Part shown: one piece after another, positions 1 through 44,627 of the stretch
Numbering within the stretch: the stretch's first letter is position 1
Layout: each line of letters opens with the position of its first letter
IMG/VR virus record: IMGVR_UViG_3300005253_000113
Span: 1-44,627 of that record
Direction: 5' to 3' (one strand)
Source of the DNA: a virus
Length of the DNA: 44,627 nucleotides
Translations under genes and position numbers: made by a program
Notes under the pieces: model-generated
The model's database searches: none
What the model was told of the DNA's origin: nothing
Seen by the model: only the letters and a program-made list of their open reading frames with translations

Positions 1-973
1 GAGTTTTATCCATATCATCCTCTGGGCGGCGGCCCCTGGCCAGGAACCCCCGTATCTCCTCCAACTGGGGGTCGGTGGCCATCGGTGGCGGCGTATCCTC
101 TGCCCCTTGCTTTTCATCATCAGGCCATAGCTCCTCGATAGGGTCTGGGCTATCCCCGCTTTTCGTTACAGCCTGAGCCTGCCCTACGGGGCGGTTGACC
201 TGCTCTGCCTCAGCCTTAGCCAGCACTTCATCGGGGATAAGGTCCTCGGGTCGTTCTTCATTCTCTGGCGGTTCCGGTGCTGGCATCTGCCCCGCCTGAA
301 TCTGGACGGCTGGCTCATGGGCCAGTTGGCGGATACCTGCCAGGCTGAGGTCGCTCCTCAATTGTAGGACATGAATAGTCTTTTTGGTTATCCCTTCTGG
401 CGTGACATCCCTCGGCTCTACAGAGAGAATCAAGGGAATCATCCTTATCCGCCCACACAGTCCCCGGATTAGCTCGATAGCAGAGTTGATGTTGACGATA
501 GAGTGGAAGGATGAAGTGTCGAGTTGCCATATCCCCAGGCCGGGAACATCGGGCAAAAGAAACTGAAGGTTCATCACCCGTCTGCATTGCTTACTTTGAT
601 ACTCCGGGCAGCCTTCACCTTGACAGGCCGTCTCCCGCCATTCCACATCTTTGCTGTTCCGGTTGACCAATGCCCCAGTTGCTTTGTCTATAATACGGTC
701 AGCTTTGCAACCATCCCCCTTGCATACCAGGCCTCGGGTCATGGAGTAGCCCCGATACCACTGTTGGGCGAATACCGCCTCATCCTCTACGGGGAACATG
801 ATGTTCAGGGTTTTGGGTTTCTCCCCGTGGACTGCCTCGACCTCTGGGGGGCAGACGAAGTAATCCACCGCTTTAGGGTAGGGGCTTTTGCCAGGTGAGT
901 CCACCTTCACCCCAAGCCTGATTTTACCCAGGCGGGGCAACCGCCTGATTTCAGATATTCCTTGAATTGGCAT
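1..973 (-). CDS. Gp3-like / recombination directionality factor-like protein (partial at window edge)
   Basis: Start ATG at 973, with AGGAG seven bases upstream. The frame is open to position 1 (324 codons) and continues at the other window end to a TAA at 44509-44511, giving 360 residues. N-terminal motifs GKIRLGVK, KAVDYFVC, LCKGDG-like (VCKGDGCKA) and a cysteine cluster (CQGEGCPEY, KQCRR) precede LPDVPGLGIWQLDTSS and SIVNINSAIELI. These match, from memory, the Gp3-like family named after the phiC31 recombination directionality factor. Residues about 230-300 are an acidic, Pro/Glu-rich linker. In phiC31, Gp3 binds the serine integrase and switches it to excision. No integrase is visible here, so the role may be different DNA binding. 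Overlaps the upstream gene by 23 bases in a coupled operon. Confidence 0.85.
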   Translation of the reverse strand, partial: MPIQGISEIRRLPRLGKIRLGVKVDSPGKSPYPKAVDYFVCPPEVEAVHGEKPKTLNIMFPVEDEAVFAQQWYRGYSMTRGLVCKGDGCKADRIIDKATGALVNRNSKDVEWRETACQGEGCPEYQSKQCRRVMNLQFLLPDVPGLGIWQLDTSSFHSIVNINSAIELIRGLCGRIRMIPLILSVEPRDVTPEGITKKTIHVLQLRSDLSLAGIRQLAHEPAVQIQAGQMPAPEPPENEERPEDLIPDEVLAKAEAEQVNRPVGQAQAVTKSGDSPDPIEELWPDDEKQGAEDTPPPMATDPQLEEIRGFLARGRRPEDDMDKT

Positions 974-1193
974 CTTCTCGCTCCTGTCTTTCTATCATTC
1001 TGTGGTGCTCGCTTTTCGGTTTTATACCTTCGTGGCTCTTATCCTTCCCACAGCGTAGGACATACTCCCCACCGATCCAGGCCACCACCAGTTCGCCATC
1101 GCAGTAACAGATGTTGGTTCGGGCCAGCTCCACGAGCCTGTCCCGCTCCCGGTTGAGGGCTATCTGGGCCTGGAGTTGGGCCTCAGTCGCCAT
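951..1193 (-). CDS. Hypothetical protein, 80 aa
   Basis: Small leftward gene between its upstream neighbour (ending 1197) and the RDF-like gene, which it overlaps by 23 bases. The N-terminal third is helical and charged (ALNRERDRLVELAR). The middle has CYC and a later single Cys in VLRCGKDKSHEG, possibly an incomplete metal site. The overlap and dense packing support it being real. I do not recognise the family. Confidence 0.65.
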   Translation of the reverse strand: MATEAQLQAQIALNRERDRLVELARTNICYCDGELVVAWIGGEYVLRCGKDKSHEGIKPKSEHHRMIERQEREDANSRNI

Positions 1194-1196
1194 TGG

Positions 1197-1391
1197 CTAC
1201 CCCCTCACTGGATAATACAGCGTTCCGCCCTGGGCCTCTATACGGGCCTTCACCTGGGCCGTCAGGACTACCCTTTGCCCCCGGACTAGGATATACTGCT
1301 CGGTATAGGCATAGGGCCTCTCAGGTGTCCCCTGGGGCCGATATTCGCCCCTCCAAACATGATAGACTGGTTTAGTTAGGGTGGTCATCAT
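1197..1391 (-). CDS. Hypothetical protein, 64 aa
   Basis: Start ATG at 1391 lies in ATGATGACC and overlaps the TGA of the upstream gene, with AAGGAG just upstream, so translation is probably coupled. The protein is basic and beta-like (VYHVWRGEYRPQG, QYILVRGQRVVLTAQVKARI). No known domain recognised. Confidence 0.65.
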   Translation of the reverse strand: MMTTLTKPVYHVWRGEYRPQGTPERPYAYTEQYILVRGQRVVLTAQVKARIEAQGGTLYYPVRG

Positions 1392-1627
1392 TCACTCCTT
1401 TCTGATGCTCGCCTGGCCCTCCGCCCCTGGTAGGGTTCACGCTTAATCGTGCTCAGATGGTTGTTCAGTGGGGCCTCCCCGCTCATGCCCCCGATGCTGT
1501 CCGGCCCCGGTGGGTAGTAGCCACAGTTTAGGCAGGTCAGCTCGCCCCATGACTCCTGCACCGACCCACTACATCGAGGGCATGGCTCACCGGCAGGGGT
1601 GAAGCCGTCAGGTAGGGGGCTGGTCAT
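1388..1627 (-). CDS. Zinc-ribbon miniprotein, 79 aa
   Basis: Contains two CxxC knuckles: EPCPRCSGS and LTCLNCGYY, about 16 residues apart, the pattern of a zinc ribbon. The C-terminal tail is very basic (REPYQGRRARRASERSE), which suggests nucleic-acid binding. It overlaps the upstream stop by four bases (ATGA-type junction). One of many zinc-ribbon miniproteins in this genome. Confidence 0.7.
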   Translation of the reverse strand: MTSPLPDGFTPAGEPCPRCSGSVQESWGELTCLNCGYYPPGPDSIGGMSGEAPLNNHLSTIKREPYQGRRARRASERSE

Positions 1628-1875
1628 GGCCTGCCTTCCCTATTCTTCCTTGCAACCCCCAAGTAGAAATTGGTCAAGACTATAATATCCTTTGACCTCT
1701 GGCCGTAAGGCCACCCTCTTGGCCCGATTGAACCATCCGGGTATTTCACGGCAGGATTATACCAGAACCAGCCTCGCTCATAATAGAGTTCAGTTTTGTC
1801 GGCCATTTCCTGCCCTTTAGCTTCGGCCACAGCACCCAGATATTCCTTGATAATCTTTGCGCTATCTACTTTCAT
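1624..1875 (-). CDS. Hypothetical protein, 83 aa
   Basis: ATG at 1875 overlaps the stop of the preceding gene (ATGA arrangement). The N-terminus is an amphipathic helix (SAKIIKEYLGAVAEAKGQEM). It is followed by an aromatic-rich part (YYERGWFWYNPAVKYPDGS) and a basic tail. Coupled overlaps on both sides make it a real gene. Function not recognised. Confidence 0.65.
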   Translation of the reverse strand: MKVDSAKIIKEYLGAVAEAKGQEMADKTELYYERGWFWYNPAVKYPDGSIGPRGWPYGQRSKDIIVLTNFYLGVARKNREGRP

Positions 1876-2177
1876 CCCCCCTCCTCCAGCCCGGCCAGGG
1901 CTGCGTCTAAGCGGTTTAGCAGGCTCTCTGTTTGCTCCTTAAAGTAACCACTCAGAATGCCTTCATGATTCATTCTCAATAGCCTAGCTATCTCCACCAC
2001 CCCACTCGTCCGCTCCCGCTCGGCCAGCACACCCCGGCGGTAGCCCTCGGCTAGAAAAGACAAAGCCTTTAAGCCTTCGGGGTGTGCTAATTCCATCGCA
2101 GAAAAGGCGATGCCTTTTATTTCCTCAAGCTCCGCTATCTCCTCATCCCATGTCGTTTTGATTCGCTTCTCAGCCAT
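1872..2177 (-). CDS. Hypothetical helical protein, 101 aa
   Basis: Start ATG at 2177 with AAGGAGGTGAGCC directly upstream, a strong ribosome site. Mostly alpha-helical and acidic (TTWDEEIAELEEIKGIAF), ending in a helix with SLLNRLDAALAGLEEGG. No membrane segment and no cysteine motif. Member of the overlapping leftward operon. Confidence 0.7.
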   Translation of the reverse strand: MAEKRIKTTWDEEIAELEEIKGIAFSAMELAHPEGLKALSFLAEGYRRGVLAERERTSGVVEIARLLRMNHEGILSGYFKEQTESLLNRLDAALAGLEEGG

Positions 2178-2188
2178 GGCTCACCTCC

Positions 2189-2437
2189 TTAATTCGGCGT
2201 TCCGTCATCCTCTTGGTAGGATGCCGTTTGGTCAGATACTATTACGGGGGCAGGCAAGCCATGTTTTTTACAGAATAGCTTGGCTCCCGCCAGGTCTGTT
2301 ATCCGGCTGAATCCACGGGGCCAACGCAGTGGAGACCATGCGTAGTAAAAGTCCATCACCCATGTTATTCTCCATGTGTCATAGCTGATATATCCGCAAC
2401 GGAACCCACGAGCACCGGATGAAGTGACTCGGCTCAT
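2189..2437 (-). CDS. Hypothetical aromatic-rich protein, 82 aa
   Basis: I place the start at ATG 2437, overlapping the TGA of the upstream gene (ATGA), rather than at a long upstream in-frame extension that would run antisense-like through two neighbours. Residues include TWRITWVMDFYYAWSPLRWP and LFCKKHGLPAPVIV. Unusually rich in Trp and Tyr for its size. Family not recognised. Confidence 0.6.
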   Translation of the reverse strand: MSRVTSSGARGFRCGYISYDTWRITWVMDFYYAWSPLRWPRGFSRITDLAGAKLFCKKHGLPAPVIVSDQTASYQEDDGTPN

Positions 2438-2643
2438 AGCTGAATCCTCCCCCCTGGCCTTAGCTCTCTCAGTGCCCCCACGGTGCGCCAGGTGAGGTTC
2501 AAGCCGTGGGCTATCTCCTCTACAAGCATCTCGGTCAGGATTCTCTCTGTCTCCATCTCGGCTGCTAGCGTGGGGCATATCCATCCCGAACACTTTAGCT
2601 TCTCCATGGCGGCGGCAATGCGGGGATCGGTGGGGCGGTTCAT
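2434..2643 (-). CDS. Hypothetical protein with possible helix-turn-helix, 69 aa
   Basis: ATG 2643 overlaps the stop of the upstream gene. Residues about 35-65 (ILTEMLVEEIAHGLNLTWRT followed by VGALREL) could form a helix-turn-helix, which would make it a small DNA-binding protein. That is inference from helix spacing only. One CxxxxC pair (CSGWIC) near residue 18. Confidence 0.6.
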   Translation of the reverse strand: MNRPTDPRIAAAMEKLKCSGWICPTLAAEMETERILTEMLVEEIAHGLNLTWRTVGALRELRPGGRIQL

Positions 2644-2894
2644 GGTTGCACCTTCTCAACTTGCCTGAATGCGTCAAAGTTGTCCCATACTAAGTTCAGC
2701 TTCCCTCCACCTGGGGTATTGCATAGTTGATAATGCTCCTCACATAAGCCAAACATATCACAGCCCTCGACCTGAGAGATGATAGTGGTCGGGAAGTTAG
2801 TGCAACCCCTATAGTTACATCGGTGGATGCCCCAGTTAATAAGCAAAGCTAACATATTGATACTGTATGGTTCATTGTCTCGGATTATCTTCAT
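2640..2894 (-). CDS. Cysteine-rich small protein, 84 aa
   Basis: ATG at 2894. Carries HRCNYRGCTNFP and then CDMFGLCEEHYQLC: a Cx4C pair followed by Cys/His residues in the pattern C...C-E-E-H...C. This resembles a family of small phage zinc-binding proteins with a terminal CxxH element. Probably binds one zinc and nucleic acid or protein. Overlaps the downstream gene by four bases. Confidence 0.65.
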   Translation of the reverse strand: MKIIRDNEPYSINMLALLINWGIHRCNYRGCTNFPTTIISQVEGCDMFGLCEEHYQLCNTPGGGKLNLVWDNFDAFRQVEKVQP

Positions 2895-2948
2895 ACCACC
2901 CCTTTTCGTTCCAGTCCCAGGGCCTGGATAGCCTGGATATGCTCACAG

Positions 2949-3224
2949 TCACCCCCTGAAAAAGTGTATCTCCCTCTCAGCTTCTAACTGTTTATCAATC
3001 TCCTCACGGGCTATTTCCCGTATCAGGGCCTCGAGTTGGCCTAGTTCGGCCAGTTCCCGTTCCAGACCTTTTCGCTTCGCCCACACTTCATGGGACATTT
3101 CCAGGACATGATTTGACTCTGTGGTTAAGCCTTCCCTGTCATATTGTTCGGCATGAATGGCAAGCTGAATCTCCTCCTTATTTAGTTCCGTAATCGTCCA
3201 TTCCAGGTCAACTAGTCTTTTCAT
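2949..3224 (-). CDS. Coiled-coil protein, 91 aa
   Basis: Almost entirely charged helix with heptad-like spacing (LEWTITELNKEEIQLAIHAE, then AKRKGLERELAELGQLEALI), ending HFFRG. Likely an oligomeric coiled coil. Just past its stop a second frame stays open down to the next start (2891-2983); see findings. Confidence 0.65.
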   Translation of the reverse strand: MKRLVDLEWTITELNKEEIQLAIHAEQYDREGLTTESNHVLEMSHEVWAKRKGLERELAELGQLEALIREIAREEIDKQLEAEREIHFFRG

Positions 3225-3344
3225 GCTGCCCCCTTATTAACACCTTGTTAAGCCGCTCATGGGGCGGGATGATTGAAAGTGGTCTGACATTCCACAATCA
3301 TGCCCGCCCGGTCAGGGGCTAACCTACCTGGGGCGACGCATGGC

Positions 3345-3578
3345 TCACCTCCTGGTATATTCGTTCCGCAACTGGACGGCTATATGGCGCAACTGGGCTG
3401 ACCAATCGGCAATACATCCCCAATCAAACCCACTCAACCCCCTCACTCTCATCCCTTGCCTTACTCCTCTCCCCTGGCTATCTTCAAGGGTTTCCCCAAT
3501 ACACTTCATCAGGGCCTCAGCTTTAGCCGTCTGGTCTGTAATCTCTTCCTGTGTCATTATATCTGTTGCTACTGCCAT
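3345..3578 (-). CDS. Hypothetical protein, 77 aa
   Basis: Start ATG 3578 with AAGGAG nine bases upstream. Helical throughout (MTQEEITDQTAKAEALMKCI, DWSAQLRHIAVQLRNEYTRR). First small gene after the HNH gene in the leftward operon. The following 120 bases (3225-3344) hold no convincing gene, only very short frames. Function unknown. Confidence 0.65.
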   Translation of the reverse strand: MAVATDIMTQEEITDQTAKAEALMKCIGETLEDSQGRGVRQGMRVRGLSGFDWGCIADWSAQLRHIAVQLRNEYTRR

Positions 3579-3631
3579 CGTGTTCTCCTTCCTTTTAATG
3601 GTGGCCCTGGTGGGGCTTTGGGTCAGCCTGC

Positions 3632-4042
3632 CTATACTCGGTGATAACGGAGACGCTCAAAGTCTCTCCGGCAGATACGACATTTGCGTTCACCTTCAAG
3701 ACTAAAGTAAGTGTTGAATAAATCGTAGGGATGTCCCTGGGGACAGTGTGTCTTAGCAGCATTTATAGCTGTGAAATTCTCTCCCCTAAATATGTTTTCC
3801 TTCTGAGTCACCACTTCGAGATGCTGAGGGTTTATACATACTAGATTCCTGCAAAGATGGTCTATCTGTAAACCTTCGGGGATTGGGCCAATATAAACCT
3901 GGTATGCAAAACGATGCACATATACCTGATGCCTATTGAACCAAAACCCCCCATAACCTCGACCTCGTTTACTTCCTGTCCATACCCAACAATCGTCTAC
4001 AATATCTATCTTTGCCAAGAATCGCTCAAAAGCTGTTATCAT
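3632..4042 (-). CDS. HNH homing-type endonuclease
   Basis: 136 residues. N-terminus CWVWTGSKRGRGYGGF is typical of phage HNH proteins. The catalytic region reads VYVHRFAYQ, then EGLQIDHLCRN, then CINPQHLEVVTQKEN, giving the H-N-H pattern of the HNH_3-type family. A second cysteine cluster follows (HCPQGHPYD ... CRICRRDFERL), as in many family members. It should nick or cut double-stranded DNA. It is the first gene after the leftward promoter, with AAGGGAGGAAA ahead of its ATG, and not inside another gene, so this copy is a free-standing cargo or packaging-associated nuclease. Confidence 0.9.
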   Translation of the reverse strand: MITAFERFLAKIDIVDDCWVWTGSKRGRGYGGFWFNRHQVYVHRFAYQVYIGPIPEGLQIDHLCRNLVCINPQHLEVVTQKENIFRGENFTAINAAKTHCPQGHPYDLFNTYFSLEGERKCRICRRDFERLRYHRV

Positions 4043-4116
4043 TTTCCTCCCTTAGTCTTTCACTCGACCAGGGCCGGCACTATGCTGGCCGGGCATGAAG
4101 TTTCCCGACCTCAGCT

Positions 4117-4146
4117 AGTGTATCATAATGGATTAGCTCCTGTCAA
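4117..4146 (-). promoter_or_regulatory. Leftward sigma70-type promoter of the long minus-strand operon
   Basis: On the minus strand: TTGACA (4141-4146), 18-base spacer, extended -10 TGATACACT (hexamer 4117-4122). Predicted start near 4109, leaving a leader of about 67 bases before the HNH gene. The -35 box is part of a 13-base repeat shared with the rightward promoter. Confidence 0.75.
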
Positions 4147-4255
4147 GTCCTTTAGGGGAAGTTTCCCCAAGAATTTTAAGACCGTATCTGGGCAAAGCTA
4201 CGGTGACCACCCCGCACGGCTGACAGGAGCTAATGGAGGTATTGACAGGAGCTAA
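4132..4255. repeat. Three copies of TGACAGGAGCTAA flanking divergent promoters (operator candidates)
   Basis: Copies: minus strand within 4132-4146, plus strand 4221-4233 and plus strand 4243-4255. Two copies overlap the -35 box of a promoter and the third lies 22 bases upstream of the rightward -35. The arrangement fits a regulator that binds all three and controls both promoters. Likely regulators are the zinc-finger proteins encoded next (4281, 4464). Their binding is inferred. Confidence 0.65.
4182..4199 (+). promoter_or_regulatory. Conserved 18-base element in divergent control region (copy 1)
   Basis: CCGTATCTGGGCAAAGCT here and TCGTATCTGGGGGAAGCT at 8657-8674 differ at three positions. 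Both lie upstream of a leftward TTGACA promoter, at 36 and 26 bases from the -35 box. Could be an activator site or a second operator. Confidence 0.5.
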
Positions 4256-4271
4256 AATCTATGATTATAAT
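4242..4271 (+). promoter_or_regulatory. Rightward sigma70-type promoter of the replication operon
   Basis: TTGACA (4242-4247), 18-base spacer, TATAAT (4266-4271): both hexamers match consensus. The expected transcription start (about 4278-4279) is only two or three bases before the ATG at 4281, so the first gene is probably translated from a nearly leaderless mRNA. No ribosome site exists between start and ATG. Confidence 0.8.
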
Positions 4272-4280
4272 GTAGGCGCT

Positions 4281-4460
4281 ATGAATACACCAGATACGAT
4301 TGTCTATTGCCAGTCCTGTGGGCAGCCTTCCGCCGTGCCGCCTAACCTTGCCCGGCGGAAATACTGTGACGCCTGCCGCCGTCTAGCGAGGGTAAAGTCC
4401 GGGCAGAGTATAGGCAGGGGAAGACCCAAGCAGCCAGCTACCGTCACTGCGCAGCCCTAG
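4281..4460 (+). CDS. Zinc-ribbon miniprotein, first gene of rightward operon, 59 aa
   Basis: Start set at ATG 4281 because an upstream in-frame ATG (4233) lies before the promoter. Two CxxC knuckles, YCQSCGQPS and KYCDACRRLARVK, are separated by about 18 residues, followed by a basic tail. Likely a DNA- or RNA-binding regulator. The near-leaderless arrangement suggests it is made immediately on infection. Confidence 0.7.
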   Translation: MNTPDTIVYCQSCGQPSAVPPNLARRKYCDACRRLARVKSGQSIGRGRPKQPATVTAQP

Positions 4461-4463
4461 CCC

Positions 4464-4928
4464 ATGCCGAATACTCAGTCCCCGTGCATTGGCTACAACA
4501 CACTGTTGGCGGCGATATTCGGTCAGGACCCGAAAGCTCTCTTGGGCAGGAAAGGACTGCTGCCATCTAAGCCTGCGCGCCGGTGCAAAAGTTGTGGGGC
4601 AGAAATTGATTTTTACAAGCAATACTGCTCGTCCTGTAGGCAGATACCGGTTAAGTGTGAGGTGTGTGGGGATTTGGTATTGCGAATGAGAGCGCAGATA
4701 TTACGCATGGGTGGCCATCAGTTTTGTGGCCAGAGGTGTCACGGTAGATGGCTGGGGGTAAATAAAAAAACTGGCAGACGTAGAAAGCATGATTATGAAG
4801 CCATTTGGTCAGAGCATATAAGGACAGGCTGGGGTGCTATCCGCTTATCCCGCTTACTAGGTATAAATCTTGGAGTAATAAACCATGCCCTGCACACAAA
4901 ACGGGTCGAGATAGCCCATGCCAGGTAA
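4464..4928 (+). CDS. Zinc-finger DNA-binding protein with helix-turn-helix, 154 aa
   Basis: Four CxxC-type pairs: RRCKSCGAE, YCSSCRQIP, KCEVCGDLV and FCGQRCHGRW (residues about 40-95), enough for two zinc ribbons. A basic stretch KKTGRRRKHDYEA follows. The C-terminus (GWGAIRLSRLLGINLGVINH) reads as a helix-turn-helix, as in HNH-family accessory or DNA-binding domains. No HNH catalytic triad remains. Best guess: transcription regulator of the divergent promoters next to it. Confidence 0.7.
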   Translation: MPNTQSPCIGYNTLLAAIFGQDPKALLGRKGLLPSKPARRCKSCGAEIDFYKQYCSSCRQIPVKCEVCGDLVLRMRAQILRMGGHQFCGQRCHGRWLGVNKKTGRRRKHDYEAIWSEHIRTGWGAIRLSRLLGINLGVINHALHTKRVEIAHAR

Positions 4929-5127
4929 AGGCAGGAATGAGCACCCCCGAGACACCGGCTGCGTGACGGCGGGGCTGCACAGTTGCCTGGGGTGCGAAGC
5001 GCCACTGGATGCTAAGGGGAACTGTCCGTCCCGTGAGAATCCTCAGAACGGCGGCTGGCCCACTGACCCACGCTTCCAGCGGAGCCAGGACTACAGACTA
5101 TTCGGGAAGGAGAGAAAGCATGGCTAA
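4918..5127 (+). CDS. Hypothetical small protein, 69 aa
   Basis: ATG 4918 overlaps the previous gene by 11 bases and its stop overlaps the next start (5120), consistent with coupled translation. It has a CLGCEAPLDAKGNC motif (three cysteines) and a polar, basic remainder. Composition is less convincing than its neighbours, so the call rests on packing. Confidence 0.45.
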   Translation: MPGKGRNEHPRDTGCVTAGLHSCLGCEAPLDAKGNCPSRENPQNGGWPTDPRFQRSQDYRLFGKERKHG

Positions 5128-5347
5128 GAAAGCTAGGAAAACAAGAAGGGGGAAGGGCCTGACATGTTTAGAGCTGGTCAGGGAGTATTTCCCTGACAGC
5201 AACGATGACGAAGCAGGTTATATCCTTTGGGAACATACTGGATTCCCCAGCTTTTGGAATATCCCAAAGGATGGGGCTACCCCAGAAGCATGTTGTCGCA
5301 AGCAACTCAAAGAATTTAAATCCGAATGCGTGAATAGCATTTGTTAA
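5120..5347 (+). CDS. Hypothetical basic protein, 75 aa
   Basis: Start ATG 5120 has GGAAGGAGAG upstream. A longer in-frame extension upstream overlaps the previous gene and was not used. The N-terminus is highly basic (KKARKTRRGKG). The rest holds aromatic and acidic residues (CLELVREYFPDSNDDEAGYI) and scattered cysteines near the end. Function not recognised. Confidence 0.65.
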   Translation: MAKKARKTRRGKGLTCLELVREYFPDSNDDEAGYILWEHTGFPSFWNIPKDGATPEACCRKQLKEFKSECVNSIC

Positions 5348-5360
5348 AAGGAGGCGTCTA

Positions 5361-5594
5361 ATGGGGCAGACCACCTACACGGAGACGGTAACAGAATGCG
5401 ACAGGTGCCCGGCTAAGGTGGTGCGGGAAGGGGAAGGGGTGAAAACCCTACCTGATGATTGGCAGAGGCTGGTTCTATACTGGGCCGATAGCTCCTTCAA
5501 CAAAGCCGCTACCCTCTGCCCGGCCTGCCTCCTGGCCCATGACGACTTCATGGCGGACAAGGGCGATGTCCTGAGCTTGTCGAAGGAGGCGTGA
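5361..5594 (+). CDS. Zinc-binding small protein, 77 aa
   Basis: CDRCPAKVV near the N-terminus and LCPACLLAHDDF near residue 53 form a two-knuckle zinc site. Between them is DDWQRLVLYWADSS. This layout is common in small actinophage-type and metagenomic phage proteins of unknown role. AGGAGG precedes the ATG. Overlaps the next gene. Confidence 0.65.
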   Translation: MGQTTYTETVTECDRCPAKVVREGEGVKTLPDDWQRLVLYWADSSFNKAATLCPACLLAHDDFMADKGDVLSLSKEA

Positions 5595-5806
5595 TGGGTA
5601 GACCGTGGGGTAAAGGCAAAATAGCGCTGAAGGGTGCCGCAGGGGTAATACGCTGCACCTGGTGTGGGCGCGAGGAAGAACGGGAGGCGGATGTATGGCC
5701 TTATGGCTGGTATCCTCTGACCCTCATTCCAGGCCATGAGGAGATGCTATGCGGCGACTGCTTCATGGAGCATCGCGAGGGTGATAAAGATGGGCGGGAA
5801 ACATAG
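5594..5806 (+). CDS. Zinc-binding small protein, 70 aa
   Basis: ATG 5594 was preferred to the GTG at 5591 because AAGGAGG then sits four bases upstream. CTWCGREEE and LCGDCFMEH form a two-knuckle zinc motif around an aromatic core (DVWPYGWYPLTLIPG). The organisation resembles the preceding gene, so the two could be diverged duplicates or simply share a fold. Confidence 0.65.
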   Translation: MGRPWGKGKIALKGAAGVIRCTWCGREEEREADVWPYGWYPLTLIPGHEEMLCGDCFMEHREGDKDGRET

Positions 5807-5818
5807 AAAGGGGGCGTG

Positions 5819-5944
5819 ATGGATGAAACCACCTACGAAGTGCCTCGCAAGGTAGATTTCTGGCAACTCTTGCTATGGTATTTCTTTATACTTGAGCAGG
5901 AGAAAAGACTACAGCGGGTGTTGCGGGATAGAACTTATGCCTGA
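5819..5944 (+). CDS. Small hydrophobic-core peptide, 41 aa
   Basis: ATG 5819 with AAAGGGGGCG upstream. A hydrophobic run WQLLLWYFFILEQEKRL (about 11 hydrophobic residues) is followed by a basic tail. Its stop overlaps the start of the DnaB-domain gene (eight bases), so it may serve for translational coupling. Could be a short membrane-surface peptide. Confidence 0.5.
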   Translation: MDETTYEVPRKVDFWQLLLWYFFILEQEKRLQRVLRDRTYA

Positions 5945-6404
5945 AGAAAAGCTACCACCGCACGACACCCAGGCTGAATCGGCGATCCTGGGGTCTATCA
6001 TGCTGTTTGCCACTGGCAACCGTGAGGAGATGGCGGAGCAGATGGCGGGGATAGTGGAACTAAAGCCCTCTGATTTCTTTCGGGACAAGAACGGGTGGAT
6101 ATACGAGGGTATCTTGGCCCTCTCCCTTCAAGGGACACCCCCTGACCAGCTCATCCTGGCCCACTGGCTGGCCGTCCACGATAAACTTGAGGCAGTGGGC
6201 GGGCCAGCATATTTGATACACTGCCTGGCGGCTGTGGCTACCTGCTATCACCTGAAACATTATGCGGGGATAGTGAAGGACTGCGCGGACCGGCGACAAG
6301 CTATCAGCCGGGGCCAGCAGATGGTGAGGCAGGCGTATGAGGGGGGGCCACCGAGTCCCAGCCAACCTACGCTACCAGGTTATAAGAAGGCGGGAAATGC
6401 CTGA
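5937..6404 (+). CDS. Stand-alone DnaB N-terminal domain protein
   Basis: 155 residues from ATG 5937. It follows the DnaB N-terminal domain pattern closely: LPPHDTQAESAILGSIML, then LKPSDFFRDKNGWIYEGILA, then a D-x-x-x-L segment, LEAVGGPAYLIHCL, and KHYAGIVKDCADRRQAI. In replicative helicases this domain forms the collar of the hexamer and contacts primase and the loader. Here it is cut off as its own protein, with the motor domain encoded by the next gene (eight-base overlap). The tail is Pro-rich (GPPSPSQPTLPG). An upstream in-frame start was rejected because it would overlap the preceding peptide gene. Confidence 0.85.
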   Translation: MPEEKLPPHDTQAESAILGSIMLFATGNREEMAEQMAGIVELKPSDFFRDKNGWIYEGILALSLQGTPPDQLILAHWLAVHDKLEAVGGPAYLIHCLAAVATCYHLKHYAGIVKDCADRRQAISRGQQMVRQAYEGGPPSPSQPTLPGYKKAGNA

Positions 6405-7650
6405 AAAGCTTGAATGCGAGTCCAAATTCGGCATTTATACCTTTGATTTATCTGAGCTTGGGCTTCGCATCCGGCTTGACCGCATACATGAGCGGGGGGA
6501 CAGCATATCGGGAGAGGTCACGATTGAGAACACGGCTGGCGACCACATCCACACCGCACGGCTATCGCTACTCGATACAGCTAAAAAGCGTAGCCTGGCA
6601 TCTCACCTGGCAAAGCAAATTAACTCATTGAATTGGGACACGATAATCGAGGGGGTATCCCAAGCGGTTATAGTGGCTCACCGAAAGGGCGAACCAGTAA
6701 TTGAGATAGGACAGATACCCAAGCGCCACACTCCCCGGTGGAGGTTGGAAGGGATAATCCCAGAGGGGGATATTACGATAATGTTCGGCGCCGGGGGCAC
6801 AGGCAAGTCCATGCTGGCTTTGTGCTTTGCTTTGTCTGTCCAGCATGGCTGGAGTGGTCTAGGACTTACGCCGGAGGCGGGTAATGTGCTGTATCTGGAT
6901 TGGGAATGGGGATGGGAGGAGCACAACGAGCGGTTGAAATCTATCGAGGCAGGCATGGAACTAGACTTCTCTCCCAACATAGCCTATCGCTATTGTCACC
7001 GGGCATTAGACACAGAAATTCAGGAGATTCATAAAATCGTAATTGACAGGGACATTAAACTCATTATCGTTGATTCCGCCATCCCCGCGCTTGGTGGGGC
7101 AAAAGAGGCGAAGGAAAACTCTGAGCCCTTATTCCAGGCTCTGCGATCTATGCCGGGGGCAACAAGTCTTATCATTAGCCACCAGAGTAAGGACCCGGAG
7201 CAGAAGGTCAAGTCACCTTATGGTGATGTATTCTTTGTCAACCGCGCCCGCCATGTTCTTGAGGCCCGGTCGGTTATGGACTCTGAGGATGAAATAAAAA
7301 TCGCTCTATATAAGCACAAGTCTAACCTCCCCCCTTCTCTTCTCCGTAACCGTTACCCCATAGGCTTTCATGTAGCTGAATCTGATTTGGGCACTACAAT
7401 TGAGAGCCTGGATGTTCGATCCGTCCCAGAACTGGCGGAACGAATGAGTATAACTAGCAGGATAATTAACGCAATAAAGCTGCAACCATCGGGCATTAAA
7501 GTAGCTGAGTTGGCGGAAGCTCTTAATGTAAAACCTAAGTCAATCTCTCAATCTCTGTGGCGGGGTAAGGGTAGAATCTTTACTTCTCTTGATCCACAAC
7601 TAAAAGAATCTAGATGGGCCTTACTCTCTAAGGAAACTGATAGCTATTGA
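6397..7650 (+). CDS. RecA-like ATPase / RepA-type helicase with C-terminal winged helix
   Basis: 417 residues from ATG 6397 (AAGG upstream). Residues 1-115 form a beta-rich N-terminal part. Walker A is FGAGGTGKSML (about 129-138) and Walker B is KLIIVDSAIPAL (about 220), followed by SLIISHQSKD (sensor-like), the order of AAA_25/RepA-type hexameric helicases. Residues about 345-400 (RIINAIKLQPSGIKVAELAE, then LNVKPKSISQSL) form a winged helix like those of replication initiators. Right after the stop come the TCTACA repeats, a natural binding target. Likely unwinds the origin and loads or acts as replicative helicase with the DnaB-N protein. Confidence 0.85.
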   Translation: MPEKLECESKFGIYTFDLSELGLRIRLDRIHERGDSISGEVTIENTAGDHIHTARLSLLDTAKKRSLASHLAKQINSLNWDTIIEGVSQAVIVAHRKGEPVIEIGQIPKRHTPRWRLEGIIPEGDITIMFGAGGTGKSMLALCFALSVQHGWSGLGLTPEAGNVLYLDWEWGWEEHNERLKSIEAGMELDFSPNIAYRYCHRALDTEIQEIHKIVIDRDIKLIIVDSAIPALGGAKEAKENSEPLFQALRSMPGATSLIISHQSKDPEQKVKSPYGDVFFVNRARHVLEARSVMDSEDEIKIALYKHKSNLPPSLLRNRYPIGFHVAESDLGTTIESLDVRSVPELAERMSITSRIINAIKLQPSGIKVAELAEALNVKPKSISQSLWRGKGRIFTSLDPQLKESRWALLSKETDSY

Positions 7651-7761
7651 GTATCTACATAAATCCTTGGTCTACATCCAGTATCTACAAGGGTATATTA
7701 TATATACCCCCCTTGTAGGTAGATACTACTGTAGATTGTTGTAGTTATCTACTGTAGATAA
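7651..7761. other. Candidate replication origin: iteron-like repeats, AT-rich hairpin and palindrome
   Basis: TCTACA/TGTAGA cores occur at 7653-7659, 7671-7676, 7683-7689, 7730-7736 and in the palindrome 7745-7761 (TTATCTACTGTAGATAA). A nine-base stem CTACAAGGG / CCCTTGTAG (7685-7693, 7710-7718) encloses a TATATTATATATA core. Repeats plus an easily melted core directly behind an initiator/helicase gene is the classic layout of an iteron origin. A role as transcription terminator or autoregulatory site for the helicase operon is also possible. Confidence 0.6.
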
Positions 7762-7791
7762 ACCTTCCCCGACCTTTCCCCATCCCCCCTT

Positions 7792-7854
7792 CCCCCATAG
7801 GGAAACCCCCCAGTCAACAGCTACGAAAACCAGGGGGCTTCAGGGCTATGGGGG
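7792..7854. terminator. Candidate bidirectional terminator between convergent genes
   Basis: Inverted repeat CCCCCATAG (7792-7800) / CTATGGGGG (7846-7854) with an inner C6/G5 pairing (7806-7811, 7833-7837). It lies exactly where the rightward helicase operon meets the leftward 7858-8552 operon. There is no clear T tract on either side, so a stem that slows polymerase or stops head-on transcription is inferred. Confidence 0.4.
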
Positions 7855-7857
7855 GGC

Positions 7858-8067
7858 TCAGGAGGTGGGGGGCTCTTGGTTAAGGGACACATTAAGGTCT
7901 TGGCCATTGAGGGTAATTCGGTAGCCATGAGTCCTGATACTTACCTCTACCACATTGCCTACACCATCTTTGAAAGTAGCATCCGCCCCTTCAAGGTATT
8001 CCCTTCTAAAATGGCGATAATGTGAAAGGTCACTTCTGGTAAATCCGACTTCGATTCGTGCTTTCAT
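7858..8067 (-). CDS. Hypothetical protein, 69 aa
   Basis: ATG 8067 overlaps the stop of the zinc-ribbon gene upstream and is preceded by GGAGGAGGAAAC. Beta-rich with basic patches (RIEVGFTRSDLSHYRHFRRE, TLNGQDLNVSLN). Last gene of a four-gene leftward operon. No family recognised. Confidence 0.65.
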   Translation of the reverse strand: MKARIEVGFTRSDLSHYRHFRREYLEGADATFKDGVGNVVEVSIRTHGYRITLNGQDLNVSLNQEPPTS

Positions 8068-8207
8068 GTTTCCTCCTCCAATTTCGTTATCCGTGTCCGG
8101 CCACAGTTACGACAGAGCCAACGCTGCTTTCGCTTCCGGCCTGTGCGGGGCCTTCCGTTGCGGGCCATGGGGGTGCCGCACTCGGGGCAGGGGATGGGGT
8201 TAGGCAT
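8064..8207 (-). CDS. Basic zinc-ribbon miniprotein, 47 aa
   Basis: ATG 8207. CPECGTPM, then a very basic stretch (RTGRKRKQRW), then LCRNCGRTR: a compact zinc ribbon like those at the N-terminus of IS1-type transposase accessory proteins and many phage regulators. Overlaps neighbours on both sides. Likely nucleic-acid binding. Confidence 0.7.
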   Translation of the reverse strand: MPNPIPCPECGTPMARNGRPRTGRKRKQRWLCRNCGRTRITKLEEET

Positions 8208-8442
8208 GGGGGGCATCCTGAATCTCTACCCTCATGGTCAGATTATCAGCCTTCCCTCCGAGACGCCGAGCCTTAGAGAGAAGGAGGCGAAACCTCTCTA
8301 CTTCTCTTGGAGTCAGGTTAATTGTCCAGCCTTCTCTGTTGATCCAGGGGGTGCATTTCAAAACCGTTCTCCTTTCTGCCCCGCTCCCTAAGAGCTGGCG
8401 GGCTGTAACTGAGTCCAGACCCTTGTATTTCGTCTCTCCCAT
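8200..8442 (-). CDS. Hypothetical protein, 80 aa
   Basis: Leftward gene overlapping both neighbours. Contains LTPREVERFRLLLSKARRLG, an amphipathic basic helix, after a beta-like part (GWTINLTPREV). Might be DNA-binding. No known domain recognised. Confidence 0.65.
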   Translation of the reverse strand: MGETKYKGLDSVTARQLLGSGAERRTVLKCTPWINREGWTINLTPREVERFRLLLSKARRLGGKADNLTMRVEIQDAPHA

Positions 8443-8552
8443 CCAAAGGCGTCTATAAGAAGTTTATGGTGTTCGCATACCTCCACGCCATTATCGTTCC
8501 GCCAGGTAGCTTCGTCCTCACAATCTACCAGCCCTCCTGAGCATTGTGGCAT
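8388..8552 (-). CDS. Small Cys/His metal-binding protein, 54 aa
   Basis: Start set at ATG 8552, which has AGGAGG eight bases upstream. A GTG at 8594 in frame lacks such a site and sits at the predicted transcription start. Cysteines and histidines (QCSGGLVDCED, EVCEHHKLL) form a CCCH-like zinc site resembling the one at 2640-2894. First gene of its operon. Confidence 0.65.
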   Translation of the reverse strand: MPQCSGGLVDCEDEATWRNDNGVEVCEHHKLLIDAFGWERRNTRVWTQLQPASS

Positions 8553-8601
8553 TGTCCTGTCCTCCTGTTTCATTATTCGGTGGCTCGCTGCCACCTTAGC
8601 T

Positions 8602-8631
8602 AGTGTAGCACAGTGTAGTGTAGGTTGTCAA
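8602..8631 (-). promoter_or_regulatory. Leftward promoter of the 7858-8552 operon
   Basis: Minus strand TTGACA (8626-8631), 18-base spacer, extended -10 TGCTACACT (hexamer 8602-8607). The -10 and what follows (TACACTAGCTAAGG) match the promoter at 4117-4146 (TACACTAGCTGAGG) at all but one base, so the two leftward promoters are probably co-regulated. Confidence 0.75.
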
Positions 8632-8656
8632 GGGGTTTGGGCCAACTGTTTCAAAA

Positions 8657-8674
8657 TCGTATCTGGGGGAAGCT
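8657..8674 (+). promoter_or_regulatory. Conserved 18-base element (copy 2)
   Basis: TCGTATCTGGGGGAAGCT, matching 4182-4199 at 15 of 18 positions. Lies 26 bases upstream of the leftward -35 box. Candidate binding site for a phage regulator shared by both control regions. Confidence 0.5.
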
Positions 8675-8784
8675 GGGCAGGTCAATAAATCGGTCAACTT
8701 TTACTTGGTTTTGGTCAGTCCATGTATTCCTTGAGGCCCAGGGTTGACAGAAGGGTTATAATATAAGTGGTCGGCAAACGAACC

Positions 8785-9030
8785 TCCTGGGGCATGAGGT
8801 AAAACTGCCCCAGGATTACCAGCGGCTTGCCTGTGGCGGAAGTAATAGACGCAGGTTTTTCAAGCGTCCCAGGGGAAATCGTGTTTAGGATGGCTCGAAT
8901 GGGCTAGCGCATGTGTGGCCCTGGGTAGGCAAGCGGTGCGGGCGAGGGCTGAGGGAACCCTGGAAAAGGGTTGGGCTGTGTCTCAGGTGAACCGATACAG
9001 CTTTTGGTGGAGGCTCACTTATAGGCCCAA
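8785..9030 (+). ncRNA. Candidate structured RNA or leader region (gene-free)
   Basis: The 478 bases at 8595-9072 hold no convincing gene. Within it are many strong pairings: TCCTGGGGCA/TGCCCCAGGA (8785-8794, 8806-8815); GCTTGCC/GGCAAGC (8825-8831, 8928-8934) enclosing CCCAGGG/CCCTGGG (8868-8874, 8919-8925) and a GACGC/GCGTC hairpin; AACCC/GGGTT (8956-8960, 8968-8972); and GCTGTGTC/GATACAGC (8975-8982, 8994-9001). Nested long-range stems followed by local hairpins suggest a folded RNA or an ordered leader for the downstream rightward genes. No known RNA family was recognised. Confidence 0.45.
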
Positions 9031-9072
9031 GCCCCCCGGAACGGTGTTTGACTTGGCCGAACAGGAGGTCTC

Positions 9073-9258
9073 TTGACACAGCTACGGATACCGATAACCA
9101 GTAGGGAACAGCAAGACCACTTGTCCCTAGCCCAAGACCACCTGAACGCTGCAGGAGTGCATTTCGACTCAGGTAGTGACCTTGTTGATGGCACTCCGGT
9201 AACCAGGGTCTGGGAGCTAGGCCACAGCCTGGAAGGGGCTGAGATGAAGGGAGGCTAA
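9073..9258 (+). CDS. Hypothetical protein, 61 aa
   Basis: Start is TTG 9073 with AGGAGG five bases upstream, a strong site that decides the start. The peptide (ITSREQQDHLSLAQDHLNAA, then GVHFDSGSDLVDG, then VWELGHSLEGAEM) looks like a small alpha/beta phage protein. First gene after the possible structured RNA. Confidence 0.6.
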   Translation: MTQLRIPITSREQQDHLSLAQDHLNAAGVHFDSGSDLVDGTPVTRVWELGHSLEGAEMKGG

Positions 9259-9260
9259 CA

Positions 9261-9323
9261 ATGCCCTGTGGCAAGCCCAGAGAGTGGAGAACGCCCGAGG
9301 AACAGGCAGAACATGGGCGATAA
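9261..9323 (+). CDS. Possible 20-aa peptide
   Basis: ATG 9261 follows AAGGGAGGCTAACA, a good ribosome site, and the frame ends at 9323, overlapping the next ATG (9313). The peptide begins MPCGKPREWRTPEEQ, hydrophilic and charged. It may be real or a leader that couples translation to the next gene. Confidence 0.4.
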   Translation: MPCGKPREWRTPEEQAEHGR

Positions 9324-9558
9324 AGAGCGGTTGGATTGGTTAGAGAAGCGAGATGGTGAGGCGCTTATTTCTGATGATGCTGGCCGATGGGCGATCTCGT
9401 CTGGCGGTATGCAAAATGTTCCCAATGCAGATGAAGCTATAGCTATTTCCACCCTTTTCTTTGTAGAAGCTGTAGACTGGCAACCCTCAATCAGAGAAGC
9501 AATTGATGTTGCGATAGAGAAGGAGCTTGTGGAGGCTGGGACGACTCAAATAGTGTGA
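9313..9558 (+). CDS. Hypothetical protein, 81 aa
   Basis: Starts MGDKERLDWLEKRDGEAL, an N-terminus seen in many small phage proteins, then DDAGRWAISSGG and a helical C-terminus (SIREAIDVAIEKELVEAG). Start chosen at ATG 9313 because the longer frame lacks a ribosome site. Function unknown. Confidence 0.65.
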   Translation: MGDKERLDWLEKRDGEALISDDAGRWAISSGGMQNVPNADEAIAISTLFFVEAVDWQPSIREAIDVAIEKELVEAGTTQIV

Positions 9559-9574
9559 ACCGGAGGAGTAGACA

Positions 9575-9706
9575 ATGGCCGCTAATGAAATGGTAATCTG
9601 GGATATTAAAGGGACGGCATCGGCAGTCACTGTGGGCTTAGGGGGGACGGTGCCGACCATCACAGTGGAGATAAGACCTAACCTATCCGTCACCAACTAC
9701 AGGTAG
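9575..9706 (+). CDS. Hypothetical beta-rich protein, 43 aa
   Basis: ATG 9575 with GGAGGAG nine bases upstream. Sequence IWDIKGTASAVTVGLGGTVP and ITVEIRPNLSVTNYR suggests beta strands, as in a small virion or accessory protein. Just upstream of the packaging genes. Confidence 0.55.
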   Translation: MAANEMVIWDIKGTASAVTVGLGGTVPTITVEIRPNLSVTNYR

Positions 9707-9715
9707 GACTAGGGG

Positions 9716-9844
9716 ATGAGTGTTGCTATATGTATGAGGTGCGGGAAAAAGAGACCGCTATTTGATGCCAACGCTTGCGTTCATCCAACATTGTGTCCTT
9801 CCTGCACCCCGTCGAAGCCTGCAGTCTCAAGTAATGCGACCTAA
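9716..9844 (+). CDS. Zinc-ribbon miniprotein, 42 aa
   Basis: ATG 9716 with AGGGG upstream. Two knuckles, ICMRCGKKR and LCPSCTPSK, separated by 18 residues, form a minimal zinc ribbon. No other domain. Probably nucleic-acid or protein binding. Confidence 0.55.
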   Translation: MSVAICMRCGKKRPLFDANACVHPTLCPSCTPSKPAVSSNAT

Positions 9845-9873
9845 AGCATAGGGCTGAACCGAAAGGGGGGCAG

Positions 9874-10035
9874 ATGGTAACAGGTGGGTATGTCGAAACA
9901 GGCTTTGGTAATACCAATCTCACCGTAGATAGCAGGTGGTTGACACTTTTCCTTGCTGACCCCGATGATATTTCAACCCTCCGTCTCCGGGAAGCGCAGG
10001 AGGCAGAACTGGGGCGGGTGGAGGTGGGGGAGTGA
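9874..10035 (+). CDS. Hypothetical protein, 53 aa
   Basis: ATG 9874, preceded by AAAGGGGGG. Sequence ends in a charged helix (DISTLRLREAQEAELGRVEV). Its TGA overlaps the GTG start of the small terminase (GTGA junction), indicating coupled translation with packaging genes. Confidence 0.55.
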   Translation: MVTGGYVETGFGNTNLTVDSRWLTLFLADPDDISTLRLREAQEAELGRVEVGE

Positions 10036-10592
10036 CCACTCTATCACCCGCCACCCTCAAGACAGGCCGAGCGCACTACGAGAAGCAGCAGCAGGCAGGG
10101 GCTACTGGCAGGAAAGTCAGGGAGCGGACGAAGCGGAAGCAGACCCGATACCAGCAGGAGCAGAAGATAGTCGTGAATGAGACGAGGCTGGGGGGAACAC
10201 TGGAAGAAGCAGCGGCGGTCATAGGGATAAGTGGGAACGCCCTGAAGCTCTGGATGAACAAGGATAAAGCGTTCCAGGCCAGGGTGCAGGAGGCGAGGGT
10301 GGTGGCCGTAGAGTATGCAGAGGGTAGGGCGGATGGGTCGCTACCTGAAGCCATAGACGGTTTAATAGCATTAGGGAAGTCGCCTGATGAGAATATCAAG
10401 TTAAAGTCCTTTTTGGCCCGACTCCATGGACGTGGAGTCTTTACTAGAAACCAAGAAGTCTCAGTAAAGGGGATGGTAGGTATATTTAATGCAGACGACA
10501 TGGCCAGAGAGTTCCGAGAAGCTAAAAAGCGAATGGCTGAGGCTGGCAGCCGACTCCTGGGCCTGGATGGTGGAGACGGTCAAGATAAATGA
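10032..10592 (+). CDS. Terminase small subunit-like DNA-binding protein
   Basis: 186 residues from GTG 10032. A basic N-terminus (KVRERTKRKQTRYQQEQKI) is followed by a helix-turn-helix-like region (GTLEEAAAVIGISGNALKLW), then helices, then GLIALGKSPDENIKLKSFLA and a C-terminal helix. This order and the 26-base overlap with the large terminase gene fit a small terminase, which recognises the packaging site and feeds DNA to the motor. Sequence identity to any specific family is not claimed. Confidence 0.75.
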   Translation: MTTLSPATLKTGRAHYEKQQQAGATGRKVRERTKRKQTRYQQEQKIVVNETRLGGTLEEAAAVIGISGNALKLWMNKDKAFQARVQEARVVAVEYAEGRADGSLPEAIDGLIALGKSPDENIKLKSFLARLHGRGVFTRNQEVSVKGMVGIFNADDMAREFREAKKRMAEAGSRLLGLDGGDGQDK

Positions 10593-11910
10593 CCCGCCGC
10601 CGATAGGGAAGGGGATAATCCCTTTCCAACCCTGGGAACACCTTAGAGAACTACATATAGCTATCGAGGCCCATCGCCTCTTGCAGGTGTTGAAGGCCAG
10701 GCAAGTAGGGATAACTTGGTTCTTATCCGGTTATGCAACGCACTACGCGATGTTTAACGAAGGGGCAAATGTCCTGTTATTGAGCAAGGGAGAGGATGAG
10801 GCTAAGGAGATGTTGGCCCGGTGCGCCTTGATATATCGGGAGTTGCCTGAGTGGTTAAAGCAGTCACTAGGCCCTGGGGGAGCAAGTGTAATGACCTTCC
10901 CCGCAATGGATAGCAAAATACGGGCCTTGCCCGCTACCGAGACCGCAGGACGCACAGAGACGGCAAGTTTGGTTATATGTGATGAGTGGGACTTCCACCC
11001 CTATGCCGAATTGAACTATGCAGCCGTTAAGCCGACCATAGACGCCGGGGGCAAGTTCATAGGCGTCTCAACGGTGGATAAGCAAAAGATAAACACCTTT
11101 TTCAAGCAGATGTGGAGAAGGGGGAGTGAGTCGGGATTTCATCAGATGTTTTTCAACTGGGGTGTGAGACCTGGGCGTGACCAGGCATGGTATAATGATA
11201 CCAAACGTGGCTATCCCAATATTGCCCTATGGGAGCAGGAGTATCCCACCACCGCCGAGGAAGCCCTGGCCCCATCACAGGGGCTATGCTATTTTGATGT
11301 TGAAGCCCTGAAGCAATTACTAGAGGTGGCAAGAGAAGAAGTTGCCGGGATATATAGGCAACCAGTTATCGCCAGACGGTATGCAGCGTGGATTGATCCC
11401 GCAGGGCAAGGAAAGGACAACCACAGCCTGCAAATCATGGACTGCCAGATGGGGGAGATGGTGGTAGATTTTACCAATAACCTGCCTCGAGACCTGTTTG
11501 CTGAGGGGGCACACTGTATATTGGGGTTATTCAAGTTCCCCCTACTAGGCATAGAGTCCAATGGGGTAGGGGAAGCGATGATAGACATTATCAAGGCCCT
11601 GGGATATCCGATGGATAAGCTATGCAAACATGGAGCGAATAATGAGAAGTTGGGAGTGCCCACCAGCAGGGACTTCCGATGGCGGATACTGATTGACCTG
11701 GCCGAAGGGATACGGCAGGGGTCAACGATAGTCCACTCTAAGCAAGCCGTGAAGGAGTGTTTTAGTTTTCTACAGACGGATAAGGGACACCCAGAAGCCG
11801 CAGGAGGGGCAAAGGATGATAGGGTAATGGCGATGGCGGGGGCGGCATGGGTGGCGAAACAGGTTGTAGTCAACAAGAAGGCGGAGACTCACGCCTATGC
11901 GAGGTTATAA
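10567..11910 (+). CDS. Terminase large subunit (DNA packaging ATPase-nuclease)
   Basis: 447 residues from ATG 10567. Walker A LKARQVGIT (residues 42-50) is the classic terminase form. Walker B LVICDEWD is near 135-142. The coupling and linker motif EQEYPTTAEEALAPSQG lies near 224-240. The RNase H-like nuclease shows AAWIDPAGQGKD (Asp 277), GIESNGVG (Glu 330) and AKDDRVMAMAGA near the end. It cuts concatemers and pumps DNA through the portal. An upstream in-frame ATG at 10489 was rejected because it lies deeper within the small terminase gene. Confidence 0.95.
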   Translation: MVETVKINDPPPIGKGIIPFQPWEHLRELHIAIEAHRLLQVLKARQVGITWFLSGYATHYAMFNEGANVLLLSKGEDEAKEMLARCALIYRELPEWLKQSLGPGGASVMTFPAMDSKIRALPATETAGRTETASLVICDEWDFHPYAELNYAAVKPTIDAGGKFIGVSTVDKQKINTFFKQMWRRGSESGFHQMFFNWGVRPGRDQAWYNDTKRGYPNIALWEQEYPTTAEEALAPSQGLCYFDVEALKQLLEVAREEVAGIYRQPVIARRYAAWIDPAGQGKDNHSLQIMDCQMGEMVVDFTNNLPRDLFAEGAHCILGLFKFPLLGIESNGVGEAMIDIIKALGYPMDKLCKHGANNEKLGVPTSRDFRWRILIDLAEGIRQGSTIVHSKQAVKECFSFLQTDKGHPEAAGGAKDDRVMAMAGAAWVAKQVVVNKKAETHAYARL

Positions 11911-13701
11911 ATGGCAAACATGAGTGTAAAGGAAGCTATAGCAGCGTATCTATACCAGAAGAATGAGAAATACTCCGGGCTGAGGAAGTTGCAGGATACC
12001 GAAGAGACCTACTATCTGCAAACTTTCAACCCGTTCCCCAATGAAGATGCGAGTCACCCCTATATCACTCACAAAGTGAAACCCCCCAGGGGCAGGCGGA
12101 TTGTAGACGGCCCCGCTGATTGGCTTTCGATGGATAAAGTCGTGTGCCATATACCCCCGAAGGCAAAACCCAGTGGCGAGGAGACGCAGAAGGCAAAAGA
12201 CCAGGCCAACCTCAAAGAGACATGGTGTCAGGCGTTGTTGGACTGGCAGGCCATGCTACAGCCCTATTACCTGCGTATGGCGGCATTGCAGAACCCATTG
12301 AGGGGTGAGGTCTACCTAAAGGTTGATGCAGACTGGAACTATGTCAAGAACCCGGACGAATATGACGGCATACCCTTCAAGTGGAGTGTCCCCGATAGCC
12401 GGATGGTGTATGCAACACTTGATATGGACTCCTACTCAAGGCCACTATTGCTCTTCGAGGAGAAAGTTCACACCTACGAGCATGTCGAGCGACTGATGAA
12501 GCAATGGAACAAAGGCAAAACCTCCATGCCTAAAGGCATTGACTCGCACAGAGATGTATTCCTGGTCGAGTGGTGGACACCTACCACTAGAGGCTATTTT
12601 GCAGGGCAAGGGGGTGTAACAGGAACATCATGGCACGCCATACCCCTAGGCGGCGAAGAAGCGGCTAATAACCCCGCAGGAGTAGTCCCCTATATACGGG
12701 GCTTCAGCCCGTTGGGGATATGGCCGTATGACGGAGATCTGACCAAGTTGATATTCGGCTTCCTGAGACCAATGGGTGATGTCATCGTGCAGGACTCACG
12801 GGACAGGAGCAAGATAGACACCATCACCAACTATTGGGCAGCGCCGATAACAAGTTGGATAGTGTCTGATGCATCCTACCCGTTAAGCGATGCTGATTTG
12901 ACAATAGCCCCAGGGCATGTCTATACCGAGGTGAAAGGGGTAAAAGAGCTGAAGATACAGCCTCCACCTTCGATACCGTCATCGTTAGTTCAACAGATAG
13001 AGTTGAACGAAAGGTTGATGGAGGAGTTCGATCCCATGCTGCTGCGGGGCAAAGGGCAAGCTGGTGAGACTGCCGTAGGCCAGAGCCAGAGAGTGGGGCT
13101 GGGGTTGCAGAAGTGGGAGCCATTGAAGATAACCCTGAAGCATGTGATAGCGAACGCCCTATCCACGACACTGAAGATTGTGGAGAATATGGGCGTGCCA
13201 GTGAAGATAAACGAGAAGTCCATAGCTAAAGAGGACATAGAGGGGTATTACAGGATAGAGGTGGACATCAAACCTGGCAACCCGGAGGAACAGACCAGGC
13301 GGATGCTAATGTATAAAGACCTTAAGCTGGACTACCCCAGAGACAGAGCCGTAGAGGACTTCCTGGGTGAGGAAAACGCTACCGAGTTCAATAGACAACT
13401 TGACCTTGACCGTATGTATGAACTTATGCGCGACACCCCAGGTTCCCTCGTATGGCAACTGGTGGAGAAGCAGGTTGTGCAAGAGTTGGGGTTGGAGAAA
13501 GAGGTAGCAGAGTTGGAGGCTGAGGCGAAACGGAGAGAAGCGGTTGAGGGAAAGGCCACAAGGAGCGGCGGACGGGTGGTGGGCGGTAGCCCCACCAGGG
13601 GCGAGGCAGGCGTAGCAGGCCCTCCACCTATACCCGAGCCACAGTCTCAGGAAGATTTTAATGCTGCTAGAGAAGCCGTGGCTTCTCTAGGGGGTGGCTG
13701 A
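11911..13701 (+). CDS. Portal protein
   Basis: 596 residues, starting immediately after the large terminase stop. Position, length and pattern fit a portal: N-terminal helical part, a central segment with GEVYLKVDADWN and PYIRGFSPLGIWPYDG, then the long helix and basic clip region around IELNERLMEEFDPMLLRGKG with ETAVGQSQRVG, and an acidic helical tail. The C-terminus is Gly/Pro-rich. Twelve copies would form the DNA channel. No protease is fused. A perfect 11-base inverted repeat lies in its last codons (13667-13690). Confidence 0.85.
   Translation: MANMSVKEAIAAYLYQKNEKYSGLRKLQDTEETYYLQTFNPFPNEDASHPYITHKVKPPRGRRIVDGPADWLSMDKVVCHIPPKAKPSGEETQKAKDQANLKETWCQALLDWQAMLQPYYLRMAALQNPLRGEVYLKVDADWNYVKNPDEYDGIPFKWSVPDSRMVYATLDMDSYSRPLLLFEEKVHTYEHVERLMKQWNKGKTSMPKGIDSHRDVFLVEWWTPTTRGYFAGQGGVTGTSWHAIPLGGEEAANNPAGVVPYIRGFSPLGIWPYDGDLTKLIFGFLRPMGDVIVQDSRDRSKIDTITNYWAAPITSWIVSDASYPLSDADLTIAPGHVYTEVKGVKELKIQPPPSIPSSLVQQIELNERLMEEFDPMLLRGKGQAGETAVGQSQRVGLGLQKWEPLKITLKHVIANALSTTLKIVENMGVPVKINEKSIAKEDIEGYYRIEVDIKPGNPEEQTRRMLMYKDLKLDYPRDRAVEDFLGEENATEFNRQLDLDRMYELMRDTPGSLVWQLVEKQVVQELGLEKEVAELEAEAKRREAVEGKATRSGGRVVGGSPTRGEAGVAGPPPIPEPQSQEDFNAAREAVASLGGG
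13667..13690. repeat. Perfect inverted repeat at the 3' end of the portal gene
   Basis: CTAGAGAAGCC (13667-13677), two bases, GGCTTCTCTAG (13680-13690). As RNA it folds into a stem with a four-base loop just before the portal stop (13699-13701). No T run follows, so it is not a typical terminator. It may protect or cleave the mRNA, or be a protein site. Confidence 0.6.
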
Positions 13702-13964
13702 TGGCCGAGGATAAAGGAGTTCTCCGATTCCTGATAGACGGGATAAAAGACAGAGTGAGGGAGCAGGGCAAGTCTATGGCCGAGTTCCTGGGGCCGATAA
13801 AAGAGAAGAAGTCGCCCCAGGAGCAGATGATGGCATATAAAGACATGACACCAGAACTCTGGGCAAAGTTGACGGGCGAGCAGGGCGTGGAGGAAACGGC
13901 AGACTTCCAGAGGGAGATGGAAAGGAGGGAGAACATCAGTGAGTCCCACAAGAGAAGGATTTAG
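13701..13964 (+). CDS. Hypothetical helical protein, 87 aa
   Basis: ATG 13701 overlaps the last base of the portal stop. Charged and helical with short repeats of Lys/Glu (GIKDRVREQGKSMAEFLG, then KEKKSPQEQMMAYKDM). It overlaps the next gene by 26 bases. The position between portal and internal proteins suggests a head-associated protein. Confidence 0.65.
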   Translation: MAEDKGVLRFLIDGIKDRVREQGKSMAEFLGPIKEKKSPQEQMMAYKDMTPELWAKLTGEQGVEETADFQREMERRENISESHKRRI

Positions 13965-15516
13965 AGCCAGCAGTTACCTGTTTCGTGACCCTATAGATAA
14001 CCCACCGACCACTTTGGGCATTGGGGGAGAAGATGATGGCGACCCGATAGACGCTAGAGACCCCCGTCTTCACGATCCCACAAAGGTTCCCCCTTTTCCA
14101 CCACCTGAAGGCCAGGAGTGGGATTGGAACGGTGATGTATTCTCGTGGGAACTTATAAAGGTTCAGCCAGGGAAAGTTAGTCGAGAAACACTCCCCTGGA
14201 AAGACCCCGAAACAGGTAAAGTTGTCAATGCCATGTTCCGCATTGACGGCCAGGGGAACTTTGTCGATGTTGACGAGCAAGGGACACCCCAACCCTCGTA
14301 TGTCCTCCCTGGTATCCCCGATGTCCTCACCGCCGCACAAGCGGATGCTTCCACTATCCAGAAGGAACGCAATGCCCTCCAGAGGGAAGTCAACAAGAGC
14401 ACCAGCGAGTATCGGGCAAGCCAGAAGGAACTACTAGACCTACAGATAAAATTTGAGAAGGAGATAAACCCCGAAAGAAAAACTCTACTCCAAACCCAAA
14501 TAGCCCAAATCAAGGCCAACATGGAGACTGCCAAAGCCACCATTGACATTAGGAGTCGGGAACTGGACTCGGCAGATGAGAAGTGGCGGGTCAGCCTGGA
14601 TAGATTGACGGGTTTGGATGCTACACAAGCCGACCAGTGGGAACGGGTGTTCTCACGGGCCACTGGCGACAAAGAGGCGGACAGGGCCTATCGGGAAAAG
14701 GTGTTCGGACTGAGTGCAGCTAAGACATCGAGGGAGTTGGCTCAAGGGGATAGGGCGCTTGACCTGGCAGAGCGGAAACTGAATGAGACGAAGGAGAAAA
14801 TACAGACCGAGGAACGGCTGAGGACAGTCCGTGACATGATACAGGGTGGCAGGACTGTGACCGGCGATCCATTCACCGCCACCCCATCAGGCAGAGAGTC
14901 AGGAGACCAACCTCTTTATCAATCGCTTGGTGGCAGACTGACTGTCTTTAATGAGTTGAGAAGGGCGGGATTCCAGCCAAAGGAAATCCTGGCTAATATG
15001 GGTGTGCCTCAAGAGGAGATAAACCGCCTTGAACGCACAGGACAACTTGATATTGGAGTGCCATCTGTCCAGATTCCAGAAAGGCCATTGCCAGGTAGCC
15101 CGTTGGCGAACCTGGCAGGAGTGAGACTACAGGCAGGCGCTGTGGGCACCCCAGGGCTTCCAGGCACGCCGAGGAGAGAACCTGAATTTGCCCAAGCTAT
15201 AAGGGCTGGGTTCAAGTCAACTGTGCCAGGTGTGTCAGGTGATGTTGAGGAAGCATTAAGACTACCATCAGCCACCCTCAACCTCCGTAGGCCAATGTCC
15301 TTTGGTGGCGACCAAGTGGCTACGCAACGGTCACGAATAGCCTTTGCTTTTAAGAAGGGCCAGGACGTGTCGGGGCTGAGGCAGCAACTGACAAGAATTG
15401 AGGAAGAGGAGAGTTTGCAACGGGGGCTAGGCGCAGCCGCAGCATTTCAGAGAACACCTGGATATGCCCAAGTGATAGCTAAAGAGCGCAGACGCAGACC
15501 CTTCTTTCAGAGGTAA
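13939..15516 (+). CDS. Coiled-coil virion-associated protein, 525 aa
   Basis: GTG start at 13939 with GGAGGG upstream. Residues 1-130 are Pro/Asp-rich with little predicted order (KVPPFPPPEGQEWDWNG). Residues about 140-310 are a long coiled coil (NALQREVNKSTSEYRASQKE, later KLNETKEKIQTEERLRTV). The rest is mixed, with a GTPGLPGTP collagen-like spot and a basic C-terminus. It lies in the block normally holding internal or ejection proteins. Function is inferred from position only. Confidence 0.65.
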   Translation: MSPTREGFRASSYLFRDPIDNPPTTLGIGGEDDGDPIDARDPRLHDPTKVPPFPPPEGQEWDWNGDVFSWELIKVQPGKVSRETLPWKDPETGKVVNAMFRIDGQGNFVDVDEQGTPQPSYVLPGIPDVLTAAQADASTIQKERNALQREVNKSTSEYRASQKELLDLQIKFEKEINPERKTLLQTQIAQIKANMETAKATIDIRSRELDSADEKWRVSLDRLTGLDATQADQWERVFSRATGDKEADRAYREKVFGLSAAKTSRELAQGDRALDLAERKLNETKEKIQTEERLRTVRDMIQGGRTVTGDPFTATPSGRESGDQPLYQSLGGRLTVFNELRRAGFQPKEILANMGVPQEEINRLERTGQLDIGVPSVQIPERPLPGSPLANLAGVRLQAGAVGTPGLPGTPRREPEFAQAIRAGFKSTVPGVSGDVEEALRLPSATLNLRRPMSFGGDQVATQRSRIAFAFKKGQDVSGLRQQLTRIEEEESLQRGLGAAAAFQRTPGYAQVIAKERRRRPFFQR

Positions 15517-15519
15517 GCC

Positions 15520-15615
15520 ATGGGAGCGAATAAGAAAAAGAAACAACAGGGGAAGCGTAACAAGGCGCAACGCAAGGCCGAACTGAAGCAACGGCAAGAA
15601 GGTAAGGGTAAGTAA
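15520..15615 (+). CDS. Very basic peptide, 31 aa
   Basis: ATG 15520 directly after the previous stop. Nearly half its residues are Lys, Arg or Gln (KKKKQQGKRNKAQRKAELKQ). Such peptides occur as DNA-condensing or packaged phage proteins. Role unproven. Confidence 0.5.
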   Translation: MGANKKKKQQGKRNKAQRKAELKQRQEGKGK

Positions 15616-15616
15616 G

Positions 15617-18600
15617 TTGGCAGTAAAGTTTTGGGGTTTCGCTCCACCCGGCCATAAGCAACGAGAACGGCTGAATCTGCTAAAGGCCATGCTGGATGCT
15701 GGGAATGGCGGTGGAGGTGGGGAACCCCCTGTAGAGCCACCACAGCCACCTGTGGAGCCGCCATTCACCCCTACGGGCATAGCAGCGTTCAGGGGAGGGC
15801 AGCAGCCGACAGTGGGCAGACAGCCCGTGGCCCCGTTTGCCACTAGAGGCGAGCAGTTCGAGGAAGGGGAAGTGACGCCTGGGCCTTCACTCTTGGAGCG
15901 TGGCACAGGAGCGGTAAGGAGCTTCTTGGATAGGCCGTCTCCATTTGAAACTGCCGGGGAATTTCTACAAAAGCCCATTGAAGATGTAATCCCCTACAAG
16001 CCAGCATTGAAAAAGGCAGAGGCGGGGTTTCAAAAGGGATTTGCGTGGCGAAAGGCCAATATCCTTGAACCTTTGACGGCTGTGGCATGGTCTTTGAAAG
16101 AAGGTATTGACATCAGGGAGGCGCTACGAAAAGGCGACCTTGAGTCCCTTGTGCCAGCATATAGGGAAGCCGTGCCTGAATGGGAGAGGGATATTAGCGA
16201 GGAGTTTTTTGACCCTCTAATACTTCTTCCGGCTATAGGTTGGCCTAGACTACCAGTGAAATTAGCTGGCCTGGGTAAAGAAAACTTAAAAGTTTTGGAA
16301 GGGGTCAGGAAGGCACTAGCTGGGAAATATAAAGCAATTCCCGATTTGGAAATGGGCGGCATTCGTGTCCCCCGAGCGGGCGTTGAGCCTGTCCCCCCTG
16401 CGGGCGTGGCAAGGGCGGGGGAAGTAGCTGCCATACGCCGTGAAGTAGTTGAAATCAAGCCCCTTTTACAGAACGCTCACGATAAGATAAACAGGATTAG
16501 GAATGTCAGAGGGGGGCCTCACGAGCTTATTGCCCAAGAGTTTGAAAAACTTGAGTTAAAAGGGTTAGATACTACTGCGGCTTGGGAATCCCTTCTGAAA
16601 TATAAAAATCTAAGAACTTTTAGCCCTGAAGATTTTGCAACTACCGCTCAAGCTAAGGCTGCAAAACAAGTCCTATGGGATGAATTTCTAGGTAAAGTAA
16701 AGGCCATTCGGCCTAAACAGGCAGCCCCCGAAGCGGTAGGGGTTGGGCCTGCCGCTGTGCCAGATGTTGTCTACCACGGGAGCGGCACGGCAGACATCAA
16801 GCAGTTTTTAACCAGTCCTGAGGACTTAGCTGGGAGCACTGGCGCTTCTACGGCCAGGCTCGGAACCTTTTTCACTGAAAATCCAGATATAGCGACTGTG
16901 GCTGCTTTCGGATTCTCTAAATTTGGCGCCTTTTCTAAGAGCCGCAATCCTACCTTATACACGGCCCGCTTGAACTTGCGAAACCCTCTCAACCTTGATA
17001 CTCTTTCACCCGATGTAGTTGCCAAACTGGATACGGCTTTTCCTGGCTTTGCTAAGGTGTTCAACGAGTCCGAGGATAAGTTCTCAGTTGTGCAGTTCTT
17101 GGCCAAGCAGAAACCGAAGGGATACAACCCCGGAAACTTCTCCTCGTTTGCAAAAGCCCATGGCGTGACCGACGATGCAGTAATTCAGCAGATGTGGAAA
17201 GATAGGTCGTCCGAGTTGTTCTCTAAATGGCAAAGTTTTAAGCAGGAAGGTCTGCGAACCCGTTTTACCTCTGCTCCTGAAACCCTGAAGGGTATGGGGT
17301 ATGACGGTATAGTAGTGAGGACAATGGCGGATTCGGGTGAACTTTTAGGCAAACAACGACAGTTCATAGTGTTTGACACTGACAACATAAGTATTGTCAA
17401 ACAGAAGTCAATTACAGAGGACATAGTTGCCCCGCTAGGGACAGAAGCCCTGCCCCCTGCGGCGGCAGCGATACCCCCAGCCCAAGCGGTCAAGCCCCCT
17501 GTTGCGGCTCCTGCGGCGATTACGAAGGCACAACCCGTTACAGCCCCGCAGCAGACCACTCAGCGTGTTCGGGCAGTCCAGCAGAAGGCCGTAGAGCAAC
17601 CTACCAGTGTAGCACCGGCAGAGGCTAAGGTTGCCCATGTTGAAACGGCTGCACCTGATGCGGGTGGTCAACCACCCCGTAAGCCCCCCAGAGTGGGGGC
17701 AAAACCAACCCAACCCGCCAAAGAGCCTTCTGATATACTCCACGAAATCTCTGAAAAGGCCGTAGGGAAAGAACGCCCTGACCAGACCCTTCTAAGACTC
17801 CATGAGGGTGCAATTAGTGATGCCCAAAGGGTAGTCAATATCACTGTCCGAACAGGTGGGGATAAACTGAAGGCAACGGGGATAGGGACTACAAAGCAGG
17901 GCCAGACAGTTGCCAGAGAGCAGGATATACCGAAACTAGATGAACTCTATAATGCCCTGCATAACCCTAGCAAGGTGGCTTCTGGCGAAGTTAAAATACC
18001 ACAGGGCATGGATGACATTTACAAGGAACTACGGGAACTTACCGATTGGGAGACGGTAGCGAGGTTGGACTTTGACCCAGAGATGGCTACGGTAGCGGAT
18101 TACTTCTATCGAGGTTGGAAACCTCCTAAAGACATGTTTCCTACTGGGGTGACTCAAGGTAGGCCGTTGGTCAGAACCCCCGCCTTCAAGAAACCTCGTG
18201 TTGACGCTACATATCAGGAAATGAGAGATCTGGGGTTTGAACCACTGTCCTTTAACCCCTATCAGCAGTGGGCTATCTCTCGTATGCAGGGAGTCAAATA
18301 CAGGGAGCAGATGGAGTTGGTGGAACACCTGAAGGGTATGGGGGATGACCTGATAAAGCCCCACGAAGGTGGGCCTATCCCTGCCGGTTGGCGAGTGCCG
18401 GAGGTTGGCCCTGCCTTTGAAGGCAAACCTTTTTCTACTTTAGACGCTCAGGGCAATCCCCAGTCCATGTTTACCAGGCGGTGGATAACCACTGATTCAG
18501 TGGCCAACATGCTGGAGAATATGCATGGCAAACGCCCCAATCTGGGCAGAATAGGTATCGGCGGAAAGTCCTTTGATCCATTGGCGATTATAGACTGGCT

Positions 18601-20806
18601 GACCTTTGTGCCGAAACGGGCAAAGCTATTTGGCTCGTTCTTTCAGCAGATGGACTTCCTTAACCGTAGTGGTGCGGGAGCCTGGTCTATGATGGTCGAC
18701 TCCCTTCAGGCAGGGAAGCCGTTACAAGCGGTGAAGGCTCTAGCCCTTTACCCCAAAAGCGCAGGGCAAATCCTCAAGTCCAACTTTAGTCCTACTACCC
18801 GATTGAACCTGGCGAAGCAACTTGACAGCACCGAGCCACTTATCCAGGGACGGCCAGGGGTGAATTTGAACGGCATAAGCAAAGCTGGCCTGTCTACCAC
18901 AGATGTAACTATGTTTAAAGGTGCTGCTGCGGGTGATGAAATCCTGCAAATGGCTAAGGATACAGGAGCAATTAAGAAGGCGTTTGGGGCTGTCAAAGAA
19001 GCAGAACTGGCTATGCGCCGAGGGCTTTTTGAGGGTGTCTATCGGGCTGCCATTATCACAGATATACAACGCAATATTGCACCTGTGGCAGCCAGACTCT
19101 ATCCCCGCCTCAACGATGCCCAACTGAATGGTATGATAGCCAAGATAGCCAATGTAAAATACTCCACGATACCCGCTTCCCAGAGCGTCATACAGAACCG
19201 TGTCCTGCGTGAGACCTTGCGGCGGGTATTCTTCTCAGTCAACGAATCGGAGGGTTTGCTGCGACAGGCGGCAGGGGCTATCAAGGGGCCACAGGCGGCA
19301 TACTGGCGCAGACATTGGATAGGAACATACCTATTCCTTGTCTCGACTGCTGAGGTTATCCACTATGCGTCAACAGGTGAACATCTGCCAGCAGAGCGGT
19401 TTATTCCCATAGCTAAGGATAATTGGGGGCCGTTGCCATTTAGTTACAATACCCGCTTTGCTGCCCCCACCATACCGATTAAGGGCAAAGAAGGGGCAGA
19501 GGTGACGCTGGATTTGGCGGGACAGATGGACACGGCCCTGAGAGTGCTTAACCCCCAGAACTTCGTGGAGTCTAGGGAAAGCGTGCCTTTAAGGGCGATA
19601 CTTAACCAGAAAAACGGCACTAACTTCTTTGACCTGCCCATTGATAAGGTCGGACCTGGGGGTGTGGTATCCAGGACGGCACAGTTGGCACGAGACCTGT
19701 TTGCCCCTATCGGTATAGGGGGCATAGCTACTGAGGCTGCCAGGCAACTTATTCCTGGGGCAGAAGAGGCTATACCGCCAGAAGAAACCCGCTTGGGGTT
19801 GATGGGCTTGGCTGTGCAGGCTACAGGAGTCAATCTGAGGGCCGAGAGAACCCGTGACTTTATTGTGAGATTGGGGGAAAAAGAGGGTATAAATGAGAAG
19901 CGGTTGGCTGAGGGCAAAGAACCGTGGGATGGGACTTGGGATGGGTTGACACGACCCGAAAGACGTCAGCTTGAACTATTGCCAGAAGCCAGGAGTTTCT
20001 TTGCCGCTGCTGGACAAACACAAGGGCAGATAGGTAGAGAAGCACGCCAAGACCGCTTTGACCGCCACCTGGGTATTGACCGATGGGTGGATGCAGGGCA
20101 GATGGTCAATCCCGATGGCTCGCCCATGCTGGATGATAACGGCAACCCACGGCCATTTTCAAAGAAGCAATGGAGGGATGCCCACTACGGGATACAACGT
20201 GAAGCCATGATTGAGTCTGAGGCATACCAGCGGTGGTTCGGGGAGTTCCCCAAGAGGAAGCCCAAGAATGAGAATGAGAAAGCCCTTTTTGGCTACTATG
20301 ACAGGCTGGATGAAGCCACAGGGAAGATGACCCCTGAGAGCTTTGACTCAGCCAAAGTGGACAGATTCTTGGAAGATTATATGAGCAAGCTCACGCCAGC
20401 TCAGGTAAAGTATATTGAGAACGAAATCGGGGCCAACGACACGCCGAAGGCACGGCAGTTTCGTCTTGATAAGAGGGTAATTGAGGAGCGTTACTGGGAT
20501 CCCGACCAGGCTTTACGGGATAAGTTGGCGAAGCAGACTGGCATAAACTTTGAATATTGGCTGAATCAGGTGACTATAGCCGAGAACGATGGAGACACAA
20601 TAACTGCCAAGAGGCTTGCAACCCAATATAGGCTGGGGCCTTATGTCAAGAGGATGCAGCAAAACCGCAAACTTATCCGAATGCGAGATGCCGAGGTTGA
20701 CCGACTGCTGGTGGAGTGGGGCTATTATAAGAACCCCGTCAGCCCCGTAAACAGAAGGCAGCAGATACAGAGGGCAAGGGAACTGGCTGTAGCGGGTGGC
20801 CGTTGA
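15617..20806 (+). CDS. Giant polyvalent virion protein with ADP-ribosyltransferase domain, 1,729 aa
   Basis: TTG start at 15617. Layout: Gly/Pro-rich N-terminus; residues about 380-600 match the ART-PolyVal pattern, with VVYHGSGTADIKQF, GTFFTENPDIATVAAFG, LYTARLNLRNPLNLD and MGYDGIVVR ... RQFIVFDTDNI. An Ala/Pro-rich linker lies at about 600-710. A long C-terminal part (about 750-1729) contains repeated helical segments and one hydrophobic stretch (YLFLVSTAEVIHYAS, about 1236) that could touch the membrane during ejection. Polyvalent proteins of this kind are injected with DNA, and ART domains modify host proteins. The catalytic acidic residue of the ART fold was not identified with certainty. 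Probably also replaces separate inner-core proteins. Confidence 0.8.
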   Translation: MAVKFWGFAPPGHKQRERLNLLKAMLDAGNGGGGGEPPVEPPQPPVEPPFTPTGIAAFRGGQQPTVGRQPVAPFATRGEQFEEGEVTPGPSLLERGTGAVRSFLDRPSPFETAGEFLQKPIEDVIPYKPALKKAEAGFQKGFAWRKANILEPLTAVAWSLKEGIDIREALRKGDLESLVPAYREAVPEWERDISEEFFDPLILLPAIGWPRLPVKLAGLGKENLKVLEGVRKALAGKYKAIPDLEMGGIRVPRAGVEPVPPAGVARAGEVAAIRREVVEIKPLLQNAHDKINRIRNVRGGPHELIAQEFEKLELKGLDTTAAWESLLKYKNLRTFSPEDFATTAQAKAAKQVLWDEFLGKVKAIRPKQAAPEAVGVGPAAVPDVVYHGSGTADIKQFLTSPEDLAGSTGASTARLGTFFTENPDIATVAAFGFSKFGAFSKSRNPTLYTARLNLRNPLNLDTLSPDVVAKLDTAFPGFAKVFNESEDKFSVVQFLAKQKPKGYNPGNFSSFAKAHGVTDDAVIQQMWKDRSSELFSKWQSFKQEGLRTRFTSAPETLKGMGYDGIVVRTMADSGELLGKQRQFIVFDTDNISIVKQKSITEDIVAPLGTEALPPAAAAIPPAQAVKPPVAAPAAITKAQPVTAPQQTTQRVRAVQQKAVEQPTSVAPAEAKVAHVETAAPDAGGQPPRKPPRVGAKPTQPAKEPSDILHEISEKAVGKERPDQTLLRLHEGAISDAQRVVNITVRTGGDKLKATGIGTTKQGQTVAREQDIPKLDELYNALHNPSKVASGEVKIPQGMDDIYKELRELTDWETVARLDFDPEMATVADYFYRGWKPPKDMFPTGVTQGRPLVRTPAFKKPRVDATYQEMRDLGFEPLSFNPYQQWAISRMQGVKYREQMELVEHLKGMGDDLIKPHEGGPIPAGWRVPEVGPAFEGKPFSTLDAQGNPQSMFTRRWITTDSVANMLENMHGKRPNLGRIGIGGKSFDPLAIIDWLTFVPKRAKLFGSFFQQMDFLNRSGAGAWSMMVDSLQAGKPLQAVKALALYPKSAGQILKSNFSPTTRLNLAKQLDSTEPLIQGRPGVNLNGISKAGLSTTDVTMFKGAAAGDEILQMAKDTGAIKKAFGAVKEAELAMRRGLFEGVYRAAIITDIQRNIAPVAARLYPRLNDAQLNGMIAKIANVKYSTIPASQSVIQNRVLRETLRRVFFSVNESEGLLRQAAGAIKGPQAAYWRRHWIGTYLFLVSTAEVIHYASTGEHLPAERFIPIAKDNWGPLPFSYNTRFAAPTIPIKGKEGAEVTLDLAGQMDTALRVLNPQNFVESRESVPLRAILNQKNGTNFFDLPIDKVGPGGVVSRTAQLARDLFAPIGIGGIATEAARQLIPGAEEAIPPEETRLGLMGLAVQATGVNLRAERTRDFIVRLGEKEGINEKRLAEGKEPWDGTWDGLTRPERRQLELLPEARSFFAAAGQTQGQIGREARQDRFDRHLGIDRWVDAGQMVNPDGSPMLDDNGNPRPFSKKQWRDAHYGIQREAMIESEAYQRWFGEFPKRKPKNENEKALFGYYDRLDEATGKMTPESFDSAKVDRFLEDYMSKLTPAQVKYIENEIGANDTPKARQFRLDKRVIEERYWDPDQALRDKLAKQTGINFEYWLNQVTIAENDGDTITAKRLATQYRLGPYVKRMQQNRKLIRMRDAEVDRLLVEWGYYKNPVSPVNRRQQIQRARELAVAGGR

Positions 20807-21171
20807 TCAAAGAAGAAACCAAGAGCGATTGGTTTCTTTGGGGCAGGGTAATACTTAAAATCCTCAAGCCCATTACATGGGTGATGATTCTTCCCCATAC
20901 CATCACTAAGTGGCTGAATTGTGTGATTATTCATAGAAGGTTTTGGGAGTATCTGGAATCTAGACATTTCTATCGGCAAGGGTATTTTAGCATATGGCAT
21001 CATTATACTTATTCGGTTAAAAAGTGCTCACGGTGCGGATTGACGCATGATGGAAAGGTTAAAGATGAATCTTGTTGGATGGATTCAGGAAAAGGAGAGA
21101 GTATCCCTTTTAAAGGTGTTCGTTCTTATAACGCTTCATGGCCAGGGGGAGGGGGTTGCCATACCACATGA
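20803..21171 (+). CDS. Hypothetical protein with hydrophobic segment, 122 aa
   Basis: TTG start at 20803 overlaps the stop of the giant gene; its stop overlaps the next ATG. One hydrophobic run (VILKILKPITWVMILPHTI) could be a membrane segment or buried helix. Aromatic-rich middle (RRFWEYLESRHFYRQGYFS) and a single CxxC (KKCSRCGLTHDGK). It may belong to the metabolic cluster that follows or be a late accessory. Family unknown. Confidence 0.6.
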   Translation: MIKEETKSDWFLWGRVILKILKPITWVMILPHTITKWLNCVIIHRRFWEYLESRHFYRQGYFSIWHHYTYSVKKCSRCGLTHDGKVKDESCWMDSGKGESIPFKGVRSYNASWPGGGGCHTT

Positions 21172-21740
21172 CTACAACCAAACAAGACCTGATAGACTTT
21201 GAAGCAGAAATAGCAGAACTGTTTGAGGTGGGCAAGATAAAAGCGCCGGTCCACCTGTCAGGGGGCAACGAAGATGCCCTTATCCGCATATTCCAGCAGG
21301 TGAAGCCAGACGACTGGGTATTCAGCACCCACCGCAGCCACCACCATGCCCTCTTGAAGGGCATCCCTAGGGAGTGGCTAAAGGCAGAGATAATCGCAGG
21401 GCACAGCATCACCCTCAACAATGCCGAATATCACTTCTTCACCTCAGCTATCGTGGGCGGCATATTACCTATCGCTGTAGGGGTTGCTATGACGGGACAG
21501 AGGGTATGGTGCTTTGTGGGAGACATGGCGGCAGAGACGGGGGTATTCAATGAGTGCTTGAAATATGCTAGAGGGCATGGCCTGCCGATTAAGTTTGTAG
21601 TTGAAGATAACGGGCTATCAGTCCAGACGCCTACAAGGGAAGTATGGGGGAGCGTCCCTTCAGTGGTTGATGAAGATGAGTATTATCAGTATAACCCAAC
21701 CTGGCCTCACCAGAGCACGGGGAAGAATGTCATATTTTAG
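21168..21740 (+). CDS. Thiamine diphosphate-dependent E1 component, alpha-like subunit
   Basis: 190 residues from ATG 21168. E1-alpha landmarks in order: HLSGGNEDALIRIF (about 25), DWVFSTHRSHHHALLKG (about 45), SAIVGGILPIAVGVAMTG, and the diphosphate-binding motif GDMAAETGVFNECLKYA ... EDNGLSVQTPT (about 117-157). The consensus GDG is GDM here and NN is DN, unusual changes. Length is about 60 percent of a full E1-alpha. No lipoyl E2 or E3 exists in the genome, so it is not a dehydrogenase complex. A carboligase or decarboxylase role with the next gene is inferred. Confidence 0.85.
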   Translation: MTTTKQDLIDFEAEIAELFEVGKIKAPVHLSGGNEDALIRIFQQVKPDDWVFSTHRSHHHALLKGIPREWLKAEIIAGHSITLNNAEYHFFTSAIVGGILPIAVGVAMTGQRVWCFVGDMAAETGVFNECLKYARGHGLPIKFVVEDNGLSVQTPTREVWGSVPSVVDEDEYYQYNPTWPHQSTGKNVIF

Positions 21741-22254
21741 CGAAATCAAGAATGCCATGACCTGGCTGGGCCAGCAACCCGATACCATATTCATCGGCCA
21801 GCAGGTGCGGTATCCTGGCAACGCCATGTTCGCCACTCTGGAAGGCGTGCCGATGGAGCAGCGTATCGAGTTCCCGGTAGCAGAGGACTTCCAGTTAGGG
21901 GCAAGTATAGGCATGGCCTTAACGGGCAAGGTGGTTATCTCCATCTTCCCCCGCATGGACTTCCTGATGTGTGCTATGAACCAACTGGTCAACCACCTGG
22001 ACAAGTTGGAGGAGTTCACCCACGGCCAGTATAAGGCGAAGGTCATTATCAGGGTGGGCGTAGGCTCTACAGAGCCACTTAATCCTGGTGTCCAGCATTG
22101 CGGGGACTATACGAGAGGATTAAGGGCAATGCTAAAGAATGTAGGGATTGTCCGAATTACCAATACAGAGCGAGTGATGGCAACCTATGATGATGTGTAT
22201 TGCTATCCTGGAAGCTATGTAGTCGTAGAGGAGATGGGGGAATATGGCCACTGA
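21727..22254 (+). CDS. Thiamine diphosphate-dependent E1 component, beta-like (pyrimidine-domain) subunit
   Basis: 175 residues from ATG 21727 (GGGGAAG upstream), overlapping the alpha gene by 14 bases. Pyrimidine-binding domain features: FIGQQVRYPGNAMF, then RIEFPVAEDFQLGASIGMAL with the conserved Glu in VAED that activates thiamine, then FPRMDFLMCAMNQLVNHL, as in E1-beta (DF..a.dQ..n). The C-terminal transketolase domain is mostly missing, leaving a minimal catalytic half. Together with the previous gene it could form an active alpha2beta2 enzyme. Confidence 0.85.
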   Translation: MSYFSEIKNAMTWLGQQPDTIFIGQQVRYPGNAMFATLEGVPMEQRIEFPVAEDFQLGASIGMALTGKVVISIFPRMDFLMCAMNQLVNHLDKLEEFTHGQYKAKVIIRVGVGSTEPLNPGVQHCGDYTRGLRAMLKNVGIVRITNTERVMATYDDVYCYPGSYVVVEEMGEYGH

Positions 22255-23356
22255 ATGGCTTCCTGAGAACAAGTATAACAGTTTCAACAGCTTCAAGGGG
22301 TTAGCTTACTATGAGCATTACAAGAAGATTGTAGGCTGGCTTGACGACAAGAATCCCCTACCCCCACCTATCGAGGTCAACCTCGACCCCTACGCCGAGT
22401 GTAACATATCGTGCTACTTCTGCATTACCCAACGGTATCTGAAACACCATCGGGCAGAGGTGGGGGAGATGCGGAAGCTCCCCGCTGGGTATATGCACCG
22501 GCTGGTTGACTTCCTGGCTGATTGGGGTGTGAAGGGCTTATGCGTTTCAGGTGGGGGTGAGGCGAGCTTACATGAGGCCACGCCAGAGATTCTCAATCAC
22601 GCCGATGGCAGGGGCATGAAAGTAAGCCTGTTCACCAACGCCGTCAATATCAGCGATAGGCTGATGCATGAGGTTATGAAGTGCCAATGGATAACCATCT
22701 CCGTAGATGCTGGCGATAGGGAAACATACGAGAGGGTCAAGGGTAGGGACAAGTTTGACCAGGTAGTGGCCAATATAAAGAAGCTGGCAAACTTCCGTCA
22801 GGACATCTACGAAGTCATGCTGACCTGGTGCTCCCTGGTGCTGCCGGAGAACCTGTATTCCCTCCATGAGCAATGCAAGGTGGCGAAGGAATCGGGTGCC
22901 CAGGTGTTCCGTGTCAGGCCCGTGGACTTTGAGCGTTGTGATATCGAGGGGCACAGGAAGTTGCCGATAGATGTGGAGGCCGTGAAGGAGCAGTTTGAGA
23001 GATGCCACGAGGAGGAGACCTCAGACTTCAAAGTCTATACTACTACCCACAAGTTTGACGAGAACTTCCATGTAGCCCACCGATTCAAGAAATGCATGGC
23101 AACGCCATTGCTGCTGCCCATATTGACTGATGGCAATGGCTACTTGTGTGTTGACCATAAAATGGAGGCCAAATACAGGCTCGGCTCTGCATACCCCAAT
23201 CCTAAGCAAATCCTGGAATGGTGGGGCAGCGATGCCCACCGGGATATGATGCAGAGCGCGGACATCAATGGGTGCTCTCGTTGCACATTCGGGGAATATC
23301 ATCGCCAAATATCGGAGGTGGTCATGGAGGACAGGTTATGCCTAAGTTTCCCGTAA
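22244..23356 (+). CDS. Radical SAM enzyme, SPASM-like
   Basis: 370 residues, overlapping the previous gene. The iron-sulfur motif CNISCYFC (Cx3Cx2C) is near residue 55, followed by GVKGLCVSGGGEASLH (GGE-like SAM-binding motif) and VSLFTNAVNISD, a standard radical SAM barrel. The C-terminal part has KKCMATPLLLPILTDGNGYL, CVDHK and NGCSRCTFGEYH, a cysteine pattern like a SPASM or twitch domain holding an auxiliary cluster. Such enzymes do difficult C-H chemistry on peptides, sugars or alcohols. Substrate unknown; the neighbours argue for a small sugar-like molecule. Confidence 0.9.
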   Translation: MATEWLPENKYNSFNSFKGLAYYEHYKKIVGWLDDKNPLPPPIEVNLDPYAECNISCYFCITQRYLKHHRAEVGEMRKLPAGYMHRLVDFLADWGVKGLCVSGGGEASLHEATPEILNHADGRGMKVSLFTNAVNISDRLMHEVMKCQWITISVDAGDRETYERVKGRDKFDQVVANIKKLANFRQDIYEVMLTWCSLVLPENLYSLHEQCKVAKESGAQVFRVRPVDFERCDIEGHRKLPIDVEAVKEQFERCHEEETSDFKVYTTTHKFDENFHVAHRFKKCMATPLLLPILTDGNGYLCVDHKMEAKYRLGSAYPNPKQILEWWGSDAHRDMMQSADINGCSRCTFGEYHRQISEVVMEDRLCLSFP

Positions 23357-23766
23357 TCGTCATGGTAAGTGGTCACTTCGACCCGCTGCATGACGGACAC
23401 CTTAGCTATCTGAAACAGGCGATAGCGCATGGAGATGCAATACTCTGCGTAGTCTCCAGTGATGCCCAACTCATGATGAAGAAGGGGAATGTGAATATCC
23501 CCCAGCGAGGGAGAAGTAACATTGTGAGGCTTATCCTGGAGGGTATGCGGGTATTGAATGTGGTGGTGGTGAACCAGTGGGATAAAGAAACAACGCTGGT
23601 GGCCGAGGCTTTACGAGTGTTAAAGCCTGCTGTATTCTTTAGGGGTGGTGATAAGACGATAGAGGATATGCCCCCAGAGGAACGGCAGGTATGTGATGAA
23701 CTGGGGATTGAGATACGCCATGCCGTATTGGAACATGACCGGCATGGAGCAAGGATGGTGGTATGA
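23338..23766 (+). CDS. Cytidylyltransferase-like nucleotidyltransferase
   Basis: 142 residues from ATG 23338. Nucleotide-binding HxGH-type signature: VSGHFDPLHDGHLSYL near residue 10, as in glycerol-3-phosphate cytidylyltransferase and the ADP-heptose-type enzymes (HldE C-terminal half). A second part KPAVFFRGGDKT matches the family's central motif. It would join NTP and a phosphorylated polyol or sugar, giving an activated donor for a glycosyltransferase. Overlaps both radical SAM genes, so all three are probably made together. CTP versus ATP cannot be decided. Confidence 0.85.
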   Translation: MPKFPVIVMVSGHFDPLHDGHLSYLKQAIAHGDAILCVVSSDAQLMMKKGNVNIPQRGRSNIVRLILEGMRVLNVVVVNQWDKETTLVAEALRVLKPAVFFRGGDKTIEDMPPEERQVCDELGIEIRHAVLEHDRHGARMVV

Positions 23767-25049
23767 CCACTGACCTCGTGCTAGTGAATCCCAATGGGCG
23801 GCTTCAAGTCCCCTTCGCTGCGGTAGAACCCCCGCTGTGGCTAGGGCTGATAGCAGGGAACTATGTCGGCAGGGGCGACCCAGACCTTAGAATCCTGGAT
23901 GCCGAGGCAGAAAACTTGACCATAGAGCAGACGGTGAAGCGAGTGGAGGAATATAATACCAAAGACATACTCCTGGTTGTGATGGGCAATAACCCTTCCG
24001 TATCGTCAACCCCGAAGTGGCCAGTGGCCGGAAGGTTGCTGAAGCGGTTGCCTACAGCTATGGTAGCAGGGCTTCACCCGATGGCCATGAAACATCCGAG
24101 GGACTGGGGAGAACTCAAGGGCACACCTTCCGTTCCCTGGGAGATGTTCGACCTCTCCAAATACCGCGCCCACAACTGGCATTGCCTTGACGACCTGGAT
24201 AGGCGCAGCCCATACGCAGTCCTCTACACTTCCCTGAATTGTCCTTTTAGCTGCCACTACTGCAACATACACGCCCTCTACGGCGGCCATACGGTGCGTT
24301 ACCGCCCTATGGAAAAGGTGAAACAGGAGCTGGATTACTTCGCAGCCAAGGGCATCAGGAATATCAAGATATGGGATGAGTGTTTCACCCTGAACACCCA
24401 GAGGGTGAGGGAGATATGCGATTACATAATCAGCCAGGGCTACGACTTCAATATGTGGGCTTATGGCAGATTAGATTCCGTTGATCCCGTGATGCTATCC
24501 AGGATGTGGAGAGCTGGCATCAGGTGGATAGCCTACGGGTTTGAAAGCACCGGCGATAAGAAGTTCAAACAATCCGATTGGGCTGTCCAGGTGACTCAGG
24601 AATCGGGCCTTAGCATCATAGCAAACTTTATGTTTGGCCTGCCTGGGGAGAAGTTGGGGGATATGCAGGCGAGCCTCGACTACGCCATGAAGCGGAACTT
24701 TGAATGGTTGAACCTGAGTATAGCCCTACCCTACCCTGGCTCTCCATGGTGGTATAGTTTGAAACGCAAACCCACTAAATGGGAGAGGTTTGGGCAGTTT
24801 AATCCCAATATGTATGGCAGCAGGAAGGCCATTGATTTCAGGCGGGAGGCATTTAAGCAATACTTCTCACGGCCAGAATATCTAAAGAAGATTGGGCGAA
24901 AGTTTGGGGACGGGGCTGTAGAGCATATAAAAGGGATGTTGAAGTGGCAGACAATAGAGAGATTTTATGCTCTTGCTGGAACTTCTAGCGGGGGCAATAC
25001 ACTCACAGTAGAACAGATAAGAGCCGCTCTTAAAATACTTAAAACTTGA
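23763..25049 (+). CDS. Radical SAM enzyme with B12-binding-like N-terminus
   Basis: 428 residues, ATGA overlap with the previous gene. The N-terminal 110 residues (LVLVNPNGRLQ, PLWLGLIAGNYVG, RILDAEAENLT) follow the fold of cobalamin-binding domains in this superfamily, but no clear DxHxxG is present. The radical SAM motif is CPFSCHYCN near 160, then GIRNIKIWDECFTLN and GIRWIAYGFESTG, followed by FMFGLPGEKLGDM, the usual Elp3/MiaB-type order. Likely methylates or rearranges an intermediate of the neighbouring pathway. Last gene of the overlapping run. Confidence 0.9.
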   Translation: MTTDLVLVNPNGRLQVPFAAVEPPLWLGLIAGNYVGRGDPDLRILDAEAENLTIEQTVKRVEEYNTKDILLVVMGNNPSVSSTPKWPVAGRLLKRLPTAMVAGLHPMAMKHPRDWGELKGTPSVPWEMFDLSKYRAHNWHCLDDLDRRSPYAVLYTSLNCPFSCHYCNIHALYGGHTVRYRPMEKVKQELDYFAAKGIRNIKIWDECFTLNTQRVREICDYIISQGYDFNMWAYGRLDSVDPVMLSRMWRAGIRWIAYGFESTGDKKFKQSDWAVQVTQESGLSIIANFMFGLPGEKLGDMQASLDYAMKRNFEWLNLSIALPYPGSPWWYSLKRKPTKWERFGQFNPNMYGSRKAIDFRREAFKQYFSRPEYLKKIGRKFGDGAVEHIKGMLKWQTIERFYALAGTSSGGNTLTVEQIRAALKILKT

Positions 25050-25064
25050 CAAACGGAGCAGTCT

Positions 25065-25253
25065 ATGGTAAGACTTATGTTAAGACAACTTTCTAATGTA
25101 ACCATAAGTTACCTACATCAGGAACTAGAGACGGTTCGGTGTTGCCAGTGTAATAGCATTATCGGTGAGAAGCTCGATGGGCGAATCACCCTGAAGTGCA
25201 AACACTGTGGACAGTTACAGGAGATACAGACGGCAAGAACCGCTTCGTTTTAA
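25065..25253 (+). CDS. Com-like zinc ribbon protein, 62 aa
   Basis: ATG 25065 with GGAG seven bases upstream. VRCCQCNSIIGE and LKCKHCGQLQEI form the zinc ribbon of the Mu Com family, a small protein that binds mRNA and switches on translation of the DNA-modifying Mom protein. Whether this one regulates the upstream modification-like cluster is speculation. A terminator follows directly, closing this transcription unit. Confidence 0.7.
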   Translation: MVRLMLRQLSNVTISYLHQELETVRCCQCNSIIGEKLDGRITLKCKHCGQLQEIQTARTASF

Positions 25254-25274
25254 CAACTAAATATTAGCGCCCCC

Positions 25275-25320
25275 AGAGGCCAGTTTTTGAGGTTAAGCAC
25301 CCTTAAACTGGCCTCTTTGC
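25275..25320 (+). terminator. Rho-independent terminator
   Basis: Perfect 12-base stem AGAGGCCAGTTT (25275-25286) / AAACTGGCCTCT (25305-25316), 18-base loop, then TTGCATTT. It separates the metabolic cluster from the scaffold and capsid genes. Confidence 0.75.
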
Positions 25321-25342
25321 ATTTCAAGCAAAGGAGGATGTT

Positions 25343-26077
25343 TTGGTAGAACAAGCTGAAGTCGATACGAATCAGCAGGTAACGGGAGAGGCGGAACCAG
25401 AGGGCGACTTACAGCCCGAAGTCCTGACGCCAACAGGCCCTACCGTAGAGGAGTTAAAGACTCAGTTGACTGCTTTAGAGGGCAAATACACCAAAGAAGT
25501 AGCCGATAAGGATAGGGGCAATGCGAGGCTGGCAAAAGAGATTGATACCTTAAAAAGGGCCATTCAGCCCTTAGCCCGCCGAACCTTCGGAGAAGAAGAT
25601 GAACCCGTAGAGACTGAGTATCAGCGTTGGCAAAGGGAACTGGCTGCCGGGGATAAGGCCGATAGCCCCCAACCCACTCAGCAGGTAACACAAGCACAGC
25701 GTGACACGACCATCAGGCTGCAAACCCTGGCTGATGAGTATGGCGTGGACTACGCCAACCCCCCTGTGGAGTTGAGTGGAGTAATAGACGAGTTAGCCAA
25801 CCTCTACTACTCTGACAAGCCAGATGGTGCGGTTAAGGTGTGGAAAGCGGGACTGGCGAAGATGAGGACAGACAAGCAAACCACAGCCGATAAAGAGGCA
25901 AAGGCGAAGCAGGCCGATGCGGAGCGTAAAGCAGAGCAAGGCCAAAGGGACACAACGCCATCTACGGGAGGTGGAGCATCAAGCTACGAAGGAATCAGGG
26001 ATGCATGGATGAAAAACCCGAATGACCCGGGCGCTTACGCCGCTTATGTAGAAGCACGGAGAGCACGGGGGATTTGA
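25343..26077 (+). CDS. Capsid scaffold-like protein
   Basis: 244 residues from TTG 25343, with AGGAGG five bases upstream. Acidic N-terminus (NQQVTGEAEPEGDLQPEVL), a coiled-coil stretch (TVEELKTQLTALEGKYTKEV), an acidic middle (RRTFGEEDEPVETEYQ) and a Lys/Gln/Glu-rich C-terminal helix. This composition directly before the major capsid gene is the standard picture of a scaffolding protein, which guides shell assembly and leaves the head. Sequence similarity in this family is low, so the call rests on composition and place. Confidence 0.75.
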   Translation: MVEQAEVDTNQQVTGEAEPEGDLQPEVLTPTGPTVEELKTQLTALEGKYTKEVADKDRGNARLAKEIDTLKRAIQPLARRTFGEEDEPVETEYQRWQRELAAGDKADSPQPTQQVTQAQRDTTIRLQTLADEYGVDYANPPVELSGVIDELANLYYSDKPDGAVKVWKAGLAKMRTDKQTTADKEAKAKQADAERKAEQGQRDTTPSTGGGASSYEGIRDAWMKNPNDPGAYAAYVEARRARGI

Positions 26078-26091
26078 CAAGGAGGAGATAA

Positions 26092-26973
26092 GTGGGAGTT
26101 ACAACTTTAGCAGAACTTGGGGATACCATCCCTACGGTTATCGAGGAGGCGATGTTCACGGCCCAACACAAGGCCATCATGCGGGCCTTAGCCTGGAACA
26201 TCCGCAAGGGCAAAGGCACGAATGTCAATGTGCCATATTTCAATGAGGCTACGGCTAGCCAGTTAACTGAGGCCGTGGACATGACTGCCAGCCAGACCAT
26301 GCAGGATACCAATGTCCAGATTGTGCCCTACGAGGTGGGTCTGAAGATAATCCTCACCGACAATGTCCTTGAGGACGACAACGAAGACCTGAAACGGGCA
26401 GCGGGAGTCCTGCTGGGTGATGGGTTTGAGAAGAAGCGTGACCAAGACCTATTGGGGCAGCTTGACGATGCTACCACCTCCCTGGCTGCTTCTGCCAACG
26501 CCCTTACCCTGGGGCATATCGCCGCAGCCAGAGCTACCCTTATGGGGAATGCAACGACTGCCGGTGGGCCAGCGCCGACACCCTATGCCTGTGTTATCCA
26601 CCCCTACCAGGAATTGGACATCGTGGACATCCTTACCCCCTTAGTGCCCAGCGTGTCCAGCGTAGTCGGTGGGGTTGCGGGTGGAATCGCCGATGAGGTG
26701 CTGCGCCGGTATTCCGTTGGGCGGGTGTTCGATATACCCGTGATAGCGGATGGCAACATGGCGCTTACGGCCGTGGCTGCAAAGGGTGGTGTGTTCGCTT
26801 CGGGCAAACGCGGCGGGCTGATTTATGTCAGTGCCCGGGAGCCAAGCGTGGAGCCTGAGCGGGATGCCTCTTTGAGAGGCTGGGAGCTAAACTATGTGGG
26901 GCGCTATGGTGTCGGTGAGTATCTCCCAGGCTGGATTGTGGAACTCTTTGCCGATGCAACCGCTCCTGCCTAA
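26092..26973 (+). CDS. Major capsid protein (HK97-fold-like)
   Basis: 293 residues from GTG 26092 (AAGGAGGAG upstream). N-arm TTLAELGDTIPTVIEEAMFT, then an E-loop-like segment with NVNVPYFNEATASQL, MQDTNVQIVPYEVGLKIILT (P-domain strand region), the helix FEKKRDQDLLGQL and the A-domain YACVIHPYQELDIVDIL. These match the N4 gp56-like group of HK97-fold capsids in order and size. Forms the shell. It follows the scaffold gene and precedes a decoration-like protein, with no fused protease. Confidence 0.85.
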   Translation: MGVTTLAELGDTIPTVIEEAMFTAQHKAIMRALAWNIRKGKGTNVNVPYFNEATASQLTEAVDMTASQTMQDTNVQIVPYEVGLKIILTDNVLEDDNEDLKRAAGVLLGDGFEKKRDQDLLGQLDDATTSLAASANALTLGHIAAARATLMGNATTAGGPAPTPYACVIHPYQELDIVDILTPLVPSVSSVVGGVAGGIADEVLRRYSVGRVFDIPVIADGNMALTAVAAKGGVFASGKRGGLIYVSAREPSVEPERDASLRGWELNYVGRYGVGEYLPGWIVELFADATAPA

Positions 26974-27055
26974 AGTAAGGCAAAGGCAAGCAGAGTTTGC
27001 GAGAAGGGTAGTAACTCTAGAAAAACCGCCCCCAAACTAAGTAAAGGAGGTAGCG

Positions 27056-27856
27056 ATGGGCAGCTTCCCAAACGTTATCTACGGTGATCATGGAGACGAA
27101 AAGTCTACTTTCTCCGCCTCGCCTGGGGGGATAGGCTTGGGGCAACTAATGATCCTGCCGGACGGCAGGAAGTATCGGCTGGCAAGGGCCAGCACCGCCA
27201 CCGCTTTGACGGCAGGTGTTGTCGTGTCAACCTCGGCAACCCCAGTCGGGCATGGTGCTATAGGTGGCAGTGGGCTGATAGCAACAAACACGGCCACTGA
27301 GAATGTGGTAGGAGCAACGGCAGTCCACCTCATCTCCAAGAGCACGGTTCTAACAAAAGACCAGTATAAGGGTGGATTCCTGAATGTGCAGCTAAGTGCT
27401 GGTGCTGGGCAGATGTATAAGGTTAAGGGTAATGACTCGGCAGCCGTAAGCTCTCGGTGCAAGTTTGAGCTTGAGCCAACTGACCCAATAACGGTAGCCC
27501 TTGCCCCCAACTCTACCGCTTGCAGCCTTCGCAAAGGCCCCTATGACGACTGTATCACCTACTCCCGCAGCGCCGCTGTAGCCGGTGCCCCCGTTGGTGT
27601 AACCCCCGTAGCCGTTGCTGTTTCCCAGTATTTCTGGGTGCAACGGAGTGGCTATGCGAGCGTCCGAACGGCGGGGGCAACTGTAACTGTCGGTGAGGTG
27701 GTGGTATGCTCCACCGTTACCTCCGGCAGCGTCACGGTAGCCCTGTCCACCAATAACTCCATACGGGTAGACCAGCCTGGTGCGGTGCTGGGGTATGCAC
27801 TTGAGGCCCCCACCACCCCTGAAGCGGCAGCGGTTGACTTGATACTGGAACGATAA
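27056..27856 (+). CDS. Head decoration / capsid cement-like protein, 266 aa
   Basis: ATG 27056 with AAAGGAGGTAGCG upstream. Beta-rich, Val/Thr/Ala-rich sequence (ALTAGVVVSTSATPV, TVGEVVVCSTVTSG, PGAVLGYALEAPT). The C-terminus AAAVDLILER resembles the end of small capsid-associated proteins of the DUF2190-like type. Follows the capsid gene. Possibly decorates the shell surface. Confidence 0.6.
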   Translation: MGSFPNVIYGDHGDEKSTFSASPGGIGLGQLMILPDGRKYRLARASTATALTAGVVVSTSATPVGHGAIGGSGLIATNTATENVVGATAVHLISKSTVLTKDQYKGGFLNVQLSAGAGQMYKVKGNDSAAVSSRCKFELEPTDPITVALAPNSTACSLRKGPYDDCITYSRSAAVAGAPVGVTPVAVAVSQYFWVQRSGYASVRTAGATVTVGEVVVCSTVTSGSVTVALSTNNSIRVDQPGAVLGYALEAPTTPEAAAVDLILER

Positions 27857-27868
27857 GCGAGCAGGCTT

Positions 27869-27912
27869 GTGGTGTAGGGCTGGGCCTTCAACGGTAACTG
27901 GCCCTACACCAC
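27869..27912. terminator. Strong inverted repeat between decoration gene and glycosyltransferase gene
   Basis: Perfect 12-base stem GTGGTGTAGGGC (27869-27880) / GCCCTACACCAC (27901-27912), 20-base loop, followed by GGAGAAAAAGAAAG. There is no T tract on the plus strand. It may be an inefficient terminator that lowers expression downstream or an RNA stability element for capsid mRNA. Confidence 0.5.
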
Positions 27913-27934
27913 GGAGAAAAAGAAAGGGTGGTAT

Positions 27935-28930
27935 ATGACCTCTGAGGGAATTTACAATATCCTGGCAGGCAAGAGCGAACCGATAGACATCCTGTTACCC
28001 ACGAGGGGCAAGCTAGATGAGCTAACCAGACCGTGTGTCGAGGCCCTCTATGCCAACACCCGTAACCCGTTTCACCTGATAGTCCTGGATAGTTCCACGC
28101 CAGACATGGATAAAGGCAAGGACGAAACCCCCCAGTATTTTCGGCGTATGCAGATTGAACGGAATAATATAACCTACATACACTCCGGCACTGAGGGACA
28201 CCCCGAGGTCAACTGGAAGTCGGGCAATCATTTCTTCAATGTGGGTCTGGCCCACTCCAAACACCAGTATGCCGCCGCCGTGATGAACTCCGTCCGGGTG
28301 GAACCCGATTGGGACATTGTGCCCGTCCAGATGATGAAGGACAACCCCAGAATAGGCATAATTGGGATGAAGTGCCTCATGGGGCATAATGGGCTGATAG
28401 AAAGTGCCGGGATAAAAATGGTAGGCCACCTGCCCTGCGATATGGGCAGAGACCACCCCAGTCATCAGCTTTCAGGCTCCTACCCCTGCTTCTCTGTCCA
28501 GTGGGCCTTTGCGTTACTGCGCAAAGAAGCAGTAGTAGGAAACCTGGACGAAGATTTATGGCAGCCCTTTGTGGGCTGGGACGACATAGACAACACTGTT
28601 TACCTGAGATACAAAGGGTGGGAAGCGTGGTATTGCGGGCTAGGAGTAGGCTATCACTCCCCCCATGCCACAAGAGGCTCAGACACCGATAAGGCCCTAC
28701 TGATGAACAGGATGAACGCCGAGAAGTTCTATAAACGGTGGGGATACTGGGAGGAGTTCCTGAAGGCAAACCCCTATACCCCTGAGTTCTATGAGCAGGG
28801 GAAGGTGGAATTTCTGGCTGAAGCCAACAAGTTGCCGATGACATTCGAGGGTTCCCTGGCTACCCTTCCCAACCCACCCAAAGTAGAAAGCAGGACAGAT
28901 GGTAGCAAAAACCTTATCTCCGTCAGCTAG
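27935..28930 (+). CDS. Family 2-type glycosyltransferase
   Basis: 331 residues. The N-terminus (PIDILLPTRGKLDELTRPCV) and FHLIVLDSS are the nucleotide-binding start of a GT-A fold. Later segments include NPRIGIIGMKCLMG, CFSVQWAFALLRKEAVV and DEDLWQPFVGWDDIDNTVYL, the usual acceptor/ED-type region of family 2 enzymes. The metal-binding DxD is not obvious (MNSVRVEPDWDIV may replace it). It would add an activated sugar to a virion protein or DNA, and is the natural consumer of a product from 21168-25049. Confidence 0.8.
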   Translation: MTSEGIYNILAGKSEPIDILLPTRGKLDELTRPCVEALYANTRNPFHLIVLDSSTPDMDKGKDETPQYFRRMQIERNNITYIHSGTEGHPEVNWKSGNHFFNVGLAHSKHQYAAAVMNSVRVEPDWDIVPVQMMKDNPRIGIIGMKCLMGHNGLIESAGIKMVGHLPCDMGRDHPSHQLSGSYPCFSVQWAFALLRKEAVVGNLDEDLWQPFVGWDDIDNTVYLRYKGWEAWYCGLGVGYHSPHATRGSDTDKALLMNRMNAEKFYKRWGYWEEFLKANPYTPEFYEQGKVEFLAEANKLPMTFEGSLATLPNPPKVESRTDGSKNLISVS

Positions 28931-29348
28931 GGAGCAGATAGCCGAATCAGGTCCTCGCCTGGTAGGGGAAATCGGCGGCCAGCCCAAGACCAGGTATTTC
29001 ACCCCTGACGGCAGGGAGATATTCTCAGCCCCCTCTTGGCACGAATACACACGGAAGGATGCTAATGGCAAAGTCCTAGACTCTGGCGTGCGTGATGCCA
29101 ATTTGGACAAAGGGTGGCTCATGCAGAAGCCTGAGAGATTGAAGCTCTACTGCCCCCATTGCGACAGGTGGCATGATAACGAGAACGAAGTTGCCGAGTG
29201 TCAACGGAAAAGAGACTCCCTGATGGCAGTATCGGCAGCCAGGATGAAGAAGGAGCAACCGTCTGATAGCAACGATAGGCTCGATAAAATGGAAATAGAG
29301 ATGGGCGAGATAAAGGCCCTGTTGCTGAAACTGGTTGGAGGCAAGTAA
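28899..29348 (+). CDS. Hypothetical protein with zinc site and coiled coil, 149 aa
   Basis: ATG 28899 overlaps the glycosyltransferase end by 32 bases. Middle holds KTRYFTPDGREIFSAPSWHE (beta-like) and a zinc site YCPHCDRWHD...AEC. C-terminus is a short coiled coil (SNDRLDKMEIEMGEIKALLL). Perhaps a head completion or regulatory protein. Family not recognised. Confidence 0.6.
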   Translation: MVAKTLSPSAREQIAESGPRLVGEIGGQPKTRYFTPDGREIFSAPSWHEYTRKDANGKVLDSGVRDANLDKGWLMQKPERLKLYCPHCDRWHDNENEVAECQRKRDSLMAVSAARMKKEQPSDSNDRLDKMEIEMGEIKALLLKLVGGK

Positions 29349-29638
29349 TGGGGAAGTTCTTCAATGAGACCCTTATGCAACGGCACAAGTTCCCGGCAAG
29401 CAAAGAGATGGAGAATCTGAGGAGAGAATACAATGCGAATCTGGATAGCACGGCAAGCGCACAGGGGAGCATTCTACCTGCCGATGGCGGGAACGAAACA
29501 GAACCCATCTCTGATGTTCTTCCTACCCCAGGCGAAAGGGAAGCCGATAGCTCCCGATTACCTGGACGAACTCGTAAGGTCGCAACTGGAAAAGCAAGGC
29601 ATCGTGGGCGACAGCGCCGTGCATCAGGTAGTAGCTGA
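29348..29638 (+). CDS. Possible small protein overlapping the next gene, 96 aa
   Basis: ATG 29348 overlaps the preceding stop (TAATG). The first 30 residues (GKFFNETLMQRHKFPASKEM) look like real protein, but after 29433 the same DNA encodes a better protein in another frame and the residues here become a low-complexity Arg/Gly/Ser tail. Either a short gene whose tail is unimportant or the N-terminal half of a frameshifted gene. Confidence 0.35.
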   Translation: MGKFFNETLMQRHKFPASKEMENLRREYNANLDSTASAQGSILPADGGNETEPISDVLPTPGEREADSSRLPGRTRKVATGKARHRGRQRRASGSS

Positions 29639-29795
29639 GGCCGAAAAGGGATACGAGGAGCGGAGGAAGATTGAGGAGGTTCAGACAGAGGTCAAGCGTC
29701 TCATGCGGATTAAAGCGGCTGGCGGGAAGCTGATGCAGGTCGGGTTTCGGAAGTGGAAGCAAGTTTTTTATCCCGCCGTGACTAGGAAGGGGTGA
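29433..29795 (+). CDS. Hypothetical structural-region protein, 120 aa
   Basis: ATG 29433 with GGAGAG upstream. Begins RIWIARQAHRGAFYLPMAG, then PIAPDYLDELVRSQLEKQG and a charged helix (AEKGYEERRKIEEVQTEVKR), ending in a basic aromatic tail. The start lies inside the preceding reading frame. Neighbours suggest a head-tail connector region protein. Confidence 0.65.
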   Translation: MRIWIARQAHRGAFYLPMAGTKQNPSLMFFLPQAKGKPIAPDYLDELVRSQLEKQGIVGDSAVHQVVAEAEKGYEERRKIEEVQTEVKRLMRIKAAGGKLMQVGFRKWKQVFYPAVTRKG

Positions 29796-29798
29796 AAC

Positions 29799-30113
29799 AT
29801 GGTAAGTTTTTTAGCAGCCCGCAACCAGATAGATTTCGCCACACTAGCCGTTAGTTCTACGGCAGTCGGCTTGGCTGATGCCAGTCCTGCTATCAATGCA
29901 GGGGCAACGGTGCGTAGGGCAGTCATCACCGTAGAGACGGACTCAGTGCGTTTCAGGACGGATGGCACAGCCCCGACATCCGCAGAGGGCCATATTCTAT
30001 ATGCGGCAGATGTCCTGGAGTTCATGGATGCCAACTACGAAAGCGTATTGAACCTGATACAGTTCATCCGTGTAACCACAGACGCAGCGTTGAAGATAAC
30101 CTACTACGATTAG
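29799..30113 (+). CDS. Putative head or head-tail joining protein, 104 aa
   Basis: ATG 29799, close to the previous stop. Beta-rich with VRRAVITVETDSVRFRTDG and GHILYAADVLEFMDANYESV, then FIRVTTDAALKITYYD. The size and beta pattern fit small structural proteins that sit at the capsid or neck. No specific family recognised. Confidence 0.55.
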   Translation: MVSFLAARNQIDFATLAVSSTAVGLADASPAINAGATVRRAVITVETDSVRFRTDGTAPTSAEGHILYAADVLEFMDANYESVLNLIQFIRVTTDAALKITYYD

Positions 30114-30125
30114 GACGGCAGAGAA

Positions 30126-31022
30126 ATGCTAATATTAAGGTCTATACTCCCGACTTTCCACCAATCTACAACCATTAGCACCGATTCTGGCACCCTGACT
30201 ATCAACGCCTTCATTGCCGCCGGTGCCATAACCATGAACGCTGGCGTTACGTTGGACTCCGTTGAGAGTAACTCATTCGGATTCCGTGGGTATGATACAG
30301 GGGTTGACCTTGTGCAGATTCTTGAGACCAGGGGCTCTGTAGACCCGAACCTATTGTTAGGCCGTAACGATACGGGAGTCACCACAAATGCTGTCACGGA
30401 TTCGCTTTACTACAGGGCGGGTGCGGGTAGCAACAACGAATCAGCGGGCTTCGGGTTTGGCATCTCGATACTACTTGGCAACGATGCCTCTCAGGTGGAG
30501 GAGAGAGCTAGACTCCAGTATATCCTTACCACCGCCACAGACGGCGCAGAAGCAGCCAAGATGACTTGGGGCCTTATGTCTGGCGGTGCTGCCGTTGTCA
30601 ACAGGATGGAGTTGGATGACGCAAGCACCCTGTCCCTGCTGAAAGCATCTGGCCAGCAGATAAATGTCAAGACCATTACTGGCCAAAAGACCACCAACTC
30701 TGGCGCAGGCACAGAGACAGTCACCAACGCTATCCCCGCTGGTGCCCTCGTTCTCGGGATAACTATACGAAACACCACGGCGGTATCAGGTGCGGGTCTC
30801 GGCAGCTACGCTATCGGTGATGGCACCGACGCAGACGCCTGGGGGACTGGAATAGCCCTTGGTGTAGACACAACGACTACAGGGGCAGACTTCACCCTGA
30901 GTTCCCCTGCCCATTATGCGGCAGCCGCTAACCTGGTCTTTACCGGAAACGCTGGGCAGTTTGACGCTGGCGTGATACGGTATACGATACACTATATAGA
31001 TTTTACAGCAGCGATCAGCTAG
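30126..31022 (+). CDS. Fibre-like beta-rich structural protein, 298 aa
   Basis: Rich in Thr, Ala, Gly and Ser with repeating beta turns (STDSGTLTINAFIAAGAITM, TITGQKTTNSGAGTETVTNA, GTGIALGVDTTTTGADFTLS). No catalytic motif. This composition is typical of virion fibre or surface proteins. The C-terminus ends in HYIDFTAAIS. May carry receptor-binding or capsid-decoration function. Confidence 0.6.
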   Translation: MLILRSILPTFHQSTTISTDSGTLTINAFIAAGAITMNAGVTLDSVESNSFGFRGYDTGVDLVQILETRGSVDPNLLLGRNDTGVTTNAVTDSLYYRAGAGSNNESAGFGFGISILLGNDASQVEERARLQYILTTATDGAEAAKMTWGLMSGGAAVVNRMELDDASTLSLLKASGQQINVKTITGQKTTNSGAGTETVTNAIPAGALVLGITIRNTTAVSGAGLGSYAIGDGTDADAWGTGIALGVDTTTTGADFTLSSPAHYAAAANLVFTGNAGQFDAGVIRYTIHYIDFTAAIS

Positions 31023-31053
31023 AAAGGAAAGTGTTGCTGGGGGTGGGGGAGGT

Positions 31054-31629
31054 ATGCCAAGGTCATATTTAACAGATAAGGGCCTAATAATACCAGAGGT
31101 GGCGAACTGTGCCCCTGAACCTGCTAACCACGGGACACTATATACAGGTTCGGATAACATATTAAGGTTCTGCGATGGTGATGCTGTTCTCCATGCCGTA
31201 GTCTTTGATTTTACGGTAACGGACTGGACGACCTTCACCCCGACAGTCACCTTGGTAGGGGGAGCGGGGAACACAGTCCCAGTCTATACCACCAACTCTG
31301 GGAGATATGTCCAGTATGGCAAGATGGTTTATGTGGATGTGTTCCTGGATGGTGACGGGGGTGCTGAGGGAGCAGGAACAGGGCAAATAAATATAGCCTT
31401 GCCAGTTGCTGCGGGGGCCAGCCTAAATGGAAACGGTGTTGGTCAAGTTGGTTTGGCCGATAATGGTGCAGGTGAAAACTACCCATTATATGGGTCTATT
31501 GCTCAAGGCGGGACAACCATTTCGCTTGAACGATGGACAAGTATCAAGGTTTTAGCAGCACTGGACGGGGATGACCAGGATAATGTAGTAAGGTGCCTAA
31601 ATTTACACTTCTGGTATGAGGTAGATTAG
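31054..31629 (+). CDS. Fibre-like surface protein, 191 aa
   Basis: Begins PRSYLTDKGLIIPEVANCAP, then beta-rich regions (TFTPTVTLVGGAGNTVPVYT, TGQINIALPVAAGASLNG). A single-domain beta fold of the kind seen at the tips of fibres and in polysaccharide-binding lectin domains. GGTATG start context with GGGGGAGG upstream. Probably acts with the preceding protein. Confidence 0.55.
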   Translation: MPRSYLTDKGLIIPEVANCAPEPANHGTLYTGSDNILRFCDGDAVLHAVVFDFTVTDWTTFTPTVTLVGGAGNTVPVYTTNSGRYVQYGKMVYVDVFLDGDGGAEGAGTGQINIALPVAAGASLNGNGVGQVGLADNGAGENYPLYGSIAQGGTTISLERWTSIKVLAALDGDDQDNVVRCLNLHFWYEVD

Positions 31630-31643
31630 TAAAGGGGGAACTA

Positions 31644-31847
31644 ATGGCAACTAAATACACGGTATCTATTGAGAATGCGATTGAGAGGGAGTTTGCGACT
31701 GAGGCTTTGGCCAACGCCTTCATTACCAAAACCCAGACTCTCTTGGGGGCAGCCACCAAAATCCTCAAGAATGAGGTCAAGCCTCTATCTGATGACAAGG
31801 GTGTGGTAGTGTCGAGTGTAACGAAACGGCTAGCCCAGTATCCATAA
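31644..31847 (+). CDS. Hypothetical protein, 67 aa
   Basis: ATG 31644 with AAAGGGGG upstream. Alpha-helical (NAIEREFATEALANAFITKT, then LLGAATKILKNEV). The C-terminus is basic. A small accessory in the structural block. No family recognised. Confidence 0.6.
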   Translation: MATKYTVSIENAIEREFATEALANAFITKTQTLLGAATKILKNEVKPLSDDKGVVVSSVTKRLAQYP

Positions 31848-31863
31848 GAAAGGAAGGTTTTCA

Positions 31864-32043
31864 ATGCCGGATGAAAAGCGACTAATGCCTCCTCAAGCCC
31901 TGAAGAAGATAAAGGAAATCCAGGGAACCTTAAAGACCTACCTCGATGGCATCATGGCAGGCATGGGGATAGAGGGGGATTGGAATGTTGACCTGGGAAC
32001 TGGCGAGTTGACGCAGGTAGTCAAAGAAGAAGGGAAGCAGTAA
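31864..32043 (+). CDS. Hypothetical protein, 59 aa
   Basis: ATG 31864 with AAAGGAAGG upstream. Residues ALKKIKEIQGTLKTYLDGIM form a helix. A short acidic and polar end (LGTGELTQVVKEEGK) follows. Next gene begins directly after its stop. Confidence 0.55.
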   Translation: MPDEKRLMPPQALKKIKEIQGTLKTYLDGIMAGMGIEGDWNVDLGTGELTQVVKEEGKQ

Positions 32044-32118
32044 ATGGCACACACAACCAAAGGCGACAAACCCTACCCGTCCAAACCTGGACATAAGAAC
32101 CCGAAGGACAAGAAGTAA
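32044..32118 (+). CDS. Small basic peptide, 24 aa
   Basis: ATG 32044 directly after the previous stop. Sequence AHTTKGDKPYPSKPGHKNPK: Lys/Pro-rich, no hydrophobic part. Possibly a DNA-associated packaged peptide, or a coincidental frame. Position in a tight gene row raises its odds. Confidence 0.4.
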   Translation: MAHTTKGDKPYPSKPGHKNPKDKK

Positions 32119-32124
32119 GGGGTT

Positions 32125-33435
32125 ATGGCGACACTATCTAACACACTAGCCACACTACGGCAGGGCCTTATGGAGTATCTGGGCCTGTGGATTACAGGCA
32201 CTACTTCCGCCACTGCTGCGGCCACCGCCAAGACGCTCACGGATAGCGTTAAGCTGGTCTCCTATGCCAACGACTATTTCAATACCCGTTGGGCGTTGCT
32301 CACCACCGGGACGAACTCTGCGAAAGTCAATAAAATATCCGACTTCAATCAGAGCACAGGGGTAGCGTCTCTGCTCACTGCCTTCTCCGCCGCCATAGCT
32401 GCCAGTGTTACCTATGAGTTCCTGCCCTATCATCCTACCGACATGATAAGATGGGCGATAAACAAAGCGTTACAGGAGGTCTACGACAAGACCTACCGTT
32501 CAATCCTCAATGAAGCCCTGATAACCGGCAACGCCTTACCCAATGGGGGCTTTGAGGACTGGGCCTCATCTAGCGTTCCTGACCACTGGGTGCTATCGGT
32601 GGCTACGGCAGCAAAGGATACTGGTGTCAAGAAATATGGCCGGGCTGCAGTTGCAATTACGGGCGGGGCATCGGCGGGCTACTTGGGCTCTGAGTATGGG
32701 ACGGGGGCAGCAACGATATGGGAGAACCTCATAGACTTGGCGGGAAATAGCCTGGACTTCGAGGTGTGGATCAAGACCAATACAGCCTCCCACGCCCGAT
32801 TGCAGATAGTGGATTCCGATGGCACTACATCCAGTAGCTACCATACTGGGGGAGACCTGTGGGAGCTGTTAAAAGTTACGCGAAGTGTCGCAGTGGATGT
32901 CACCAGCTTGGCTTTCAGGATAACGGCGGATGTTAATACCAAAGTCACCTATGCTGACCATGCCCGGGTATTGAATAGTAGGGTGACTGAGTATGTCTTG
33001 CCTGCCGAGTTCACCCTGGGCGATGTGAAGAATGTCTATATCCAGAATGGCGCAGCCCCGTTGACGGGCAATGAGCGCCCCTGCGATGATTCGGGGTGGG
33101 TGTATGAGCCTACGCTATGGGTGAAGCCCAAAGTCCGGTATGATGATCGCTTGGGTGTATGGCTTATGAGCTTCAGCAAGAGGCCCTCAGATGGCTACAA
33201 GATGAGGCTTGAGGGGAGAGAGCCACAAACCAAGCTCACCACCGATAGCGACACCGTAGCCCTGACTGAAACCCACCTCAATCTTCTCTACCCCTATGCT
33301 GCCTATGTCCTGTTTGAAGCGTTGGGAAGGATAAATGAAGCACAACAACACCTGGCAAAATACAAAGCCCTGGCTAGTAGAGTAGCTATGCCAGCGATAC
33401 CTTGTAGTGCGATATTCCCATGGGGCAGGTGGTGA
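32125..33435 (+). CDS. Neck/tail structural protein with carbohydrate-binding-like insert, 436 aa
   Basis: N-terminus (ATLRQGLMEYLGLW, TDMIRWAINKALQEVYDKTY) looks like a connector or neck protein. Residues about 131-285 resemble a carbohydrate-binding module of CBM_4_9 type: LPNGGFEDWASSSVPDHW start, a beta sandwich (SLDFEVWIKTNTASHARLQI) and DHARVLN end. The C-terminus returns to a helical tail (YPYAAYVLFEALGRINEAQQ). Such inserts often bind host glycans or stabilise tails. The neighbour carries the same kind of insert. Confidence 0.65.
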   Translation: MATLSNTLATLRQGLMEYLGLWITGTTSATAAATAKTLTDSVKLVSYANDYFNTRWALLTTGTNSAKVNKISDFNQSTGVASLLTAFSAAIAASVTYEFLPYHPTDMIRWAINKALQEVYDKTYRSILNEALITGNALPNGGFEDWASSSVPDHWVLSVATAAKDTGVKKYGRAAVAITGGASAGYLGSEYGTGAATIWENLIDLAGNSLDFEVWIKTNTASHARLQIVDSDGTTSSSYHTGGDLWELLKVTRSVAVDVTSLAFRITADVNTKVTYADHARVLNSRVTEYVLPAEFTLGDVKNVYIQNGAAPLTGNERPCDDSGWVYEPTLWVKPKVRYDDRLGVWLMSFSKRPSDGYKMRLEGREPQTKLTTDSDTVALTETHLNLLYPYAAYVLFEALGRINEAQQHLAKYKALASRVAMPAIPCSAIFPWGRW

Positions 33436-33441
33436 TGTGCG

Positions 33442-35847
33442 ATGCCGATAACCTCTACCCTCAAGTCGCATGACCTTCTCCTGACAGATTATGCCTCCCC
33501 TGCCGTTACGATTGGCCTCACGATAGAGAAGGACGAGAAGGGCATACCCATATTCCACCGTTACCCCGCCGAGTCTCTAGTCCCCCAACAAGTAAGCCAA
33601 CTTACTGATGCGTTGTTCCCCATCCACCGCATCTACCCCATGACACAGGAGGCGTGGCACGCTGGCTTTGGTCAGCAGCAAGGGAAGGCTGACGGTCAGA
33701 AACGCTATATGTATAGCGTGAATACGGACGCCTCGGTGAAGGGGCTGATATACGCTTCACCCGCGGTAGTAGCCACCACCAACACTACACCCAGTTATGC
33801 CAGCACTGCCACTATTACTAACGGGGATTTTGAAACAGGCGCTCTAAGCCCCTGGACATCTAGCGGCATCTGGGTAATCGCTAGCTCGGGCACACCGCAT
33901 GGCGGGACATACCATGCCCAATTTTCAGCGACTGGCGATTCAGTGTCGTATACACTTACGCAGAGCATTACCGCCGCCGATTCATCCTTGTTTAACACCT
34001 TGCAAATAGATATAGAAGTATGGTCAAAGTATGTTACTGCTGCTCCGGCGACAGCAAAAGTAGAATTACAGGACAACAATAATAAGGTTGTCGCAACGGC
34101 TAACCTGTCAAATACTACTTCCTATGTCAAAACCACACTCAGCCACACCTTTACCGATGGATGGCCTAGCCTAAAGATAGTTATTACCATTAACGATGGT
34201 GGTGATGGAACTGCCCTTTTTTATGTAGATGATATTGTGCTTACACTGACTGGGACAATCGCCACAGCTACAAATGTGGGCACGATAGCGGGGATGGTGG
34301 AGTTCAACGGCAACCATTATGCCTACTCGGATACGGGTCTGTGGAAAAGAACGGCGGCCAACTGGGTTAGGGTAGCAGGCAGCCCTGATAATATCGTCCA
34401 TGCTGCCGGTGACTCTGGTGGAACACAACTACTCCTAGCTCGTGGGTCAAGCCTTAACTATTGGTATATGTCCACCGCAGAGGCATTTAGTAGGAATACT
34501 GGCACGGGAACAAGTGCCCAAGTGCAGAAGTTCATTGCTTCGGCTGGCTCGGATTATTCAGCCGTTGATACAACAAGTGTATTCAAAGTAGCTTCGATTT
34601 CTCTAGGCACGGCAAACACTACCTACCCAGCATTAGGTGATACTGGCTTAAATATCACCCGCCTTATTGACCACCTGGGCAGTGTCTATGGCATTAAGGA
34701 GAACTACGCAGCCAAACTGGTATCAGGGGCATGGGTCGAGATAGGCTCAGAGTTGCGTTCTATGTTCAATACCAACACTGGCAAGAACGCCATCTCCTGG
34801 CGGGGCAATGGCGCACAGGCCCTCTACATCCCTGCCGGTAGCGGCTCATCCCTCATGGCCTACGATGATGGGGACTTCCCAAATATCGGCCCCGATATGT
34901 TCGCCGAACTTCTCAGTGACTTCACGGGGCAGATAGTGGCTACCGCTTCCGATGACCAGTGGCTGTATATAATCCTGGACAATGGCTCAAATATAGAGAT
35001 ACTCAAGGGGCGGTATGAGACCATAGATGGGGCTACCGATTTCAGGTGGCACTCTTATGTCCAGACGGCCTACACCACTGTTGCCTATGCCTATGTGTCC
35101 AGCATCACGGCCAAGAGGCTTTACTTTGGTGGGGGCACGGACTTACCCAAATATATCCCCTTACCCACAGCCTTTGGCGACCCGATCAACGATAGCAATC
35201 TGACCTATGCTACGGGGGCTATCCACTACGGTAGCTGGCTGGACCTGAATCAGCCCCGTATCAGCAAGTCCTACCTTAACTTCACGATGGACTCTGTAGC
35301 CCTGGCCGCCGCCAAGAATATCAAGGTGGAGTATGAGTTATGGGAAAGCCAGGGGACGTGGACTGAGCTAGGGGGTAGTGGCAACGGGGTGTTCACCTCT
35401 AGCCCGAATGAAAGCAAAACCTTTGCCGTCAATATCAAGGGTAGGAAGCTAAGATTTCGTTACACCTGGACTTCCGATGATACCTCAGTAGGCTTCGGTA
35501 TTAAAGGTGTCACCGTGTATGTATCAGCAGCCCCGCCGAGGTTAAATGCTTTCTATACTAGAGTTAGGGTTAAGGACGATATTATCCTGAAGGGTGGAGA
35601 TAAAGACCTCCAGATGACCTATGGTATTGTAGCCTTACAGTTGCATACCTGGAAGGACACACAGCCATTGTTGCTCACCTATCCAGACGGCTTGCTTGAC
35701 GCTGCAGATGGCAGCCATGACGGGTCAACCATAGAGGTCAAGTTTGAGGAAGGCTACCCGAAGGAGCATTCCGTGAATATGGACGATGACCTGCACGAAT
35801 CGGTATTTGAACTGGTGATGGTTGAGATACTCAGGAGCATAAGTTAA
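33442..35847 (+). CDS. Large tail/nozzle protein with carbohydrate-binding-like domain, 801 aa
   Basis: N-terminus (VSQLTDALFPIHRIYPMTQE) then a CBM_4_9-like domain at about 125-270 (ITNGDFETGALSPWTSSG start and TALFYVDDIVLTLTG end). Residues about 280-700 are repeating beta-propeller-like blades (NGNHYAYSDTGLWKRTAANW, DDQWLYIILDNGSNIEILKG), followed by a C-terminal domain. Size and layout fit a short-tail nozzle or receptor-contact protein of podovirus-like phages. No enzyme motif seen. Confidence 0.65.
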   Translation: MPITSTLKSHDLLLTDYASPAVTIGLTIEKDEKGIPIFHRYPAESLVPQQVSQLTDALFPIHRIYPMTQEAWHAGFGQQQGKADGQKRYMYSVNTDASVKGLIYASPAVVATTNTTPSYASTATITNGDFETGALSPWTSSGIWVIASSGTPHGGTYHAQFSATGDSVSYTLTQSITAADSSLFNTLQIDIEVWSKYVTAAPATAKVELQDNNNKVVATANLSNTTSYVKTTLSHTFTDGWPSLKIVITINDGGDGTALFYVDDIVLTLTGTIATATNVGTIAGMVEFNGNHYAYSDTGLWKRTAANWVRVAGSPDNIVHAAGDSGGTQLLLARGSSLNYWYMSTAEAFSRNTGTGTSAQVQKFIASAGSDYSAVDTTSVFKVASISLGTANTTYPALGDTGLNITRLIDHLGSVYGIKENYAAKLVSGAWVEIGSELRSMFNTNTGKNAISWRGNGAQALYIPAGSGSSLMAYDDGDFPNIGPDMFAELLSDFTGQIVATASDDQWLYIILDNGSNIEILKGRYETIDGATDFRWHSYVQTAYTTVAYAYVSSITAKRLYFGGGTDLPKYIPLPTAFGDPINDSNLTYATGAIHYGSWLDLNQPRISKSYLNFTMDSVALAAAKNIKVEYELWESQGTWTELGGSGNGVFTSSPNESKTFAVNIKGRKLRFRYTWTSDDTSVGFGIKGVTVYVSAAPPRLNAFYTRVRVKDDIILKGGDKDLQMTYGIVALQLHTWKDTQPLLLTYPDGLLDAADGSHDGSTIEVKFEEGYPKEHSVNMDDDLHESVFELVMVEILRSIS

Positions 35848-36011
35848 TGCCTGTCACAGTAGGGGAACGGCTGAGGGCTTTAGAAACAGCGACCAAGAAG
35901 ATGAGGCGGGAGTTCCGAGAATATCGAAACTCCCTATCTCAGAAGGAAGCGGTTGACGCCCAGCAAGCCGAGAATGATAAACGCAAACTCAGACGCAGGA
36001 TGAGGCCGTAA
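35847..36011 (+). CDS. Helical basic protein, 54 aa
   Basis: ATG 35847 overlaps the preceding TAA (TAATG). Charged helix (ERLRALETATKKMRREFREY) ending in a basic tail (DKRKLRRRMRP). Next to two more short helical proteins, so perhaps a small late operon for lysis or tail assembly. Confidence 0.55.
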   Translation: MPVTVGERLRALETATKKMRREFREYRNSLSQKEAVDAQQAENDKRKLRRRMRP

Positions 36012-36024
36012 TGGAGCATGACCA

Positions 36025-36168
36025 GTGTCTATCTATGATGAAATGTCCACCATGCGGAAGGATATTGACGACCTGAAACACCAGCAGGAGGCTTTGCGCA
36101 GGGCCGTTGCGCTGCTATTAAAGAAACAGCAGGAGCAGCAGAAAGAGGTTGAGCATGACGGAGAATGA
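36025..36168 (+). CDS. Coiled-coil peptide, 47 aa
   Basis: GTG start at 36025 (an ATG at residue 7 is the alternative). Reads STMRKDIDDLKHQQEALRRA, then LLLKKQQEQQKEVEHDG, an uninterrupted coiled coil. Overlaps the next gene by 14 bases. A competing 21-residue frame from 36011 was considered less likely. Confidence 0.5.
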   Translation: MSIYDEMSTMRKDIDDLKHQQEALRRAVALLLKKQQEQQKEVEHDGE

Positions 36169-36421
36169 GCAAATCCGAGAGGACATAAGAAGCATGAGGC
36201 AATCTATGGAAACCATTGCCGGAAATATAGGCGGGCTCAATGCGAAGTCTCATGCTCCCGAATCCTGCACTCAGCCCAAAGAGAATCAGAAAGCCATCGC
36301 TGAAATGCGGGCTGTGGAGAATCGGCTCAAAGGGTCGTTTAAGGTTATCGCTGTGCTGGCCACTCTTGCCTCGGCCATAGGTGGGGGTGTATTGGTAGCG
36401 GTGATAATTAGACTATTCTAG
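36155..36421 (+). CDS. Coiled-coil plus C-terminal membrane helix protein (holin-like candidate), 88 aa
   Basis: ATG 36155 with AAAGAGG upstream. Residues 1-55 are polar and helical (ENEQIREDIRSMRQSMETIA). Residues about 62-88 are one hydrophobic helix (FKVIAVLATLASAIGGGVLV, then AVIIRLF). This resembles haemolysin XhlA-type phage proteins and some holin partners. It ends tail to tail with the next minus-strand gene and overlaps it by four bases. No endolysin is recognisable nearby, so the lysis role is tentative. Confidence 0.6.
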   Translation: MTENEQIREDIRSMRQSMETIAGNIGGLNAKSHAPESCTQPKENQKAIAEMRAVENRLKGSFKVIAVLATLASAIGGGVLVAVIIRLF

Positions 36422-36537
36422 CGCGGCTCTGAAAGAAGAAGAGCCAAGATAACTATAGCTATACCCAATCCAATTACGGCCTGCCGTATCTTGCTCAAAT
36501 CCCCTGTTATCTGGATCAACAGTTCAATCTCAGTCAT
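36418..36537 (-). CDS. Short one-TM protein (lysis candidate), 39 aa
   Basis: ATG 36537, overlapping the stop of its upstream gene by eight bases. It begins with an amphipathic helix (TEIELLIQITGDLSKIRQA), then a membrane helix (VIGLGIAIVILALLL), then SEPR. Last gene of the long leftward operon. It faces the rightward one-TM gene; the two stop codons overlap by four bases. Confidence 0.6.
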   Translation of the reverse strand: MTEIELLIQITGDLSKIRQAVIGLGIAIVILALLLSEPR

Positions 36538-37036
36538 CCCTTCCCTTCCTTTCTATTGCCCGTCTTACGGTTGAATGGCTCACACCTGCCAACGCTGCCT
36601 TTGTCCGTAGGCTGTCCTCGCCGTGCAGGATAGCAGGGTCAATGGCCTTCCGTGGCCTGCCCCTGGGGGTTGGGTGCTCTGATGGCTCTATCGCCCGCTC
36701 AGGGGCTTCCTGGAGCGGTTCTATGGACACTAGGACGGGCTTGCCAGGGGGCATTTCAAACCTGGGCGTCACATGGACTTCCCCCGGCCCTAGCAGGAGC
36801 GGTGGAGTGGGCGGCTCAGGAAGCTCCACGAAGTCCGGGCCATCTTCGGGGGGGAAGGCTGTCTTAAACTCTGCCCTTCCCTTGTGAATAAGGCGAACCG
36901 TAACAACCCGCTCAGTGTCCATGTCCTCCACGCCCCACCTCTTTGCCCAGAAGTCAGAGCCCTGCCGCTCATGCTGTCTGTCCCACTCCGCAAAGCCTGC
37001 TACCTCGGGGTCGCCCGCATTTATACTACAGGGCAC
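36530..37036 (-). CDS. DNA-binding-like protein with C-terminal helix-turn-helix, 168 aa
   Basis: GTG 37036 is preceded by GAGGAG eight bases upstream. Residues 1-95 contain aromatic, acidic and Pro-rich segments (DFVELPEPPTPPLLLGPG). A basic AT-hook-like GRPRKAID comes before RTKAALAGVSHSTVRRAIER, the helix-turn-helix style of Hin/resolvase C-terminal domains. Overlaps the zinc-ribbon gene upstream. A regulator is likely. No recombinase catalytic domain is present. Confidence 0.65.
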   Translation of the reverse strand: MPCSINAGDPEVAGFAEWDRQHERQGSDFWAKRWGVEDMDTERVVTVRLIHKGRAEFKTAFPPEDGPDFVELPEPPTPPLLLGPGEVHVTPRFEMPPGKPVLVSIEPLQEAPERAIEPSEHPTPRGRPRKAIDPAILHGEDSLRTKAALAGVSHSTVRRAIERKGRDD

Positions 37037-37223
37037 CGTAGAACTCCTCTCTCATTTGCTCCCAGGAAATTAGAGGCTCCTGCCGATGGAGTTCGTCATG
37101 CTCGGCGACATAGCAATGGAGCGTGCCATGGCGCATACACTTACCGCAGATAATTTCCCCTTCATGGCCTATCCAATAGGGCCTTTCTACGTCCTCCCCG
37201 CATTTGCTACAGAGTTCTGCCAT
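37026..37223 (-). CDS. Zinc-ribbon protein, 65 aa
   Basis: LCSKCGEDVE and IICGKCMRHG form a zinc ribbon about 24 residues apart; CYVAEHDELHRQ adds another possible ligand. The C-terminus is acidic and aromatic. AAGGAGAAGG precedes the ATG. Operon neighbour of the helix-turn-helix gene, which it overlaps. Confidence 0.65.
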   Translation of the reverse strand: MAELCSKCGEDVERPYWIGHEGEIICGKCMRHGTLHCYVAEHDELHRQEPLISWEQMREEFYGAL

Positions 37224-37235
37224 CCTTCTCCTTTC

Positions 37236-37334
37236 CTACGCTCCGCATTCCTGGTATCCGCAGTTGTCGCATTTCCAGCACCCGCCGTCACGCTCTAGCG
37301 GGAAGCCGCACCGGGGGCAGAGGGCGGGGTTCAT
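37236..37334 (-). CDS. Zinc-ribbon miniprotein, 32 aa
   Basis: ATG 37334 overlaps the radical SAM stop (ATGA). Two knuckles: LCPRCGFPLE and KCDNCGYQEC. A minimal zinc ribbon with almost no extra sequence. Perhaps one of the small nucleic-acid-binding proteins of the operon. Confidence 0.6.
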   Translation of the reverse strand: MNPALCPRCGFPLERDGGCWKCDNCGYQECGA

Positions 37335-38257
37335 TGGGCTGCCTTTGCTTCTGTTTTCAATCGTGTAATTATTCGCCTCATCATCTTTTGCCAGCTCCCC
37401 CTCGGCCCTCTTACTTGTGGTAGGTCAATCGGGACTGGCCCTAATTTCCCCATGTATGTATCATTCCATACCCTTGAAGGTGAATCCTTTGGAACAAAAA
37501 ACATCGGGAATACCCCTATGCGATATTCGTTTAGAATTTGCAACCTGTGGATTTCTTCCTCTACAGATTCGCCAGCACCCAGTAAGACATAAAACAACAT
37601 AGTGCTCGGTGCGAAGCCCACAGAACGCAAGAGTTCTACCCCGGCCCGGACAGCACTTTCATACTCCAAGCTATCAAAGGCAAAACGCAACTGCCCCCAG
37701 TGTTTTATCTTTTTTAGGAGGACAGCGTTTTCAGGAGTGATGCAACGAATATCAAGGCCCTGGCAGAAGTCCACTGCCAAACCCTCTATACCCAGGGTTT
37801 CCAGGGTTTCTAATGCCTTCGGTGAGGCCAGAAGGCTATCATCCAATAGCTTTATTTTCTTATGCCCTGGATTCCAGAACTCATATATATTGGCGTGGTC
37901 ATGGCAAGGCCCTTCCTTTGCAGGGACAATACACCAAGAGCAATTATTGTAACACCCCCTTGAAGTAAACCCCACTGAGTAATCTATTCCGTAGAGGCTG
38001 TAATCGGGCATGATGTGTTCTACATCATCGGGTAATCGGTCAAGGGAAATAGCCGACCCCCCAATTATAGCTTCTGGTGGTAAAGTGACTACCCCCTTTT
38101 TGTTCCACGAGAAAACACAAGAGGCATAAACCCTATCTGCCCCCAGAGGGAAGTTTAGAGCCACCTCATGCCCTTCAGCCTTCAGCTTGGCGGATAGTTT
38201 CATAAGGGCCAGGTTGGGAAAGCCTGTGTGATCCAAGTCCATCAAGGCTATGTTCAT
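37331..38257 (-). CDS. Radical SAM enzyme (third copy in the genome)
   Basis: 308 residues from ATG 38257 (GGAGGGGCGGG upstream). N-terminal fold resembling cobalamin-binding domains (NIALMDLDHTGFPNLALMKL, KAEGHEVALNFPLG). Iron-sulfur motif CYNNCSWC near residue 115 (Cx3Cx2C), KIKLLDDSLLASPKALETL (barrel strand), FAFDSLEYESAVRAGVELLR and LLGAGESVEEEI near the end. Same family style as the gene at 23763-25049 but in the early-type leftward operon, so possibly a different substrate or timing. Upstream in-frame extension not used. Confidence 0.85.
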   Translation of the reverse strand: MNIALMDLDHTGFPNLALMKLSAKLKAEGHEVALNFPLGADRVYASCVFSWNKKGVVTLPPEAIIGGSAISLDRLPDDVEHIMPDYSLYGIDYSVGFTSRGCYNNCSWCIVPAKEGPCHDHANIYEFWNPGHKKIKLLDDSLLASPKALETLETLGIEGLAVDFCQGLDIRCITPENAVLLKKIKHWGQLRFAFDSLEYESAVRAGVELLRSVGFAPSTMLFYVLLGAGESVEEEIHRLQILNEYRIGVFPMFFVPKDSPSRVWNDTYMGKLGPVPIDLPQVRGPRGSWQKMMRRIITRLKTEAKAAQ

Positions 38258-38373
38258 CCCGCCCCTCCGAACATGGGGCTGTCGGCGTCTGCTACCCAGA
38301 GGTCGTGCTGGCCGGAGTAGCAGCCCCGCCATTCCAGGTCGGAGACGCAACCATGGCCCTGGATTAACTGCAT
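38254..38373 (-). CDS. Hypothetical small protein, 39 aa
   Basis: ATG 38373, stop overlapping the radical SAM start (ATGA). Sequence QLIQGHGCVSDLEWRGCYSG includes two Cys. Could be a metal-binding peptide supporting the radical SAM gene. Placed on packing and overlap alone. Confidence 0.5.
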   Translation of the reverse strand: MQLIQGHGCVSDLEWRGCYSGQHDLWVADADSPMFGGAG

Positions 38374-38561
38374 GGCTCTGCCTCTTTTATCTTCTTCAGA
38401 CACCACAGCATTGTTCCAATCACCTCTCCGTTATACCTGACCCATACTCTGCGCCGTGGCCAGAACTTCACCACTTCCACGACTGAGCCGTAGGGTATGC
38501 GTGAGCCGTGTATATGGGTGTGGATGTCACCCTTGTAGATTCGTAGCTGGCTGTTACTCAC
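38364..38561 (-). CDS. Hypothetical protein, 65 aa
   Basis: GTG start at 38561. Beta-like and basic (SRIPYGSVVEVVKFWPRRRV). The turn-rich middle suggests a small SH3-like or OB-like beta barrel. Overlaps both neighbours. Family not recognised. Confidence 0.55.
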   Translation of the reverse strand: MSNSQLRIYKGDIHTHIHGSRIPYGSVVEVVKFWPRRRVWVRYNGEVIGTMLWCLKKIKEAEPCS

Positions 38562-38697
38562 TGGCTACCGCCTTCTCGATATGCACTGCCCACTCATAGC
38601 GGCAGCTTGGGCAGAGATAGAATCTCCAGTGCCCATCCACTGTCCCTTTACTCTTGCCTCTTGCCCGGCATTTCGGGCATTGGTTTGGCTTAGTCAC
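38554..38697 (-). CDS. Zinc-ribbon miniprotein, 47 aa
   Basis: GTG start at 38697. QCPKCRARGKSKGTV and LCPSCRYEW form a zinc ribbon. Overlaps the metalloprotease-like gene upstream by four bases (GTGA-type junction) and the next gene downstream. Confidence 0.6.
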   Translation of the reverse strand: MTKPNQCPKCRARGKSKGTVDGHWRFYLCPSCRYEWAVHIEKAVASE

Positions 38698-39044
38698 CCA
38701 TCACCGCCAAATTTGAGAGCCTTGATCACATCCTTTGTCGCCCTGCGGATATGATTCTCGTTGCCCAAGTTATAAATATGCACCAACTCATGCACCAGGG
38801 TTTCTCGCCATCCACGAAACTTCAATAACTTTATATGGCTGTGCTCTTTGTTTCGGTAGCACATCCCTAGAATTTGGGCATCTCTTTGCTGTGAAGTCCA
38901 AGGAGGAATATATGGCACAAACTCTACACTAACAACGATAGGCTCCATGCAATACAGGTGAGCTATCCGCTTGTTTAACTCAGGCAAAATCTGGCCCAGT
39001 GGCGGGTGTAATTCTATTCTGTATTCTGGCCACTTCTTAGTCAC
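38694..39044 (-). CDS. Zinc metalloprotease-like protein with HELVH motif, 116 aa
   Basis: The catalytic HExxH motif reads ETLVHELVHIYNLGNENH near residue 90, after a beta-type segment (SHIKLLKFRGWR). This is the arrangement of minimal SprT-like or M48-like phage peptidases. The first 60 residues (LYCMEPIVVSVEFVPYIPPW) carry no known domain. It could process a host or virion protein, or be an anti-defence factor. The third zinc ligand is probably in NENH. Confidence 0.7.
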   Translation of the reverse strand: MTKKWPEYRIELHPPLGQILPELNKRIAHLYCMEPIVVSVEFVPYIPPWTSQQRDAQILGMCYRNKEHSHIKLLKFRGWRETLVHELVHIYNLGNENHIRRATKDVIKALKFGGDG

Positions 39045-39423
39045 CCCCCACCGCCTTCAGTGCCCCTCGTGTGGCCGCGACCTGCGGCGTCTCGGCGTAT
39101 GTGATGGTCTCGGTCACTCCTTGCCATGTTATAAATCTATAAGGCAAATCCCCCTTTGGTTCATATTCCAGGCCATAGGGAATCTTCAGCTCCGCCAGCC
39201 TGTCCAGCACCATGCCAATGCTACGCCAGTCCTCTGGGTCAGACGGTATGAAGGTCTCACGGGTGGCAAGGCCGTTACCTTTTGGCATGATTATAGGGTT
39301 GCCCTCGGCATCAACCCAGAAGTAATCTCCTTTCAATCCCCACCCCATCACCCCCTCCGCCGCCGCTGCGTCCAGCTCGGGTCCCGCGACCATGGTGCTG
39401 TAGTTGGTCATTTCGTTGCTCAT
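39037..39423 (-). CDS. Phage ABA-sandwich-like protein (BC1872-type), 128 aa
   Basis: Start at ATG 39423 (AGGAG eight bases upstream), three codons inside the longest frame. The sequence (FIPSDPEDWRSIGMVLDRLA, then YRFITWQGVTETITYAETPQ, ending VAATRGALKAVGGD) matches the pattern of the Phage ABA sandwich family found in many phage accessory regions: a compact alpha/beta fold of unknown function. N-terminal part includes MGWGLKGDYFWVDAEG. Confidence 0.7.
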   Translation of the reverse strand: MSNEMTNYSTMVAGPELDAAAAEGVMGWGLKGDYFWVDAEGNPIIMPKGNGLATRETFIPSDPEDWRSIGMVLDRLAELKIPYGLEYEPKGDLPYRFITWQGVTETITYAETPQVAATRGALKAVGGD

Positions 39424-39626
39424 TCTTTCCACTCCTGTAGCTTGCGTTGGTCTGAGCTCATTGGGTCTTTTAGAGGGGCCGGTGGCTTCGCATTGGCCTG
39501 TTTAGCTATCTCTAGACCATCCTTGTAGTTATCCCCTTTCCAGATAATTTCCCTCGGGGTAAATCGCTCGGTATTGTAAACACGATAGGGGAAGCCCATA
39601 ACAAAACGGCCTACGGCGTATTTCAT
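39420..39626 (-). CDS. Hypothetical protein, 68 aa
   Basis: Basic and mixed alpha/beta (KYAVGRFVMGFPYRVYN, IIWKGDNYKDGLEIAKQANA). Overlaps both neighbours by four bases, which marks it as real. Function unknown. Confidence 0.6.
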   Translation of the reverse strand: MKYAVGRFVMGFPYRVYNTERFTPREIIWKGDNYKDGLEIAKQANAKPPAPLKDPMSSDQRKLQEWKE

Positions 39627-39895
39627 ATTTCACCCCTAGCCCGCTTTAAGCAGGTGAGGCAGGTCAGCTCCCCGTAGTATTTATCCCACCACTCCGCTTC
39701 TCGCAAACCGGCGGTGAAGCTATCGCCATCATCACCTTTTTCCCTACAGCTCCATGTAGCTTGCACGGGTATATTCGGTAGGCATAGCTGCTCTACGGCA
39801 GAAAAGGGAGGTCTGATATAGTAGAGGTGGGTCTTGCCCTGCTCGGGATACGGCCCCCAAATATATAGGCGGCCAACATCCTCCAGGTTTATCAT
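39623..39895 (-). CDS. Hypothetical protein with C-terminal zinc site, 90 aa
   Basis: Contains RLYIWGPYPEQGKTHLYYIR, aromatic and beta-like, and a Cys pair near the end (GELTCLTCLKRARGE), plus a Cys in WSCREKGDDG. May bind one metal with several Cys. Followed by a 30-base gap before the nuclease gene. No family recognised. Confidence 0.55.
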   Translation of the reverse strand: MINLEDVGRLYIWGPYPEQGKTHLYYIRPPFSAVEQLCLPNIPVQATWSCREKGDDGDSFTAGLREAEWWDKYYGELTCLTCLKRARGEI

Positions 39896-39925
39896 CTATC
39901 CCCCTTCAAAGTCTCCACGATTTCA

Positions 39926-40321
39926 TCACTCCCATCCTGGTATAAGACTTGGAATCCCTTGCCTATTCACAGCCTTGAACCAATCGGCATCAATGACCGC
40001 TATCTTCACCTTTGGGTATTCCTTTGCCATGCGTTTCAAAGCCGTCTCCCCTTTCGGGTAATGCCAGCCCTTGATCTCGTGGTATTCAACCGTGCCATCC
40101 TTGCAGACTACTTTGAAGTCGGGCGTGTAGTATCTTGTGCCCCGCTTTATATTCTCGAAGTGGAAGGTGGTTTTTTCATATTCCCACCGGGTAAAGTCCA
40201 CCCCCTGTTCTATCAGCCAGTTAAGGTATCGAGCATAATTCGCTTCCCACCGGCTGCGGAAGTAGGTATTATTCAGGTCAGGGCGTTTGCCCGATTTGGC
40301 GGTGATTTTAATGTTCGGCAT
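39926..40321 (-). CDS. DUF1064-type PD-(D/E)XK nuclease, 131 aa
   Basis: Signature FRSRWEANYARYLNWL (conserved Glu at the helix end), then FTRWEYEKTTFHFENIKRG, then YYTPDFKV, then EYHEIKGW, matching the E...D...ExK order of Holliday-junction/endonuclease-like DUF1064 enzymes. It should resolve or cut branched phage DNA, or act as a packaging endonuclease. Basic throughout. Confidence 0.8.
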   Translation of the reverse strand: MPNIKITAKSGKRPDLNNTYFRSRWEANYARYLNWLIEQGVDFTRWEYEKTTFHFENIKRGTRYYTPDFKVVCKDGTVEYHEIKGWHYPKGETALKRMAKEYPKVKIAVIDADWFKAVNRQGIPSLIPGWE

Positions 40322-40577
40322 TTTGACTTCTCTCCACTATCCCCATTGGTAAGAATGGTATATCTAAAATCCGTTTCAATTCCTTAGCTGATTTCTCTAC
40401 TATATCAGGTGTGATTTCAAATCCCCCCGATAACCATTTTTCTAAAAGTTCCGACAACCGTTCCGTGCCGAATACTATGCAAGTTTGGCCATCTGGCCTT
40501 GCAGGAAAATAGGAGGCAACCTTGAGAAATCCCTGTATCTCTTGCCTTGTCCTGGCCTTCCATTTAATGCCCGGCAT
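40308..40577 (-). CDS. Hypothetical protein, 89 aa
   Basis: Start at ATG 40577, preceded by AAGGTGGCCG, after a longer frame that would overlap the upstream gene. Helical (ARTRQEIQGFLKVASYFPAR, SELLEKWLSGGFEITPDIVE). Overlaps the nuclease gene by 14 bases. Possibly a partner of the nuclease. No family recognised. Confidence 0.55.
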   Translation of the reverse strand: MPGIKWKARTRQEIQGFLKVASYFPARPDGQTCIVFGTERLSELLEKWLSGGFEITPDIVEKSAKELKRILDIPFLPMGIVERSQNAEH

Positions 40578-40800
40578 CGGCCACCTTCTTTCCCGGCACT
40601 GGGGCTTCATACCAGAGGCCATCACAGCAGGGACAGCGGCGAATCTTCATCAGGGGATCAAGTCCAACCTTGTCCAGAAGCCCACAGTCTAACCCTGCCG
40701 TATGTTCGTGGCAGTAGGGGCAAAACCCCAGCAGTGTCAACAGGCTGGTCAGTTTCGGGTCCTTGCCGTATTCCTCCCTGATCTCATAATACCTACGCAT
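40564..40800 (-). CDS. Zinc-binding protein, 78 aa
   Basis: LGFCPYCHEH and RRCPCCDGLW are two knuckles of a zinc ribbon, with an extra Cys in GLDCGLLDK. N-terminus is a charged helix (REEYGKDPKLTSLLTLL). Overlaps both neighbours. Typical miniprotein of this operon. Confidence 0.65.
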   Translation of the reverse strand: MRRYYEIREEYGKDPKLTSLLTLLGFCPYCHEHTAGLDCGLLDKVGLDPLMKIRRCPCCDGLWYEAPVPGKKVADAGH

Positions 40801-41044
40801 TGGCCACCTCTGCCTGAAGTTTCTTCTTTAATGTCGGAGTCATCCCGATAAGGGCGTATTTCTTACCCTTTCTCAAAGATAAAGCGCCATGGTAAAGGCT
40901 ACACTTATGACCTGTCCTCACCAATTCCTCATATCCACGACAGGTTAAGCGGGCACCGCAAAGGTAGGGCCAGACACCACATGTTATCGCTTTGCCTTGA
41001 GCCATCTTCTCCATGGCGGTTAGCCTCTTATTTTTCATCGCCAT
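40793..41044 (-). CDS. Small cysteine-containing protein, 83 aa
   Basis: Contains several Cys in TCGVWPYLCGARLTCRG and KCSLYHG, then a basic C-terminus (LRKGKKYALIGMTPTLKKKL). Overlap with both neighbours supports it. Could hold a zinc site. Family unknown. Confidence 0.6.
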   Translation of the reverse strand: MAMKNKRLTAMEKMAQGKAITCGVWPYLCGARLTCRGYEELVRTGHKCSLYHGALSLRKGKKYALIGMTPTLKKKLQAEVANA

Positions 41045-41339
41045 CCTCCGGTATCGGCGTCAGCCATGTGTATGGGGCAATATACCACTTTCCTGCACTA
41101 TTTATAACGCAATACCAATCGGGGGGGCCAACATTCATTACTCGGTGACAGGCTTTACACAAAGGGAGACAAAGTTTCCACTCCTGAATAATCACATCCA
41201 TACCCTTCCCCATATAAAGACCTTCACACCCATAGACCCGTTTACAAGCACAGACAGGGACATCAAAGGGAACTGCGTTCAACCACACCCTATCCCCAGG
41301 CGAGAACTGCGGGATGATGCGGGTCAGGTCAATGTCCAT
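41028..41339 (-). CDS. Hypothetical protein with cysteine cluster, 103 aa
   Basis: I chose ATG 41339, since it overlaps the previous stop in a GATGG context. PGDRVWLNAVPFD (small beta barrel), then VCACKRVYGCEG and LCLPLCKACHRVM: at least six Cys plus a His, which may hold one or two zinc ions. Function unknown. The longer frame to 41408 would overlap a real gene by 80 bases. Confidence 0.55.
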   Translation of the reverse strand: MDIDLTRIIPQFSPGDRVWLNAVPFDVPVCACKRVYGCEGLYMGKGMDVIIQEWKLCLPLCKACHRVMNVGPPDWYCVINSAGKWYIAPYTWLTPIPEDGDEK

Positions 41340-41541
41340 CGGGCACCACCTGTCTTGAATCCTCAAAGCATTCCCTGTAGGCGGCGTCCTGTCTCCTTCT
41401 GTAGTCATCGTGCCTCTCGTTCTGCCGCAACTTTGGATATAGTGGCAAATGATGTAGATGCCAATGCTCGTCTATGAAGGATGAAATCGTCCCCCATTGG
41501 GAGACCCACTTCTCCCCACAAGTTCTACACACTATACGCAT
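41329..41541 (-). CDS. Zinc-containing small protein, 70 aa
   Basis: ATG 41541. Starts RIVCRTCGEKWVSQW (one CxxC knuckle), then HWHLHHLPLYPKL (His-rich: possible additional ligands), and a basic C-terminus (QNERHDDYRRRQDAAYREC). Overlaps its neighbours. Likely a single-zinc binding module. Confidence 0.55.
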   Translation of the reverse strand: MRIVCRTCGEKWVSQWGTISSFIDEHWHLHHLPLYPKLRQNERHDDYRRRQDAAYRECFEDSRQVVPDGH

Positions 41542-42184
41542 GGCAGCACCTGTCGGCATCGGGCATCTCCTTGAAGTCCAGCACCCAGAGCCAAGGGTTG
41601 ACAGAACAGCCAAAGCCTCGCTTGGCGTTAAGGGAATCCCAGTAGGTAAAGAAGTCATCCCCCTGGAAGCCCTCAGCCTCAATATCAGCTACCGAAATTG
41701 AATCTAGCCTCTCAACCCGCAGATGGGTAATTTCCAGTGTTATCCGACTGGCCCATCGGGGCATGAAGATGGAGGGCTTCCATGTATGGCCGGGCAAAAG
41801 AGTGTCACCCCTTGCTTTGTAGAGCATTATGGGATGCCCCACCTCTATAGCTGTAGGATGCGGATAATGAGTTTCCCTTACCCATAGCTGGTCTCCAATT
41901 TCCCATCTTGACCGCACTCGGAATATCCTGTCATCGTCACCATCAGAAGGATTTATCCAGGGCACATGAAGATATTGAGACGGGGACGGGTGAAGGATAT
42001 GTGGCCCCCCATCCTGAAAGACCTTATCATTCCAGGCAAGCCCAGTCCAGAGATTATCTCTCTTCGTGACTGGATACCCGCAGACGGTGGTATTTGATGG
42101 GACTATCACCCACCTTGCCTGTGTCTTTCGGCCTTCCAGGATAGCCTTGACCATCGGTGTTGAAAACAGTATCGGTTTACTCAT
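41525..42184 (-). CDS. ASCH-domain-like protein, 219 aa
   Basis: Start ATG 42184 (GAGGTGGG upstream), 41 codons inside the longest frame. Begins KPILFSTPMVKAILEGRKTQ and includes RWEIGDQLWVRETHYPHPTA, WKPSIFMPRWASRITLEITH and VERLDSISVADIEAEGF, then NPWLWVLDF: the order and residues of ASCH-type proteins carried by many phages. ASCH/EVE-like folds bind RNA or modified nucleotides. Role here is not known. Confidence 0.8.
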   Translation of the reverse strand: MSKPILFSTPMVKAILEGRKTQARWVIVPSNTTVCGYPVTKRDNLWTGLAWNDKVFQDGGPHILHPSPSQYLHVPWINPSDGDDDRIFRVRSRWEIGDQLWVRETHYPHPTAIEVGHPIMLYKARGDTLLPGHTWKPSIFMPRWASRITLEITHLRVERLDSISVADIEAEGFQGDDFFTYWDSLNAKRGFGCSVNPWLWVLDFKEMPDADRCCHAYSV

Positions 42185-42411
42185 CCCACCTCTATGCCCG
42201 CTGCCCTGAGCTGCTTTTCTAGCAAGTCCGCTGTCATCTTTGTATGAACAAAGCCCACCTCTCGCAGATAGGCTACAAGGCGTTTTAGCACATCCTCCTG
42301 GGTGCATCTGGCACAGTCTTTACTCCGCTGCTGGATATGCTCCCTAGCCTCTGGCGTCAGGGCCTGCTGGTCATATTGCAGCCCACAGGTATGCTTCTTC
42401 AGTTCAATCAT
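42181..42411 (-). CDS. Hypothetical protein, 76 aa
   Basis: Start ATG 42411 overlaps the previous stop. Cys/His in HTCGLQYDQQAL and DCARCTQEDVLKRLVAY, plus a basic helical C-terminus (TADLLEKQLRAAGIEVG). Coupled to the next gene. May bind a metal ion. Confidence 0.55.
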   Translation of the reverse strand: MIELKKHTCGLQYDQQALTPEAREHIQQRSKDCARCTQEDVLKRLVAYLREVGFVHTKMTADLLEKQLRAAGIEVG

Positions 42412-43060
42412 GTTTGGCCTCCAGGTTCTTCCGCATTTCATCTGTGGTTAAGAACGATTCAGGGGGTTTATTAAGAGACTGGTGTAGAGTAGATTCAACT
42501 TCTGGCTTGAGTGCCAAGCCCTCATCAGGGTCGTCCAGCTTCGCCTTCAGTTCGGCGAGCTTGGCGAGTATAACCTCAGACAACTTCCTTTGTGCTCGTT
42601 CCCAGGCAACATCAAGGGCAAGATTTGCCACAAGGCCCCGGCTACTTTGATAAGGACAGTCCGTCATTGCCCCATCCACCACCTCCCGCACACCCGCTAG
42701 CACTCTTGCCCGCTCCGCCTTGACCGCCTCGGCTACAATCCGTTCATCCGTTGCCCATATACCTTCAATTCGCTTCTGGCATGTAGCTTCACTCTGGGCC
42801 ACGCTGAGGCGGGCCTGGTCTACCAATAAGGGTTTTATACTGTCCTCAAAAGTATACCCGTCTAGCTCCAAGTCAATCATTACTCTACCCGCCTGCTTCT
42901 TCGTCAGCAACCCATCCTCATCCACTTCCAGGGCTGGTTCATGCTCTACTTTGTGGAAGTCGTGACAGAGGCAAGGGCTAACGCAAGCTCTCAGTATCAA
43001 GCCCAAAGTATGTTCATTCTCAGCGTGTCCACAGGTGCATAGTGAGTCTTTATTGGTCAT
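42404..43060 (-). CDS. Zinc-site plus coiled-coil protein, 218 aa
   Basis: Start at ATG 43060 (AAAGGAG upstream). N-terminal CTCGHAENEH...CLCHDFH gives a zinc-type Cys/His motif. Then a long charged helical region (QSEATCQKRIEGIWATDERI, RAQRKLSEVILAKLAELKAK). The arrangement, a small zinc head on a coiled-coil body, suits an oligomeric regulator or host-takeover protein. Not recognised further. Confidence 0.6.
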   Translation of the reverse strand: MTNKDSLCTCGHAENEHTLGLILRACVSPCLCHDFHKVEHEPALEVDEDGLLTKKQAGRVMIDLELDGYTFEDSIKPLLVDQARLSVAQSEATCQKRIEGIWATDERIVAEAVKAERARVLAGVREVVDGAMTDCPYQSSRGLVANLALDVAWERAQRKLSEVILAKLAELKAKLDDPDEGLALKPEVESTLHQSLNKPPESFLTTDEMRKNLEAKHD

Positions 43061-43422
43061 TGGCTTACTCCTTTGAAAGCAGTCCACTTGCCTCGCTGCT
43101 CATCGGGCAAGTTGCACCATTTCTCTGCCATTCTGCGAACAAGAGATGCGATTGTCCTCAACCTATGTTGACCTTCTTCATCCCAGGGAAGTCTCAGGTC
43201 AGTCTGAGACGGCGGGATAAGACTTAGTTTATTACAGCACCGAGCCATCTTCCCTACCTCTTCCAGTAACACGGAAACCCACAAAGTTTTGTCAGGTAGG
43301 TCACGGTCAAGGTGATTCGGGGCGTGTAAAAACTTTTTCCTAGCTATATCAGTCTCCCGCTCCACATCGGCTGCAAAGCGTCTACCAAACCCATAGGTGC
43401 TAGACTTGTCAGGTATGGTCAT
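43057..43422 (-). CDS. MazG-like / NTP pyrophosphohydrolase-fold candidate, 121 aa
   Basis: ATG 43422 with AAAGGAGAGGG upstream. The FAADVERETDIARKKF start, then TLWVSVLLEEVGKMARC and HRLRTIASLVRRMAEKW, resembles the four-helix MazG-like family in which EEVGE and a later helix hold magnesium. Here EEVGK is imperfect and the second acid pair is not clear, so activity is uncertain. Phage MazG-like proteins can lower (p)ppGpp or act on nucleotides. Confidence 0.5.
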   Translation of the reverse strand: MTIPDKSSTYGFGRRFAADVERETDIARKKFLHAPNHLDRDLPDKTLWVSVLLEEVGKMARCCNKLSLIPPSQTDLRLPWDEEGQHRLRTIASLVRRMAEKWCNLPDEQRGKWTAFKGVSQ

Positions 43423-43733
43423 CACCCTCTCCTTTCCCGTAGCAGAAAGTTGCGGTCAGCCCGGACACCTTGTGCGAATATAGTATTTTTTAGATGCCAA
43501 CCTTCCAAGTCTTCCGGTAGAATACCTGGCATATTGCACTTGTAGGGATTCTCCGGCCCACCCGTCTCCGGCACAATGAGGGCAATGAGTTGGTCGGCTT
43601 GGGAAAGTGTTTTCTCTCGCTCTCTATCCCATGACGGAGAGTCAAATGCCCCCTCTTTATAAATCATGGGCCATAGCATCCTCGCCACCGTCTCCCGCAA
43701 GTCCAGGGGCGGGTCTGGCTGCTGCTCACTCAT
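43422..43733 (-). CDS. Hypothetical protein, 103 aa
   Basis: Helical with conserved-looking aromatic patches (ARMLWPMIYKEGAFDSPSW, QADQLIALIVPETGG). Immediately upstream of the MazG-like gene, overlap one base. Possibly functions with it. AAAGGAG precedes the start. Confidence 0.6.
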   Translation of the reverse strand: MSEQQPDPPLDLRETVARMLWPMIYKEGAFDSPSWDREREKTLSQADQLIALIVPETGGPENPYKCNMPGILPEDLEGWHLKNTIFAQGVRADRNFLLRERRG

Positions 43734-43754
43734 GGTCTTACTCCTTTCCTGGGG

Positions 43755-43940
43755 CTACTGCCCCTTAAACTGATAATCAATAGGAAACCCCAAACTTCTT
43801 AATCCTGCTCGTATCCAATTCAAGTCGCACTTACACTGAAAGGCCATGCACTCAGGATAAAGATTTCCATGCCTTATTACTTCATGCCCGCATGGACATT
43901 TCTTACCAATCACCTTTTTCCTGAATTTCTCAAATGTCAT
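43755..43940 (-). CDS. Cysteine-rich small protein, 61 aa
   Basis: Start at ATG 43940 (AAGGGAAAT upstream). CPCGHEVIRHGNLYPEC, then FQCKCDLNW: two Cys pairs plus His make a compact zinc ribbon. C-terminus is aromatic (LRSLGFPIDYQFKGQ). First gene after the gene-free stretch 43941-44227. Confidence 0.6.
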   Translation of the reverse strand: MTFEKFRKKVIGKKCPCGHEVIRHGNLYPECMAFQCKCDLNWIRAGLRSLGFPIDYQFKGQ

Positions 43941-44227
43941 ATTTCCCTTATTATGATTCCGTTGCTGGCAGGCTCGTGGGAACTTCCCCTCTAATAACCC
44001 CGATGTTTGGACACCATACCAGCTTCCTAGAAAACCTGGGCCGCAGGCTTCGTTTCTTGTTATACCGCACCGCCTACCCCTACGGCGTGGGGAGCTATTC
44101 GCTCGGCCCAAGCATCTAGTGTTGTTAATTTGGGGGCCCGCCTATCCTGCCTGCCAGCCCCCCGCAATAATAAGATTAGTTCCCCGGCGAAGCCAGGGGC
44201 CTACGCCCGGACAGGCGGGCGGTGAGC
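43941..44227. other. Gene-free stretch with hairpins in the leftward operon
   Basis: No convincing gene. It holds GCCCGCCT/AGGCGGGC (44136-44143, 44213-44220) around a hairpin CCCCGGC-GAA-GCC-A-GGGG (44182-44199), and a further CCCC/GGGG pairing near 44079-44094. It may be a transcript-processing site or terminator after the broken gene. No clear promoter was found. Confidence 0.4.
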
Positions 44228-44479
44228 CTAGACTGGTTCGTATGTGAGATCAAATATATCAGGCTTACAGGGATACTTCTCGCCCTTGATGCCGGTGATT
44301 ATCCAGTCACCTTCTGAGACATGGTGGGCACCCTCAAGTGTGTGGATATGCGGTTAATTCGTATCTACCACAACACTAGGCGGATTAGGCTTCGCACACC
44401 AACAGACACCTTCTATTTTTCTCCCTGGAAACCATTGCACAGCCTCTATAACCACTGGCTTCTTACGATACTGGGCCAT
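44228..44479 (-). pseudogene. Conserved small phage protein gene broken by an in-frame TAA
   Basis: From ATG 44479 (AAAGGAG upstream) the frame reads AQYRKKPVVIEAVQWFPG, then VVVDTN, then TAA (44354-44356), then continues in frame with PHIHTLEGAHHVSEGDWIIT and GIKGEKYPCKPDIFDLTYEP to TAG at 44228-44230. The second half carries the well-known ending of a common phage family (GDWII.G..GE.YPC.PD.F..TY). A TAC-to-TAA change is the simplest cause: a tyrosine is the natural residue there. Sequencing error or stop readthrough would restore an 83-residue protein. Confidence 0.75.
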
Positions 44480-44508
44480 ATTCCCCCGCTCCTTTCTGCC
44501 TTGCGGCG

Positions 44509-44627
44509 TTATTTGCCCGCTTCCGGTAGCGACTTTATCTCCCGCTTCAGCCAGGCTATCACCGCTTTGGCCTGCTGGTAGTTCAGCTTGGCCACTGGCG
44601 GGTAGGGCCGGGCACCCCGAGTTTTAT
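44509..44627 (-). CDS. C-terminal end of the Gp3/RDF-like gene that runs off position 1
   Basis: Read leftward from the right window end, in the frame set by the gene at 1-973, this stretch is open for 36 codons after the nine-base overlap (44619-44627 equals 1-9) and ends with TAA at 44509-44511. The residues include PYPPVAKLNYQQAKAVIAWL followed by a basic helix, a plausible ordered C-terminal domain after the acidic linker. Keeping both copies of the nine-base repeat would only add three codons and also preserves the frame. It lies 29 bases upstream of the broken gene at 44228-44479. Confidence 0.8.
   Translation of the reverse strand, partial: KTRGARPYPPVAKLNYQQAKAVIAWLKREIKSLPEAGK

Follow-up and report, generated by a model that had tools for sequence, protein, structure and literature searches.

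Glycosyltransferase genes inside a phage head operon raise the question of what their products modify: the head itself, another virion part, the host surface or the phage DNA. We addressed this question for a glycosyltransferase-like gene of an uncultured virus by analysing the entire IMG/VR virus record, a stretch of 44,627 bases (here, the window). The original prediction, made from the sequence letters, had placed a GT-A type enzyme directly behind the capsid and decoration genes, separated from them by a strong hairpin, and had proposed, with an upstream nucleotidyltransferase, self-glycosylation of a head protein.

Homology and predicted fold

The gene at 27935-28930 (+ strand) starts with ATG and encodes a 331-aa glycosyltransferase-like protein (GT), assigned to the GT2 superfamily (GT-A fold) by homology and predicted fold. 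As a single query, the window GT had no match in Pfam, PHROGs, NCBIfam or PDB sequences. With tblastn we detected similarity to GT2 enzymes of bacteria (E 3e-10, 24-28% identity), and a profile made from these bacterial enzymes matched the window GT at E 2e-18. The Pfam cut-off for Glycos_transf_2 (PF00535) was passed by the GTs of 7 of the 9 viral relatives described below; the window copy had no PF00535 match at E <= 0.001. Four faecal matches filed in GenBank as 'Bacteriophage sp.' (MT836845, MT836917, MT837778 and MT838046; L002-L005) resemble bacterial surface-polysaccharide loci and were used solely as cellular GT2 homologues.

The AlphaFold model of the window GT (pLDDT 73, pTM 0.74) predicts a GT-A fold and compares with solved GT-A enzymes at VIA Z 17-21, namely PGANT9B (VIA Z 21.1, rmsd 3.5, 257 aligned), GlfT2 (VIA Z 18.7, rmsd 4.0, 264 aligned) and WrtF (VIA Z 17.8, rmsd 3.5, 215 aligned). 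No membrane stretch was found in GT (maximum KD19 0.91). The open reading frame is real, and sequence comparison together with the model indicates that the product is a GT2-superfamily protein with a GT-A fold, as originally predicted. Assignment to the GT27 polypeptide GalNAc-transferases was rejected, the similarity being of fold only, at 7-12% identity and with no PDB sequence match; the GT27 metal motif is DxH, and GT has neither Asp nor His at that site.

The metal-binding aspartate is replaced in all copies

Ser119 of the window GT occupies the position of the metal-binding Asp (xND / DXD site), a feature absent from the original prediction. Ser stands at this position in 11 of 11 phage GT copies, from 10 records, with the triplet MNS in nine records, one copy with TSS and the other with TNS in L186, whereas the aligned bacterial GT2 homologues have Asp (NND). 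A sequencing error or decay was rejected, given the presence of Ser in all 11 copies of 10 records. The phage GTs lack the canonical DXD-type metal site of GT2, and because the Asp is replaced, we file GT as a GT2-superfamily relative and not as a canonical metal-dependent GT2.

In alignment with the bacterial homologues, the window GT retains DDIDN (216-220) and H241; DDxDN, His241 and Arg172 (R172) are invariant among the phage copies. Every copy has Ser for Asp but retains the remaining catalytic motifs, so the enzyme probably either needs no metal or has been remodelled, and Arg172 is a candidate cationic substitute for the metal. Because the Asp is gone in all copies, activity is not assured, and the protein is possibly inactive. 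Bacteroides GT6 enzymes with NXN instead of DXD are active without metal (PMC3961637). BoGT6a-type GT6 enzymes resemble the phage GT in having the GT-A fold with metal-binding acids replaced by polar residues (PMC3961637), but GT6 is another GT family, in which metal independence is proven, while it is only suggested for the phage GT.

Head genes and conserved gene order

The major capsid protein (MCP) is encoded at 26092-26973 (+ strand), according to its match to the Pfam family Phage_capsid_4, and is about 30% identical to the capsid protein of Pelagibacter phage HTVC111P. The next gene (27056-27856, + strand) encodes a 266-aa putative decoration/head protein (deco), so labelled from its position and conservation; it had no family match, and its model is poor (pLDDT 55), making PDB matches of that model meaningless. 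The deco protein is beta-rich and contains 19.5% Ser+Thr versus 11.6% in the capsid protein. The deco gene occurs together with GT in 8 records. The predicted location of GT directly behind these two genes was confirmed, as was the capsid gene; the name 'decoration' is positional only. Just 5' of the capsid gene, 25343-26077 (+ strand) encodes a scaffold-like protein with weak tblastn similarity to the pre-MCP ORF of relatives, in the place where HTVC111P and DSL-LC06 have the scaffold gene. The ORF at 28899-29348 (+ strand), whose start overlaps the GT gene, encodes a small protein with a weak match to the virion structural family phrog_473; it follows GT, and in some relatives one or two ORFs, including a radical SAM, are inserted between them.

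Relatives of GT were found with two- and six-sequence alignments as queries; a viral scan with the single GT sequence found nothing. Nine other viral contigs carry GT, about 41-55% identical to the window copy, and 42-69% identity is kept among the clade. The order MCP-deco-GT is present in the window, L021, L101, L103, L108, L183, L184 and L185; the L102 contig begins within GT and keeps GT-zn. In L186 the capsid and the small ORF are both of another kind and the deco family is absent, yet the order capsid-small ORF-GT is preserved; a second GT copy lies further downstream in this phage. Every relative that covers the junction has GT as its first gene after the head genes. A search of a genome collection with two peptide patterns of GT found none, which is weak evidence for a phage-only clade. 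Metagenome IMG 3300005663 contains a 27-kb contig (L020), whose proteins are 100% identical to those of the window over the shared stretch, and also the distinct relative L183 on a 44,628-base contig, very close in length to the window.

GT identity correlates with capsid identity (r 0.71, permutation 0.009), a modest result from 7 genomes and 15 gene pairs tested. In the same set, GT identity does not track radical SAM identity, and deco and GT divergence gave r 0.13, no sign of pairwise deco-GT co-evolution.

A hairpin at the junction before GT

We detected a strong hairpin between the putative deco gene and GT (27869-27912, + strand; -35.1 kcal/mol, z -4.2), and 0 of 200 shuffles were equally stable. 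The predicted separation of GT from the head genes by such a structure was confirmed. A classic intrinsic terminator was rejected in the strict sense, since no U-run lies behind the hairpin. A hairpin follows the deco (or small) ORF in 8 of 8 relatives covering the junction, that is in 9 of 9 genomes with the window, at z -1.8 to -4.2; the weakest are in L103 (z -1.9) and L183 (z -1.8), where about 5% of shuffles are as stable in each. The junction hairpins of the relatives are unrelated in sequence and likewise lack a U-run. Between MCP and deco, by contrast, four genomes of the deco clade have no hairpin that stands out (z -0.5 to +0.6), and in the other genomes of this clade that junction is too short or overlapping. 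The place of the hairpin is kept while its sequence changes, which argues for a function, for example an expression step-down or transcript processing; either role may apply.

A putative sugar-modification cassette

The window cassette, all on the + strand and 5' of the scaffold-like gene, consists of a split TPP enzyme, two radical SAM enzymes and a nucleotidyltransferase. Family matches identified the E1-alpha-like half (21138-21740) and the E1-beta / transketolase pyrimidine-binding-like half (21601-22254, true start probably 3' of 21601) of the TPP enzyme, radical SAM enzyme 1 of the MoaA/SPASM/viperin-like class (22244-23356) and radical SAM enzyme 2 of the HpnJ/BchE-like class (23763-25049). 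The upstream nucleotidyltransferase of the original prediction was found at 23338-23766; it is CTP_transf_like, resembles the HldE adenylyltransferase domain and has the HxGH motif (HDGH).

Among GT-bearing records above 25 kb, 7 of 7 encode radical SAM 1. The cassette lies 5' of the capsid gene in the window, L101 and L184 and 3' in L021, L183, L103 and L186, while GT stays fixed. L101 has the set of the window plus an HddA-like kinase, also 5' of the capsid gene; L021 and L183 carry partly different sets 3' of the head genes, and L183 adds a GmhA-like isomerase. Directly behind GT, L186 has an HddA-like kinase, cupin, both radical SAMs, two methyltransferases and a split acetolactate-synthase-like TPP enzyme. 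The HddA-like kinase occurs in 5 records, the GmhA-like isomerase in L183, and the HldE-like nucleotidyltransferase in the window and L101.

This mixture of genes points to a modified heptose. The window nucleotidyltransferase scored 58.7 bits against an HldE equivalog cut-off of 181.5 bits, and the relatives reached 123 of 600 bits for HddA and 104 of 209 bits for GmhA; as every score falls below its equivalog cut-off, we infer the sugar from related families whose substrate is not assured. The window had no GmhA or HddA match, so that heptose precursors from the host, or a different substrate, would be required.

The split TPP pair is widespread in uncultured viruses, with 162 matched stretches (L020-L099 among them), and the E1-beta-like partner was present in 77 of 78 loci examined. 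In L186 (10789-12481) the acetolactate-synthase-like split TPP enzyme adjoins the HddA-like kinase where others have the E1-like pair. In the 735-kb huge phage LR756501.1 (L018), E1-beta-like, radical SAM 1-like and E1-alpha-like genes are adjacent (10397-12600), in an order that differs from the window.

Proposed function and alternatives

We suggest that self-glycosylation of a head protein by GT is the best explanation of this locus, with about even confidence and with the acceptor as a candidate. GT would be a soluble GT-A/GT2-type glycosyltransferase, expressed along with the late head genes, and would transfer an unusual phage-made nucleotide-activated sugar, probably heptose-derived, to a head protein during assembly. 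The likeliest acceptor would be the Ser/Thr-rich protein encoded just 5' of GT, or the capsid protein. The HldE-like nucleotidyltransferase would activate the sugar, the TPP and radical-SAM enzymes would tailor it, and the hairpin 5' of GT may make GT less strongly expressed than the capsid and deco genes. Donor binding without the DXD Asp could rely on the Asn/Ser site and conserved cationic residues (e.g. R172) standing in for the metal, with DDIDN supplying the catalytic base.

The glycosylation of a head protein is suggested by the GT homology and fold, the constant MCP-deco-GT order beside a mobile cassette, and radical SAM 1 in 7 of 7 records; an enzyme acting on a head protein would be expected to stay with the head genes even as its cassette moves. 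The heptose-pathway-like genes in relatives, the cyanophage TPP parallels considered below, the GT-capsid correlation and the junction hairpin point the same way, as do the retained catalytic-base region, His241 and Arg172, the lack of a membrane stretch and the GT6 precedent. It is weakened by the absent DXD Asp, the deco-GT r of 0.13, the presence of GT without the deco family in L186, the lack of a GmhA/HddA match in the window, and nucleotidyltransferase, HddA and GmhA scores under the equivalog cut-offs. Of the original interpretation, the enzyme homology and fold, the conserved head-block location and the link to a sugar-activating-type nucleotidyltransferase were supported, and the self-glycosylation itself stays a proposal. 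A broader version, in which a phage-only metal-independent GT2 clade decorates heads with a radical-SAM-/TPP-tailored heptose and divergent phages keep the capsid, decoration and GT genes together as a fixed module, is tentative and rather doubtful.

The position of GT in the head operon could instead reflect late timing only, if GT remodelled a host surface glycan (O-antigen, capsule) late in infection, blocking superinfection or readsorption, a role put forward for many phage GTs. Its nearest homologues in cells are GT2 enzymes encoded in loci for surface polysaccharides, two of which adjoin dTDP-rhamnose genes, the cyanophage clusters that include the related TPP enzyme resemble LPS/capsule loci, and pelagimyophage GTs have been interpreted as host-surface-glycan modifiers (PMC7029224). 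We nevertheless consider this unlikely, since GT has no membrane segment and is bound to the head genes across divergent phages; moreover, the window and 8 of 9 relatives each have a single GT2 and no GT4 match, a thin complement for a surface glycan. Still less probable is a head or assembly protein that uses a catalytically dead GT-A fold to bind a sugar or nucleotide: the adjacent structural genes and the absence of the DXD Asp from all 11 phage copies would fit, but DDxDN, His241 and Arg172 are invariant, 42-69% identity is kept among the clade, a sugar-nucleotide-type cassette is linked, and GT6 activity is compatible with DXD loss.

Another acceptor in place of capsid or deco, either a different virion part (tail or fibre protein) or some small molecule, appears improbable. 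In L180, whose capsid is remotely related, two radical SAM genes and a GT4-like and a GT2-like gene are flanked by head-completion genes and tail genes, whereas the GT of the window clade stays directly behind deco despite cassette rearrangement. DNA hypermodification can involve phage GTs as well as radical SAM enzymes, and GT might accordingly glycosylate phage DNA bases against restriction, with the radical SAMs belonging to a base-hypermodification pathway. DNA protection is one proposed role for phage GTs (PMC10202952). We regard this as very improbable at this locus, because a thymidylate-synthase-type gene is absent (0 of 10 records match PF00303, some being fragments; control genomes match), and GT lies in the head block with a cassette of heptose-type genes.

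Comparison with known systems

The bacterial surface-polysaccharide GT2s (e.g. Azospirillum oryzae WP_246457177) are homologous to GT over about 265 residues at 23-31% identity, with the motifs arranged identically, NDVD / DDIDN and the terminal His included, but they have NND at the metal site, where the phage copies have Ser, and are not capsid-linked. Phage-encoded capsid glycosylation, with measured glycans, was described for mycobacteriophages Che8 and Rita (Freeman et al. 2023, cited in PMC11256854). The likeness lies in phage-encoded GTs together with glycans on the major capsid protein. The mycobacteriophage GTs, however, lie near the 3' genome end (Maravista, PMC11256854), whereas the window GT lies inside the head block and its activity on a head protein is a prediction from sequence.

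In cyanophages S-SM2 (Synechococcus) and P-TIM68 (Prochlorococcus), a related TPP enzyme is encoded within sugar-nucleotide clusters, beside genes for nucleotidyltransferase, phosphoheptose isomerase and sugar modification; it is one long gene there and split in the window, and the cyanophage stretches examined hold no capsid genes. Podophage ctQWt234 (MW202801.1), a different phage type, has a cassette of radical SAM, GT, PhyH, methyltransferase, NodB and GT right behind the major capsid gene, but its GTs have no detectable similarity to the window GT (BLASTP). In L180 (10327-14931), where the capsid is 29% identical, the GT2-like gene has an ordinary SND site.

Capsid glycosylation and radical SAM/GT cassettes are known elsewhere, so this kind of system is known; the open-access literature gave no description of this GT clade, and the capsid-locked DXD-less GT clade with a heptose/radical-SAM cassette is a variant that we did not find described there. 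Measurements of glycosylated phage heads exist for few systems. If a capsid/deco pair comes with a locked GT that has its own sugar cassette, this would point to head glycosylation as a standing group feature, the clade offers a direct test case for it in several uncultured phages, and the missing DXD Asp is a testable example of GT-A enzymes losing metal dependence.

Other genes of the window

A 1729-aa ORF with no family match (15617-20806) lies 5' of the cassette, and relatives have long ORFs (928-1738 aa) similarly placed before the capsid genes. An 801-aa protein (33442-35847), possibly a tail or fibre protein, has a CBM_4_9 carbohydrate-binding match at E 3e-4, below the cut-off. A third radical SAM gene (37331-38350, - strand; strong phrog_9298 match, E 5e-60) belongs to an opposite-strand block far from the cassette.
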